Shown: in pieces, positions 1 to 64,000 of the stretch | How positions within the stretch are numbered: the stretch's first letter is position 1 | Layout: each line of letters begins with the position of its first letter | Notes under the pieces: model-generated | What the model was told of the DNA's origin: nothing | Databases searched by the model: none | Seen by the model: the letters and a program-made list of their open reading frames with translations, nothing else | Assembly: GCF_042100115.1 (NCBI RefSeq) | Contig: NC_091273.1 | Coordinates: 4,216,001-4,280,000, forward strand | DNA: 64,000 nt | Reading direction: 5' to 3' | Origin: Alternaria dauci | Lineage: Eukaryota > Ascomycota > Dothideomycetes > Pleosporales > Pleosporaceae | Program-made: the position numbers and the translations under genes

Positions 1-64
1 AGAAAAGCGATAACACCGAATCTCTATACATGCATATGTCTCTGCATTGTTAGCTTGCTTTTAG

Positions 65-1185
65 GCTTCAGCGGCAGCTGGTTGTTCTCGAGAAGAGTAT
101 TGAAAGATGACACCACGACGATCAATGGCAGCGAATGCACCAAACCAGCCGTACGACGTGAATGGCGAAGTCTGAGCGAATCCGAGAAAGACGCGTACAC
201 GGATGCTGTACTTTGTCTACAAACAAAGCCATCGCGGATCGGAATGAATCATACTCTCTGGGACGACTTTCCATACGTACACTTTCAGTCTAACGATGAC
301 AGTAAGTATAAGATATTCAGTCAGACTCACTCCATGACTAACACGAATTACCAGTACACTTTGCGGCATCATTCCTCACCTGGCACCGTTACATCATCCA
401 TACCTATCATCAAGCGTTGGTGACAGAGTGTGCCTACAACGGAGAGCTTCCGTGAGTATGAATGATCAAACTGCGTATCTTTACTAACCTCGCTCAGATA
501 CTGGGACTGGACGCTCGACTGGCAGAACCTCTCTGCTGCGCCAGTCTTGGATCTCGACCATGGCTTCTCCGGCAACGGCCGCGAAAGCTCAGAACCCAGC
601 CCCTTCTTTCCACGTTCGCATTGCATTGAAGATGGTCCATTTGCTAACGTTAATGTTTCACTTGCTGGTTCTACATATGCGCCCCATTGCCTGACTCGCG
701 ACTTTGGCTCCTTCAAGCATGAGCCCGTTGCGAACCTATCGCAACACCTTCGGCCGAGCGCTATTGAGGCTCTAATGGAAGAAGACGACTACTACAAATT
801 CCTGGTCAAATTTGAGGACGGCGCGCATATTGCGATACCGAAGTTCATTATGGGAGATTTTCGGCTGTTCACGTCGCCCAATGGTAGGTGCTTCCAGTTT
901 TTTACGACCGTGTTGTTTACGTTCCTGGGAGTGGTAGACAGCCTTGCTGACGCATTGATAGATCCAATATTCTTCCTTCATCATGGGCAAATTGACAGGA
1001 TCTGGTGGCGGTGGCAGCAACACGATTTACAACGGCGACAGAATATGTACACAGGCAGCTTCAAACCCAGGTCGGAGGAGCAGGCGAGTGTCGACGACAT
1101 CGTCTCGATTGGGGGTCTTGCCCCGGATATCAAGGCTTCAGAACTCTTGAATGTACGATCGGGTATATTTTGCTATACATACTAG
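65..1185 (+). CDS. Tyrosinase-like type-3 copper protein, 5' end outside window
   Basis: Member of the tyrosinase/catechol oxidase family, which oxidises phenols to quinones with a two-copper centre. Exons are 65-301, 355-451, 498-883 and 962-1185; the three GT-AG introns restore one frame. No usable ATG lies upstream (TAG at 51-53 closes the frame with the only near ATGs), so an earlier exon carrying the signal peptide is probably missing and 65 is an acceptor after TTTAG. The CuA region has three histidines (DFPYVH, then IHFAASFLTWHR) followed by PYWDW. CuB keeps the first histidine (826-828) and DPIFFLHH, but the second expected ligand, four residues after the first histidine, is proline (838-840). 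The CYTY end matches short fungal family members. It lies 45 bases tail to tail from the beta-glucosidase. Oxidase activity is doubtful because of the lost ligand. Confidence 0.85.
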
Positions 1186-1230
1186 GAAATAAGTCGACTG
1201 AACCAGTCAAGTATGCAACCAACTGATTCC

Positions 1231-3652
1231 TCACACCTGCATCGTTGCAACAGCCTTCAAATCTCGGCTGCTAGCGCCAACATGCATCTTGTAATCGCCC
1301 TTCACCACCGCCCATTCTTGCGCAACGACATCCCACACACTCAGATCCCTCCTGCGAAGCTGGAATTGCACTTTCTCGGTCGCACCAGGCTTGACGGTAA
1401 CTTTCTGGAAGCCGCGCAGCTGTCTGACTGGCTCATCAGCAGCAGCAGGAAACTCGACATACAGCTGTGCGACCTCCGCGCCGGCGACACTGCCGGTGTT
1501 GGTTACAGTGGTGCTTACGGTAGCAACGAGATCCCAGAGATCCTCGCGGCCGCCAACGGCGAGTGCACCAGATGCGTAGGTCTCGGATAATTTCTCGGCA
1601 TCGGAAGTGACGGTGACGGTAGACGCGTACTCGAAAGTAGTGTAGCTCAATCCAAAACCGAATTCGTAACCGACAGTCTTGTTTTGCTGATCAAAGTACT
1701 TGTAGTCGATGAAGTTACCTTCGGTAAAGTCAATCTCGGATGCTTCGCTGATCTGGAAGTTGGAGTCGTAATCAGACTCGTTCTTGGCGAGCGTGTGCAC
1801 GAGCTTGCCGGAAGGGTTGACGTCGCCAAACAAGACTTGGTTGATGGCGTGACCAGAAGACTGACCGAGCGGGCCGCCATAGAGGATCGCGGTGACGTTC
1901 TCATGATCGTCCCACTGGGACAAGAGGCGTGGACCCACAGTGTTGACAACAACGATAGTGTTGTTGCAGTTGTCCGCGACGTAGTTGACCAAGTAGTCTT
2001 GCTCTGCATTTGCAAGCTCAGTCCTGTCACCTCCCTCGCCAGCCCAGGCATTGATGAAGACAATGCACGCATCAGAGCCGTCTGCCATACCAAGAGTGGT
2101 TTCTTGGATCTCTGTACCGGCACCGTCGCTGATTATCATGCCTCCGCCTGAGCTTTCAACGACTGTGTTATTCAACCACCACTTGAGCATGAGCCCATCT
2201 GATTCGGCTCGTTCGTTGAAGGCCTGGAATGGAGTGACCAGAAATGCGTTCGAGGACATTGCACTACCGCCGTTCTGAGTCATGTGTCCCTCCATGGTAT
2301 CAGGCACACCAGACTGAACGGTGAGAGCAGTGTTTGGTCCGACATTGCGCGGAGCGGCATGGCTGCCAAAGATGGATACGACACGCTGAGCTTTGGTGAG
2401 TGGAAGAGCACCATCAGTGTTCTTCAAAAGCACCAATGACTCTGCTGCATACTTGCGCGCCAATTCGCCGTGTTTGCCACGTACGTCAACATGGTCTGTG
2501 TAGCCTGCATGTGTCGGATAGTCGATGTCTTGCTCTTGGAGAAAGTAGCCGATGACGTTGCGGATGACCATATCGTTTAGGCGATCTTCAGTGAAGGTGC
2601 CATTGGCTATGCCAGCAATGAGCGTGGCATTGCTCCAGGAGGACGAAGACCCATAGTCAAGCCCGGCATTCGCAGAGTCAACGCCTGTCTTCTGAGCACC
2701 TGCATCTGGGCTAACAAAACCAGGGAAGCCCATCTCAGTTTTGAGAAGCCTTGAAAGTGTGTCCTGGTTCTCGCACCCGTAAGTGCCGTTGATACGGTTC
2801 ATCGAGCACATGACAGCACCAACGCCGTTCTTGACCGTGTCGTAGAACGGTGCGAGGTAGGTCTCGTGGAGAGCTTTGTCGTCGATCACAACACTATAGG
2901 CTTCGGAAGAAGATGCCGTGGAGTTATCCGGGAGGTCCTGGCGACGTCGCATGCTAGGGGGTGCGCTGCCAGCACCACCATCTGTAGAGTTGCCTCCAGG
3001 GCCACCAACACCTCCACCCATTCCACCACCCATACTGCCCGAGCCTTGACGGTTGGTCTCCTGCTCATTCAGTACGTAGTGCTTGGCGCCAGGGATAACG
3101 CCACTAGCAGACATTCCTTTGGCCAATGCACCACCCATAATGCCAGAGAAGTAAGAGTCAGGACCATAGCTCTCGCCGCCTCGTCCACCCCAGGGCGAAC
3201 GTCCAAGGGGCTGTACAGTGGGAGCATAACCAACATTGACTCCCTTGCCCTTGAACTCTGCCCCCAAGGCTTGACCTTGGCCCTCGAGTATGGCCTTGTC
3301 CCAGGTCATGGCCATTGCAATGCCTGCTGGCCAAGCGGTGACATAGTAGTAGTTGATGGGATTGGCAGACGAATCGAGGACCTCAAGAGCAGAGAAATTG
3401 CCAGCACTACCTCCAGTGATTATGGACAGCTTTTCGGAGGAGCTGAGGGCATCGACAAAAGCGGAAGCCTTGTCGTATGCGCTTTGCCAGCTACCGAGCT
3501 TGACTACAGCACATCGTCAGCAGACATTGAGGATTTCCGGAGGGGCACGTACTGGTCCCAGAGCTAAGTATAGCTTCAGTGTAGTTTGATGAGACAGCGG
3601 CCTCAGCAGCGCCAAAAAAGATGGCCGCAAGAAGCCAAAGATCGGTCTTCAT
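1231..3652 (-). CDS. Secreted GH3 beta-glucosidase
   Basis: Glycoside hydrolase family 3 enzyme releasing glucose from beta-glucosides outside the cell. Exon 1 is 3553-3652 and exon 2 is 1231-3503, with a 49-base intron (GTACGT...GCTGTAG); the product has 790 residues. The start gives a clear signal peptide (MKTDLWLLAAIFFGAAEA). The N-terminal barrel has AKHYVLNEQ, and the nucleophile Asp is in GFVSPDAGA (about residue 300; most family members have SDW here). The acid/base Glu is in AGEGGDR (about 523). A fibronectin III-like domain ends the protein (VAQLYVEFPA...). Odd: a Gly/Ser-rich insertion with MRRR at about residues 186-236 interrupts the catalytic domain just after the NEQE motif. The family call is firm; the substrate (cellobiose, laminaribiose or other) is not visible. 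Confidence 0.95.
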
Positions 3653-4777
3653 GATCAAAGTAGTATGTATTCTTGAGTCTTGAGCAATGCAGTGTTTTCA
3701 AAACCAAGATTGGAGAACGGCCGATTGGAAACGAGTGAGAATGGCCACAAGCGAGTGATAGATGAGCAAATGATTGACAACGTGACAAGAATGGCTAGAA
3801 AACGAAGCGCCTTCTGCGATCTTAAGCAAGATCCTCAAATTTGCAACGCAATCACAGGACAAGCTTCATGGCGCAGACATGCTTTCCGGGTAAAGGCTTA
3901 TCAACGTGCTGACGAGTGCCACGACAGCTTGGCTAGGTTTCCCGTGCATCGAGGAGTTTCGATACCGAAAAAGCGAGTCAAGAGAGACGAGGCCTTTCCA
4001 GATTCCTCAATGGCAACGCATTTCTAGATTGATGCCTTGATGTTGTTGGATTAGCGTTGTGGCGCCGCGTAGGCATCGTTGCGAATGCTTGGTCCGTGCT
4101 CAGATGAAGACCAAAGCTAGCATCAGCCACCAATCACAGATGGCAATCTACACCAGGACCTCGTCATCACTGGGCGGGTAGTTACATGGTGACTGACGGG
4201 GTTCTCAGAACCCATGCGGCGTTGACAGTGATGGGAGTTGTTGACTGTTTAGCAGAGGTGCCAAGATCGCGGTCTACAATGGATACTGTCTAATGTGAAG
4301 TCAGAAAGAAAACGCAAAAGCTGGGGACGCGCTCGTACAACGCCAGACATACCTCCGCGCGTCTGAAAACATGCGTTCTCCTATAGGCGTCCCATGGGCA
4401 GAGACGGGTGTCGGGCTTGCGTATCGCGAGCGGGAAGACGCGCACAAGCATCGCGAGCCCAGCCTCCACTCCCCATCCCAGACGTGAGCTAGACATGGCA
4501 ATGTCCGCCGTGACATACTTGAGCGCGATGACGCGGATCGGAGAAAAGCCGCAGTTCAGGGTCCACAGGCACGGAAGCGACCAGGGCAATGAAAGAACTT
4601 GATTTGGTTGATGGTTCTAATGGTAAACATCTTCAAAACAAACACTTGCGCATGAGGATGAAGTGAGATGTTGGTGTTCTCGCGGTCAAAGCCAATGAAT
4701 GCGCGCACGTACCAGCGTTGACGTCAAATTGCTTGGCTATGCGGAACCCAAATGCAGCCCTCATGTCAAACTCTTCT
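3653..4777. other. Intergenic, no gene seen
   Basis: It holds the promoter of the GH3 gene and the 3' flank of the transporter gene. Open frames here (for example the minus-strand frame 4290-4589) have no recognisable domain or coding bias and were not called. Confidence 0.6.
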
Positions 4778-5921
4778 CTAAACTTGCTCCCGGCAAACCT
4801 CCTCCTGACTTTGGGATATCCCTTTTCTGTCCTTGAGCCTCATCCATCTTCCCAAGTCTTGCTCTGGCCTCCTCATCGATTCGTAGCGATGACCGTCAAT
4901 GAGGATGTCTTCTTGACCCTGGAGGTGTAGATACCAGTAGAGGACTCCAACGAACAGGCCGCCACCCACAATGTTACCAAGCAGTGCAGGAGCGATGCCT
5001 TTCCAGATGTACATGCCGATGGTGATGTCGGGTGAGCCGTGGAAGATGGCATTGGGTATCAGGAACATGTTGGCGACGACGTGATCTGGTACATATGGTC
5101 AGCTTATCTGTAAACGTAGGTACAATGGTATGGTGCTTACCGAAGCCCAATGATACGAACGCAAATGTCGGCCACCATATGCCAACGACCTTGGACACGT
5201 AGTCCCGACCCGAACATCCGAGAAAGCATGCCAGACACACCAACCAATTCGCGCCGATGCCTTTCAGGAGGATCTGGTACCATTCTGGTTCAACTTGCTT
5301 CTTGTAGGCAAAGTGTAACGACTCGTCCCGATACATCTTCCCATCGAACAGTCCGCCATCTGTGTCAGGTCAGCTTCGCATCTTTCATGTCACGGCTACT
5401 ATCGGAGACTTACACCCTACGATGACACAACACACGAACAAACTTCCCGCAAGGTTTCCAAAGAAAGTAACAACCCAGTGCCGCAGCATCCGCCAGATGC
5501 TGAGTCGTCTGTGCAGTGCGGCAACAGTCGTGTACATAAAGCTGCCTGTACACAAGTCGCTGCCCGTCATCTGCACGATGACTAAACCGTATGGAAATAC
5601 GAGCGCCGCGATCGTCTTTAGGAGACCCGGTGCATTCTCCTGATACCACGGTGCCGTGTTGGTTGAAATGAGCGTTGCGCATGCGAAAGATAATATCATG
5701 CCAGCCGAGCAGGCACTGAGGAAGCTCTTGTCGACGCGCATGTACGCCTTCTTGACGCCCATGCGCGAGACGATCTCGAAGGACTCTTGTGGAGTGTATG
5801 CATTGTTCGGTGATTGGTGCATGCTGTAAGCTTGGTGTTGAGTTGGTATCGATGAAAGAGTCGTTGGGAGAGCATTAATAGGGGTTGCTATCCCAGAGGA
5901 AGGGGTCGACTGTAGATGCAT
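4778..5921 (-). CDS. Formate/nitrite transporter family (FNT) channel
   Basis: Plasma-membrane anion channel of the FNT family, which in ascomycetes includes the nitrite carrier NitA. Exons 5414-5921, 5141-5359 and 4778-5085 are joined by 54- and 55-base GT-AG introns. Starting at the ATG at 5921 the protein has 344 residues; an in-frame ATG at 5822 would shorten it by 33 residues. Six hydrophobic segments are visible. Family hallmarks are FPYGLVIVQMTGSDLCTGSF in the first half and DHVVANMFLIPNAIF across the second junction. The N-terminal 60 residues before FEIVSRMGVKKA are polar and cytosolic. No nitrate-assimilation gene is adjacent, so whether it carries formate, nitrite or another monocarboxylate cannot be said from context. 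Confidence 0.85.
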
Positions 5922-7215
5922 TGGCAAGAGTGTATGAGGCAGTACATGTCTTGGTGATGTTGATCTGTGGGCCATATTCGTCGTCGTGGCTGAGGCGATT
6001 CGTAAGGAGACGCACGACGAAGCTGCGCAGCAGGACCGAAGCAAAGAGATCAAAGCTTCAACACCGACGATCAAATGGCAGTAGCCGTCGAATTAAATAC
6101 AGTAAGCACCACAAGACTGTCCTGTTTCAAGGTTCCGACATGTATCCGCACGATCCCCAGCACATCTCCGAAAACCGAATTACCTTCGGACATGCTATCA
6201 TTCAATCTCGTCGCGCCCAAGATGGGAACTGTCGGGCATACCCCCGACTAAGCAACAATTTGTTGCGGCTCTTTCTCGCGCTCCGTTGCGCCCAGGCAGC
6301 TTGGCGAGGAACTTTTCGGCCTCATTGACGCTGGTTGAATCGCCAAGGTCTTGCGCCAAGTCACAAGCGTGCGGCACCGCATTCCCATAATTGGAACTTT
6401 TTCTCATCGTCGCGATAAGAGACCATGGTGTTGATTTCGATTCTGGGGCATGGCCAAGGAACAGCGCATGCTCTGAATGTCCAAAACTAGTGTGGCTGTA
6501 CGGGTACATAACGTTTGTTGGTGACGTGCAACGAGGTCAAGTAATCATTGACCTCCTGTCGATTGTATTTTCACATGCCCGTCACATGGTCGCCGCATAA
6601 TCACGCTATGCTCTTTCTAGCAGACCAAGGGTACTTGGTACAACGTAAGCAGCAGTCGTATGAAGGAAATTGACACATGGCACGAAGCTCAATTCCATTG
6701 ATGTCTCCGGTTGTAGTAATTGTTTCGCGGATCGCATGTTCGTTGGACTTGACTGTCTTCCTATTAGTTGCGTACATCCATGGCGACAAGACTCTGATCG
6801 TAACAGTCCGAAAGCTCAAGGCTGTGTGATCGAAATACGGTTCTCCGTGCAAGCCATGGGTCTCACAAGGTAGAGGCATGCCATAGCTGGCATCTTTCAG
6901 CGTTCCGTGCGTTGAATTCTTGCGGTACCTTCCGTCGTCTCCAGACTACGTCTAGTCATAAGTAATGACTGTTCCCCGTGGGTCTCGAATCAACTGACGC
7001 CGAAGATTTGCTACTAGTGTGAGGGCATAGCCTAAGATTGCTTTCAGTGTTGAAAGAGGAAGTGGATGCTGTCATTACGGAAGGAAAAAGCATCGAGACG
7101 GACTATGACGCTCGCATATACGTTGCGACAAGTGATGAGGATGTGTGAAGAGGGAGTGGTAGGGGTAGGGTCGGAAAGAGGCCTGTCGTTATCGATAAGG
7201 ACTAGCGTGAACTTG
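5922..7215. other. Long intergenic region
   Basis: Divergent promoter space between the FNT gene and MSH2, about 1.3 kb. Short open frames on both strands show no domain. A perfect GATA palindrome (TTATCGATAA, 7189-7198) lies at the MSH2 end. Confidence 0.6.
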
Positions 7216-7234
7216 ACGCGTCCTGGCGACGCGC
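7216..7234 (+). promoter_or_regulatory. MluI cell-cycle box-like elements upstream of MSH2
   Basis: ACGCGT at 7216-7221 followed by ACGCGC at 7229-7234, about 100 bases before the MSH2 start. ACGCGT is the core of the MCB element bound by the MBF complex, which drives G1/S expression of DNA replication and repair genes in yeasts. Function here is inferred from motif and position only. Confidence 0.5.
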
Positions 7235-7330
7235 CTCCATCAATTAACGGAAGGCGCGCCCAATCATCTCAGCTTTCACTCTTTCTCTCCGCCGTTCAAC
7301 CTCACGTCAGTCCTCCCACAGCATATCGAT

Positions 7331-10185
7331 ATGGCTTCCCGACCAGAGATCAAGGAAGAGGACGAGTCGGGCTTCTGCAAGTTCTTCCGCAACTTGCCTG
7401 ACAAAGATGACGAGACGGTGCGCATCTTCGACCGCGGTGACTACTACAGCGCCCACGGCGAAGATGCCAAGTTCATCGCAAACACAGTAAGGGCGCTCGG
7501 CTCAATTGGGGAAGATTCAAGATACTGACATGTATTCAGGTCTACAAAACCACAGCCGTCATCCGTAAGCTGGGACGGGATCCAGGTCTCGAGTCTGTTA
7601 CCATGACCATCACCGTCTTCCGCAATTTCCTCCGCGACGCACTCTTCAGACTCAGCAAACGTATCGAGATATGGCAATCGACAGGCAAGCGGATGGACTG
7701 GAAGGTGGTCAAGCAGGCTTCACCCGGTAATCTGCAGGACCTGGAAGACGAATTGGGCGGTCAGATCGAGAATGCACCCATAATATTAGCGGTCAAGGTG
7801 TCAGCAAAAGCATCGGAAGCGCGCAACGTGGGCGTATGCTTTGCAGACGCAAGTGTGCGAGAGCTTGGCGTCACAGAGTTCCTCGACAACGACCTCTACT
7901 CCAACTTCGAATCACTTCTAATCCAGCTGGGCGTGAAGGAGTGTCTGATACAGGTTGATACTTCCAAGAAGGACGTGGAGCTGGGCAAACTTCGGACCAT
8001 CGCCGACAACTGTGGTTGCGCAGTAGCTGAGCGGTCAGCGACGGACTTTGGTACAAAAGATATCGAACAGGATCTTCCGCGGTTACTGAAGGACGAGCGG
8101 GCAGCCGGCTCGTTGCCGTTGACCGATCTGAAGCTGGCCATGGGCTCGGCTGCATGCTTGATCCGATACCTAGGAGTCATGTCAGACCCTTCAAACTTTG
8201 GACAATACCAGCTCTACCAACACGACCTCTCGCAATACATGAAGCTCGATGCCGCTGCCCTGAAGGCACTCAATCTCATGCCTGGACCACGAGACGGTGC
8301 AAAGAACATGAGCTTGTACGGACTGCTCAACCACTGCAAGACACCTACTGGTAGCCGACTACTAGCACAATGGCTGAAGCAGCCTCTGATGAACGTCAAG
8401 GACATCGAGCGGCGCCAGCAGCTGGTTGAGGCCTTTGTCAACGACACCGAGCTGAGACAGACGATGCAAGAAGAACACTTGCGTTCAATACCGGATCTGT
8501 ACCGACTGGCGAAGAAGTTCCAACGCAAGGCCGCAAACTTGGAGGACGTCGTACGAGCATATCAAGTCGTCATCCGGTTACCAGGCTTTCTCAGCTCCCT
8601 CGAGGCGGTCATGGACGAGCAGTACAAGGAGCCGCTCGATGCGGAGTACACAGACAAGCTCCGCCAATACACAACAGCATTCGCAGGGCTACAAGACATG
8701 GTGGAGACGACAGTGGATCTCGAAGCGCTCGACAACCACGAGTTCATCATCAAGCCTGAGTTTGACGAATCGTTGAAGACCATCCGCAAGCGTCTTGACA
8801 AGCTCAAGCGCGACATGGAGTCAGAGCACATGCGTGTAGGCGACGACCTCAACCAAGACACTGATAAGAAGCTTTTCCTGGAGAACCACAAGGTCAACGG
8901 ATGGTGCTTCCGACTCACTCGTAACGAAGCCGGCTGTATCAGACAAAAGAAGCAATACCAGGAAATCTCGACACAAAAGAACGGTGTCTACTTCACCACC
9001 AACAAACTGCAGGAAATGCGACGAGAATTCGATCAGCTTTCGGAAAACTACAACCGCACTCAATCCGGGCTCGTCAACGAAGTCGTCTCAGTAGCATCGT
9101 CGTACGTTCCCGTCGTGGAGAAGCTTGCCGCCGTGCTCGCACATCTGGATGTCATCGTCTCCTTTGCTCACGTATCTGTTCATGCACCAACCTCGTATGT
9201 CCGACCCACAATGCACGCGCGCGGCACTGGCAATACTATCCTCAAAGAGGCACGACATCCTTGCATGGAGCAGCAAGACGACATATCCTTCATCACAAAC
9301 GATGTTTCACTCGTACGCGACTCGAGCGAATTCCTAATCATCACCGGTCCCAACATGGGCGGAAAGTCTACCTACATCCGTCAGATTGGCGTCATCGCCC
9401 TCATGGCACAGATCGGCTGTTTCGTTCCATGTTCAGAAGCCGAGTTGACCATCTTTGACTGTATACTTGCTCGTGTCGGTGCAAGTGACAGCCAGATCAA
9501 GGGTGTGTCAACCTTCATGGCCGAGATGTTGGAAACGGCAAACATTCTCAAGTCCGCCACAAAAGAGTCCCTCATCATCATTGACGAGCTTGGTCGCGGA
9601 ACAAGTACATACGATGGTTTCGGTCTTGCATGGGCGATTTCCGAATACATTGTAAAGGAAATTGGTGCTTTCGCGTTGTTTGCAACACATTTCCACGAGT
9701 TGACTGCGCTCGTAGACACATATCCGCAGGTGCAGAATCTACACGTCGTAGCCCACATCTCAGAAGGCGCCGCTCCTGCCAACGGTGACGCAGATGCAGA
9801 TGTCGACATGGACGGCGCCGCCGTGCCCAAAAAACGCGAAGTCACTCTTCTATACAAGGTCGAACCTGGCTTCTCAGACCAATCTTTCGGTATCCACGTC
9901 GCAGAGCTCGTCCGTTTCCCGCAAAAGGTCATCAACATGGCGAAGCGGAAGGCAGACGAACTGGAGGATTTTGCAGGTAAACATGAGGAAGGTTATGTGC
10001 AAGCGAGTAAGGAAGAGGTGGAGGACGGAAGTCGCATGCTAAAAGAGGTACTGGTGAAGTGGAAGGAAGAGGTACAGAGCAAGGGGCTGACGAAGAAGCA
10101 ACAAGTAGAGAGAATGAGGGAGCTGGTCAAGGGGAATCCGGAGCTCATGGCTAATGGGTTCTTCAAGGGTGTTCAGGCCTTGTGA
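7331..10185 (+). CDS. MSH2: DNA mismatch repair ATPase MSH2
   Basis: MutS homologue that forms MutS-alpha and MutS-beta with MSH6 and MSH3 and recognises mismatches and loops in the nucleus. Exon 1 (7331-7486) encodes 52 residues; after a 53-base intron, exon 2 (7540-10185) completes a 933-residue protein, the usual fungal length. The N-terminal mismatch-binding domain begins FCKFFRNLPD. The lever and clamp region follows. The ATPase has Walker A GPNMGGKST (about residues 655-663) and Walker B LIIIDELGRG (about 730-739). A short acidic insertion (near DADADVDMDGA) sits between the ATPase and the C-terminal helix-turn-helix region. MCB-like boxes lie upstream. It is convergent with IST1. Confidence 0.98.
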
Positions 10186-10596
10186 GCGGCTTGACCAGCG
10201 TTTTGGCATATAAGAAAATTATGCACCCAACCGATGGTAGGTTTGTGGTAACTGTACTTGACTAGTGAGCGCATCAGCATGATACCAGTAGTCTATACAT
10301 ACAAACATTATCGAGGTCCCACAAGTATGTGGTGTCTATGGTGTTGCACGTTCCTGAGTAAATAACTATCGTGTAGAGTACTAGATGGAAACTTGGTAGA
10401 TTACTGCTATGCGCCGTCCTCATCTCCATGCATGTTGCCATGGCGGCATATTACAGTCCTTGCCTCCACTACCGGTTGCCTGCACTCAAAGGTGCGCATC
10501 CCGATGCGGCAACCCTGGGGCAAGCTGCGAAGAGCACTGGATCGTAACTTGACCTGGCTCGATGAAACAGGGACAAGATCGTCATTTCAGTTCGTC
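10186..10596. other. Convergent 3' flank between MSH2 and IST1
   Basis: Two genes end towards each other here; I see only untranslated 3' sequence. Confidence 0.6.
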
Positions 10597-11712
10597 TCAT
10601 CGCTTCAGCTCGGCAAACCGCTTAGCAAGCTCATCCACGTCCGGAATTCTTCCTAGTCCATCCTCCTTCTTTACCGGCTTCTTCGTATTTGACTCGCTTT
10701 TTGCTACCTTGGCCGCCGCACTTCCTGGTAACTTCAACCTCGGTGCTACGTTATCGGTACTAGGACTCGGCGGCACGACGCGCAGCGGACTTTGTGGACC
10801 CAGCTTCTTGGGTGTGGAGGCCTTTGCTAGCGCTTGCCTTTCCTCCAACTTCTTACTTGTACTGGGGTCCGCGTCGTCGGCTGGTGAAGGTTCTTCGAGC
10901 TCGGCCTTTTCACCTATGCCACCTGACGGCTCATCATCGTCATCGTCCTCTTCATCTTCACTCTTGGCTGTGCCATACGGTACTCCGTAGAATCTTGCAA
11001 TCTCCGTCATGTATGCCTCGACCAGCTCCTCCTTTGGGGTCTCAACCTTGAGCTTCTTAATGACCCGTTCTGCTACGCCTTCTCCTTCCATACTGGCCAC
11101 AGCAACATCCTTTCCGAACTTGTCTACCAGCAGCGCTCTGACGGTGTGCAGTTCCTTGATCTCGGTTCGCGGCGCGGCGTATATTATGCTGCGGACGGCT
11201 TCTTCTAGCGCTGGGTCGAGGAGTGTCGATGTGGAAGCGGATGAGGTGGTGTTCGACGAGGATACTTGCGATTCGAGCAGTTGCGAGCGCGCAAGTAGGA
11301 GTTCACAGTAGAGTTCGAGGATCTCGTGTAGTTCGGTGGTGATGTCGGTGCGGATTATGTTCTCTACGCGTATGCGCGCCGATTGCACTTTGCCAACCTG
11401 TAGAGAGGTCAATACGAGTAACACGGAACAGGACACAGCGAAGTCTGGACACGCGCTGTTGCCTTGCGCTCATGCGGCGCAATGCGCATCGGACCAAGGT
11501 ACAATGACAACATACCTCAATCAATTGCGCCATCTCTCTCCTTTGCTGCTTCACTTTTGCGCTGTCTTTCTGCTGCACCATGCGTAGCCGCGATATCGAC
11601 AGCTTGAGCTGCACCTTGAGCTTGTTCTGCCCCGCGTTAGGTTCCAGGCGCGATAACAGATTCCTTGGTGGATGTAGAAGGCACGTACGACTAATGACAT
11701 GGAGGGCGCCAT
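10597..11712 (-). CDS. IST1: IST1, regulator of Vps4 and ESCRT-III
   Basis: Endosomal sorting protein that binds Vps4 and Did2 and tunes ESCRT-III disassembly during multivesicular body formation. The gene has a 24-base first exon (11689-11712, MAPSMSLV), exon 2 at 11516-11626 and exon 3 at 10597-11397; introns of 62 and 118 bases are both phase 0. The product has 311 residues. The IST1 domain is unmistakable: KLKVQLKLSISRLRMVQQK, then VGKVQSARIRVENIIRTD and the helix LHEILELYCELLLARS. The C-terminal third is low-complexity, acidic and Pro/Ser-rich, ending in DVDELAKRFAELKR, which resembles the MIT-interacting motif that docks Vps4 (an expectation from the family, seen here as leucine spacing). 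The tiny first exon is inferred from splice signals. Confidence 0.93.
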
Positions 11713-12820
11713 GTTGTTCGCCTCAGTGCTGGTATAAAGTCTCTGATTGTTGGGTGAATGGCGTCGTGGTTTGTTGCGCGGCGTCTGGTGTAGGTCGAAG
11801 CTACGTAGTGGTTGGGCTGGAAGCTGGAGGTGGGACACGCGTAGGCATGTCTTGGTGGGGTTCATCGGCTGTGGCGGTGGCGGTGCAGTGGATGCTGCCC
11901 GTTTCCGCGATCAACCCTGGAAGTTACCTCATCCACCAATGCGTAGAATTGCCTTTCTATGTTGGGCCAGAGGAACTCCAGTACTATACTGCTTTTGGGG
12001 CGAAGACAGACATCCCTATCGTCTTATGCTGGATAGGTCGACGTGACTTCACTTTCAGTCTGCCTATCTCATCACACAACCAGTAATCCAAGTCCACAAG
12101 ATCTACGACGCTAATCCCTGTATCGCTATACACATCAACACCATTCTCTACGAGCATATTGAGGCGACTCGGATTAGATACTGGACCAGTTTTCCCGGTA
12201 CCAGATACCACCCTGTCGATCGCTTTTCGCAGTGGTGCTGCTCCTGCTTCATTCTTGTCCTCATGATTGAGCACCCATTTTCGAGCCGATTTGGCATCGC
12301 ACGTCGACCTGCTTATCGGAATCGAAACCTTTGTTCAGGAATCTACTTGTTTCAGCCTGTATTAGATATCGCCGGATTGTGCATGTGGTGAAAGCAACTG
12401 GGTGGTTTCACATTCCTCTCGTCCATGCAGAAGCGGCGCAGATGCACAACAGCAGGGAAATTAAGCTAGACGAACACGGTCTGCTTTCAAACCCCATGTA
12501 TGAAGTAAGAGATTAGCGTGTAAGCCAGCCTTATTAACCGGGATTTCAAGCTGACCATGCAGCCACCCAGGCTCAATGGGTTGCGCCACCAGGATGCAAC
12601 TCCAATCACGAAAACCGCTGCTATCACGATGCATAACAGCAGCATGTTGCCAAGACACCCGTTTTGGGGGCCGTCTCACGACACACACCTTACGCCCTGC
12701 TTACCTCGCATCTCCTGGTCTCTATGTCTGCTTACTTCCCCTCTACCTAACGACCTCATCTCAATACTCCTGTGAGACAACTCGATTGGGCACGCGCATG
12801 TTTCTGCCCACATCACCTCC
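11713..12820. other. Intergenic, one unexplained open frame
   Basis: Promoter space between IST1 (minus) and the pepsin-like gene (plus). A minus-strand open frame of about 115 codons (stop at 11984) has no ATG near its start and no recognised domain; see rejected items. Confidence 0.5.
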
Positions 12821-14424
12821 ATGGCTCCATCGTGGCGCTTACTGAGTAGCTTCACGCTCAGCCTTGCTGCCCTCTTGGTCGCACAGTCTTCTCTTATAGC
12901 TGCGCAATGCGACATCCCTCCTCTTACGCTTACCTGGTCCAATCTGAGCGTCACACAAGACGGTCTCGGTGTCGCGCGTGGTATCGAACTTGGTATTGGA
13001 ACTCCACACCAGATCTTCGCTTTCCGGCCATCGACTACGCTCAACAACACGCGCATTAACAACGTTGTTAATTGCGGCTCTGCGAGCAACGACAGCTGTA
13101 TTGGAGGTCTCGGCGGTACTTTCGACTCGTCCAAGTCATCGTCATATGCTGTGTCGATCAAGAGTCAATGGAACGGAAGCCAGATCGACGATGAAGACGA
13201 TACAGGAGGATACGTCTACTTCAATGATGATGTCGCGTTTCAAGAGAACGGTCATGTCGACGGGTTTCCGTTGGTGATGGACAGTGAGGTATGGGGAGGT
13301 AAGGATCCCATGGATGCACCTTGTACAACCTGAATGGCAGGCAAGAAATGACGCTGACTCGGGATACAGGTATACAGTCCGGTCTGCCACTCGGCACGAA
13401 CTCGTCCTTCCTTCGCGCAGCCGTCGCAGGTGGTGTCGCGCCATCACAAGTTTTCGGTCTTTGGAGCGGTAGCAGAGGTGTCGATCCACATGACGGCCTG
13501 CTCGTTGTAGGCGGATACGATCGCGCGCGGGTTGACCCAGCGTCGAATTTCACTACTTTCCCAATCGGCGAATGGAATCTCGAACGAGCTTGCCCTTTAC
13601 AAGTCACGGTCACGAACCTGACATATCAGGACCATCCGCTCATACCTGATGATAGCGATGAGCTGATCGCATGCATTGAGCCATCGACACAACGCTTCGT
13701 GTTCCCTCCAGCGATTGCGCAGGCCTTTGGAGTGCATACCGGGCAAAATGAGACTGCATATCCGGGCAAGATGCACTATAATGTGTCTAGCCGTCCCATG
13801 GGCGACCTCGTTATAACACTGGCAGGCGGGTACCAGTCAACGATACCCAACAGGGAGTTGTTCGCGCCGCTACGTGGATCTGATCAGTACGGTCGTTACT
13901 CCATAATCAACGACAGCACACTCGACGCGTCGATAGCGGATACCCGAAAGAGCGATCCAGGAGATGTGGACAGTACGCTTGGAGGTCTCTTCTTAACTTT
14001 TAATTACCTTCTTGTCGACTACGCGAAAAGCGAGTTCCAACTTGCCCCGGCTGTCGCAGCCGATGCGGAAGACGTGTCGCCGGACCCTACGGCAATCTGC
14101 ACACCCACCAACACAGCACCCCCGAGTCCTACCCCAACACCCGAGAAGTCGACAAATACAGGTGCCATAGCAGGCGGTGTTGTCGGAGGTGTTGCAGGGC
14201 TTGCTCTGCTTGGTGCAATCGGCTTTCTATTGTTCCGGCGGAATCGCCGTGCTAAGAAGGATCCTCCTCCTGTCAGCGAGATTGACGGGCAGCCACATTC
14301 ACCTGTGCAACAGGTAGTGCGACAGCCGTCGGAGATGATGGCGCATGTAGCTGCACCCGTGCACGAAATGCCCGCGACTCGATACCCAAGTTTCCGAAAA
14401 TCCGAAGGCAGAGGATGGCGTTAG
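12821..14424 (+). CDS. Membrane-anchored pepsin-like protein lacking catalytic DTG motifs
   Basis: Exons 12821-13298 and 13370-14424 (71-base intron) encode 510 residues. A signal peptide (about 1-28, ending near IAAQ) leads to a peptidase A1-like fold: the strand LGIGTPHQIFAF, repeated N-glycosylation sequons, GVAPSQVFGLWSGSRG, LVVGGYDRARVD and STLGGLFLTFNYLLVDYAKSEFQLA all match landmarks of pepsin-like lobes. Where the first DTG should follow GTPHQIFAF the sequence is RPSTTLNN, and I find no second D(T/S)G in place. A Pro/Ser/Thr stalk, one transmembrane helix (AGGVVGGVAGLALLGAIGFL, about residues 420-445) and a basic cytosolic tail of about 65 residues follow. I infer a non-proteolytic cell-surface protein, perhaps a binding or sensing protein, rather than an active yapsin. 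Confidence 0.8.
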
Positions 14425-14583
14425 GAGGCGCGTCAAAGGGGAATGTTGGGGGCGGGGCAGATTCGCTTGCGCTTTGCTATGACAGAGTTGTGCACTAAAA
14501 CTTTAGGCGCTATGCCAAGTAATCAATTAGTTAGAACTCCTTCCTGCTCCTTCATCCTTCTCGAATCGCTACCTAGTAGACTA

Positions 14584-15792
14584 CTACAACAGCTTTGCCC
14601 GCATAGTAGGTTCATACACCGGAACCTCCATGGGCACGACCTCCTCGTCGCGGCAACAACTCACTTCTGCCCACCGTAACCAACCAGCATATGTCCCATC
14701 CTTACAGTCGCTGCCAGGGTGCTTCCTCCACAGCATACCCAACGTATCACCACCAAACAGCTTCGCCGAGAACCCATGTCCGAGTTTGAGACACCAGCTA
14801 TCAGCCACTAATTTCTCTACGATGCTCCTTGCGAATGCTTGATCATCTGTCTCAGCCTCACCTGGCTTGGGTAATGGAAGGTTCAGAAGATCAAATTGTC
14901 GCTGTCCGCTCCAGCTCGTCATCTGCTCGTGTGCGAACGCGCCGTCCATCATGCTCAACAGCCAGCACTTTTCTCTGACGTACTTTGGTCCATCCCAGCC
15001 GTCTCCCTCATCTACCCAGCTTTGCGCCGATCTCATGCACTGAATCTGGACTGCGTAGTCGGTCATCGCTTCGTCGTTGATGACCATCTTTTCTTGGCCT
15101 GCTTCTTCTACAACAACCTCTTGTGGCACACGCATAAGCTGCACGTGCGATACGAGTGGATGAGCGTGCGCACCAGTCGTGTTAGTCTTGCCTTTCCAGA
15201 CCTGGAGTAAGATGTGATGTGCGCGTTGCACGAGCGGGTTGTTTGGACCACACATGAGCGCAAAGTTTACAATCTGCAGATCTGAGCCCATTGTGAAGCC
15301 GGCGAAATCGTACGGCGAGTCTGGGTTGACAATGTGTTTAGTCCATAGCCGATCCAGATCCCCGAATTGCAGAATGCCGACGTCGAGATATACGCCACCG
15401 TACTTTAGCAGGAGTGGATACCGGATGAGATCAGATGTGTGTTGTGCGGCATAGTGACCGTTCAAGGTGCCTTCCGTGAATGCTGCCGGTACCACTAAAG
15501 GTGACTTGGTATCGATGTAGTTGGCTACATTGAGCACGGAATTCGGCACGTTGTCAAGTACGTAGATGGTCCATCCCAAGGGTGAGAAGCGGCGGTACCA
15601 AGCAATGACATTGCGTAGGAGATTAGGAGGTAGGGTACGGATACCAGAGTGCCAAAATGCGAAGATGGATTTAGAGCCTGGCGCCGGAGGCTCCGGTGAA
15701 GTCAGTGCTTCTGGTAGAGGTCCATCTGTTGATATGGCAGGTAGAACTTTGTAGGGAAGTGCTGATGTTTCCGGTATTTGTGGGTACTCCAT
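14584..15792 (-). CDS. Glycosyltransferase with DXD-like sugar-binding motif (capsular polysaccharide synthesis type)
   Basis: Single-exon gene of 402 residues; the longer frame would begin with TTG, so the ATG at 15792 is used. The centre carries the pattern shared by GT32-like and capsular polysaccharide synthesis proteins: IFAFWHSGIRTLPP, then HTSDLIRYPLLLKYGGVYLD, where the last acidic residues coordinate the nucleotide sugar through a metal. Here the motif is LDVG, not a strict DXD. No signal peptide or transmembrane helix is obvious. Such single-domain enzymes are common in filamentous ascomycetes; acceptor and donor sugars are unknown. The gene is convergent with the pepsin-like gene, 159 bases away. 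Confidence 0.75.
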   Translation of the reverse strand: MEYPQIPETSALPYKVLPAISTDGPLPEALTSPEPPAPGSKSIFAFWHSGIRTLPPNLLRNVIAWYRRFSPLGWTIYVLDNVPNSVLNVANYIDTKSPLVVPAAFTEGTLNGHYAAQHTSDLIRYPLLLKYGGVYLDVGILQFGDLDRLWTKHIVNPDSPYDFAGFTMGSDLQIVNFALMCGPNNPLVQRAHHILLQVWKGKTNTTGAHAHPLVSHVQLMRVPQEVVVEEAGQEKMVINDEAMTDYAVQIQCMRSAQSWVDEGDGWDGPKYVREKCWLLSMMDGAFAHEQMTSWSGQRQFDLLNLPLPKPGEAETDDQAFARSIVEKLVADSWCLKLGHGFSAKLFGGDTLGMLWRKHPGSDCKDGTYAGWLRWAEVSCCRDEEVVPMEVPVYEPTMRAKLL

Positions 15793-16487
15793 GATTTGGC
15801 TCAATTGCCGGCAGAAATCTGTGAAATGGGAAAAGAAGTTGATGCTGGTAGAGAATATTGTATGTTCAACATGTACACGGCCTACTTGATATTTGACTTC
15901 ACTGTAGGCGACTCATTATGGGCTTCCCGTGATCATTTCGACTCATCCGCGCTAGTAACTCGCGTGACGTCATGTCGCGTTTCAGTCTCACCTGCAGACA
16001 TAAGACGCAGCACTCAGCCAGGCAAAACGCATTAATGTACAACAGGGCGGTGGCTCATCCAAACACCCCGGCTCGCTCATCCAAGAAGCTTTAAATACCG
16101 ATAGAATCACGGGCGCACACTGCTGAGCGAGGACAACTCGGGAGAGTTGTGATGTGCACGTAGCGAACAATTGTATCACACTTTCACTCTTTTCTATTTA
16201 CGATGTTTCTCACTCAATTCTCTCTCACGTTTGGAGCATATGGATTTCGGAAGTTGCGAATGCCTTGTCGGTCATGAGTCATCGACATACTATGTTGATC
16301 ACAGCTTCATTGAAGCAGCAAACGAGGCTTCGAGGACTAAGAAAACGCAGGAGGCATTCGGAACTTACCAACAGACTATAGTGCACAGGGGAGGTCCTGC
16401 CTGTTTTCATAACTGTCATCTACATGGTCAGTTGCGATGACCCCGTTTGCCGCCAAGAGCACGCGACCGAAATATTGAACCTGGACT
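15793..16487. other. Divergent promoter region
   Basis: Sequence between the glycosyltransferase start and the orphan gene start. Open frames at 16154-16440 have no domain. Nothing else was recognised. Confidence 0.5.
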
Positions 16488-17552
16488 ATGATACCTCACC
16501 CACATCACCAACTACGTCCTCAACCCGTCAATATGCAGCATCAAAGATCCGCTCCCTCGCCATTCCCAGATATCGGGCGCGCCCCGTCTGCACAACCGCA
16601 ACTCCCACGTCGCTCTTCTCCGCCGCCACAAACTCCAGAATTCTTGATCATCGGTCTCTTCGCCCTCCGCCTTACCAAACGGCTGATTGAAAGCCTCGAG
16701 TACTACCCTGGTCGCGATGCCGATATCATCTGGCTCGTCAACTTCCTCGCACCCTACCATAGCGACTACGAACTGGCGAAGATCTCAGGCAGTCGAAGAG
16801 ATGACTACCTTGCAATGTATCAGAGTATAGTTTCCCGGATGAAGAAGCAACCAAAATACCCCGTGCGGTTTATGCAGATGAACCCTGATCAATCGATGCA
16901 CCAGATACAGCAGAGAAGTGAGATGGATCGACCGAGAGACATGACTGATGGTAAGTACAACAAAGCAATAATCTGACACGAGAGCTGAAATGAATCAGCG
17001 GAGAGGATGGACATTATCGACTTCTGCGACGCGGCGGGCGAATGGGGATCTATGCTTCCAATACCAGCAAACGAAGCGAAGAGAATGGTTGAACTTGCGA
17101 ATCGCAGGAAGATTGCGGATCTTGACGAACCTCATCGGCAGCCACTGCACTTCGAGAGCAGGGACGAATCGCAAGGCCGGAGGCAGTTTCGACCCGAGGA
17201 TGGAGAGGATTTGTATGGTGCGAGGCAGTCACGGTTCGATGATAGGCATGAGCTCCACGAGCGCAGGCAATCACGATTCGAGCCAAGCCCCTTGCCCGAG
17301 GATACGAGGCAGCCACTTCGTGAGTATGGGCAGGCCCAAAGCGAGGACAGATATCGCATGAACAATGCTGGGGCCTGGCGTGGCGATGAGTACCTTATGT
17401 CTGAAGAGAGGCAGCCTCCGGAGCACGCGAGGAGAAGACGTCGTGTATCTTTCGCGGATGAGAGACAGTACTTTGAAGTAACAGGCTTCTGTTCTGAAAC
17501 GCCTGGTATCGTCACTGACTTACGCAGGAGCAACATCGCTGATGGGGGGTAA
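16488..17552 (+). CDS. Unknown protein with a 14-residue Arg-Gln repeat
   Basis: Not recognised. Exons 16488-16950 and 16999-17552, joined by a 48-base intron (GTAAGT...AATCAG), encode 338 residues. The N-terminus is Pro/Gln-rich; a helical segment follows (LIIGLFALRLTKRLIESLEY, then IIWLVNFLAPYHSDYELAK). The second half is strongly charged and holds five units of about 14 residues, each opening with RQ (RQPLHF, RQFRPE, RQSRFDD, RQSRFEP, RQPLREY), at roughly 17136-17350. A basic patch RRRRRVSFADE, a possible nuclear signal or phosphorylation site, lies near the end. No signal peptide. Probably a lineage-restricted, largely disordered protein. Confidence 0.65.
17136..17350 (+). repeat. In-frame tandem repeat of about 42 bp, five degenerate units
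   Basis: Units begin at RQ codon pairs spaced 45, 42, 42 and 42 bases apart. Two units share a near-identical 19-base stretch (around 17220 and 17262). The repeat lies wholly inside exon 2 of the unknown gene and keeps the reading frame. Confidence 0.6.
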
Positions 17553-17809
17553 GATGGAAAGAATACCGAGAGGTCACGTAGCCACAGGGGCGCTTGTAGG
17601 TCGCCTTCACATAAGGAAGCTGACCATGGACTGGACAGGTCATATATGAGTTGATGCAACAAGATAATAAAGTAAATACGAGCTTCATGTAGCCCAATCT
17701 AGTCTAATATGGAGCAGTGCATAAAATGAAGACCCAGCAAAAGAAAGAGAAACAACGCAGCCCGACCATTCCGAATATCCTCCGCGAGCACTCACCAAAC
17801 TTCGACAGA

Positions 17810-20800
17810 CTACATCCAAAACATAGTATCATCTAATGCCTTGTTCCAAGGATTCATTCGCCGTTCCCCTTGCCCATCTACTCCAGCCCACTTACCCCAG
17901 ACCTTACTCGCTTCCTCCAACGCCAACCCCTTACACATCTTGGACACTTGATCCTTGTGCAGCAGCTCCATGACCTCTTCTTCCTTTGTTTTCGCCGGCC
18001 AGACTCTAGTGTCTTGCTTCTTTTGTTCCTTGGCCGGTTTGGAGATGGCCTCTCTCAGTGTGCGCTGTTCTGCTTCCATAGCGGTTTTCTTGTTATTGAT
18101 CGTATCGAGGGCGGAGCTGTTGCCGTTGAGGAAGGAACGGAGGTAGATTCTGCCGCGTTCGCATAGTCTGTAGGGATACGATGTTAGTACGTGGTTTACT
18201 CGTATTTCTTGTAGTTGAGACTTACCTGTCTGCGTAGTAGGTGGGCGGAGCGTAAGATACACCACAGCTGGCACGAACGTACGTGTAGGAGAGCTGGTGG
18301 GTCTGGAGGCATGTTAGTAACGATGACTTTCCGGATCGAAAAGGGTAGAGTATGCGGTGTTAAACTTATAAAGATAGCCAGATCTGCTACATCCCATTCG
18401 GCATCATCCTGAATGACAAAGTAGTGTGCAGGTTTCGTAGTACCCTGCAAGCCACTGTGGGACTGGAGGAAGAACTCCTTAAAGTAGGGCGATGTAACGG
18501 ATGTATCAACAACAGTACCCGGCTTACAGTTCTTGGGTTTGCCCTCTGCATCTTGATCGCGTGTAGGGTAGAAACGCGTGTGGTGGCGCTTAGTGACGAC
18601 GATCGAAGTGAGTTTCATGTCTTCCTTCCATTTCTTCTCTTTCTTGACTTTTTCAAACGCCCTCCTGATGGCGCTTACTTCTTCTCGTATGGATTTGCCA
18701 GATTGTCCCTCGCTTACGCCGTCGCGATAGTACATGGTTTTCTTCGGTAGCCTCTCTCGTGGCTTGGGGATGGTTGAGTTCGTAGGTTTGACGGGGTAGT
18801 TCCAGTAAGCTCGCAGACGCTCCTCGACCATCGATTCGACTTCTTGGATGATCTGTTGGGGTCAGTATTTACAATCTAGCTTCGGTATCATGTGTTTTGA
18901 CTTACCTCGCGATCCGTCCTATCGGGGTTTTGGAGGCGCATTGATCCGAGGAACTTGCCACCAAAGCCATCGACTGAGCCGACAATAGAGGCAATAGAAG
19001 GGCATCCTTCAATAGAGGCCACCGATGGATGTGTGACATCGGTTCCAAGGATCATAACGTCCCCAAGCTTGGTCTGTAGGGACTCATTGGAATTCTTCGC
19101 GCTATCGCCAGCCGAATGGTTAATGCCTCCGCACTTGAGATTCACTTTCATCATGACGTTGCCGAGGTATTGTTCGTAACCTCTTGCCAGAGCACCTGTC
19201 CCTTTATCGCAGACCTTCTCTTGGGTGATGCATACTGTTTGCAATCCGAACTCGCGATCAGCTAGATCTTTGAAGGACTGGTAAATGGTCCTGTTGGAAT
19301 TGCGTAGCAAGAGAAGAACAATTTTCTTGCGTGGTCCACTGGATGTTAGTTTTACCTCGTGGAGAGCTCTTCGCAGTTCGGCATCGCCGAGGCTTGCTAG
19401 CACCTTTTGTGGCGTCAGTCCATATCGCTTGTTATTCTTGGAGTCAGCAATGTTGTATGTGCCAAGCGCTTCCTTCAAGGCGGTTTCAAAAGCTGCGATC
19501 TTTTCGGTCGCCAGCAGATACACGTTCACGCAGGCACCGGCTGTAGGGCCAGACTCAAGGAAGTTGCAGTTCTTCAGCGTCCAACGAGGTGTCTCCCCAG
19601 ATCCACCATTCTTCTTGGACTGGTTGTAAAGATCGATTTTCTTATGGCCACCATAGATGATCGATGGATAACGCAAGATGGTGCTGTCGATCTGCAGAAG
19701 CTTGGGTACAACAGTCAGTGGTTCGCAGCCGGCCTACAACAGTCAATCGCAAATACGACAGAGAAGAAACCGTGACATATGAATTGCCTGCTGTCTGTAC
19801 CAAGGAACTTTTTGATGGCGAGGAAATTGAATACTTTATCGATCAGGTGAACACCATCATGAGGTATCATGGCGGCTCTCTTGAGCATCTTATCGATGAG
19901 AATATCAGGAATGGGGCGACGATAGATCTGGTGCGGTAGTATCTTGAGTTTTGCAGGAGCAAACCACTCTTTGTCGCGTGGAGTGCCAAGATTGATGCCA
20001 GGAAGATTGCCCTTCTCTTCCTTGAACTCGTCGGGGTAGGCTATGAGCGTAAGCAAGTGCATGTGTAGTACAGAGAACATATGATTTACACTCTTGTAGA
20101 TACTCCAGTACGTTCTTGTTGAATTTGGAACCGTTGGCCGCCTTCTTTTCGAACGTGAGGTCCTTTAGGCTCGTACCTGCTATGGTCTTTTGTCTGCCCT
20201 CTGAATTATTCCGGTCGTCTTCGCGGCCTTTGGGGGTTTTGCCACGCCCGTATGAAATCTGGGCTCGTAAAGCATTGAGTGCTGCCCACCTACTTTTCTC
20301 GGGGCGAAATGTTTTTTCATCCTGGAGGAATTTTTCCACAGTCTGAGACTGATAGAAAGCACTGGTACCGTAACTGACATTGAGAAGGATACCGGCATCT
20401 AGAGGCTTGATAGTGTAGAAGTACCCCTGCATCATCGTGAGGGAGTCAGAGAGGTATCGTTCTTCGTTTTTGACGAAGAATTTGTTTGCACCCATTCGTA
20501 TGACCTGTTGGTCTTTGAGGCTCTTCGAGATCAACATGTTCAGAGCCTTGACCTCGATGCTGGAGTCCCAAAGGTGTGGATTCACCATGCTGCCCCCAAC
20601 ATACTCACTGAGCTTAGAAAAGTCTAGAACACGAAGAAGCTAGAGACTGAGATTGCGCACAACGTCGGTACCATCACGGCGTCCGTCTGGTACATCGCAT
20701 GTGTCAATAATGTCTCCGACTTCTTCTTTCTTATGCAGCTTCTTCCAAGATATGATGGTAGTGATGTTGTCAGTTGTGAAGTGGTCTTTGTTGCTCTTCA

Positions 20801-21461
20801 AAATGTTCATTCGATCAATCAGAGCACGAACAAGCTTTTCTAGCTTCTTCTTATTCTGGCCAATAGGAAGATCAAGAATCTGGTACTCATAGAATACTGT
20901 CTTCGGATCGATATCTATCTTGAAGAAGTTGGTCTTGACCGTGGTGTGAACAGCATCCTGGATAGTTGCACAAGATTTAGTACGAACGGGGTATTGTGAC
21001 AATATTGGTGTTTCGCCATGTTTGAGAGAGTCCATTTTCCGATTGACTGCTGCAAGCTCTTGGTCTTTCTGCTGTTGCGTAATGGCAGGCGCAGTTGCTG
21101 CGGATGGAGCTGGGGTCTGCGCATCTTGACCTTCTCCCGATTCTGTAGATTCTGGGACTTGGTCGGACGGTGCTTCGTCGCCAGGAGGAGCGACGGGGGA
21201 AGCGACAGGCTGAGTGGGAGTTTGGGAAGGAATATTACCGAGCCTTTTCAACTGAAAGACGTATGCGCGAGCTTCCCTCCTCTGTGCCAAGGGAAAGTTC
21301 TTTCCAATCCAACTCATGGTGGATATTGGGCCGTTTGCTTGCGTACAGAGCCAGGCGTGCATCTTGCCGCCCTTTTCAGGATGAGTGTTCACGCATACAA
21401 TACATGGGTTGTCTCCCATATTATCCTCGATGAGTTGTCGCTGTTCTGGTTTGAGTGGCAT
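17810..21461 (-). CDS. Argonaute (PIWI protein), with an in-frame TAG and two AT-starting introns
   Basis: Small-RNA-guided slicer of the fungal QDE-2 type. Six segments keep one frame of 1126 codons: 20090-21461, 19781-20040, 18906-19733, 18370-18852, 18226-18302 and 17810-18167. N domain (TNFFKIDIDPKTVFYEYQIL), linker, PAZ-like region, MID (YLGNVMMKVNLKCGGINH) and PIWI domain are present, and the slicer residues look intact: Asp in GTDVTHP, Glu in DREIIQE, Asp in YRDGVSEGQ and Asp in PTYYAD. Three introns (20041-20089, 18853-18905, 18168-18225) are GT-AG. Two junctions that conservation demands (19734-19780 and 18303-18369) begin ATATGT and ATAAGT. Codon 274 (20640-20642) is TAG inside a conserved strand, unless a weak 54-base intron (20640-20693) removes it. 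Either a recently disabled gene or one with rare splicing. The start at 21461 is the only good ATG. Confidence 0.85.
18303..18369 (-). other. Predicted Argonaute intron with AT donor (ATAAGT...CTCCAG)
   Basis: 67 bases, phase 0, branch CTAAC near the end. Splicing joins WDVADLAIF to THQLSYTYVRA, the expected PIWI sequence. The GT four bases inside gives a wrong phase. The donor equals GTAAGT except for A at the first base. Confidence 0.7.
19734..19780 (-). other. Predicted Argonaute intron with AT donor (ATATGT...TGTAG)
   Basis: 47 bases, phase 0, branch point TTGAC eight bases before the acceptor. Splicing joins LGTDSRQF to AGCEPLTVVPK, as the family requires. Nearby GT dinucleotides either give the wrong phase or leave an implausible intron. 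The donor equals the consensus GTATGT except for A at the first base. Confidence 0.7.
20640..20642 (-). other. In-frame TAG in Argonaute codon 274
   Basis: The frame runs NLSL-stop-LLRVLDFSKL. Residues on both sides align with the conserved strand before the L1 linker, so the stop falls inside a coding segment. Alternative: an intron from GTACCA (20693) to CTCTAG (20640), 54 bases, phase 0, with a weak donor and no CTRAC branch point. Confidence 0.75.
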
Positions 21462-22130
21462 GTTGGCTGTTTCGAGACAGCTGGGACTGACACGCTGGTC
21501 ATAGATACTATGACAGGTGAAATATTGGTAAGAAGAGAGTGATCTAGGAAGATGTGCTCGAAGGTGATGAATCTTCCAGAGCGTTGGTCCACCTGCTCAT
21601 ATGTTCTTGAAGGCTATGCTTGCTTTACTGATCCAAGCATCAGCCGACTGCTTGTCGCTGTTCGCGACATGTCTTGAAGGTGTGGCAATCATGAATCAAG
21701 CAAGTCTCACCCAACACAATTGGGCTTGTTCATTCATCGAACAACTATTGTCGGTAGAGAATCACTGATCGAGAATCTTAGCGCAACTGTGAAACTCACT
21801 TACGACCGTCTGAGAGCGAGTTGTACTGAGCGCACAAGCTTTGGTGATTTTTTTCCTGACAATGGGAGTATGCGACCTGCGCGTTAGCTGAGCATAGACC
21901 CTTTTACCCCCGAGTGCTCGTTTTGGTGCTAGATCAAGAGAGCAAACACAGCGGATGTAGGAACAGCAGTTCACGTGGCGCTGTACGGTGTAAAAGAGCC
22001 CTCCAGGTTACGTGTACCCAGAGACCATGCAAGCCGATCTATATCCGCGATTTCTCCACGTGTGTAAGATACGGAGTAACCGTCTTCCCCCAACGCCAAA
22101 CCATGCAATCGTCAATCATATCACGTACTC
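21462..22130. other. Intergenic, no gene seen
   Basis: Upstream region of the Argonaute gene and 3' flank of the Hsp40 gene; no domain or RNA gene recognised. Confidence 0.55.
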
Positions 22131-23566
22131 TTACTGCGTGGCGCACTGAGGGCCCTCTGCTTCCTCATCGTCGTCTTCCCACTCAGCGCCTCCAGCACGA
22201 GGGTCTCCGCTACCAGCGCCATACTCTTCCATGTCGGCATCCCACTCAACGTCTACTTCCTCCTCTTCTTCGTGCTTTTCCTCGCTCTTCTCGTCCTTGG
22301 GTAGTGCGTCCCGGAGCTTCTGTACTGCGGCGTCGTTCTTCAACCATCCGTCCTCTGGGAACTCGACATCGACTACTAGGTAGAGGTCGCCCTTTGCGTC
22401 GCTGCGCTTCATGGGCATGCCCTCGCCTTCGATCTTGAGGACCTGTCCTGGTCGCAGGACGTTGCCGTTTGGTTGTTGTACGTTGAGCTTGAGACCACGT
22501 CCATCGAGATGAGTGATGACGACGCGGTTGAAGCCTGTCAGTGCCTCGACCAAGCTGACCTTCAGCTCAGCCCTCAGATCAGCACCTGCACGCTCAAAAA
22601 CATCGTGTGGCGTCTCAGTGAGGGTAAAAATGATGTCACCTGGCTCCTGGTCGGGTAATTGATCTGCCTCTCCTGCAAGTACGATGCGCTCGCCCTGTCG
22701 GGCACCGCGGGGAATGTAGAGTTCGAGCACGTTCTTGGTCTCGACGACCTTCTTGCCCTTGCACTTCTTACAGCGCTGCTTCTCTGGGATGACTTGGCCA
22801 GAGCCTTGACAGTTACCGCAAGGAACGGTTTCTTGAGTGACGAGGCCGGGACCGACCTGGCGGAGGACTTGCTTAGCGCCTGGGAAAGTTAGCGAAGGCG
22901 TGAACTGAAAAGTGAGAGATGGACGTACCCCGCCCGCCACAGGAAGCACAAGAGTTTGCCTTTGCGCCCTTCTTTCCACCACTGCCCTCGCACAGGTTGC
23001 AAATGATGTTCTTTGTGTTTGAGAATTTTGTCGTCTTTCCCTTGTACAGTTCTTCCAGGGTAACCTCGTACTCCTGCTCTACTGAACGTCCTTTGCGTGG
23101 CACGTTTCGTCCACCGCCCATGCCGCCCATTCCCGGCATTCCGCCAAATCCACCCATGCCGCCGCCGAACATCTGGGCGAAGATGTCGTCGATGTCGGGG
23201 CCCTCGCCGCCCATGCCGCCCTTGGAGGGGTCAAAGGCGGACATGCCGTGGGTGTCGTACAGGTGTCGCTTGTCATCGTCGGAGAGGATTTCGTAGGCTT
23301 GTTTCGCGGCCTTGAAGCGAATCTCGGCTTCTGCACGGTCTTCTTCAGCGACTTTGTCGGGGTGATGTGCTAATGCGGCCTGTTGTCTGTCAGTACGAGG
23401 CGCGGGTGCAATCGCTGTTGCCTGCGGACCTTGTGGTATGCCTTCTTGATCTCGATCTTGCTCGCGCCCTTTTCGATCTCGAGGACCTCTGTTTTCCATT
23501 AGTGCGATTCGTAATCTCTAGACTTGTGTATTTACCGTAAAGATCGATTTCTTCATCCACTGGCAT
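22131..23566 (-). CDS. Type A Hsp40 co-chaperone, Ydj1/Mas5-like, with CaaX end
   Basis: DnaJ protein that delivers clients to Hsp70 and stimulates its ATPase. Exons 23536-23566, 23430-23488, 22929-23379 and 22131-22879 give 429 residues. The J domain starts EEIDLYEVLEIEKGASK and keeps the essential HPD (in AALAHHPDK, across the second intron). A Gly/Met/Phe-rich linker follows, then four zinc-finger repeats (CNLCEGSG, CASCGGRG, CGNCQGSG, CKKCKGKK), two substrate-binding barrels and a long acidic tail. The last four residues, CATQ, form a CaaX-type farnesylation signal like that of yeast Ydj1, pointing to a cytosolic, partly membrane-bound protein. The second intron has an unusual donor (GTCCGC). 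It shares a 315-base divergent promoter with the mitochondrial GluRS gene. Confidence 0.95.
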
Positions 23567-23881
23567 TGTGTTAGCAGAGAGTGGCGACGCGGGTGATTAA
23601 AAAATGAATACTTTTGTGATGTGTTAAGTTGGGAGTCGGGAGGTCAGGAACAGGACAGAGTGTTTAGAGTATATACAATAAAGCAGGCAGGCGCAACGAG
23701 GTGAGAAGGGTCCTGTCCAGTGGGAGTGCAGGCAACAAACTTTCTCCAGATTCGTCGATCACTGGCAATGCGGGCCAAATTCCTGAGGAGCGGCCCCCAC
23801 TAACGCTCGAGCGAATCCCTGCACGTCATTTTCCACCGACGGCGAACTCGAACCGTTTGCGTCAGTCGCCTCAACACCCAA
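23567..23881. promoter_or_regulatory. Divergent promoter, Hsp40 / mitochondrial GluRS
   Basis: 315 bases between two start codons pointing away from each other. I could not find an unambiguous heat-shock element (nGAAnnTTCnnGAAn) by eye. Confidence 0.5.
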
Positions 23882-25543
23882 ATGTCGTTCTCGCTCCTTC
23901 TGCGCCCACAACTGTCATCCCACACGTGTCGGTCATGTCTAGTCCGCCTCTCACGATCTTCGCAACGCCCAATCGCCTCGAGAGGGAATTCCACACTCGC
24001 TAGTCACGGCAAGGACAAGGCCAACACTGCCGTTCCAACATTTCCCGCACGGACGCGTTTTGCGCCTTCGCCGACGGGCTACCTCCATCTTGGATCGCTG
24101 CGGACGGCGCTGTTCAATCACCTCCTCGCCAAACGAACGGGCGGCCAATTCCTGCTGCGCATAGAAGACACCGACCAAAAGCGCACAATTCCAGACGCCG
24201 AACAACGACTCTTCGACGACTTGCGATGGGCGGGACTGCAATGGGATGAAGGGCCAGAGGTCGGAGGCCCGTATGGCCCGTACAAACAGTCGGAGAGGAG
24301 CGCGATATACAGAGAATATGCGCACAAACTCCTAGAGTCAGGACATGCATACCGCTGCTTCTGTTCCTCGGAGCGCTTGAATACCTTGGCCGAACACAGA
24401 CACAAGCTGGGCATTGCGACCGACTACGACCGCACATGCGCCCCGCCCGCGATATCCAAGGAGGAGAGCGACGACAGAGCATCCAGAGGAGAATCGCACA
24501 CTATACGCCTCAGAGTCCCAGACCAATACCCGACGTACAAGGACCTCATCTACGGCACCTTCCGACCCCTCAAGAGACGCGGCCATGTCACCGAATCCGC
24601 CTACGAAGACCCCATCTTGCTAAAGTCCGACGGCCTCCCTACCTACCACCTCGCCAACGTAGTAGACGACCACCTCATGAAGATCACCCACGTCATTCGA
24701 GGAAGCGAATGGATGCCCAGCACCCCCAAACACATCGCCATGTACCAAGCATTCGGCTGGACACCTCCCGAGTTCGCCCACGTCGGCCTCCTCGTCGACG
24801 AGAACGGCAACAAGCTCAGCAAGCGAAACTTCGACACCGACATTACCGCCTTTAAGGAGATGGAGATCTTCCCGGAGACCCTGACAAACTTTGCTGCGTT
24901 GCTAGGATGGAGCCACAAGGAAAAGAGCGATGTCATGGATCTGAAGACCTTGATTGAGAAATTCAGTCTGAAATTCACAAAGGGCAACACCACGGTGACA
25001 TTTGGTAAAATGCAGTTCCTCCAACGCAAACACGCCCTGCAACGCGCCTCTGACGGCGGACCCAAACTCGAAGAACTGGTCCGCAACGTCTCCAAACTCC
25101 TCACTTCAGAAGACAGTCCCTACCAAGACTGGCAATCCATCCTCGGTACCCCTTTCCCTGAATCCTACATCCGATCCATTATCCTCGCCGATGCAGAAAA
25201 CTACACAAACGCAAATGAGTTTCTGTACCGCAACTCCTTTTTCTTCATACCCATCCGGCCCTTCGATAAGCAGCCGCCCATGTCGACTACATCGGACATA
25301 CCCATGCGCGCACAGATGCTGGCAGACGTCAAAGAGGAGGATTGGAACAAGGACAACTTGATGCAGAAGGTGCGCGAGATTATTGATGGCAGGCCAGAGG
25401 GGAAGAAGGGAGGCAAGGATGTGTATCACTACTTGCGGAAGACGATTACTGGGCAGGAGCAGGGTATGCGCTTGTATGATATTTTTACGATTCTTGGAAG
25501 GACCGAGACGCTCAAACGGCTGGGGTTGATGATGAATAATTAG
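23882..25543 (+). CDS. MSE1: Mitochondrial glutamyl-tRNA synthetase
   Basis: Class I synthetase charging mitochondrial tRNA with glutamate. Intronless, 553 residues. The first 50 residues are basic and Ser-rich without acidic residues until DKAN, a typical matrix presequence. The catalytic domain opens with TRFAPSPTGYLHLGSLRTAL (HIGH-type HLGS at 69-72) and RIEDTDQKR, and the KMSKS-type loop is KLSKR at 311-315. This is the bacterial-type (non-discriminating) architecture used in organelles rather than the cytosolic form fused to other domains. It is convergent with CSN5. Confidence 0.95.
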   Translation: MSFSLLLRPQLSSHTCRSCLVRLSRSSQRPIASRGNSTLASHGKDKANTAVPTFPARTRFAPSPTGYLHLGSLRTALFNHLLAKRTGGQFLLRIEDTDQKRTIPDAEQRLFDDLRWAGLQWDEGPEVGGPYGPYKQSERSAIYREYAHKLLESGHAYRCFCSSERLNTLAEHRHKLGIATDYDRTCAPPAISKEESDDRASRGESHTIRLRVPDQYPTYKDLIYGTFRPLKRRGHVTESAYEDPILLKSDGLPTYHLANVVDDHLMKITHVIRGSEWMPSTPKHIAMYQAFGWTPPEFAHVGLLVDENGNKLSKRNFDTDITAFKEMEIFPETLTNFAALLGWSHKEKSDVMDLKTLIEKFSLKFTKGNTTVTFGKMQFLQRKHALQRASDGGPKLEELVRNVSKLLTSEDSPYQDWQSILGTPFPESYIRSIILADAENYTNANEFLYRNSFFFIPIRPFDKQPPMSTTSDIPMRAQMLADVKEEDWNKDNLMQKVREIIDGRPEGKKGGKDVYHYLRKTITGQEQGMRLYDIFTILGRTETLKRLGLMMNN

Positions 25544-25739
25544 CGGGATGTATGATAGATGGTGTGTATGTGTAAAGCAGAGAAACGCATGTAACAACAG
25601 CATAGAGGGAAACGAATTCACGAGTATACCGGTCATTGTTGTTCGACTGTGATATCATCCCATTCCGTCCCATGATCCATCTCATGTACACGCACGCCCT
25701 AACGCCTTGCCATGCTACCCAGGATAAACCATCGTACAT

Positions 25740-26888
25740 CTAAGAAGTCTCCATCTCGACCTCCTGGCTCTTGACCTCGTGCTCATTCGCAAGATTAAAC
25801 ACCTTGTCCTTGACCTTTGCTGCCAGCAGACCCATGTCCTCTTCACGCGCAATCTTGCTTCCAGCCGCACCCAGCTTGGTCAACTGCGTCTTGCCTTCGT
25901 TGTTTGTCGCGTATCCTGGTCCGCCTTTGAAACGCTTGCTGCTGTTGTTCTCCTGCTGCATCTTGTGGGCAAGATCGGCAATCTGCTTGGTGCCGTAGTC
26001 GCGGTTGGAGATGAGGGGAGAGGATGACAGCGTTTGTACCCAGTACTTGTTCCATAGCGCTTCTAGTAGCTTGGCGTCGAGTGAGGACTTGTAGTGCGAG
26101 ACTTCGAGAGGGTAGTAGTGGTTGGCGTGTGCGCCAAAGTCCTCAATCTTGCCAAGCGGAATGGTTTCAAAGCCATCGCTGTCCGTGCCACTTGTGTTTT
26201 TGGAGCCGCCACCTGCCTTGGCCTGGGCCTCAACGTACTCTGTTGAATATGTCCTGAAAGCGCCGATTTCGACTTTGCCCGCGGAGACGGTTCGGTCGGG
26301 ATCGATGACGATGGCGCAGAAGGGGTCCTGGAACTGTTGTTGAGTCTTTTGTGTGTTGACGTCGATGCCAGAGAGCCAGCAGCCGTAACCAGGATGCGAG
26401 TGGTACCAGCCAACGGCGTTCTCCATCTGTCCCTGTTCGCGTGCGCGCTGTAGAAACTCGACCATGTACTCGTTTGCCTCGTCTTGCGCATTGACTCGCG
26501 TCTCTGTACCCTCGACGGGTAACCGGAATGCGTCGGTCACGACGAATGTGTGTGCTTCAATCTTGCCTAGCATCAGGCCCATGACTTCGATTGAGCCGCC
26601 GGATCGCGCGTGCATGACCATCTTGAGGAGGGCGATGGCCGAGATGCGGACGGATGTGAAGTAGTTGGGGTCGGTCCGCCATGGATGCGCGTTGTTGATG
26701 GCTTTCTGCTCCGAGGACGAGTAATTGTAGAGGGCGTCTTTCTGGGGATCTACCAGCTTCACGGAGTTCTCCAACTCTGGGATGTTTGTTAGCATATAAC
26801 GATAAGCGGGGTATCATGGTATTGCAGTAGATGGTTTGTGGTAAGGGAAGAAGCCAGACTCACCCCACGTCTTCAGAGCGGTCCCCAT
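25740..26888 (-). CDS. CSN5: COP9 signalosome subunit 5, deneddylase
   Basis: Metalloprotease subunit that removes NEDD8/Rub1 from cullins. Exon 1 (26864-26888) encodes MGTALKTW; after an 87-base intron, exon 2 (25740-26776) completes 353 residues. The JAMM/MPN+ motif is complete: Glu about 72 in [10 protein letters not shown], then [14 protein letters not shown] with His 134, His 136 and Asp 147 as zinc ligands. The C-terminal helices and charged tail match CSN5 rather than the proteasome lid subunit Rpn11. In filamentous ascomycetes CSN5 links light and development to secondary metabolism. Confidence 0.96.
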
Positions 26889-27137
26889 GGTTGAAGACTG
26901 CGTCGAGATTGTTTGGGTAGGTTTGGTGTTGTTTGGTGGGGAGGCAAGGCGGGAGCTGTATGCGTATTGCGGGGAGCTCTAGCGCCAAGAAATACAAGGC
27001 ATCAACGAGCAAGCACGCGGCCCCTAGGAAAGCGAAGTCGAATACGATTGATATACTGAGACGCTGCAGATACATTCATGCCACGTTCACTGTCAACAAC
27101 CCCGAAACGGAGCGAGATTAAGGAATCCGTCTTGTCT

Positions 27138-27799
27138 CTACTTCTTCCTCCGCGTTTGATCTTCCCATCCCGACCGTTCATTCATCCTCCGCGCCTCTTC
27201 CTCCATCTTCTTGACCCACCTCGTAGTCAACTCCTCATTCTCCTTGCGCAGTCTCTCCTTCTCCTGTTCCGCCATGTTCAGTTGTAGGTTCAGCGCAACC
27301 ATTTCGTCGTGTACCTCCTCCACGAGTCGCCCTTTGCCCTTGAGCTCTTCCGTTCTGTCCTTGCTGCGCCTCTCCAGTTGTATCCGGACTTTTTCGAGCT
27401 GTTCTATGCGCTGTTTTTGCTGCGTGTCTGAGGCCTTGAGGGTGCTAAGCTCGGCTGTGAGGGTACTCAGTTGACTTTCCAGTTCACCGCGCGTGCGCTG
27501 GGTGACTGCTAGTTCGGAGCGGAGTTGCGCGATAGCAGATGGCGAGGAGACATCGGCCGTTGCTGGTCCCTGGCCCTTTGATGCGCTGGCGGCGGGGGCT
27601 GCCTCTTCCGCAGAGGGTATCTGATTTACAAACTGCGCCGTGTTGTCGGCGAGCTTGGTGTCTAGACTCATCAGCATCGTCCCCTGATATCGCGCCCACC
27701 CCTCTGCAACTTACAGGCGTTGATGTACTCCTCGTGCGCCTTCTCTCTTGCGTCACGCGCATCCAGTGCAGACAGATATTCCGCCAGGGGATCACTCAT
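27138..27799 (-). CDS. ATG16: Autophagy protein ATG16
   Basis: Small coiled-coil protein that binds the Atg12-Atg5 conjugate and places Atg8 lipidation on the phagophore. Exon 1 (27715-27799) gives MSDPLAEYLSALDARDAREK, the Atg5-binding helix; a 53-base intron is followed by exon 2 (27138-27661). The 202-residue length fits the fungal form without WD40 repeats. From about residue 70 there is a continuous coiled coil ending in LVEEVHDEMVALNLQLNMAE and TTRWVKKMEEEA, the most conserved block of fungal Atg16. It shares a 256-base divergent promoter with the mitochondrial IF3 gene. Confidence 0.93.
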
Positions 27800-28055
27800 G
27801 GCGGCAGGTAGGGTCGCGACAGGTCAAGGGATATACGCGCCGTCTCTATCGCTATCATGGTGGTGTGCTACGTGGGAGTAGGCTGAAGGTGGGCACCAGG
27901 ACGATTGCGGGTGCGGAGGTCGTCACTGCTCCGATTCGACTTCACCCCTGCTAGCGCCGACGGGAAAGTTCCATGTCCTGCTATCCCACGTTACAACTCA
28001 AACTTCTTCACTTGCCGTCAGCTCATTTTTCACGACACACACGCAATCGTCCAAC
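27800..28055. promoter_or_regulatory. Divergent promoter, ATG16 / mitochondrial IF3
   Basis: 256 bases between two start codons facing away from each other; no specific motif identified. Confidence 0.5.
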
Positions 28056-28874
28056 ATGCCTCCCGCCCACCACATCTCCGGTACCTCTCGTGCCCTCTAC
28101 CGTGTCTTCATCGCTCCAAGTCTGCGCACCACAACCTCAATCCCACTCCTCTACGCCCCAGCTTTCGCGCCGACATCGTCCCCGAACTCCCTCTCCTCGT
28201 CCACAGCTAGTCTCACCAACCGAAGTTCAACCCGCGGGATAAAGTACACAAAAGATACCCGCCGACATGCCATCTCAGACTACTACGTCATCGACAGAGC
28301 CATCGAAGCTGACTTTATCAACTTCGTCGACGAAGATGGTGTCTTTCATAAGAACGTTCCTCTGGATGAAGCGCTGTCGAGTATAAACAAATTCACCCAA
28401 CACCTCGTACAGATGGCACCGGGGAAGTACGACGAGAATGGCGAGCTGGATCCAGAGAGCTTGCCGACATGCCGTGTCATTTCCAAAATCAATCTGCGCG
28501 CTCAACACGAAAAGAAACTCGAGACACTGCGACGGCAAGCCAAGGGGTTGGGCGCGGGATCGGGACCTCCTTCGAAAACATTGGAATTGAACTGGGCCAT
28601 TGCGCCGGGGGATCTGAAGCATAGGCTAGTGGCTATGAAGAAGTTTCTGAAGGAGGGGCGCAAGGTGGAGGTTATGCTTGGGCCCAAGAAGGCGGGCAGG
28701 AAGGCGACGCTGGAAGAGGCGAATGCGGTCATGAAGGCAATTGGCGAAGCGGTCGAGGAGTGCAAGGGTTCGCGGGAGTCCAAGCGGGAGGGAGATGTTG
28801 GAGGTATCCTAAAGGTTACATACGAGGGCAAGAAGGCAGAGAAAGAGAGCAAGTCAAAAGACGCGGCGGCATAA
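28056..28874 (+). CDS. Mitochondrial translation initiation factor IF-3
   Basis: Factor that keeps mitoribosomal subunits apart and proofreads initiator tRNA. Intronless, 272 residues. The first 70 residues are rich in Ser, Thr and Arg with few acids, a likely matrix presequence. The N domain carries VDEDGVFHKNVPLDEALSSI, equivalent to the bacterial IF3 opening; the C domain has KTLELNWAIAPGDLKHRLVAMKKFLKEG, matching the IF3 strand-helix that contacts 16S-type rRNA. A Lys/Glu-rich tail ends the protein. The family is divergent in fungi, so the call rests on these blocks and on length. Confidence 0.85.
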   Translation: MPPAHHISGTSRALYRVFIAPSLRTTTSIPLLYAPAFAPTSSPNSLSSSTASLTNRSSTRGIKYTKDTRRHAISDYYVIDRAIEADFINFVDEDGVFHKNVPLDEALSSINKFTQHLVQMAPGKYDENGELDPESLPTCRVISKINLRAQHEKKLETLRRQAKGLGAGSGPPSKTLELNWAIAPGDLKHRLVAMKKFLKEGRKVEVMLGPKKAGRKATLEEANAVMKAIGEAVEECKGSRESKREGDVGGILKVTYEGKKAEKESKSKDAAA

Positions 28875-29111
28875 GCATGGTTCAGCATGGGCCAGATGAA
28901 CGAACCTTGAGAGAGTTTACCGTAGGTACATGGGCAAAATGTCGAGCCGTGGACAACTCGACTCAATACGAGAGAGTCGGAGACGGAGCATGGAGAAGGT
29001 ACGTGAACAGTCTCCGTACATGTAGTATACTGTACAACGCACGACACCACTCGTGGTTAACGATTGATGAACATCTATAGATACATTGTATAATATCACA
29101 TGTCAAAAACC

Positions 29112-30785
29112 TCATAACCGCTTCTCTTCCTTGGCCGGTTCGGCCTTTGTCTCAGCCCCAGTCGCAACATCCACCTCTTGCACCTCGTCACCCCCGATGC
29201 TCTCAAGTTCCGCAGTTTCAGCCGCCATCTCCGCCTTCTTCGTCTCAACCTGCTCCTCACAACGCCTAACCTCTTCCGCCACCTTTTGCTGCTCAGCAAA
29301 GTGGCCCTTGAGTGTGGCGACGACATTCTTCTGCTTGGCAAGCTCGAACCTCGCTTCCAAAAGCGCTAGTTCTGCGTTGTCGACATTGCTTCTCTCACCG
29401 CTAGCCAATTCCAACTGCTCTTCCGCCTTCACTTCATCGCCGCTTAGACGGAGAGCCTCGGAGCGGTGCTCATGGATTTGCGCTGCGAGTAGCGCGGCTT
29501 CGTACTCTACTTCTGCCTTGCGCACTTGAAGCTCTCCCAACTCAACCATGATCTCTTCAGATTCCAGTCTGTTGGTGTTCAAAGCTCTGCTAGCAAGTTC
29601 GTATTTCGTGTTGATCTGGTAGGTTAGAGTCTGGATACTAGGCCACTCGCCAGTTTCCTGGGAGATGAGGTAGTCGTTGAAAGAACGGCCGGTCTTCTCA
29701 GCGAATTGCAGTTCCTTGGCTTCGGCAAGGAGGTTGTAGGCAGACACTGTGAGTTCGGAGCGCTTGGGCCCTTGGGGCAGGGATTCGGCGTACCCGTAGC
29801 GGGTACCAGCCACATTTTCATAGATTCCAGCACGGATGGCATCCTTCTCCTTGGGGTCGGAGAGGGAGAGCTCGCGGAATTCTTCCCAGCCAATGGTCGA
29901 TTCGAGCTCCGTGGGTGGCAGTGATCGGACAAGGCTCTTGTGCCATGGCGTGATGGCCTTGTGTGTGATGTCCTCCTCGTGAGAAAGGAGGATGTTGTGC
30001 AATGCGTCACGCTCGATGATGACGCGTGACAATTCGAGAAGGTTTTTGACGTCGACTTCCTCCCATGTGAGCGTCTGCTCGCCGCGGTCCATCTCGACCA
30101 ATGCCTGCTCCAACAACGGTCGCTCTTCCAATGTGACCATCAAACTCCTGCCCCTGCCGTGCAGCTTCTCGTGGTACTTGAGAATGTCCCCCAGTAGCTT
30201 CGTTGACGGGCTCTCAATCTCCATGGCGTTATCCACAATGATGAGCTCACCCTTCCTGAACCGGTACGAGAGTGCCGTCCGCCATGCAAGGTCGTAAACC
30301 TTTTTGGGCAGTTCAGTCGCAAAGTCGCGGGGCTTGGGACCGTGAGCGACACCTCCACCCTTCAGCATGGGCGACTTCTTGTCTCCCAGACGAGCTCGAC
30401 CAGATCCCTTTTGTGGCCGGATCTTTCTTGCGGAACCTCGTATCTCATATCTTGTCTTTGTCGAAGCAGTGCCTAGCCGGGTGCTATCTCCTTCGTAAAC
30501 GATAGCGCGGTGTAATATGTCTCGCCGGGTGGGTAGGTAGAGGTGGTTTGCAGGGTACTGTTGGAAGCGCAGCGGCTCGAGGGAAGGGAATTGGTGGATA
30601 GTCGCGAGGACTGTCTGCTCTTCGAAAGGCTTGACGGGCACGTATCCGGAAGCATGGGTGTTTGTATTTATTGACGACAGTGTGGCCTTGGAGGGTGCAG
30701 ATGTGGTTATTGAGCGGCGTGTGGGCGTGCATAGAGATTTCTTGACGACGTTAGTATGTCGCATACAATGACGGCGAGACAACAT
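29112..30785 (-). CDS. Mitochondrial ribosomal protein uL4m with a long coiled-coil extension
   Basis: Large-subunit protein (Yml6 in yeast) lining the peptide exit tunnel of the mitoribosome. Intronless; from the ATG at 30785 it has 557 residues (a second ATG at 30764). The longer frame to 31043 is not used because it runs into the divergent neighbour. After a basic presequence the uL4 core runs to about residue 240: RYEIRGSARKIRPQKGSGRA, GGGVAHGPKPRDF and LSYRFRKGELIIVDN. Residues 260-557 are an extension with LESTIGWEEFRELSLSD and a long predicted coiled coil ending in Lys/Glu-rich sequence; it roughly doubles the usual uL4m length. No stop or splice signal separates the two halves. Confidence 0.92.
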   Translation of the reverse strand: MLSRRHCMRHTNVVKKSLCTPTRRSITTSAPSKATLSSINTNTHASGYVPVKPFEEQTVLATIHQFPSLEPLRFQQYPANHLYLPTRRDILHRAIVYEGDSTRLGTASTKTRYEIRGSARKIRPQKGSGRARLGDKKSPMLKGGGVAHGPKPRDFATELPKKVYDLAWRTALSYRFRKGELIIVDNAMEIESPSTKLLGDILKYHEKLHGRGRSLMVTLEERPLLEQALVEMDRGEQTLTWEEVDVKNLLELSRVIIERDALHNILLSHEEDITHKAITPWHKSLVRSLPPTELESTIGWEEFRELSLSDPKEKDAIRAGIYENVAGTRYGYAESLPQGPKRSELTVSAYNLLAEAKELQFAEKTGRSFNDYLISQETGEWPSIQTLTYQINTKYELASRALNTNRLESEEIMVELGELQVRKAEVEYEAALLAAQIHEHRSEALRLSGDEVKAEEQLELASGERSNVDNAELALLEARFELAKQKNVVATLKGHFAEQQKVAEEVRRCEEQVETKKAEMAAETAELESIGGDEVQEVDVATGAETKAEPAKEEKRL

Positions 30786-31016
30786 ACGGCGCAGCGCGCA
30801 CACGGCGCATTCGGCCGTATCGACAGGCTCCTCAATTGGTGTGTGACGCCACGCATGGGCGCGGATATCCTCGTGGAAGCCATGCCGGTCGGGGTGGTTC
30901 ACTTGTTCGAGTCGTCGGAGTTGGAGGCGGAGGTCTACAAAAAGCGCTAGTGTGAGGATCACCACATTTTCCAGCGGGCACCCTCCTTCTTGAACACCGT
31001 CGAAGCCATCAACACA
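30786..31016. promoter_or_regulatory. Divergent promoter of two mitoribosomal protein genes
   Basis: 231 bases between the uL4m and mL38 starts. Both products belong to the same 54S subunit, so co-expression from this region is likely (inference). Confidence 0.6.
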
Positions 31017-32431
31017 ATGGCCTCCACGCCCACGCTGCGCCAATTCAGCGCATGTCTACGATGCGTGCGTCAACTGCCCGCCGCCAATGGCACCTGCCGC
31101 CTCCTCTCCACCTCGGCCGTAGCCCGTGAAAAGGTGCAGACACAACCCACGAATGCGACTCGACCACCACCGCCCTCGAACCCCGCAGAAGGCGCTGCCC
31201 AGAAGGCTGGCTCTCAGGATGTCCCGGAATACATGCAGAAATGGGGCACGCTAGACCCCCAGATGGTGGAGAACAAGAAGCAGGAACGCCGACTGTTGCG
31301 GAGAGAACACGTCCAACCCGTTGGATCCCGTCGTCGCCGTGCTGTGCTTCGTCGATCGGCTCTGCAGAAGGCTGACGAGGTTCCGTTTGAACAACTGCCG
31401 TACCAATGTTTCCAGGAGGCGAGAAAGGTCTTGATGGAAGACAGGCAGGAAAAGATCAAAGAAATCGAGGTCCAGCAGTTACGGATAAAGAATCTGATGG
31501 CCCAAGATCCAAGCGTCAGTGGAGGTCCGGCAGCCAAGGAGCATAGGTTGCGGAGTATGAGGAAGCATCTTGAAGAGCTGATTATCTTGGCCGACATCAA
31601 CGACCCGGTCGTGAAGCGCAAGTTTGAGGACGGACAGGGTGGGTCGTACCAGTTCAGATGCTACTTATTTGACTGACTTGTGAAGGTAACATGAACAAGC
31701 CCATCTACCGCTATCTTGCCGAGAGGAAGTGGCGTCAATTCAAGCGCCGTGTACTGGAACAACGTATCACGCAACTTGCCATCGTTCCCGATTTTCTCCC
31801 CTCCCTGGATCTGGTAGCAGACATCGACCTCGGTTTCGGCAGAAAGCCAGTGGCGCCCGGAGAGTTCGTAGATTCCGCCATCAGCGAGAAAATGCCTCGT
31901 CTCAATGTTCAGACCTTCACCCCTGGTGAAAAGCTGGTTACTGTAGTGGTGGTAGACGCAGATGTGCCTGTCACAGAAAATGACGGCTTCACCTACCGAT
32001 GCCACTTCATTGCTTCCAACATTTCCATTTCGCCAAGCAACACTTCGATACCGTTTCAACGCATCGCTCAAGAAGACCAGAAGACAGAAGATCCAAGTGC
32101 CAAGAAAATCGCCCTTCCTTGGGCCGCTCCCTGGGCTCACAAGGGTGCGCCTTACCATCGCCTTGGCATTTTTGTCTTTGAGCAGAGCGAAGGCAAAGCA
32201 CTCGATATTACCAAGTTCAGCAAGACTCAGCGCATGGGATTCAACCTCCGCAGCTTTGCCGATTCGAACAAGCTGAGCGCAATCACAGCTACGCTGTTTA
32301 GGACAAAATGGGACGAGAGTATGGCCGGAGTTATGGAGCGCGCAGGTCTGAAGGACCAGATTGCTGTAGAGTTCAAGAGGAAGAGGGTCGAGCCGCTGCC
32401 ATACAAGAGGCGAACGGAGCGCATGCGCTAA
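31017..32431 (+). CDS. Mitochondrial ribosomal protein mL38 (MRPL35), PEBP-like
   Basis: Large-subunit mitoribosomal protein with a phosphatidylethanolamine-binding-protein fold. Exons 31017-31638 and 31686-32431 (47-base intron) give 455 residues. The N-terminus is a basic presequence ([20 protein letters not shown]). A long helical arm rich in Arg follows ([19 protein letters not shown]). The PEBP half has [16 protein letters not shown] and [20 protein letters not shown]. The ligand-pocket His of true PEBPs is not needed in this structural role. The upstream TTG-initiated extension in the same frame was not used. Confidence 0.93.
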
Positions 32432-32907
32432 GGTAGAAAGAGACGCGCATAGTGGATGTATTAGTCATGTAAGCCATGTGTACAATACAAGATGAACGCA
32501 GCTGCAGCTTCGTTCTGTCGTGCTTGGACCACGCGAGCGCCGCACGCCCGAGCGAAGCAAGAAGCAGTGCACAGCAGCGACCAAAGTGACTACATTGAGC
32601 TCAAGACGAACGACATGAGCTCCCACCGTGGTTCCTTCCACATTACTCAGGATACGAAGCCAGTGATAGAAAGCGACTAACCCGAGTGACAGTCGTTCTT
32701 TCCAATCGCACTTACGAGGGGTGCCTCCTTCTCTTGTTGTCTCACCTATCAAGCTCGCCCCCTCTGTTCTCCGTCGACCCGCCTCATCTTCCTAATTTCT
32801 TTTCTCATGTCATTTCTCTAGCTTTTACTGTTTACAATTATTTCAACGCCATTTCCTACCGTAGGTCACTGCCACCTGCTTGACTGCCTTTGAGCATTGC
32901 GACGGTC
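32432..32907. other. Intergenic, no gene seen
   Basis: Contains a pyrimidine-rich stretch (about 32740-32830) typical of fungal core promoters just before the next gene. Confidence 0.5.
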
Positions 32908-34489
32908 ATGACCCTACACTTCCTTCCGTCTGAGCAACAGATAGCGCTTGCTCTTGCCATCCTCCGGAATAAACCAGCTGGGGTGCGAGTACCAGGTACA
33001 ATTAACCCCATGAAGGAATCCACACATGCTGATAGTTCCAGACTACATTCTACAGCTGCGTGCCCAGCTCAAACCCGGCCCAGACCCTAGAGAGCGAGAC
33101 GACTCTGCGCGCTATATTGACGAAGTCGCTTACTGGAAGAACCGATGTCAAAAGGCGGAAGACGAATGCGAGAAACTTCGAGGTATCAACATCAAGCTCG
33201 AAAGATCGAACCATTTACTGTCAAGCCTGTCTGGTCCCGTCTTGGACGTCGATGCAGCTGCCTATACTACCAAGCGCAAAGCACCATCAGCGTCACCTAC
33301 GAGGTCTAAGCCATCGAGACAAGCACAGAACCAATCACCAGCGGTTGCTGCCCAGGAAACCATCGAGAATGACCTGGATTTTTTGGAAGTGCTCGGCAAG
33401 GATGGTTCCAAACTCACGGAGGCTTTGTACACCACGCATTCATTGTGTCGGTCTGACGAGCCAGACGCTGAGACTCTCTGCTTCAATCTTGTGCAAATCG
33501 CTTCGGGCATTGGCAAAGTCATACTTAACATTGCGCAGAACTACGAGCAGCTCTCTCGCCAAGGGCGGAGAGGCGCCGAAGCCATGTCATTCGATAAAGA
33601 CAAATCTGACTTCGCCGTCGCCCTCTCTGTCTGCGCTAGAGCCTTTATGTCGTTACTCGTCGGTGTAAACAAACTTATGGAGCGCAAGGCCGATGTGCGA
33701 CTTGCTAGTCTGATTGTCTGTGAGGTAGCAGGCATGTTCAAAGCTGCGTTGCAATCGATCGAGATATCAGCGCGACGTACAGCGCAGACTTTCTTGTCGC
33801 CGCGCCCTCCACCTAACAAGACGAAGACGAAAGCGCCTCCTGTCGTGAAAGAGTCCGCTCCAGCCAGAGCAGTTGCCCACTTGCTAATAAGCTTTCTCGG
33901 ATTCCTCGAGAAAACCGATTCTGTGCATCAAAAGATCTTCGATGGATTCGTTTTCGTGCTGTTCGAGCGTGTGGGGAAGAGATTATATTACTTTACGTTT
34001 GGACAGCATCGCAGTACTTCTATCGAAGGCAACATCTTGCCACCCCCCGAGCCGAGAGATGCAGCTGAGGCGACGAGACGGGATATTGACGCCCTAGCGA
34101 TCCGCCTTGAAGTAAGGGCACTTGTATTGATCCTTGAACGAGCGATGGGGTTAGCTCCAAACCACATGAATCCCCAGACTGCTCGCCCTAGCTCGGCGTC
34201 CAACCGCCCTGCCCGTACAATGAGCATCAAGACTACTGTTACGAGCACCAGGGCGCGCTTGAGTCCTCTGGCAAGAGACCGCCTGCAGCGAACGCTTGTT
34301 GCGTGCATGTATGGGAACAATACCAACGACGAATTCCTGGACGTTCTTACAAAGCCTGTCCCAGCCATACGACTTGGTTCCCTGCAGAATGTGGCGAAGA
34401 TCGACGACAAAGATGTGCAGACTTGGTTCAAGGAGGAGGTTTGGCGACTCGTAGGGTGGGACATTCTCGCGAGGGACGGCGCGTGGTGA
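32908..34489 (+). CDS. Unknown soluble protein, 513 residues
   Basis: Not recognised. Best model: exon 1 32908-32995 (MTLHFLPSEQQIALALAILR), a 40-base intron, exon 2 33036-34489. If that short intron is wrong, the ATG at 33026 inside it gives 487 residues. A short coiled coil (YWKNRCQKAEDECEKLRGIN, about residues 55-80) precedes a Ser/Pro/Lys-rich stretch and a large all-helical domain (LNIAQNYEQLS, ALSVCARAFMSLLVGVNKLM, AVAHLLISFLGFLEK). No signal peptide or transmembrane segment. The helical middle and the defined C-terminus (WFKEEVWRLVGWDILARDG) suggest a conserved fungal family of unknown role. It ends 74 bases from the convergent 5-oxoprolinase gene. Confidence 0.7.
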
Positions 34490-34563
34490 AGAAAGGGCAC
34501 ATCTTGTGTAAGATTTGAGATGGATTAATCTAGAGCAAGATATAGAGAACGGCATTGTCAAGT

Positions 34564-37500
34564 CTAGTTGCTGGCTTCCTGCGCCAACTGGAACTGACTG
34601 ACAAACCTCCGTTCTACTGCCGACCTCTTCTCGCTCACTACTCCATCCATCTCCGTACTCGTTTCATCCTTCGTTCCCCATCCACCTCCGCCAGGTGTGT
34701 CGATCACAAAGCAATCACCCTTTTGCACAGCAAAATCCTTACGTCCACCCAACCTACACCACCTCCCACCAACCTTTTTGACAATGTAGTTTACCCCGCT
34801 GCTCCCGTCTTCTCCACCTAGCATACCATAAGGTCTGGTAACCCGTCTTTCACTAACGATACTCGCATTCATCTCGCGGTAAAATTCATACACCCTCCGA
34901 ATGCCATTACCACCACTCCAGCGCCCCTTGCCACCCGAACCATCCCGTATACTAAATTCACGAAGAAGCACGGGGTACCTCTTCTCAAGTAGTTCTGGAT
35001 CCGTGATACGGGTGTTGGTCATGTGGATATGTACTCCAGAAGTTCCATGCCAACCAGGCCCCGCGCCGCTACCTCCGCATATCGTTTCTCCGAATCCGAA
35101 TCCCGAGTTTGGGATCGGGTTGCCAGCGTCGTCGTGGTCACCGTTGATGCCAAAGGAGAAGACGTTGCAGTCACCTTGGCTCGCGGCACATGCTTCGAAG
35201 GCGCGGATGACGACGTCGGTTACGCGTTGAGACGTGATAGGATTTCCAGCGCATACTGCGGCATATGGTGAGGGGTTGAGGATACTTCCTTCTGGAATCG
35301 TAAAAGTGAGGGGGCGGAGGCAGCCTTCGTTGAGGGGGATGTCTTGGTTAATGAGGCAGCGGAGCACGTAGAGGGTTGCAGATCTGGCGATTGCTTGTGG
35401 GGCGTTGAAACTGTGGTAGCCTTCTTCGCCTGTTCCGGTGAAGTCAAAGTGGGCGGATCCGTCGTCTGGGTTGATGGTTATGGCGAGTTTAATGGGCGTG
35501 CCGTCATCCATATAGTCGAGTGCCGTGAGGGACTTCCCGCCGGTTTCGCGGTAAATACGCTTCATGAATTCCCGTACGCATGCCTCGGCGTTCGCAGTAA
35601 TGGCATGCATATTGAGGTGTACAATGGCGAGACCTCGTTCAGCGATGAGATCAGCTACCAATGCGGCACCCTTGGCGTTTGCCGATACCTGTGCCTTGAG
35701 GTCGTTGATGTTATCGGCCAGCTTACGTGTTCCCGAACACCCTGCGTATTGAGCTGGATCATGGAGCAACACCTTTGTAACCAGCTCTTCGTTGAAGACT
35801 CCATCGCGAACAAGGTACTCTGAGACTATCATAGCACCCTCTTCGTGTAGCTCGACGCTACCAGCGGGCATGGAGCCTGGCAGTATTCCACCAATTTCTT
35901 GATGATGACCTCTCGAAGCTGTGTAGAATATGATAGTCTCACCTGCATCGTCGAAGACAGGTGTTACGCAGGTTATATCAGGAAGGTGGGTGCCACCAGA
36001 GATTGGGTGGTTAGCAACGATGACGTCGCCTGGTCGAAGTTGGCCTAGATACTTCTTGTGCTGGTACATGACCGCCTGCTCCATTGAGCCAAGATGAACT
36101 GGCACATGTGGAGCATTGGCTACGAGGCGGCCCTCGGGACTGAACAGTGCACAGCTAAAGTCGAGGCGCTCCTTAATGTTAACGGAAACGCTTGTTTTCT
36201 GCAACGCGAGGCCCATCTGTTCAGCGATGCTCATGAAACGGTGAGCCATGACAGAGAGTTCGACAGGATCAACAGTCCGCGGAGCAACTACTTCAGTGTC
36301 GGTCAGCGAAGTCGTGCGGTCGAGCTCGATCATAACGTGGCGCTCTAGAATAGTAGCCTTTGAGCGCGGGGCGACAACGATGGTTTGTGTGTTATCTAGA
36401 ATGATAGCAGGTCCATCTATGACATCTCCCTTGGCCAGCTTTGTCAAGTGGTACAATGGAGAGGTAGTCCAGCGGTCCTCGAAGAACACTGGAACGTGAT
36501 CCGAGATCTTCTTGGTGGACACAGGGGATGGGGAACATCCAGCTAGTTGGTCTTCCAAGATGAACTCAGGCTCGACCGATGGGCTTCGAGCCGTTGCCCG
36601 TACTCGTACATTCTCAACAAGAATGTCACGTCCAGGCATGATGAAAGAAAATTGACGTTTGTGCTCGGCTACGAAAGCCTCGTCCCACGATCTCTGATCA
36701 GGGCGTGAGACCATGAAGGTGGTGTCGGAACCTTCATAGCGAAGGTTCAGAAAGTGCTCGAAGCCGATGGTTTGGCCAGAGAATCCATCGTTGGCCAACT
36801 GATCAGCTGCGTTCTTCTCGAGCGACGCCAGCCGTTCGTCAAGTTCATCCAGAGAGGATCTGAGTAGTGCTGAACATGGTTCTTGAATATCGCGAACGAC
36901 ATCGGCCAACGCCATACCGTACGCGGATAGGATGGATGAATAGCGATGAACCAAGATGCGGTCGATTCCTAGGTTGGCCGCGATCGCACAGGCAGCCTGT
37001 CCACCGGCACCACCAAAAACTGCAAGATCGTGATCGGACGTCCGGTGGCCCTTGGCTTCAGTGAGCGAACGAATAGGCCGGCACATCGTCTCGTTTGCAA
37101 CTTCCAAGAAGCCAAGAGCAAGTTCTTCGACGGTTTTCGTTTTTCTAGTAGTCTGAGATAGATCGCGGTTGACCGTAACGAGTAGCTCTTCGAAAGCTCG
37201 CTTGGCGCCTTCATAGTCTAAAGGTTCGTTCTCGTGCTTGCCAAAGATCTTTGGGAAATACTCGACTTGTAGACGTCCCAGCACAAGATTGGCATCTGTA
37301 ACTGTCAAGGGTCCGCCTTTACGATATGCTGCTGGTCCGGGATGTGCGCTCGCTGATTCGGGGCCTGCCAGAAAGAGGCCGTTGCGATAGGAAAGAATGC
37401 TTCCGCCACCTGAACATGTTAATCTCAACTCTCGGTCCAGTATCAGTGCCATCACATACCAGCAGCTACAGTATCGATCTCTAGCTGTGGGGATTGAATC

Positions 37501-38673
37501 GTCACACCAGCCGTGATCGACTCAAACGTGTGCTCCAAAGTCCCCGCATATCGGGAAACATCAGTGCTAGTACCGCCCACTGCATCGGTGTTAACATGTG
37601 TCTAGCATTAGAGCCACATGATAGACTTACTGTCAAAGCCTATTACCGGCTTTCTTCGTTTGGTGTCGAAGCACGTCTTGCTAAAGCCGACAACGCCCCC
37701 AGCCGGGCCAGATAGAATGGCTTTGAGACCGCTGAAGTGTTGCCATCCCACCAGACCGCCATCACTCTGCATGAACTCGCAACGGGCGCCCTGGGAGTCT
37801 TCCAAGCCACCTATGAAGCCATCGCGAAAGCCATCGATGTAATTGCGCGTCAAAGGTGTAAGATATGCATCTGCTGTTGCCGAATAGCCTCTTGAGATGG
37901 CACGAATCATGGGGAAAATCTGTGACGATACAGATATTTGTGTGAAGCCAATGTCTTTGGCAATATCGGCAACTTGAAGCTCGTGGTTCGGGAATGTGTA
38001 GCTGTTGATAAGCGTTATGGCCAAAGACCGCACGTCCTTGTTGAACAGACTCTGTAGACCCTCGCGGGCATGGTTGCGATCTATGTTGATGTCAGCGCGG
38101 ATATTGCATCTAGGTGAGATACTGACCAACTGGTCGCAGAACGCGGATGGCTTCACCGCCAACACCCTTCTCCAGGTCATAAGAGTCGCGCTTTGGGTCT
38201 CTCAACGTTGATTTGTCTTCGGTTGAATCGTGAAGCGTAACACGCTCGTCGATCTCTAGGACATCGTCAAAAAGAGTCTCCGGCCTCCTAATGTTGAGAT
38301 CAAACAATTTTGGTCTTGTTTGATCGCCTATGCGAAGCAGATCTCTGAATCCCTTGGTGACGACCAGCGCGCACTTTGTGGAGTTGCGTTCCAACAAGGC
38401 ATTTGTAGCCACTGTTGTTCCCATCTTGATCGACTCAATGTTACTTGTGTCAATCTTCTCGCCGCGTGGTATCGATACGCCTGTGGCCTGTTCGAGTATT
38501 CTGCGGATGCCCTCGGTAGGCGCGTCAGAGTAGTTTGTCGGATCATTGCTCAGAAGCTTGACCAGTATATCCGGTTTTCCTGGAATGATACCCAGGCAGT
38601 CTGTGAAGGTACCACCACGATCAATCGCAATGCGAATGCCTGCGCCTTGTAGCGGCTGCTCAACAAATGGCAT
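34564..38673 (-). CDS. 5-oxoprolinase (ATP-hydrolysing), HyuA-HyuB fusion
   Basis: Opens 5-oxo-L-proline to glutamate with ATP, the salvage step of glutathione and gamma-glutamyl turnover. Exons 38127-38673, 37631-38080, 37460-37579 and 34564-37409 have introns of 46, 51 and 50 bases; the product has 1320 residues, the usual eukaryotic length. The HyuA half starts [16 protein letters not shown] and has [13 protein letters not shown] and, across intron 2, [13 protein letters not shown]; the HyuB half has [20 protein letters not shown] and [19 protein letters not shown]. The ATG at 38673 was chosen just before the hydantoinase fold; an in-frame ATG at 38766 adds 31 residues. It is divergent from the aminotransferase across a region with the CGG-N10-CCG palindrome. 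Other enzymes of this fold act on hydantoins, so the substrate is likely but not certain. Confidence 0.92.
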
Positions 38674-39280
38674 CTTTGGTATGAGATCTGGAGGCGAAAG
38701 CCGCCGGGAGACACTTGTTCGTGGTTCTGAGTATCGAACGACTTCTGCGTCCCTTAATGGATTCAAGAACTGGAATGCGTTGCGATGGTGCCAGTGTCGA
38801 GAGAACAGGACTTGGAGATATCAGCAGCGGCCGCCTGATTAGCCGCCACTTGTTGTATGCTATCGGCGGCAATCATGCCAAAGCTGCAGGCCATATCGCT
38901 CCGAACTCGTCGCATGACGGGTTTGCAATGCCTATCGCGTCGTCTTGAGAGTGGAGTAGCTTGGGATGCCGACAAAGGACGCGAATGACGCGCGATTGCC
39001 GATCCCTTCCGAAGTGATGCGCTAGACATGCCTTAGCGCGGCATGAATGAACCCCTCAATCTGGCACCCAACACTCCTTTTCGTCGGACTCCAGAGTCCG
39101 AAAGAACGACAAGGGTTGAGAGCACGTTCTCCACACCATGCTAACGGTTTCCGTAACCATGGGCATGGACTCGCGACACGCATGCCGAAGGCGCGGAATG
39201 AATCGAGTAACATTCATAGGAGCTGTGTTATAGTATGGCTGTAAGCATCATGGTTATCGTCGCACCCAAAACTATCCACC
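38674..39280. promoter_or_regulatory. Divergent promoter, 5-oxoprolinase / aminotransferase
   Basis: 607 bases holding cluster site A (39085-39100). No other gene seen. Confidence 0.6.
39085..39100. promoter_or_regulatory. Cluster site A, CGG-N10-CCG palindrome
   Basis: CGGACTCCAGAGTCCG. With the flanking T and A the arms are 8 bp with a 2-bp centre. It lies 181 bases before the aminotransferase ATG and about 410 before the 5-oxoprolinase ATG. Form and context suit a Zn2Cys6 dimer. Confidence 0.7.
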
Positions 39281-40606
39281 ATGGCAAGAAGCATCAACCT
39301 ACAGCTGGGGTGGCCGTCGCCGACATTGTTCCCTTCAGCTCAATTACTTGACGGCGCTACCATCGTACTGAAATCTCAAGCGAAAACAGCAGCTTCCCTG
39401 ATCTACGGGCCAGATGCTGGCTACGAACCACTTCGCCATAGTATTGCGAAATGGTTGACTTCCACATATGGACGTGGCTCGGTGATCGCGTTGGATCGCA
39501 TTTGTGTCACTAATGGCGCGTCGGGAAACCTGGATAACATTCTTGCGCGCTTCACCGAGCCCGGATACACAGAAAACATATGGATGGTCGAGCCATGCTA
39601 CTTTCTGGCCTGTCCAATATTCATGGACAATGGATTCCAGGGCATGATGAAAGGCGTACCCGAAGATGATGAGGGGTTGGACTTGGAGTTTCTACGACGA
39701 AGTCTTGAGCAAGCAAGTGCATCGCCGACGTCGAATTCACCAACACGAAAGACAGGTGACAGATACAAGAAGCTTTACCGACATGTCATATATTGCGTCC
39801 CAACCTTCTCGAACCCGAGCGCGAAAACCATGTCACTGCGGCGAAGACAGGACCTCATACGTCTAGCACGGAAATATGACGCTCTGGTGGTTACTGACGA
39901 TGTGTACGACATCTTGCGCTGGCCAGCAGACAAACAAGGCAACTTCGAAGACCTCGGCCACGTACCCCCGCGACTTGTTGATATTGATCGTGTCCTAGAA
40001 GGAGGCCCGAAAGACGAATGGGGGAACGCTGTGAGCAACGGATCGTTCTCAAAGATCATAGCGCCAGGGGTCAGAGTCGGATGGACCGAAGCAACGCCTG
40101 CGTTCACACTCGCGTTGTCGCAAGTAGGTGCGACGAGATCTGGTGGCTGTCCTGCACACCTCGCCGCTTCGTTCGTACACGAAATCTTGGAGTCTGGGAT
40201 GTTGCAGAAGCATCTCGAGACTAAAGTTATCCCAACTTTTCGAGCTCGTTACTACGCCATGCTGGAGGCAATTGACACTCATCTGACCCCACTCGGCATC
40301 ACCGTCTCTACCGGAAAACCCTATACCGAAGTCTCGGGGCAAGCGAATAACGTCGGAAAAGATCACAGTAAGTGTGTGACTCAGGCGGGCGGGTATTTCA
40401 TCTGGTTGTTGTTGCCAGAAGGCTTCGGTGGCAGGGTTGCGGATCTGGCTGCCAAAGCTCTCACGCAGTACGATCTGAAATTTGCATATGGTGATATGAT
40501 GCAAGTACAAGGTGAGCCTGAATCCGCTATTCGGGCTGCAAAGGGCTACGGGAATGGCATTCGTCTATCATGGGCATGGCACACAGAGGCAGATAGTCAA
40601 CCGTGA
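39281..40606 (+). CDS. PLP-dependent aminotransferase, class I/II
   Basis: Fold-type I aminotransferase of 441 residues, intronless. Cofactor-binding landmarks are seen: YGPDAGYEPLRHSIAKWL, VTNGASGNLDNIL, YCVPTFSNPSAKTMSLRRRQ, the Asp/Tyr pair in VVTDDVYDILRW, and the Schiff-base Lys in SNGSFSKIIAPGVRVGW. The C-terminal Arg for the substrate carboxylate is in IRLSWAWH. It resembles the fungal group around yeast YER152C (2-aminoadipate/valine-pyruvate type) rather than a biosynthetic aspartate aminotransferase. Related enzymes in some clusters act as C-S lyases on cysteine conjugates, so the reaction is open. It ends 43 bases from the convergent amidotransferase gene; its promoter carries site A. 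Confidence 0.85.
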   Translation: MARSINLQLGWPSPTLFPSAQLLDGATIVLKSQAKTAASLIYGPDAGYEPLRHSIAKWLTSTYGRGSVIALDRICVTNGASGNLDNILARFTEPGYTENIWMVEPCYFLACPIFMDNGFQGMMKGVPEDDEGLDLEFLRRSLEQASASPTSNSPTRKTGDRYKKLYRHVIYCVPTFSNPSAKTMSLRRRQDLIRLARKYDALVVTDDVYDILRWPADKQGNFEDLGHVPPRLVDIDRVLEGGPKDEWGNAVSNGSFSKIIAPGVRVGWTEATPAFTLALSQVGATRSGGCPAHLAASFVHEILESGMLQKHLETKVIPTFRARYYAMLEAIDTHLTPLGITVSTGKPYTEVSGQANNVGKDHSKCVTQAGGYFIWLLLPEGFGGRVADLAAKALTQYDLKFAYGDMMQVQGEPESAIRAAKGYGNGIRLSWAWHTEADSQP

Positions 40607-40649
40607 GATATATAGTTGATACACAACGGAAAATTCAATGGCTACATAC

Positions 40650-41534
40650 TCACTCTCTACTTGGTGGTGTAAGCAAGCCTCCACTAACAGTATGTGAGTG
40701 ACCATGTTTCTCAGTACTGTCCTCCAGGAAGAATTTGAGGACCATGCGAGCTGCCTTTACAGAATCATCGTCCGCGTCGATAGCATCGAGCGTCTCTTCC
40801 AGGACCTTCGGTTGCCAGCTTGGGAAGAAATATTTGACCGTTTCGCTGTTAACGAAACGATCAAACTCGAAATGGCCTTGCAAGGTAAGTACACGACCTG
40901 GTTCGTATACTCCTTGTACCGCGCAATGCTTGGTATTTCCCACGGTCATCCAGGAATGCGGCAGGGCCTCCATATCTGGGACAACCACGTGGTCATGGTG
41001 TACAAACTGCAATCTCATCTTTCCCGAGCTGCTCGTTCCAGCATCTTCTTCACCCTCGAAAAACTGGCTCCGGAACGGCTGATGTAGTATGATCTCCTTG
41101 ACCCCTAGTTCCCAGCCTTTTGGATCCTTCTCTACCTTCACTCCATAATCTTTCAGCAAAGCCTGGCATACTAGCTGATGACCAAAACAGCTCCCAAAGA
41201 TTTTCAGGTTCGGTTCGTGTTCATAAACCTCCTTTACCCATCGTTCAAGTTTGCGTATCCAGGGCAAATCGTCGTATGCAGATTTCGCCGAGCCGGAAAT
41301 GATGATGGCATCGAATTCTGTTACTGAAGCGGGGTATTCGTTTATCGTGACATCGAAGTCGGTAGACGTGATGCGGATGGCATCTTTCGATGGATGTCGC
41401 GATGGTTTGGTGTTGGTAGCGGCGGAAGAGAGGAGATCATGGAAGATGCGCCCGTAGGTGGGGGCACGTTTGCCAGCCACCGCCGGAACCGGCGCATCAG
41501 CATTCAGCATGCAAATACGTAGAACTTGTGCCAT
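40650..41534 (-). CDS. Class I glutamine amidotransferase-like, possible gamma-glutamyl peptidase
   Basis: Stand-alone GATase-1 domain of 294 residues, intronless. The catalytic triad is intact: nucleophile Cys in IFGSCFGHQLVCQAL and His/Glu in LTLQGHFEFD. HDHVVVPDMEALP and NTKHCAVQGV are typical of the subgroup that contains plant gamma-glutamyl peptidase GGP1 and yeast YLR126C, which hydrolyse gamma-glutamyl bonds without a synthetase partner. No fused synthase domain is present. Together with the nearby 5-oxoprolinase this suggests gamma-glutamyl compound breakdown (inference). It faces away from the MFS gene across a region with site B. Confidence 0.85.
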   Translation of the reverse strand: MAQVLRICMLNADAPVPAVAGKRAPTYGRIFHDLLSSAATNTKPSRHPSKDAIRITSTDFDVTINEYPASVTEFDAIIISGSAKSAYDDLPWIRKLERWVKEVYEHEPNLKIFGSCFGHQLVCQALLKDYGVKVEKDPKGWELGVKEIILHQPFRSQFFEGEEDAGTSSSGKMRLQFVHHDHVVVPDMEALPHSWMTVGNTKHCAVQGVYEPGRVLTLQGHFEFDRFVNSETVKYFFPSWQPKVLEETLDAIDADDDSVKAARMVLKFFLEDSTEKHGHSHTVSGGLLTPPSRE

Positions 41535-42402
41535 AACTATACTGAGCGAGTATATGAGCTTTGAATTGTATGTTTGGTACCAAGTAAAGCTTCCGATACT
41601 GATACACCTATCTTGCTCTATGTTACTTTCGATAGATGGGTCTAAATTCGGCCGTGCACGTGACAGCCGCCGATAAGCGGTTGACGTTTGTCGCGACTAT
41701 CTCGCGATTTGCCACGTCTCTCCATCCTCAACGTCTACGCACTTGGCCTACCTTGATTAGACACGACGTTATCTCGACTGTGTTCGCCAGCAATTCTCTG
41801 TCGCCGGGACACGCGACGGTCGTGTCATGATGCGGACGCGAAACAACCGGACAATGCGCGCCGATGTAATACACGGTATCAGTATGCCCAGCACGTTGCA
41901 GACCAACGCCTTTGCGCATGCATGCTTCACGGCATGTCCACATTGTCTACCCACACAGATCTCAGCTCTCGGGATTTGAAAGTCTTGGAGCTAGCACCAT
42001 CGAGGTATGGTGTGAGGGCCTGATAGCTCACGCTCGGCCGTGACCCACCGGCGGACTTGAGAGTCCGAAGCATCACCTCTTTGTTCCCTCGACGCCAAGC
42101 AACGTACATGGGCATGCGAACCGGCTGATCATTGCCGTCGCCAATATGCGGAGAACAAAAACGCCCTCGAGTCAAGGATGCAGTGATGGTCTTATCGAGC
42201 TGGCCTCTGACGGCCCATATCCCGTTCGACCGCTGTCTAGCTGGAGATAGTGACACCCAACGAGATACCGAGATACGCATTCGCGATATGGTCCTCCATC
42301 TTGGTTCAGCTCTCGTATAAATCGCAAGTCGAATGAACGTGTTCGAAACACCTAATAGGAAACTCTTTTTGAATTCTCATCTCTACTTCATTTACAGACA
42401 TC
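41535..42402. promoter_or_regulatory. Divergent promoter, amidotransferase / MFS carrier
   Basis: 868 bases holding cluster site B (42052-42067) and a TATA box before the MFS gene (TATAAAT, 42316-42322). Open frames inside it show no domain. Confidence 0.6.
42052..42067. promoter_or_regulatory. Cluster site B, CGG-N10-CCG palindrome
   Basis: CGGACTTGAGAGTCCG: 6-bp arms, 4-bp centre; 335 bases before the MFS ATG and about 520 before the amidotransferase ATG. Differs from site A only at two centre bases. Confidence 0.7.
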
Positions 42403-44087
42403 ATGGCCGACGATAGCAAGGTTATGTCGTCTGCTGACATTGAAGATACGCACTCTGTCAAAATCGGCGAAGTTGCTTCAGCGAATCTTGACGTCGCTGC
42501 TGCCTACGCCCATCACCTCGAGGGCGAGAATGCGTATACAAGAAAGGAAGCAACACGTTTACGATGGAAGCTAGATTTGCGCCTCGTGCCATTATTATGG
42601 TGTGAGTGCTTGAGACAGAAAATCATAGGAAACTTTTACTAACGGATGTTGCAGTCAATATCACGCTGGGTGCTATGGACAAAGTGACGACAGCTACCGC
42701 TGCCCTGTACGGCTTCCGGGCTGATACCGGGTTGACTGGAGACCGATATAGTTGGGTCGGCAGTGCCTTCTATGTAAGAAAGTCTAGCCTGTATCGCATT
42801 CACAATGCTAATATTATGAAATAGTTTGGCTATCTCGTATGGTGTCTTCCCAGCGGCAGTCTCCTTCAACGCTTCCCGATCGCCAAGCTCATGTTCATAG
42901 CCCAACTCCTTTGGGGTTGTATCCTTATCGCGACTGGCTTCGCAAACAATTTCCCAACTCTCATTGCACTACGCGTGCTGCTCGGAGCCCTTGAAGCGCC
43001 GATCGTGCCGGGCAATTTCCTCATCATCGGCATGTGGTATCCCCGGCGTGAACAACCACTTCGGACAGGTCTGATGTATACTGGACTCTCCGTATGCTTC
43101 ACTGGCCCGATTGGTTATGGAATTGGTTTCCTCACAGGAGAGCACCAATGGCGCGCCATGTTTTGGATCACGGGTGCAATGACCATTGTATGGGCTTGTG
43201 CGATTGGGATCTTCCTGCCTGACAACCCGGTCAAAGCAAAGTTTGTTACGGAAAGGCAAAAGGCCATTGTCATTGACAAAATCCGGCAAGATCAGACTGG
43301 AGTGGAAAACAAGACGTTCAAGAAAGAACAGATGATCGAAGCCTTCCTCGACCCGAAGACCTGGCTGATGTTCTTCTTTCACATCTGGATTAGCAGTAAG
43401 TAGACTCGAGAAACCAGCACTAGGAATATGAACTAACATCCCCAAGTTCCGAACGGAGGCCTAACGAACTTCACACCTCTTATCATCAAGGGTCTCGGTT
43501 ACACTTCGCAGCGCTCAACTCTCCTCACAATGCCTACCGGTATCTTGCAGACCGTGGCTTCATACGTATGCAATGGCGGTGTTTTTCTGACCGCAAAATA
43601 CTTCCCTGCGAGGCAGCTGCGAACTGCTTGGGTCATGTTTGGTATCATTGTCGGCATGATATCTGCAGTCTTCCTCTACGTTCTGCCTCTCGACAACTAC
43701 AACGGACGTCTTGCAGCATTATACTGCTCGTACTTCTACCTTGGTCCCTACATTGTTGCGCTAGGTATCAACACGGCAAACACCGCTGGTCACACTAAGA
43801 AGGTCACAGTTAACGCACTGGTCTTCATCGCCTACTGTGTTAGCAACATTATCGCCCCGCAGTTCTTCAAAGCTGACCAAGCCCCACTGTACCCACTTGG
43901 CATGGGTGCCGTTCTGGGAAGCTACGTGCTTTCGATGATCACCATCGCCATGTATGCGGCATACTGTTGGTACGAGAATCGGAGGCGTGATCGCATCGAT
44001 GCCGACAAGGGAGGGAGGGTGCATGCAGATACCGACTTCCGCGACCTGACTGATAAGCAGAATGTGCATTTCCGATATGTATGGTAG
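42403..44087 (+). CDS. MFS carrier of the allantoate permease (ACS/Dal5) family
   Basis: Twelve-helix plasma-membrane symporter for small organic anions. Exons 42403-42601, 42655-42773, 42825-43395 and 43447-44087 (introns of 53, 51 and 51 bases) give 509 residues. Family marks: RLRWKLDLRLVPLLWFNITL opening helix 1, DRYSWVGSAFYFGYLVWCLP, RVLLGALEAPIVPGNFLIIGMWY, GEHQWRAMFWITGAMTIVW and FLPDNPVKAKF before the central loop. The Dal5 family carries allantoate, nicotinate, pantothenate, biotin and dipeptides. In this cluster it probably imports the compound the enzymes degrade. Site B and a TATA box lie upstream. Confidence 0.92.
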
Positions 44088-44696
44088 GTGCGAACGAATA
44101 TGAGGCAGCGGGATATATAGAGATTCTGTTAGATCAACAACATGATCAAGTGCGCCATGTTTGCAAAATTCTCAAGATACTGGTGCCATCGATTTGTGTA
44201 AGACTCTAGCTGTAATCCGCAGAGCCCCAAAGCGTGATCAAGATCGGTGCCGCCCGCAACGCATACGACAATTTGCTGCGGCAACAATCCTCAATACTCT
44301 GCTTCTAAAATGGTCATTTCCAACCGATGAAACTGGATTCGCATTATTCGGAAGTCGCCAACCGATCAGGCGTGCGGCCCCGCTCGTCAAAAGTGGAGCA
44401 CCTCGTGGCTTTCGGCTTGTGTCTTGATAACGGACTTTGTCGGACTCCAAAGTGCGACGCTGCAAAAGCACGCCGCTCATGCACTTTAGTGTAGTGGGGA
44501 ACTTGTATACCCTGCATATTGGGTGACGAGGGAAACTACCCTTTTCGTGCATTGTGTACTAGGAGAGCTACCATGAAGGCAAGGCGATATCTGATGGATA
44601 AATGGTCTTCAGTACCCCTTCGGTGTACATAAATCATCTTCAGAGCTGCAGAACTTCGTAGACATAATCACATACTATCGCAACACATCCGACACC
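44088..44696. promoter_or_regulatory. Promoter region of the isocitrate-lyase-like gene
   Basis: 609 bases holding cluster site C and an extra CGGACT half-site ten bases before it (44431). Confidence 0.6.
44441..44456. promoter_or_regulatory. Cluster site C, degenerate CGG-N10-SCG palindrome
   Basis: CGGACTCCAAAGTGCG, 240 bases before the ATG of the lyase-like gene. It matches site A except at two positions, one of which changes the second half-site from CCG to GCG. Confidence 0.6.
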
Positions 44697-46362
44697 ATGC
44701 CGAAACTCCAGATATCGGTTGAAGATGAACAAAAATCCTTCGAAGCGGATGTGGCTGCAATCGAGAAGCAATGGAGCTCTGCGAGACAATCGCACTTGAA
44801 GCGGTATGTAGACTTTGCAAATTACCATTAGTCGTGTATCGTAACAGACTAAAGCTGATTTCATGTATAGACCATACTCTGCGAGCACTATAACCGCGCT
44901 TCGAACATCTATCCCTGCACCCTCAGGCGCTTCTTCAACTCAGGCCGTTAAGCTCTGGAATCAATTACACGCCCACAACGACGCTGGCACATGCGAGTTG
45001 ACATTTGGTACCACCGATCCTGTTGCAGTTTCGCAGATGGCCAAGCATCAGCAAACCGTCTACGTGTCTGGTGCTCTATGTGGATTCTCCGAAGTCGCAC
45101 TCCCAGGAATGGACCACGCCGACTACCCTTGGGACACCGTGCCGAAGGTTGTATCAAAGATCTTCAAGAGCCAACTTTGGCATGACCAGCGACAACGACA
45201 GTACCGATTGCGACATCCGGTGGAGGAGCGGGAAGGATTAGAGAATTGGGATTACATGGCGCCTATCGTTGCAGATGGCGATATGGGCTTCGGTAGCCTG
45301 ACTAGCACCATGAAGATGGCACGCGAGTTTGTGGACGCTGGCGTAGCCATGATCCACATCGACGACTTGGCCATCGGCATGAAGAAGTTCACAGTTGGCC
45401 AAGGGCGGACTATCGTACCCACTCAGGAATACCTGGATCGCCTGACAGCTGTGCGGATGCAATTTGATGTTATGGGCGCGGAGACGCTACTGTTGTGCCG
45501 CTGCGATACGGACCATGCAGAGTTCATCACCAGTGTCGTGGATGAGCGTGACCATGAGTATGTGCAGGGCGCAACAAAGAAGGTTGAGCCACTGCAGAAG
45601 TGCCTCCAGGCTGCACAGATCGAAGGTAAAGATTTGAAAGTTGCGCGAGACGAGTGGAAGGCCAGAGCGGGAATTAAGACGTTCGACGAAGCTGTCGAGA
45701 CCGTTGCAACGGAAGCAGAGTTCGCTGCATACAAGGCAGAGCTGTCGAAACAGATGTTCACTTCCCTGTCCGAGCGTCGCAATATCGCAACCAAGACCGT
45801 TCAACAGGAAGTGTTCTTTGACTGGGAGCTATCGAGATCAGCCATGGGTCAATACATGCTGAAAAGCTGCGTCAAAGGCATCGTCGAGCGTGCCATCGCG
45901 GCCGCACCACTTGGAGATGTAACATGGGCGCGTATGGATTCACCTAACTGGGAAGACATCGTCGAGTTTCACACCGAAGTTCGGAAGGTGTGCCCGAACA
46001 GACTCTTCGCCTTTGGTTACACCGGTGACTACGACTTTGCAAAAGCCGGGTTTAGTGAGGAACAAGTCAAGAACCTGCACCTTGACCTTGCCAAACTAGG
46101 AATAGTGTGGCAGGTCCAGCCGATCTGGAGTCTGCAAGGCCTGAATATGGTGACAGAACAATTCGCGAAGACGTGGCAGGAGCAAGGTATTGCTGGCTAC
46201 TTGAAGTCGATTCAAGGTCCAGCTCTTAGCTCAAAGCCTATGACGGATGGCTTTGAGAAGTTGAGCTATTGCGGTGGGTACCTGGCGGATGCGTTCTTTG
46301 AGACGGTCGCAGGAGAGTCAATCGTAGAGAAAGGGAAGGCCGCCAACTTCCAGAGACACTGA
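44697..46362 (+). CDS. Isocitrate lyase-fold enzyme with substituted active-site motifs
   Basis: Member of the ICL/PEP mutase superfamily with the long eukaryotic ICL layout. Exons 44697-44803 and 44871-46362 (67-base intron) give 532 residues, as in fungal ICL. Shared blocks: LTFGTTDPVAVSQMAKHQQT, VYVSGALCGFSE, ADYPWDTVPKVV, IVPTQEYLDRLTAVR, NRLFAFGYTGDYDF and QGLNMVTEQFAKTW. The catalytic segment differs: the canonical KKCGHMAGK reads KKFTVGQGR (about 207-215), so the general-acid Cys and its His are Phe and Val, and the ADADTGHGG metal loop reads ADGDMGFGS. It is unlikely to cleave isocitrate or methylisocitrate by the known mechanism; I infer a lyase or hydrolase for another substrate. 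It ends 57 bases from the convergent transcription factor gene. Confidence 0.88.
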
Positions 46363-46419
46363 TAGCTGTAATGTTCAAAACCAATTATGCTTCATAACAT
46401 CTCTTGCTCCAATAGTGTT

Positions 46420-48715
46420 TTATGTCCAACCATCGAAATCAAACACACCGGGGAATGAGAGCAGTCCCTCGATATCCAGATCTTGAAGCCCGGGTTCCGC
46501 GATTCCATACTCAAACGGCTGCTGCATGGCGAATGGCATCTGGAAATTTGCGTTGATCTGCTGCAGCTGAGTGTTAAAATGATTCCCAGGTTCTTGCTGG
46601 ATTGGACCAAGCATGCCAGCAACTGATGGAGGCTGAGAAATTTGCGTTGAGCGAGGAAAGTCTTCGTGTATCATCTCGTCGATCATGCGCAACACGGGAC
46701 GATGCACTACCAGTGCACGAACCTGCGGAAGTTGCGCTTCAATCGTCGTAACCGTTTTCTCTGATAATCGAGTCGGTGGCTTGTTTGGTCGGTCGACTAG
46801 CGGTATCTCGCGCGCCAGCAGTTCAAAGACGTCTCGCAGACATTCCGCCTTAGCCCACCGATCTGCCATTATCGCGAGAATATTGGAGCAGGCACGTAGC
46901 GCGTCAGGGACGTCAAGGGAGAAGTAGTTCTCAGTTCTTTGTTCTGGTGGAGTAGCCCAGAAGCAGTACAATAGTGTGATGCCGGACTGGAACTGAACAA
47001 GAAGCTATCGATATCAGTGGGAGCATTACTGAATGTTGAATCATACTCACTGCAAGCCATGGTTGCGCGATCTGACGATCAATCTGCGTTTTACGAAACA
47101 TCAAACAAGCTTGACTGCTTGCTTGAACTGACTGCAGAGGCGAGAACACGAGTTAGTGTGTCTCATATGCTTTCGTGCAGTCATGGCTTACCCAGTCGCC
47201 AGCAGACCCGACCACATTAGCTTTTGTTGGCCGATATAGCATAAGCAACGTATAGTGATATATCATAGCTTGCCAGCGTTGCGACGTGTAGCCTTTCGAT
47301 TGTGGGTCCGAGAAGTTCTTTACACGGGACTTGAAGTTATTCAACTCCGTGAGGATTCTTATTCGCCAATCCGAAGTGTTCTCAAATTGAGTTTCGTAAT
47401 CCCATCGAAGTGTCACAGCGCTTATTTCGGATTGTATGCGCCTGCATTGGAGTATATGAAGCGCTGAAGAGTTGCACGTATAGTGCTGAGAATCAGCCAA
47501 GTCATGACTCGGCGGTGTGATCGCAGCGGCTTCCCACAAGTCTCGGTCCTCGATGTTAGCAAATGGCCTTACAGTTATCATGTAGTCTGGTATCGACGGG
47601 GGTAGATCGAATGAGGACATGACCAATCGATCAAGCAAGTATGCGCACCAAAAGCACCGCCGACGGACTTGGATCATAAGCCTTGTTTGAACATTTGCTG
47701 ATGGTGGCTCCATCTCACCAAGATGTAGTTGTTGCTGAACACATTGTCGCATAGCCGTAGACGCAAGCGAGATGATACGTTCCGTGGAGCTCTGATGTAG
47801 TGCATGAATGGATAACAGGAGATAAGCTTGCACCTGGAGGATTCTATCAGGTTGACGTAGCACAGCCGGTAGCAGCGAAATCCCGCTATTGTAGAATTCT
47901 CGCGCATTGAGAGTCGCCACATACGGCTGCCTCAGAAGTACCAAAGATGTTGCGTACACTAAGTTGACGAAAAAGCCTTGCCATGCTCGTTCTTGGAGGT
48001 CGCAGGGGAGGCAGTGCTTCCATTCCGAATGCCATGTGAGGAACGTGTCCCAATGGAAAAAGGGATACTGAGCTTGAGCACGTTCGCGATACGCGTCAAG
48101 TAATGCTTCCTCTAGTTCTAGAGACATGGTAGCCAACAGCGTGTGTGCGCTATTGACAACGGCCAATGCCGGTCCTGGGTTGGTTGGAGTGGTTGCAGCA
48201 TCGTGCGTTGGGAATTGCGCTGATGGCGATGCAATCAGTCCGAAGACAAGATGATTCAGGTCCGGCTCATCATCGAGAGCAGTAGCTACAGCATAACCTG
48301 GCGATGAACCGGAAAGCATGGATGGTCGTCGCGGCGGCACGCTTCGCTGAATTGATGGACTGGTAGCTGCGCCATGAACACCGCCATTCCGCATCCCACT
48401 GCTCGCCGGCGATGTGTCGGGGTTATTCTCTTGATCAGGCCTGTTAGAAGGCCTCTCGAGGTGGTCGAGACTGTGCTGTGGGTCTAGAGACTCAAGCTCA
48501 GCAACGCGTCGTTCTAGAATGCGCACATAATCGCTTTCAACATGCGGACGCGGCGCAGGCTGGGTGGGTAGACAATTTTCGTCTCCTTTGATACAGTTCT
48601 GGCATGGTCGGTTGTCTTCGCACTTCTGTTTCCGGAAACGACATCGCTGGCAAGCTAGGGTCCGTTGCTTTTTGGCTGGCGGCTCCTGTGAGGGACTGGC
48701 GCGTTCATGCTCCAT
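46420..48715 (-). CDS. Zn2Cys6 transcription factor, candidate cluster regulator
   Basis: Fungal binuclear zinc cluster activator. Exons 47192-48715, 47051-47131 and 46420-47004 (introns of 60 and 46 bases) give 729 residues. The cluster motif is perfect: Cys 22, 25, 32, 38, 41 and 48 (CQRCRFRKQKC...CQNC...C), followed by a short linker and a dimerisation helix (YVRILERRVAELESLD). The fungal-specific transcription factor domain starts near AQYPFFHWDTFLTWH, with RRRCFWCAYLLDRLVM typical of its core. The C-terminus is Gln/Pro-rich and acidic and could be the activation domain. A CGG-N10-CCG palindrome occurs three times in neighbouring promoters, so this is the obvious candidate to bind it (inference). 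Confidence 0.92.
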
Positions 48716-49615
48716 CGCTTGGACTCATCGGTTTTCCTTCCATGCTTGAATCACGCTATGATTCGTAAGTTGTTTGATATTGTTCCGGCGCACTTCGAGG
48801 CAGTGCAGGTTGTTGCATAGATAGCAGTGCCGACTGCCGGACCAGCCTGCGATAGGGATGGGAAACGATACCGAAAGAGTCTAGGCGTTCACGTGACCAT
48901 CCTGCAATCTTACTTCCGAGGTCATGCATTCCTTATCACATACCCTGATCTGATGTCGCTCCAATGTCATACCAAACTTCATCAAGCAGATGCAGAAACG
49001 CGTCTAATTCCAAGTGCTGTATCCTCATACATGATGCTCGATTACTAGGTGAAGCTCACCGCACGCGCCAGCATGACGTACAGCCGGCTGACGATGCTTG
49101 GCGCTATCCGAAGAAGCTTGATTGTTGATGCCGAAGGGCCCGTGCAGATTTCCAGGCTTCTTCATACCAAGGTCCACCATACCGCACGGCCCGCGTTGGG
49201 AAAACTGTTCATATCCATGGATGGGTGCCGACCAGAGCTATACAGCTGGCAGCACTTGTGTCGGCAAGCTACTCCATGTGCCAGCAGCTCCTCACCATGT
49301 TCTCAAAAGCTTGATCCCTGAGTGACTGCCGTCACAACGTCTTTCACACTACAAGGCGTCCGCGTAACGCTTTACCAAGCTTCAGCCTCATTTCGGGCCG
49401 CGAACAAGTTCTAAAGGGCCGAAGGTGGAACACAGCTGAACAATTCCGCGATTACTCAAGCAGAACAAGACGCAAGGATCGCAATTAATCTGTAGTGATA
49501 GCATCATCAGGGATTGGGTCTGTGAGTAGAGTTTTTCCCCAATATAAAATGCAGGTGTGCTGTGCCTCCATTATGACTGCGCCACCACTCCAGCAATCGA
49601 TCGACACAAACCATC
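48716..49615. other. Divergent promoter region, transcription factor / solute-binding protein
   Basis: 900 bases. I see no full CGG-N10-CCG site. TATAAAA at 49545-49551 serves the solute-binding gene. Short open frames (for example 49049-49321) were not called. Confidence 0.5.
49545..49551 (+). promoter_or_regulatory. TATA box of the solute-binding protein gene
   Basis: TATAAAA in CCAATATAAAATGC, about 70 bases before the ATG. Confidence 0.55.
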
Positions 49616-50788
49616 ATGCGCTCTACATTCTCTAGCCTGGCACTCTTTGCCTCAGCCTCTTTAGCAGCCTATGTCCCGAATGCTACGACTTTCGAGCAGG
49701 AGACACGCAGCATCGATGAGATCTACCAAGCAGCTCTTGCCGAAGGTGGCGTCGTTACTCTTTGGCATGGCGGTGACGAGAAGACCCAACAGAATAGCTT
49801 GAAGACCGCCTTCGAAGCCCGGTTCCCCAACATGACGCTCAATGTCACTGTCGATGTATCCAAGTACCACGACGGCAATCTCGATGATCAGCTGGCAGCC
49901 GACAATGTTTACGTGGATAGCATTATCCTCCAAACGCTGCACGACTATCCACGCTGGAAGAAAGCAGGTGTTTTGATGAACTATGCGCCATTGAACTTCG
50001 ACAAGGTATACCCTGTGTTCAAGGATGCAGACGCAGCCTACAGTGGATTGTTCATTCTCAACTGGGGGTATGATACTTTCCACACTGCTGTCTGTTCCAT
50101 GAGCTAAACAGCAATAGAATCTCCGCCAACATGAATAAGACAAGCACAATGCCGACATCGTACCAAGACTTTACCAAGCCCGAGTTCAAAGACAAGATTG
50201 TTCTGACCTACCCAAACGACGATGATGCAGTGCTGTACCAGTTCGAGCTCATGTGAGTTCATCTTCTCATAAATGGTATAGGAGTACACTAATAATGGCT
50301 TTAGCTTGGAACAGCTCGGCCAGAAATGGTTCGATGCTTTGCTTGCCAACAATCCTCGCTGGGTACGCGGCACAGCGACCCCCGGAGCACTCGTTCGTGC
50401 TGCCAACACCAGCAGCGCAGCAACTTTTACTGGAGGCGCCAGATTTACAGATCGGCCACCGATCAGATATGCACTACCCAGCGATGCAAACTTTACCTCT
50501 TGGGCTCAGACTGGCGCCATCCTGAAGAACGCACCGCATCCCGAAGGCGCAAAGCTGCTGCATAGTTTCATGCTCAGCGACGAACACCAAACCGGTGGTA
50601 CCTGGAGTGTTCGCGAGGATATCGCAGTGGCTCAAGGCGCCGAGCCAATCCTCCAGCAGCCTGGTACGGATGCTCCTGCATTCGCGACCTGGATGGCAGA
50701 CCGTGACAATGTCGAAAGGCGAAGGTTCTTCTACGAAGACAAGATTGGTACTGCCCAAGGCCTCAGCCCGCTCATTGACGACTTGTGA
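49616..50788 (+). CDS. Secreted bacterial-type ABC solute-binding protein
   Basis: Extracellular protein with the periplasmic-binding fold of bacterial Fe3+/polyamine-type transporters. Exons 49616-50067, 50118-50252 and 50305-50788 (introns of 50 and 52 bases) give 356 residues. A signal peptide (MRSTFSSLALFASASLAA) precedes GGVVTLWHGGDEKTQQ and FEARFPNMTLNVTVDVSKYH, the typical first-lobe start; KPEFKDKIVLTYPNDDDAVL is the hinge region, and YALPSDANFTSWAQTGAILK with HPEGAKLLHSFMLSDEHQ belongs to the second lobe. Fungi lack the membrane ABC partner, so the protein may bind a ligand in the wall or medium. An origin by ancient transfer from bacteria is plausible, but the introns show long residence. 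It borders the catabolic cluster. Confidence 0.85.
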
Positions 50789-51192
50789 ACGTACTTTCAC
50801 AGTGCACGTTGAGAAGGCCGTGCGCAGAAGTGGCAAGAGACTTGAAAAGTTCTGTAGATGTCCAGGTGACGCAGTGCCTGGTATACTTCCACGTAAGTAA
50901 TTGCCAAGTAAGATTCTAGTAATTTAGTTCATCAGATACTTTGTACCAATTTGTGCATACCTTCGAGATTCTCAGCTATCAGTCTCTCTCTGAACAATTT
51001 GTGACTCTTACTGCACTTTTCATTATACACTCACGTATCGAATGCGGTGTTCTATTTTGCCCGCGCCACAATCATCTCCGCTGACCGATTTAGTGCAAGT
51101 GTTGTGAATCACCTAGTTCAGATTCCTTCTCTTGCGTTCAACTTCTTCCCTAACTTCTGCAACCCTTGACTGCGGCTCCTTCTAGTCCAAAC
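50789..51192. other. Intergenic, no gene seen
   Basis: Pyrimidine-rich towards its end (about 51115-51185), as expected for the promoter of the following BTB gene. Confidence 0.5.
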
Positions 51193-52040
51193 ATGTCTGA
51201 GTCAAAGCGACGATCTGACAAGTAAGTAAACCTTGCCAGCTTTTCGAGCGCCTAATACTGACTTAGCTATGGGCTCTTCAACAACCCCGCTCTCTCCGAC
51301 GTCACGATCAAGCAAGTATACAAAGGTCAGAGGCGGGAGTATTATGCGCACAAGACTATACTATGTCTCGAGTCTGGATACTTCTTCAACGCCTTCACTG
51401 GTGGTTTCAGGGTAAGTAAAGACCTCGTGGTGACTCGAGACAAACCACTAATGATCTTCAGGAAGCATCCGAGGGCACTATGGAGCTACACGAGGATAAT
51501 CCGGAACACTTCGAATGCCTACTCAAGTTCATCTACAGCGGCACTTACGACAAAGACGAGATTGCTGGGCTAGCAGGTAGCGACAAGATCAAGCGTGTTC
51601 TTATCCCGATCGGAATTTACACGGTCGCCGATAAGTACGATGTCTCAAATTTCTACGGACCTGCTGCAGACGACGTCAAAGATGTTCTCACCAAGGCTTT
51701 TAGGAACCAAGACATGATCACTGCTGCGATCGAGGCTCACTACAGTACCGAGGTCCAAGCTGATGGACTCATGGGACGTCTCATCACCACTCTTGTCTTC
51801 AATCAGTACAAGGACCTTCTCGAGACCGAAAAATTCGAACAATTACTCATTGCTCATCCGGCCTTTGCCACAGATGTTATACTTTACTCCAAGCGTTGCA
51901 AGATATTGGGAACAAGACCTCGCGCCGAGTGCGAAACCTGTTTGAAAGAGATTGTCGAGATTGACTTCATGTACACCATCAATACCTTCTTTTATTGTCC
52001 CTTCTGTGGCAGCGATAACTATCTTCCCCCAAGGGAGTGA
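51193..52040 (+). CDS. BTB/POZ domain protein with C-terminal zinc-binding cysteines
   Basis: Exons 51193-51221, 51267-51411 and 51462-52040 (introns of 45 and 50 bases) give 250 residues. The BTB fold covers about residues 10-130: PALSDVTIKQVYKGQRREYY, AHKTILCLESGYFFNAFTG, then LLKFIYSGTYD and YTVADKYDV. Two CxxC pairs at the C-terminus (CETCLKEI and YCPFCGSDN) probably bind zinc. BTB-only proteins are numerous in Pleosporales and often act as cullin-3 adaptors; the partner is not visible here. Confidence 0.85.
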
Positions 52041-52811
52041 GAGTCAAGGGAAATATTCGAGCTCTGTGGCTCGGGCGAGTACCAGGTGACGCTTGCGAAC
52101 TAGAGACATTGTAGAGTAGATGATATAGGAAAATATGTGGAAAGCGTTGTCCTTACAAGACTTCAATGATACGCATAAAGAGTTAGTTCTCCAGGAATTC
52201 TTTTCAAGAAAATTGAAGAAACCTCGACCCTATTATCTATCAAAATGGATCATGAAAGCTGATCTCATCTAAGCTGACATGTAACTGTAATGTCCACATC
52301 CTCTCGCAATGTGTTGAAAGATGTAAAACATGATATCTTATAGGTATCATGTCTGTTACCCCGAAAGAGCTGATTGATAACTGCACACACCACTGCATGT
52401 CATCTTGATTTGCATGAATTTTCGTTGAACCAGTTTTCAAAAGCTGCCACCCGGAATGCAACATACAGATTGAAATTTAACGCCTATCACGGCATCTCTC
52501 TCGGTGCTGCCATTACCATCCAGACTCTCGAGCAGCCGCACCCTCTCGTGGACGTCAACTCGCAAATCTGCGCCGTGCGTGACTACGGGTGTCAAAACGG
52601 CTGCTGTTGGAATAGGCTGTGTGAGAGTGACCGATAATCGTTCTGGCTGGCTAAGACTGGGATTTTTGCGATTGGTTGACGCGTAGGAGTGATACGGCTT
52701 GTGTACCGACTGTAACGTCTATCCTCCAGGCACGTATGGGTGTGGATGCAGAAACCAGGAGAAAATCGCGCGCCACAGTGGTAGCACAAAGCTGTCATAT
52801 GAGCTCAACCC
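52041..52811. other. Intergenic, no gene seen
   Basis: 3' flanks of the BTB gene and of the convergent tRNA-modifying enzyme; AT-rich near 52130-52360 with no open frame of interest. Confidence 0.5.
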
Positions 52812-54359
52812 TCATTTGAGCTCTTCTTCCGCAGGAAATGTTTCCAGATAATGTTCGAGAACGCCAACAAGCTCTGCTTTTGGATCTTCTGCATGATCTT
52901 TTCGCATCTTGTGTGCATTCTCTTGCTTCTTCCTTGCACCTACTGCTCGTCGATGGGCGCGACTCTGGCGATGCAAATTCCAGTCATTCTCGGTGATGGA
53001 TGTCGTACCGCACGTTTCGCAGATCTTCTTTTGCCAGAGATCTGGCCGCTGTCCCAGATCGTACTCGCGTTTCGGCGTTAGCATTTCCGCTGCAGCCGGT
53101 GATAATGACGAGGGCGGTGGTAGTGGCTGGCCAGAGAGAAACTGTTCGGTGATGGCTGTGGCAGGTTTGACGACCTGATCCTCCCATTGTGATATATCAG
53201 ATCCGTCAACCAGGAAAGTGTTGTCCTTCTGGCCTGCGCCAAACAATGCATTTAGAAGTTTGATCCGAATCCATTTGATCTGCCGGTTGGCGTATTGGCG
53301 GGTGGCAGCCTGTGTCTTCTCGATGGCTAGGCCCTTTAGCTTCTCTAACTCAGGAGTCGTCTTTGTATCATCGGAAAGAGCGCTTTGGTATTCCAAGAAC
53401 TCTTTGTATCCTATAGATACCCAGATGCCACGGGTCTGATCAATGCTGTTACCGGTGCTGGATTCGTGGCGTTCACGGAAACTGCTCAGCTCCTCAACCT
53501 CAGACAAAAGGCCTCGAGCGATCATCTTGTCAACACGGCCATCAAGACGTCGATGCAGCACGTCCTTGTTGGCATGCACCCAGAATACCAAGGTCTCGAA
53601 GCGAAGACTGTCAGATGCCACGCCATCCGCTTGAGCAGCAAGAGCATCGCGCTGAAGCTTCTGTTCCTTGTACAGTTGCGAAGCTGGTTTGCCTGTTCTC
53701 AGGTATATCTCAAGTGACCGCTGAATCTTGCGCCGCTCGTTGGGGTGCCATCTGTCAGCCATGATGGGATCAATCTCTCTCAGCTTCGCATGAAGGACTT
53801 CGGTAGGCTCTTCCAGTATCGGAAGAGGCTGGCTGTTTTCATTCAAGTTCAGCTCTGGCTCATCTGCTAGCGCATCTTGGAATAAGAGCGACTGCGTGTA
53901 GTAATGGGTGCCACCGACCAAGACCGGTAGCTTGCCTCGACTTCGGATCTCGTCAATCTAGGTACGTCAGTGCTCCTCCAGAAACAAAACTTCTCTAGTC
54001 ATACTGTTCTCAAAGCCTCGCCTACGAATTTCCCTACAGTCCAAGTTTCTTCTTCAAGGCCAATGCAGCCGAGGAGATGGTGAGGCACGCCTTTCGTCTC
54101 ATCCTGCGTTATCTTGTTGGTGATGATAGGCAACCCCCGATACAGCTGCATAGCATCTCCGTTTATAATTTCGCCATTGTACTTTCGCGCAATCTCCACA
54201 GCCAACTACCTACTGTGGTCAGCAAGACATAGTCTAGATGAGCAACGTGAGCTGTACATCTGATTTGCCGGTACCTGTCGCACCCACTATGGTGATTAGG
54301 GGTTTGCGCGGCGTCTGAGCCATTTTGTATCTACTAAATGCTCTTGCGAACCGTAACAT
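52812..54359 (-). CDS. MOD5: tRNA dimethylallyltransferase (MOD5/MiaA), dual start
   Basis: Adds an isopentenyl group to A37 of tRNAs reading UNN codons. Exons (from the second ATG at 54323) are 54258-54323, 54005-54205 and 52812-53957, with 52- and 47-base introns: 470 residues. An in-frame ATG at 54359 adds [12 protein letters not shown], an Arg-rich amphipathic start fit for mitochondria; yeast MOD5 likewise uses two AUGs to serve mitochondria and cytosol. The P-loop is [25 protein letters not shown] and [12 protein letters not shown] are family blocks, and [11 protein letters not shown] follows the catalytic core. The C-terminal C2H2-type finger ([20 protein letters not shown], then a second His) is the tRNA-gripping element of eukaryotic members. 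Confidence 0.94.
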
Positions 54360-54736
54360 GCATTGGACAGAATGGTTGAAATGATCTCGAGTGACTGAAT
54401 GGCCGAAAATGCTGGTTAGCGTAGAGCGGGGATGCGCTTTTCCTCTTCGGTATTAGCACGATCATCCAGGAAGCCGATCCTATGGAAATATCCCATCCAG
54501 AAAGATCGAAGCACGGCGCGACAAAGGGGTTCAGAAAGTGAAAGCAAGAAAATGTGTAATGTTGCCAGAAACTCAGGTTTGTGAATTGTTACGATATCTT
54601 CGAAATGTTGGTTTGAATGGAGTCCTGTTGAACTTGATGGGGTATCATCGTTGAGTGCCGCCCGAACGCCTGTTGAAACTCAATCGACGCGCATTGTTGA
54701 AGCGCGCCGAGAATGTATTCTTTTCCGCTTCTATCC
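54360..54736. other. Intergenic, no gene seen
   Basis: Upstream sequence of MOD5 and 3' flank of CAF16, both on the minus strand. Confidence 0.5.
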
Positions 54737-55653
54737 TCACTTGTCCTCCACCCTCTTCTCAGCTCCATAGCCACCTTTGCCCTCTAGACTCTGGTATGTC
54801 GCTCCCTCACCCTTTCCGTTTCTTGGGCCTCTCTCTGTCAAGTCTTCCTGCAGCCACTTCAAGACCAGCTCGCCCAGCTGGCTGTTTCCGGTGTACATGC
54901 GCTCGCCCTGCTCGACCTTAACGTCCATCTCCTCGGTGCTACCCCACTTCTTGACCTTGCCCAAGCTCATATGCACGAGATGTGTGGGCCATGTCGCGAG
55001 GTTGTCCAAGATGTGCGTCGCGTACACGATGGTGCATGGACGCTCCTGTGTCTCCTTCTTCAGGAAGTTGAGGAAGTTGCTACGCGACAGCAGATCGAGA
55101 TCGACGGTGATCTCATCCAACAGCAAGATGGTCCACGGTCGCAGCAGACCCATGGCGAGTTGTACACGCCTCCTCTCGCCATCGGATACGGCGTGCATGC
55201 GCCAGCTGAGGTCGATATCGAGTATGCGTACGAGCTCGTCGCGGCGCTCGGTGTAGTGATCGCCACCAATGGAGGACAGAAGCGTGGGCACGTCGATATC
55301 GGTACGGACAATGGGGTTGAGCACCCATTCAAGACCAAGGTAGGTCACGCCCTCAAGACCCATCTTGAAGGGGTCGATGCCCGCGATGTGGACGGTGCCG
55401 GAGGGGGCCATGCGCTTGCCAGAGAGGAGGCGGAGAAGCGTGGTTTTACCCGCGCCATTGGCTGCGATTGTCAGCTGAGCCCTTTGGGGGTATATTTCTG
55501 TTGTTGCATACCTCCGATTAGAAGTGTCCTGCTCCCAGGCGGTAGATCCAGGAAAACATCCTTCAGCCCACTTGAGCCATCAGGGAAGGCATAGCTGAGG
55601 TTTTTCACGTCGATTGACGGCGCAATCTCCTTGTTGTTGGCTGTGTTTGACAT
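54737..55653 (-). CDS. CAF16: Soluble ABC ATPase CAF16, CCR4-NOT associated
   Basis: Non-membrane ABC protein linked in yeast to the CCR4-NOT complex and transcription. Exon 1 (55512-55653) and exon 2 (54737-55461) with a 50-base intron give 288 residues from the ATG at 55653; an in-frame ATG at 55686 adds 11. The Walker A is GGANGAGKTTLLRLLSG, split by the intron. The signature is VSDGERRRVQLAMGLL, the variant typical of the CAF16/ABCI group instead of LSGGQ. Walker B is WTILLLDEITVDLD, and the switch His is in YATHILD. No transmembrane segment is present. Confidence 0.93.
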
Positions 55654-56236
55654 TGTGACGTATGATTGCGTGTGAATGGCTGTCACACTGTTGGTGGGAG
55701 GTGACTACATTTTGTAGGCTGGTCGCGGTGGAGTCATCCCGGTGGGCTAGACTCGCAAGTCGACATGAGTGATGCCATCATTCCGCCAGGGTGCACGCTA
55801 GTCTCAAATAGGCAGGCAATATCCTGGACCTTTGACGGCACTTCTTCTCAACCTCAAGTTTTTCAACATCGTCGTACTACCCGATCCGTCATTCGTGGCT
55901 TCGGTGGGGTCAGGCCAGCTGAGCGTTGCAAGGCAATGTGGTCCGCGGTGCCACAACATACGATCCCGGGCATCTCCGACATTGCGACAACAGCATGCGC
56001 AGCCCCAACGCCGGGACAATCGATCGAAAGCTTCATGGGAGACATACAAAGTCGATGCAGAACGAAGGACGGCACGACGGGGCAAAACTCCACAATTCAT
56101 AAGAAGTAAATTACATGCGATTCAATCGGGCTACAGACCACGCAAATTAAGACCACACGAATATGTACAAGCTTCACTCCCTACCATATACAATCGCCGT
56201 CCAACTTCGTCCACCCATTTGCATCTGACGATGCAC
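55654..56236. other. Intergenic, no gene seen
   Basis: 583 bases between CAF16 and the end of the GH131 gene. Overlapping open frames on both strands at 55765-56109 have no domain. Confidence 0.5.
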
Positions 56237-57180
56237 TTAGAGCGAAACACAGCCATCGCTAGAGTCCTCAAGGAACAAACCACCATAGATCTGACCCTCG
56301 TCGAGGTTGGGCGACTGGAAACCAGCATTGGCAACATCAGAAGTACCAGTGGGCTTCTTGAGAATGCCCATCTGGTACTGGCCGCCGCCCTGAAGGTTGA
56401 CAGCAAGGGGGCCAGTCACCTGCTTGAGTGGGGCTTGGCCGGCAGAGTAGAAGATGGTCGTTTGGCTAGAGGACTTGTTAGTACTACATCGATCGGATCT
56501 GGGGTAAGTGAAGAAACGTACTTGGCATTGAAGTCAAGCTTCAGGGCAAAGTTTTGCCACTTGGTCTTGTGAATCGGGACGTTCCAGAGGAACTTGCCAT
56601 CACGGTCAAGAATCTTGAACTGGTTCTTGTCGGCGTCGCTCTTGCCGATGAGAGATCCGGTCTGGAACTGGATCTGGTTGTTGCTAAAGTCGGCAGCCTC
56701 GTGCCAGACGTTGAGGTACTCGTGGGTGAGGTTCAAGGGCCTGGCAGGGTCCTGCTTGACGCTGAAGTGCAGGGTCTTGACGCCCTTGGCGCCCTCGCCG
56801 TCAGGGGCATCGTTGAGGAACTGGAGGCCTGCGCGGCGGAAGCCCTGCTGCTTCTGGAAGATGGAGTCATCGGAGATGGTGACTTCTACAGCCTTGAACT
56901 TGTCGCCGTCGAAGCGCGACGACTCGTTGGGGAACTTCAGGATTTGCGACCACGTCAGGTTGTTACCCTTGACGAAGTCGGCGTTGAAGATGGTGTTGGT
57001 GTCGGCCGAGTCGAAGAATGTGGGCGTCGTGTTGAGAGGGACACGGCCATCGAAGACGATGGGGCACTTTGTCTCAGCGCGAGCGGCGTTGGCTTTGGCG
57101 TGGGCGTGGGGGTGAAGGTGAGGCGCAGCCAGTGCGCTGGAGGCAACGGAGGCCAGGGTAAAGAGTGACTGAGTGAACAT
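56237..57180 (-). CDS. Secreted GH131 beta-glucanase
   Basis: Glycoside hydrolase family 131, fungal enzymes that act on beta-1,3/1,6- and beta-1,4-glucans. Exon 1 56522-57180 and exon 2 56237-56465 (56-base intron) give 295 residues, the usual single-domain length without a CBM. A signal peptide (MFTQSLFTLASVASSALAA) and a His-rich pro-like stretch come first. Family blocks: CPIVFDGRVPLNTTPTFFDS, ALKLDFNANQTTIFYSAGQA, LAVNLQGGGQYQMGILKKPT and a C-terminal EGQIYGGLFLEDS. A TATA box (57263-57268) sits 85 bases upstream, in line with a strongly inducible secreted enzyme. Confidence 0.9.
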
Positions 57181-57960
57181 TGTAAAGGTGAAAGAATGTC
57201 GTCGAGACTGTGGATGCGCTTGAAAGGGATGAGATACCAGAAGGGAGGTGGAGACTGCTCTTTATACGGCTCCAAAAAATATGAGTGAACATGTATCTAC
57301 CGCAACCCCATCTCAGCCCGTTCGCGTATTACATGGACACTGCGGTGCCAACGCGTTCGGCATGTTAGACGCCCCGAAATAAGGGATGTTCGCGCCCTTC
57401 ATTTGGCATACCGCAGAAAATGTACCAGGCAGCCAATGGTTGGGGATGGGGAAGAATGATAGAATATTCTACAGTAGGCCCGACGACGTCAGCCTAAGGC
57501 CGCATCAATATAGCTGAAATATAGCTAGGACTCTCTGTCCTGAGGCTCCTCGACTAAGATGTGGGGTAAGTTAGAGTGCACGGCTGCTGATCGAGTACCA
57601 AACGGTCCGGCATCCCGCTACCCTCACGTCTACCGAGTGAATAGAGGCAGTAAGCAAAGTATTTCGCCGACAAACGACAGTGTCGATCTTCTGTAGTCGT
57701 TGTTCTTCGAATCCAACTTTTTTTTCTGTGTCGCTATTCATCCCGAACCGTCGCTTACAGTCTCCATTGCTCGCAGCGCAATTTCATGGGCGGACCAACT
57801 CAACCCGATATTTTCAAAGAAAGCGACCGAATGCCGCCGTCAAACACACCATTGCAGCCAAGATTTCTCAATGCCGGGAATGCGACCGAGTCGGAATGAT
57901 CTGAACCAGCATTGATCAACGGCGACGTAACTGACAATGGTTCCAGAGCAGTTGAGGCAG
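57181..57960. other. GH131 upstream region
   Basis: Beyond the TATA box I see no gene; short frames near 57680-57915 have no domain. Confidence 0.5.
57263..57268 (-). promoter_or_regulatory. TATA box of the GH131 gene
   Basis: TATAAA on the minus strand within CCGTATAAAGAGC, about 85 bases before the ATG. Confidence 0.55.
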
Positions 57961-57998
57961 CATGTCACCCGGCCATGGAAAAAATAGGGTCGGCCATG
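57961..57998 (+). repeat. Left terminal inverted repeat of the MITE
   Basis: 38 bp; reverse complement of 58320-58358 with one homopolymer indel. Confidence 0.9.
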
Positions 57999-58062
57999 CT
58001 AAATTTACTAGGACTAGCGCCTAACATATTCTAAAACTGTATAGAACATGTTTAGATATATT

Positions 58063-58110
58063 TATCTTTATTCTTATATATATCTATTATATTTTATAAG
58101 AATAAAGATA
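58063..58110. repeat. Internal hairpin in the MITE
   Basis: Arms 58063-58077 and 58096-58110 are perfect 15-bp inverted copies (TATCTTTATTCTTAT) with an 18-base loop. Confidence 0.85.
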
Positions 58111-58319
58111 TAAAAGATAATACTAGTACTATCTATCTTAAAATATAAGAAATCTTTATTTTAGATAGAGATATTTAGAAAAAAAGAACTTAAAAAAATA
58201 TTAAGAACATTTTTAGAACACGTTAGAAATATACTTAGCCTATTATATAATCTATACTAGGCTATACTAGCATATGCACAGACCTTTTTTAAGATTAAAA
58301 TTACCTAATATAGCTAGGT

Positions 58320-58358
58320 CATGGCCGACCCTATTTTTTTCCATGGCCGGGTGACATG
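58320..58358 (-). repeat. Right terminal inverted repeat of the MITE
   Basis: 39 bp; pairs with 57961-57998. Confidence 0.9.
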
Positions 58359-58958
58359 CATCCTGAGAGCAGTTCACGACAGCGGGCATGATCTGGACGT
58401 GGGGTGTATCGCATCTTGTTGGGGTGTGTGAGACGTGCAAACGGCCGTTCAACGGCGATCAGCTGGTCCAAGCGGAAGACGTACCTGGGTGTATTTCCTC
58501 GCCTGCGGTATTGCGGGAACTGGACTGTCCGGTCACCGTCTGAGCTTTTGTACGGTTTGGTCAGATTGGTCATCAACTTCCTGACGCGACGATTCTCGAT
58601 CGTACATGCAAGCGACGCCAGGTTCGGTGACAAGGTGCGTGCTATTATTGTGTACAGTACAGTTCCAACCCCCGCCGTGTCATTGCGTCTGGTGCATTTA
58701 TGCCTTGCGTCCATGTTCAAACTCTATTCATATTGTGGTCGCCCAGGAGGTCCATCAGCCTGATTTCCATCCTCCTGTCAATATGGCGGTACCTCAACAG
58801 GATGCTGCTCTCGACACTCCACGTATCCAAAATGATGTGCCAATCCAGAACGCCATGCATGAAACGTGGTGACAAGCAAACGCAACCGCAACGCCTCCCT
58901 ATGTGCCACTGGCTTTGAATGCAAGCCCGCCTTTATACACTGTCGATCGATTACATGT
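58359..58958. other. Intergenic between the MITE and the GT31-like gene
   Basis: 600 bases, normal base composition. Open frames on both strands at 58331-58763 overlap each other and show no domain. Confidence 0.5.
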
Positions 58959-60429
58959 TTACACTGGCTGTGGCGTCAGCCATGTGGCTTCGATACAACC
59001 CTCGTAGAACTGTCTCTGGCCATTCTCGCTCTCCACACCAAAGCCCATGTTGCGTAGCTTCCCGGTATCCCAGCCACTGACAAACTCGCCTTGGCCGCCA
59101 TTCTCTCTATCAACAGCGTCTCCAAGCTTTATGTAGTCGGCATGCCGACATACAGTCTGCGAGTAAGACCACTGCAGGCAGTTGCCATCATTCGCACATT
59201 CTGAACCGCACGAGCCGGCGTTGCGATGTGCGGGGCGGTCGTTGGGGACGGGCGCTTGCGAGAGGTTGTCCCACCACTCCCTGGATGGACCTTGTGACAG
59301 GAAGCTGTGCGTGTAGGAGAGGAACGAGGAGTAGGTGAATGGTTTCTACGTAGTAATGTTAGCCGAGTCGCATGCCAAAAGTCGGAGCCCGCGGGGTACT
59401 TACGGTATTGTATTGCCGGGTCCTCTCCCACCTCCACAAGTCTTCCATCTGCTGGGGCTTGAGCTGATGCAGCGAGAGCATCGGGACGCACCACTTGTCA
59501 CGTGTGGTCGTGACGTCCTTGAGCTTGTCGCTTGCAAAGGTCGGGTACATGGCCTCGAGCTTGTGTCCCGTGGCGTTTTGGATGGCGTAGGCAAGGACAG
59601 CGTCGCCGCGCTGCTCCTCCTTGACCCACTGCTCGTACCGGACGCCCAGTCGGTTCTCGCGCGGGATTTCGGTTGAGCCTGGACTCTTGGCTGGAATCAG
59701 TCGCTTGAGGAGACCCTGGGAGAGAACAAAGCCTGCGCCGCCGTAGGCGAAGTGGCGGCCTTCGGATCCCTTGTGCGGTTCGCCCAGGTAGTGTGGCTCC
59801 GAGGCGTCGAGCTGGCTGAGCAGACGAAACAGCGTGTCCCAGAAGAAGTAGACGTCCGACTCGATGAAGACGAACCACTTGGCCGAGGGGTTTGCCATGT
59901 ACGCCTTGTCCACCATGGGCAGGTACTTGAAGCGGTCGAGCTTGAAGGACCGCTGCTGCTCCTTGACCGTCTCGCCGCCCTCATGTGCCTTTTTGTGCTC
60001 GACATAGATTTGGAAGTCGACGTTGTCCTTTTCGTAGCTCTTGGGCAGTTCGGCGAGGATGTCGATGACGCGGCGGTCGCCCAATCGCTCTTCGCGGTCG
60101 CCGACGATGATCAGGTTGGTGATGCAGCTCGACACGGTGCTGAGGTGTGCTTTGGTCTCGTGGGCCCCGTCCGACGCCACCTTGAGGACGACCTGCACCT
60201 CTTCGAGCAGCTTTGTGGGGAAATTCTGGCAGTAGTCGAGCTCGATGGAATTGGCGGCCTTGGTCTCGAGGGGCGGGAAAAACGACTTTGTCTTCGCCTT
60301 GTGCACTGGCGCCTGCGGATGCGATGCTCTCCGGTGCGAGAGCGAGTATATGAAGAAGAAGATGAGGAGGCCCGGGAAGACGAATCTCCATGGCCGCCGT
60401 GCCAAACGGCCAACCAGCGGTTTCAACAT
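58959..60429 (-). CDS. Golgi type II glycosyltransferase, GT31/DUF604-like
   Basis: Exon 1 59404-60429 and exon 2 58959-59345 (58-base intron, phase 0) give 470 residues. A longer frame starts with TTG, so the ATG at 60429 (MLKPLVGRLARRPWRFVFPG) is used. A short basic tail and one transmembrane helix (residues about 14-32) give type II topology. The catalytic part has LDRFKYLPMVDKAYMANPSA, then KWFVFIESDVYFFWDTLFRL with the DXD-type ESDVYF, and GGAGFVLSQGLLKRL. The C-terminal part holds a Cys-rich PAN/apple-like segment (CGSECANDGNCLQWSYSQTV). Probably adds hexose to glycoproteins or wall polymers; acceptor unknown. Confidence 0.85.
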
Positions 60430-60743
60430 GTTGCCGTCGATGCGGCCGTGGGGGGTGCTGCCGTCGCCGTGGGGGTCGGTAGCGTCGCTGTCAGTGCAAG
60501 GCAACGACGAGGGAGGGCGAATTGCGGTGGGCAGGTGGGCGACGTCACCGGCACATTAAAGAAGCCCCTTCGTGGTGGGCAGACGTGTCGACAGCGAGCG
60601 ATGGCTGATGGCGCGCATGGGCCCTGAATCGTTCGTCTTGCGCGAGTCCAGCCGGCTCCTGACCAGACACGCGAATCCGCTAGTCGCCAATCCGGAATGG
60701 CCGCCGGCCCTTAGTGCGTCTTGGTCTCCCACCACTCCTCGGA
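60430..60743. other. Intergenic, no gene seen
   Basis: Upstream sequence of the GT31-like gene and 3' flank of the next minus-strand gene. Confidence 0.5.
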
Positions 60744-61937
60744 TCATGACCCTTCTTCCTGCTCTGCCCTTGTCCTCGCCGTGACTTGGCTGCTGTGTGC
60801 GACACCCGGGAATCCAGACGGCAGGTACACTACAGGGAAGATGAAATCCTGTACGCCTTCCACACTACTGGGGTTGCGTGTGTACGACTGCTCTTCGACT
60901 TCGCTATACTCTGACGCCTGATACTCTGGCCCTTTGATAATCACATTGTACTCTGGATCGTCCTCGACATCAGACCAGTCTGGCAGGTTGTCGAAATCTT
61001 CGTCGCTCATCGTTCCATGGTCATCCTTGGCGACTCGAAGACCAATCGACTCTAGAAAGACGTCGCACGAGTCGAACGATCGTTTTGTAAAGGAAGGCGC
61101 GCGATCCATGTGCGCTTGCGGCCTAGATGGAACAACAACAACGTTGCGATACTGCGGATCGGGAATACCGGCCTCCGCTCTTATACCCATGCCTTCTTGA
61201 TGAACGAGCCAATGTGCGACTTTATCACGGTCCGTCGAATCAGCAAACCCACCGAACGGATTCGTGTCATTGTTATGTTCCTGATGTGTATACTCCTGCT
61301 TTGATTGTCGCGGCGAGCGCATTGCCAAAGAGTTGTCCATGTCATTCTCCATGCTAGAGAGACCCAGCGTCGTTGAATTGGTATGCGGTGCTTCGGTGAG
61401 TTCTAAAGACGTGCGATCAAGTTGTTCGCGCGTCACTCTTCCATTGTATTCAAGTTGGCAGTTTGCATGGCCGTGTTCGACTCCCCTCGCCGAGCAGCAT
61501 GCGGAAGACAAGCTTGAGCCACTAGTCTTTGCGTCGTTTGCTTTTGGGAAAATGGAGAGCGCAGACCCTCGACCAACGAATTGCAGCTCATCAAGTGGTA
61601 ACCTCTCGACGAAACGCAGCATGGCAACATCGACTTCGAGGGCTTCTTGTGCATCGAGATGAACCGTGTCCCCATTGACATGGTCTTTAATAGGAATAAA
61701 ATTGCTCAGCGTCCTGTCCAGTGTCGCATTCGTAGAGCAGACAGACTCATCGAGTACCAAGTTGGAAATCGATCTTGCTTGTGATTCGCTACAGACCATT
61801 GCTTGGGTCTCCAATGTGGATCTTGGTTCGCTCCCTATACTGGACTTGGCCGACTCCGTGGATCCATCGTTTGTTCCACACATTGACTTTATCAGTCGAG
61901 CGCGCAACGAGCGCATAAACTTCTTGATTTTTCTCAT
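60744..61937 (-). CDS. Unknown acidic protein, 397 residues
   Basis: Not recognised. Intronless frame from an ATG. The N-terminus is basic (MRKIKKFMRSLRARLIKSM); the rest is polar, Ser/Asp/Glu-rich and probably disordered, with no signal peptide or transmembrane helix. The most structured-looking part is LDAQEALEVDVAMLRFVERL and the acidic block DEDFDNLPDWSDVEDDPEY near residue 330. The hydrophobic VQDFIFPVVYLPSGFPGVAH close to the end is unusual for a disordered protein. The long uninterrupted frame supports a real gene, probably lineage-restricted. Confidence 0.65.
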   Translation of the reverse strand: MRKIKKFMRSLRARLIKSMCGTNDGSTESAKSSIGSEPRSTLETQAMVCSESQARSISNLVLDESVCSTNATLDRTLSNFIPIKDHVNGDTVHLDAQEALEVDVAMLRFVERLPLDELQFVGRGSALSIFPKANDAKTSGSSLSSACCSARGVEHGHANCQLEYNGRVTREQLDRTSLELTEAPHTNSTTLGLSSMENDMDNSLAMRSPRQSKQEYTHQEHNNDTNPFGGFADSTDRDKVAHWLVHQEGMGIRAEAGIPDPQYRNVVVVPSRPQAHMDRAPSFTKRSFDSCDVFLESIGLRVAKDDHGTMSDEDFDNLPDWSDVEDDPEYNVIIKGPEYQASEYSEVEEQSYTRNPSSVEGVQDFIFPVVYLPSGFPGVAHSSQVTARTRAEQEEGS

Positions 61938-62451
61938 GCTAACGTTTGCGGTGCGGTTGAGGTGTGGATCGAGAGTCCGGATGTCGCGATTTCTACGAGA
62001 GATTATAGTGGTATGGAGGAGAAAGTCTTAGGACGAAATTCTGAATTCACTCAATGGACGCAACGGTGCATACTCGCCAGCGACGTTTCACTACAGAGTG
62101 TGGACTATTCCATTGAATCGCAATCACGGTACACTCTGCCAACAACCTTCGCAACGGATGATCCCTGGAGACTCAGCCATCGAAGCTGGCATCCGTGCTA
62201 CCCAAACAACGCTGCGTACTTTTATTAAAGTATGAAGAGGAACGTATATCGGCAGAAGTCATGGCTCACTCTGCGATAACAATAGTACAGTCGGAGTGTG
62301 ACATACGTAGAGTATATAACGACTCCTGCACTGCTGCACTGATCCGCGCACGTCAAAGACCACGCTTTCATACTACCGCTCCTGACTTGACTGACAAGAA
62401 ACGACCCGACCGTCGTATAGGCAGCCGAAGACACAGCGCCGAGACACCAAT
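61938..62451. promoter_or_regulatory. Divergent promoter, unknown gene / small secreted protein
   Basis: 514 bases; TATATAA at 62313-62319 precedes the small secreted protein gene by about 130 bases. Confidence 0.5.
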
Positions 62452-62964
62452 ATGAAGTACCAACTTCTCGCAAACTCACTTCTTCTGGGTCTGGCCGTCT
62501 CTGCACCCACCGCATCACCACCCAATGCCCTAGACGTATCCGTGATGCAGCCTTGCTCTGACAAACCCCACCCAACTCTAGTAGACCACAACACAGCCGC
62601 AGCCGCATGGTGTGCAAAACATGTCCGCGCCAATGCTCCAAACCCGCCTCTGCTTCCCAAACCCGTCATCGACCCCAACAATCCTCCTCTGATGCCGCCT
62701 CTCCGCGCTTCATACACGTACTTGGTGCCCAACCCCGATAAGAAGAAGCCTGGATTTGCTCTCCAGCCGACATTCGAAATCGATGGATTTGCGCCCATTA
62801 CGCGAGAAAGTTGTCTTTGGGGGTGGGGGGTGGGCCAGAAGCATTTTGAGATTCAGTGGTGGCAAGTGCAGAAAGGGAATATTTGTCATGGACAGGGAGG
62901 TACGGTCATGGTTCAGGGTTGGAGTCAGAATATGGGGTGGAATGATTTTCGCATAATTTTCTAA
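62452..62964 (+). CDS. Small secreted protein, possible effector
   Basis: 170 residues, intronless, no recognised domain. A signal peptide (MKYQLLANSLLLGLAVSA) is followed by a short mature protein with four cysteines (in QPCSDK, AWCAKH, ESCLWG and NICHGQ), enough for two disulfides. A Pro-rich middle (NPPLLPKPVIDPNNPPLMPP) leads to a Trp/Gly-rich C-terminal half (LWGWGVGQKHFEIQWWQVQK, GWSQNMGWNDFRIIF). Size, secretion and lack of homology to known enzymes are typical of effector candidates in plant-associated Dothideomycetes, but this is inference. Confidence 0.75.
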   Translation: MKYQLLANSLLLGLAVSAPTASPPNALDVSVMQPCSDKPHPTLVDHNTAAAAWCAKHVRANAPNPPLLPKPVIDPNNPPLMPPLRASYTYLVPNPDKKKPGFALQPTFEIDGFAPITRESCLWGWGVGQKHFEIQWWQVQKGNICHGQGGTVMVQGWSQNMGWNDFRIIF

Positions 62965-63484
62965 ATCAATGTAAGCACAGTCACTGCAGTGTATGTATGT
63001 TGAGTATTACCGCCTCTGTTCTGTAGCGTCGACATCACGAGATGGCTCGAGATAATTGCTGGGAGTGATCTAGTGGCTTCGAATGTACTGGGGTATGCAT
63101 CGCGACAACTGTATACGCGTCCACATGAATAATGGTGTCAAGAGCATCAAGACTGAAAAAGAACATTGTGTGGAACAAGGGCGCGAAGTCTCTGGGCTTA
63201 GCTCAGTATATACGACTGGGACTCTTAAGTCTGAAAGACAGTGAATACTGCTGTATACACGTGGCTGACCCCAAAAGTGCGATTACACGAGGAAAGTGAT
63301 GTCTTTGGTGAGGTTGGTAAGCATCCGGCTATTCCTGCCCATCCGCGGGGCCCCGCTTTCAGTACAGTTGTCTACATCATCACATCGGACCTCCGCATGT
63401 GATCATCATACATTTCCTACCACTTTCCTAGATAGAATCGTCTCAACTTGGTCCCGAATTCATAACAAACCAAAAGCATTGGAA
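62965..63484. other. Intergenic, no gene seen
   Basis: 520 bases of 3' flank and promoter; no motif stands out. Confidence 0.5.
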
Positions 63485-64000
63485 ATGGCGAGTACCAGCG
63501 AGTTGCGTCTTCACCTGCCCCTCCATTTCATATAGAAACCATCAACTGACGAAAGCAGTCTCGTGAGACTAGCACAGAAGCTTGTTCGGGACGGACCCTG
63601 CAGGATAGAACACACAGCACGTCGCGTGCGAGGCCTCTTCAACGGAAAATATGCGTTCGATACACTCAATGCGCATCATGTGTGGGAGCTGGAACTGCGC
63701 TTGCCACAGTACTTGCTGACAGACTCCCCAAAGGACTGCCTCACGATCCTGACCATGTTCCAGATTCTACGTACCGATATCAAGCTTCACTCCCCACGCT
63801 CAGCTATTGCGTGGCTCTGTCGTCCCCGGAACAAACGAAGGCGCAGACCTTGGGGTTCTGACAGTCGGCAATCGCAACAGCAACCGGGTTCTGATTTTCA
63901 ACACCGGCAAACTGAAGGACCTTGTGAAAGTTGACTTCGGAGCCATGGACAAATGGTTTGAAGAAGACATGCAGATATATGGCCATCTCAAAGATCCCTA
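63485..64000 (+). CDS. DUF427 domain protein, 3' end outside window
   Basis: Exons 63485-63501, 63559-63708 and 63764 to beyond the window end; introns of 57 and 55 bases (donors GTTGCG and GTACTT, both weak, but frame and family fit require them). The product starts MASTSDLVRLAQKLVRDGPC. DUF427 hallmarks follow: RRVRGLFNGKYAFDTLNAHH, VWELELRLPQFYVPISSF across the second junction, then LGVLTVGNRNSNRVLIFN and VKVDFGAMDKWFEEDMQIYG. The domain is a small beta barrel of unknown activity, widespread in bacteria and fungi. Its end (usually HPKDP plus a short tail) is just cut off at the window edge. Confidence 0.8.

Follow-up and report, generated by a model that had tools for sequence, protein, structure and literature searches.

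Three closely similar palindromes lie in the promoters of a small gene cluster of Alternaria dauci, and they raise the question of whether one regulator acts on the whole cluster and, if so, which. A sequence-only reading of the 64-kb stretch of DNA analysed here (the window) had seen in them a self-contained regulon with its own factor. Our data favour, with a probability of about three in four, a small regulon that is confined to the cluster and run by a Gal4-type Zn2Cys6 dimer, in which the likeliest regulator is the protein encoded at 46420-48714 and the palindromes are its upstream activating sites. The rarity of the motif, the enrichment of its 10-bp spacing and gene linkage in other fungi support a local regulon with Gal4-type sites well, but "self-contained" is in one respect too strong a word, since the promoter of the factor itself has no such site.

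Genes and palindromes of the cluster

The cluster consists of five metabolic genes, with the gene for the proposed regulator at its edge:

34564..38673, minus strand: 5-oxoprolinase/hydantoinase A+B gene, several exons (Pfam Hydant_A_N, Hydantoinase_A, Hydant_A_C, Hydantoinase_B)
39281..40606, plus strand: class I/II PLP aminotransferase (Pfam Aminotran_1_2)
40650..41534, minus strand: class I glutamine-amidotransferase-like protein, GATase (Pfam GATase)
42403..44087, plus strand: MFS transporter, D-galactonate-transporter-like, several exons (Pfam MFS_1, PDB 6e9n)
44697..46362, plus strand: ICL/PEP-mutase superfamily lyase, intron after the first exon (Pfam ICL; fungal ICLs in PDB)
46420..48714, minus strand: Zn2Cys6 and Fungal_trans transcription factor, the proposed regulator (Pfam Zn_clus, Fungal_trans)

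The oxoprolinase domains are spread over three ORFs (first ATG of the 5' ORF at 38673), which we took as exons of one gene; the predicted gene would then carry all four Pfam domains of a 5-oxoprolinase. The aminotransferase has 1x0m and PH0207-type aminotransferases as its top PDB matches and contains an SFSK motif, the lysine of which we take to be the PLP lysine. Factor and aminotransferase are both most similar to Alternaria proteins, in keeping with a fungal window. The top solved match of the GATase is gamma-glutamyl peptidase 1 (PDB 9k7i, a plant enzyme; E 3e-8), and the Cys and His-x-Glu motifs are present as GSCFGHQ and HFE, though the similarity is remote. The MFS transporter scores 153.5 bits against NCBIfam TIGR00893, under the cut-off of 395. 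Two other oxoprolinase loci exist in the genome, about 57 kb from that of the cluster and at 1.19 Mb on another contig (C2); in the stretches searched around them, neither a further cluster gene (E 1e-5) nor a copy of the motif at zero or one mismatch turned up, so a second copy of the cluster was not seen.

The intergenic regions contain the following sites:

39085..39100, no strand: Site 1, CGGACTCCAGAGTCCG, perfect palindrome in the divergent oxoprolinase/aminotransferase promoter
42052..42067, no strand: Site 2, CGGACTTGAGAGTCCG, perfect palindrome in the divergent GATase/MFS promoter
44431..44456, plus strand: Site 3, CGGACTCCAAAGTGCG (44441), imperfect palindrome preceded by an extra CGGACT half-site (44431)
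41848..41863, no strand: additional CGG-N10-CCG, GATase/MFS divergent promoter
42035..42050, no strand: additional CGG-N10-CCG, forming with the 42052 site a tandem, 17 bp apart
42122..42137, no strand: additional CGG-N10-CCG, GATase/MFS divergent promoter
44349..44364, no strand: additional CGG-N10-CCG, upstream of the ICL-like gene

The three 16-mers were found where the sequence-only reading had placed them, identical at the 12 of 16 positions that it claimed, and all are intergenic by the genes predicted in the window. It had described them as sharing CGG-N10-CCG, which fits the perfect Sites 1 and 2, but Site 3 is CGG-N10-GCG. Two of the promoters are divergent and one is single, with five metabolic genes behind them: the aminotransferase and oxoprolinase ATGs lie 188 bp and 420 bp downstream of Site 1, respectively, and the ATG of the ICL-like lyase 248 bp downstream of the centre of the Site 3 16-mer. 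The Zn2Cys6 gene had been put 2 kb from Site 3, a distance that is true of its 3' end; the start codon lies about 4.3 kb from the site.

Rarity of the motif and excess of its spacing

The genome scan that the sequence-only reading had called for showed that the strict motif, CGGACT-N4-AGTSCG, is not common, occurring at five distinct places in the 34.9-Mb genome, three of which are Sites 1-3. The two places outside the cluster lie within long open frames (986 and 691 codons), which are probably coding. The perfect form, CGGACT-N4-AGTCCG, is found at two places genome-wide, both in the cluster and 3 kb apart, and the statement that the 64 kb hold no other full copy was borne out at zero and at one mismatch. 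By the strict motif, then, the sites are cluster-confined; looser copies are at background level. Up to one mismatch gave 38 places genome-wide versus 50 for a reversed control pattern, and so no genome-wide excess; 26 of the 35 places outside the cluster were in frames of 150 codons or more and nine in shorter ones, by a crude open-frame test that used stretches of 3.0 or 1.4 kb and no gene models. The CGGACT/AGTCCG arms with spacers of 0-12 occurred at 14 places compared with 28 for the control (the 12 at spacers other than that of Sites 1 and 2 were scattered), and CGG-N10-CCG as such is below its reversed control (5209 versus 8934). On these three comparisons, we reject a genome-wide regulon.

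Within the cluster, the three intergenic regions contain six CGG-N10-CCG against 0.31 expected from genome density (Poisson P ~1e-6) or 0.49 expected from shuffles, none of 1000 reaching six; among 5000 further promoter shuffles, none reached six and four reached four. Of the 63 spacing/orientation classes, inverted CGG at spacing 10 departed most strongly from expectation, with everted spacing 10 (P 0.012), inverted spacing 0 (P 0.028) and direct spacing 0 (P 0.036) also somewhat above shuffles. The 17-bp tandem of CGG-N10-CCG is found at three places in the A. dauci genome versus one for the reversed control: the 42035/42052 pair, one inside a 455-codon frame and one of unclear setting. The observation itself holds, and a chance origin of the sites is unlikely.

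The neighbouring Zn2Cys6 factor

The factor carries cysteines C25, C28, C35, C41, C44 and C51 in a CX2CX6CX5-12CX2CX6-8C pattern, all six invariant in a 21-sequence alignment, with Zn_clus above its cut-off and Fungal_trans (PF04082) at 62.6 bits (cut-off 23). The Zn2Cys6 pattern is present in 61 of its 98 homologues and missing from 37. Its DNA-binding domain matches the structures of both PPR1 and PUT3, of which PPR1 scores better; with the linker, 53 residues align to PUT3 without a gap. PPR1 reads a 6-bp spacing, and CGG-N10-CCG is the spacing of Put3. In the factor's own promoter (48715-49615) there is neither a CGG-N10-CCG nor a copy of the motif at two mismatches or fewer, so that self-regulation through this site is not supported, and we rejected it. 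We infer that this neighbouring factor is the protein that binds Sites 1-3.

Linkage and a distant promoter

The regulator gene is linked to genes of its candidate targets, the lyase and the aminotransferase, in other species. Lyase and factor matches had 30 contigs in common, lyase and aminotransferase 29, factor and aminotransferase 23, and all three 13, compared with 0-2 in shifted-length controls; contig identity was inferred from equal length, and a long shared contig does not show adjacency (10 of the 30 lyase-factor contigs were under 30 kb). These counts cover the lyase, aminotransferase and factor, and draw on the best 120 of 353 lyase matches, all 98 factor matches and the best 120 of 1705 aminotransferase matches (119, 96 and 120 rows, respectively, after rows without a recorded length were left out). 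Consecutive locus tags in three species further support gene linkage.

One distant contig contains factor, aminotransferase and lyase genes together. It is filed under a Deltaproteobacteria MAG, but its gene matches are fungal-type, with stops as introns would give; oxoprolinase genes in the same MAG bin look bacterial, with long uninterrupted frames close together. A tblastn search of its 21.9 kb did not find oxoprolinase, GATase or MFS. Its 444-bp aminotransferase/lyase promoter holds two CGG-N10-CCG, 17 bp apart like the 42035/42052 tandem, and the rest of the contig one more. Shuffles of this promoter gave at least two CGG-N10-CCG in 98 of 20000 cases and a 17-bp tandem in none of 20000, the tandem count being post hoc because the tandem was noticed after both loci had been seen. 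The sequence-only reading had named absence of the motif upstream of the orthologues as a refutation; at this one distant locus, CGG-N10-CCG is present and so is its 17-bp tandem, but not the exact CGGACT palindrome with its ACT extension. The distant 7.3-Mb record as a whole contains one tandem (control 0), a count not used as a rate because the assembly is mixed. No relatives were found in viral contigs or in a first scan of bacterial genomes, and a second bacterial scan returned one match, this same contig.

These data allow a broader, tentative reading that we consider rather doubtful: factor and sites may form a cis-trans pair that is ancient and conserved among filamentous fungi. Its fixed composite element, two CGG-N10-CCG one nucleotide apart (17-bp period), would seat two dimers side by side. 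The pair might govern a widespread, undescribed amino-compound pathway, the core of which would be an aminotransferase together with a cysteine-less isocitrate-lyase-like enzyme of new specificity.

Alternative explanations

The palindromes could be real sites for a Zn2Cys6 factor encoded elsewhere (e.g., a Put3/proline-type or general nitrogen regulator), with the cluster factor using other sites. Zn2Cys6 proteins are numerous in fungi, and the genome has further matches to the cluster factor at 15 places, all weak. The Put3 spacing of the sites and the siteless promoter of the cluster factor would also suit this explanation. A general regulator should have more targets, however, yet both strict sites outside the cluster are in long open frames; moreover, in other fungi the factor gene is linked to those of lyase and aminotransferase, and CGG-N10-CCG accompanies it at the distant locus. 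We consider a factor from elsewhere unlikely, and prefer the one encoded beside the sites.

Chance or base composition, with three similar promoter 16-mers picked post hoc, is far less probable still. In the window, CGGACT/AGTCCG was the sole 6-bp inverted repeat (spacer 0-15) recurring 100-6000 bp apart; some such pair arose in 13 of 150 shuffled windows, and a pair with a third one-mismatch copy in one of 150. That figure and the lack of any excess among one-mismatch copies (38 versus 50) leave chance some room, but the only two perfect copies in 34.9 Mb are 3 kb apart, the four CGG-N10-CCG that the sequence-only reading had not used are themselves in excess (P ~3e-4 from genome density), and a tandem of the same period, noticed post hoc, recurs at an orthologous promoter. 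Least credible is that the palindromes act as structural elements of the nucleic acid (hairpins, terminators), or are left over from a mobile element or a duplicated promoter. That they are palindromic and repeated would suit this, but the sites stand upstream of start codons (two of three between divergent genes), CGG-N10-CCG with unrelated interiors, which a hairpin would not need, are also in excess, and the three copies are unlike by eye in the 25 bases that flank them on each side, which argues against a duplicated promoter.

Several points tell against the regulon itself: the ACT...AGT extension is absent at the one distant orthologous promoter, the promoter of the factor carries no site, PPR1 outscores PUT3, the look-elsewhere rate is about 1/150 per window, neither one-mismatch copies nor CGG-N10-CCG exceed their reversed controls genome-wide, three other spacing/orientation classes also rise somewhat above shuffles, and oxoprolinase, GATase and MFS were not found in the 21.9 kb of the distant contig.

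A model of regulation and its known counterparts

In the regulon that we favour, a Gal4-type Zn2Cys6 homodimer would read inverted CGG triplets 10 bp apart in the palindromes as upstream activating sites, and in A. dauci would prefer ACT/AGT as the inner flank. Since sites stand in all three promoters of this five-gene catabolic cluster, one regulator may govern 5-oxoprolinase, aminotransferase, gamma-glutamyl-peptidase-like GATase, MFS carrier and ICL-like lyase together. The factor seemingly does not control its own gene through the site, so constitutive production would be expected, followed by activation by an inducer, as in Put3.

Pathway-specific Zn2Cys6 regulators of the AflR, PrnA and QutA types are known from fungal metabolic gene clusters, and the A. 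dauci locus resembles these in having the regulator gene at the cluster edge and repeated palindromes in divergent promoters, but differs in lacking a site in the promoter of the regulator gene. Put3, the proline utilisation activator of S. cerevisiae, is similar in its inverted CGG triplets 10 bp apart, in the gap-free 53-residue alignment (PDB 1zme, 1ajy) and in a probable nitrogen-compound pathway. The likeness seen is that of the DNA-binding domain, where PPR1 scores better, and the inner ACT/AGT flank and 17-bp tandem are features seen in the A. dauci cluster. Put3 is described as sitting on its DNA constitutively and becoming active in response to proline (PMC6080790), a plausible model for the cluster factor. 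Passages of the AtrR paper name three candidate motifs for the cyp51A promoter, CGG-N10-CCG being one, as well as several other spacings, and draw no link to this cluster.

One regulator over a whole cluster is a familiar fungal arrangement, and the interest lies in the possibly conserved tandem and the unnamed pathway. Our analysis pairs an uncharacterised regulator with a specific candidate DNA site and gives a handle on that pathway, the core genes of which co-occur in a range of filamentous fungi.

The lyase and the putative pathway

The gene families suggest a pathway in which a gamma-glutamyl or 5-oxoproline-type compound would be imported, an amino acid released and transaminated, and a C-C bond cleaved. 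Neither the pathway nor its unusual lyase seems to have been characterised. A literature search by the gene names of this set found no paper, and among the papers listed by another none was on the fission-yeast lyase by title. The label "ICL-like lyase" used in the sequence-only reading is correct as written, by Pfam ICL and fungal ICLs in PDB. Most of the lyase can be aligned to fungal isocitrate lyases, and the protein scores 336 bits against TIGR01346 (cut-off 275.9) in the isocitrate/2-methylisocitrate lyase family (PF00463, TIGR01346), but differs in having KKFTV (within KKFTVGQ) for KKCGH and MGFGS for TGHGG. It thus has neither the signature cysteine of isocitrate lyase nor the catalytic motif of isocitrate/methylisocitrate lyases. 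K[KR]CGH is present in none of 120 lyase homologues (the best 120 of 353), while three other ICL-family loci of the same genome keep KKCGH or KRCGH. Among the matches listed, most of the named homologues (including that of S. pombe) bear the name isocitrate or 2-methylisocitrate lyase in their source records; since the group is without the signature cysteine, the current annotation may be wrong for the whole subfamily.

Palindromic sites in the cluster promoters

The cluster encodes proteins with Pfam domains of a 5-oxoprolinase/hydantoinase, a class I/II aminotransferase, a class I GATase, an MFS carrier, an ICL-family lyase and a Zn2Cys6/Fungal_trans factor. A sequence-only reading had proposed that a shared palindrome marks three of its promoters, and direct inspection found the three 16-mers where that reading placed them, with 12 of the 16 positions fixed across all three and no further copy with one mismatch or fewer in the 64 kb.

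39085: site 1, between a divergent gene pair
42052: site 2, between a divergent gene pair
44441: site 3, 248 bp upstream of the lyase gene
44697-46362: ICL-like lyase gene
46420-48714: Zn2Cys6 factor gene

The window corresponds to G000:C2:4216001-4280000 and is fungal by the best named matches of its factor, aminotransferase and lyase. A scan of the genome (34.9 Mb, 10 contigs) indicated that the motif is not common: the strict form, CGGACT-N4-AGTSCG, occurs at five places, three of them in the window and two (L004 and L005) inside open frames, 986 and 691 codons long. The perfect palindrome occurs twice genome-wide, both times in the window. With spacers of 0–12 the same arms were found at 14 places versus 28 for the reversed pattern used as control, the 12 with other spacers being scattered over the genome. 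Since one-mismatch copies show no genome-wide excess (38 versus 50 for the control), the signal is local. An unbiased search of the window for any 6-bp inverted repeat (spacer 0–15) recurring 100–6000 bp apart returned this palindrome as its sole match; some recurring pair arose in 13 of 150 shuffled windows, and in one of the 150 such a pair was joined by a third near copy.

These sites are part of a broader CGG-N10-CCG feature. The three intergenic regions, 2.08 kb in total, hold six copies of it (39085, 41848, 42035, 42052, 42122 and 44349), where the density across the genome predicts 0.31 (Poisson P ~1e-6). Four of the six lie in the GATase/MFS region, and the four unused by the sequence-only reading have P ~3e-4 at the same density. 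Among 63 classes of spacing (0–20) and orientation compared with 1000 shuffles, inverted spacing 10 was the strongest (6 versus 0.49 expected, 0/1000 shuffles), followed by everted spacing 10 (3 versus 0.49, P 0.012), inverted spacing 0 (3 versus 0.59, P 0.028) and direct spacing 0 (4 versus 1.11, P 0.036). With region boundaries slightly adjusted, none of 5000 shuffles reached six sites and four reached four. One triplet of site 3 is broken (GCG), and a further CGGACT at 44431 precedes it, giving three half-sites in a row. The stretch 44431–44456 holds these CGGACT/AGTGCG half-sites with 4-bp gaps, direct then inverted, and is possibly a composite site before the lyase gene.

Open frames at 33014–34489 and 49577–52040, both without a Pfam match, flank the cluster, and no motif copy with one mismatch or fewer lies near them. 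A second 5-oxoprolinase gene (L021, G000:C2:4186000-4195999) lies on the same contig ~57 kb from the cluster's; the two are 49–58% identical, and the L021 locus has no motif.

Candidate regulator and linkage

The factor (best named match Alternaria alternata, 92% identity) has all six Zn2Cys6 cysteines and a linker that aligns gap-free to PUT3; PPR1 is the higher-scoring match. A search of its own genome showed no close paralogue, the best other match being 27% identical. Linkage in other fungi was assessed from matches listed in the protein database (best 120 of 353 for the lyase, 98 for the factor, best 120 of 1705 for the aminotransferase), equating contigs by exact size in bases. Among these matches, lyase and factor shared at least 30 contigs, lyase and aminotransferase at least 29, factor and aminotransferase at least 23, and all three at least 13, versus 0–2 when sizes were shifted by 1–3 bases. 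Ten of the listed lyase–factor contigs are <30 kb; on long contigs sharing alone does not amount to adjacency. In three species the locus tags run consecutively: Fusarium sarcochroum (10039-10041), Cosmosporella (048140-048160) and F. nematophilum (013239-013241). Given the shared contigs and consecutive tags, the factor travels with the two proposed targets compared, aminotransferase and lyase. Exceptions are Verruconis, whose listed aminotransferase is on a separate contig from lyase and factor, and Paraphoma, where the lyase listed sits on a contig of different size.

Rarity, N10 spacing and linkage largely sustain the proposal of a local regulon, but not of a self-contained one that includes the factor's own gene, whose promoter has no site.

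Lyase and proposed pathway

The lyase (best named match Paraphoma, 89% identity) resembles fungal isocitrate lyases, but KKFTVGQ replaces KKCGH and MGFGS replaces TGHGG. All of the best 120 of 353 homologues have a KKF/KRF-type motif and none has K[KR]CGH; among them is P0098 of S. pombe, annotated as 'mitochondrial 2-methylisocitrate lyase'. The three other ICL-family loci of the genome keep KKCGH or KRCGH. These motifs suggest that the cluster enzyme is a different C–C lyase. It exceeds the TIGR01346 cut-off despite lacking the KKCGH cysteine, and the same best 120, where they carry a name, are mostly called isocitrate or methylisocitrate lyase; the group without this cysteine is probably misannotated.

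Clusters in which inverted CGG sites accompany a Zn2Cys6 factor are a well-known kind of system. What looks new is this particular regulon, together with its pathway and the possible tandem element; searches of open-licence literature yielded no description of cluster or site. Alongside the observed sites, their rarity and spacing, and the linkage, we infer that the factor would bind CGG-N10-CCG as a homodimer and, with inducer present, switch on the five genes. The MFS carrier would import the substrate; GATase and oxoprolinase would act on a gamma-glutamyl or 5-oxo form to liberate an amino acid, and transamination and lyase cleavage would follow. The GATase, whose closest match among solved structures is gamma-glutamyl peptidase 1, retains the cysteine and His-x-Glu motifs; the aminotransferase's best named match is from Alternaria alternata (90% identity). 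Put3 may serve as a model: its binding is described as constitutive, with proline as the activator (PMC6080790).

A related locus

Conservation at an orthologous promoter was compared at one locus, L051 (NYXK01000116.1). The contig, filed under a Deltaproteobacteria MAG, carries an aminotransferase (−; 46%), a KKF-type lyase (+; 44%) and a factor (−; 31%), in that order. Two CGG-N10-CCG sites (9563 and 9580) lie in the 444-bp promoter between aminotransferase and lyase, versus one in the remaining 21.4 kb; 98 of 20000 promoter shuffles gave at least two sites and none the 17-bp tandem. The same tandem, picked out post hoc, stands at 42035/42052 in the window; across the 34.9-Mb genome it has three places in all, this one included, versus one for the control, and another of the three is inside a 455-codon frame. 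The CGGACT extension is not kept at the L051 promoter (best 16-mer, three mismatches), and at this one locus the CGG triplets and their spacing therefore look older than the ACT flank.

The L051 lyase and factor regions are interrupted by stops, as introns would give. The genes are of fungal type and the oxoprolinases on other contigs of the bin look bacterial; the bin is contaminated or mixed.
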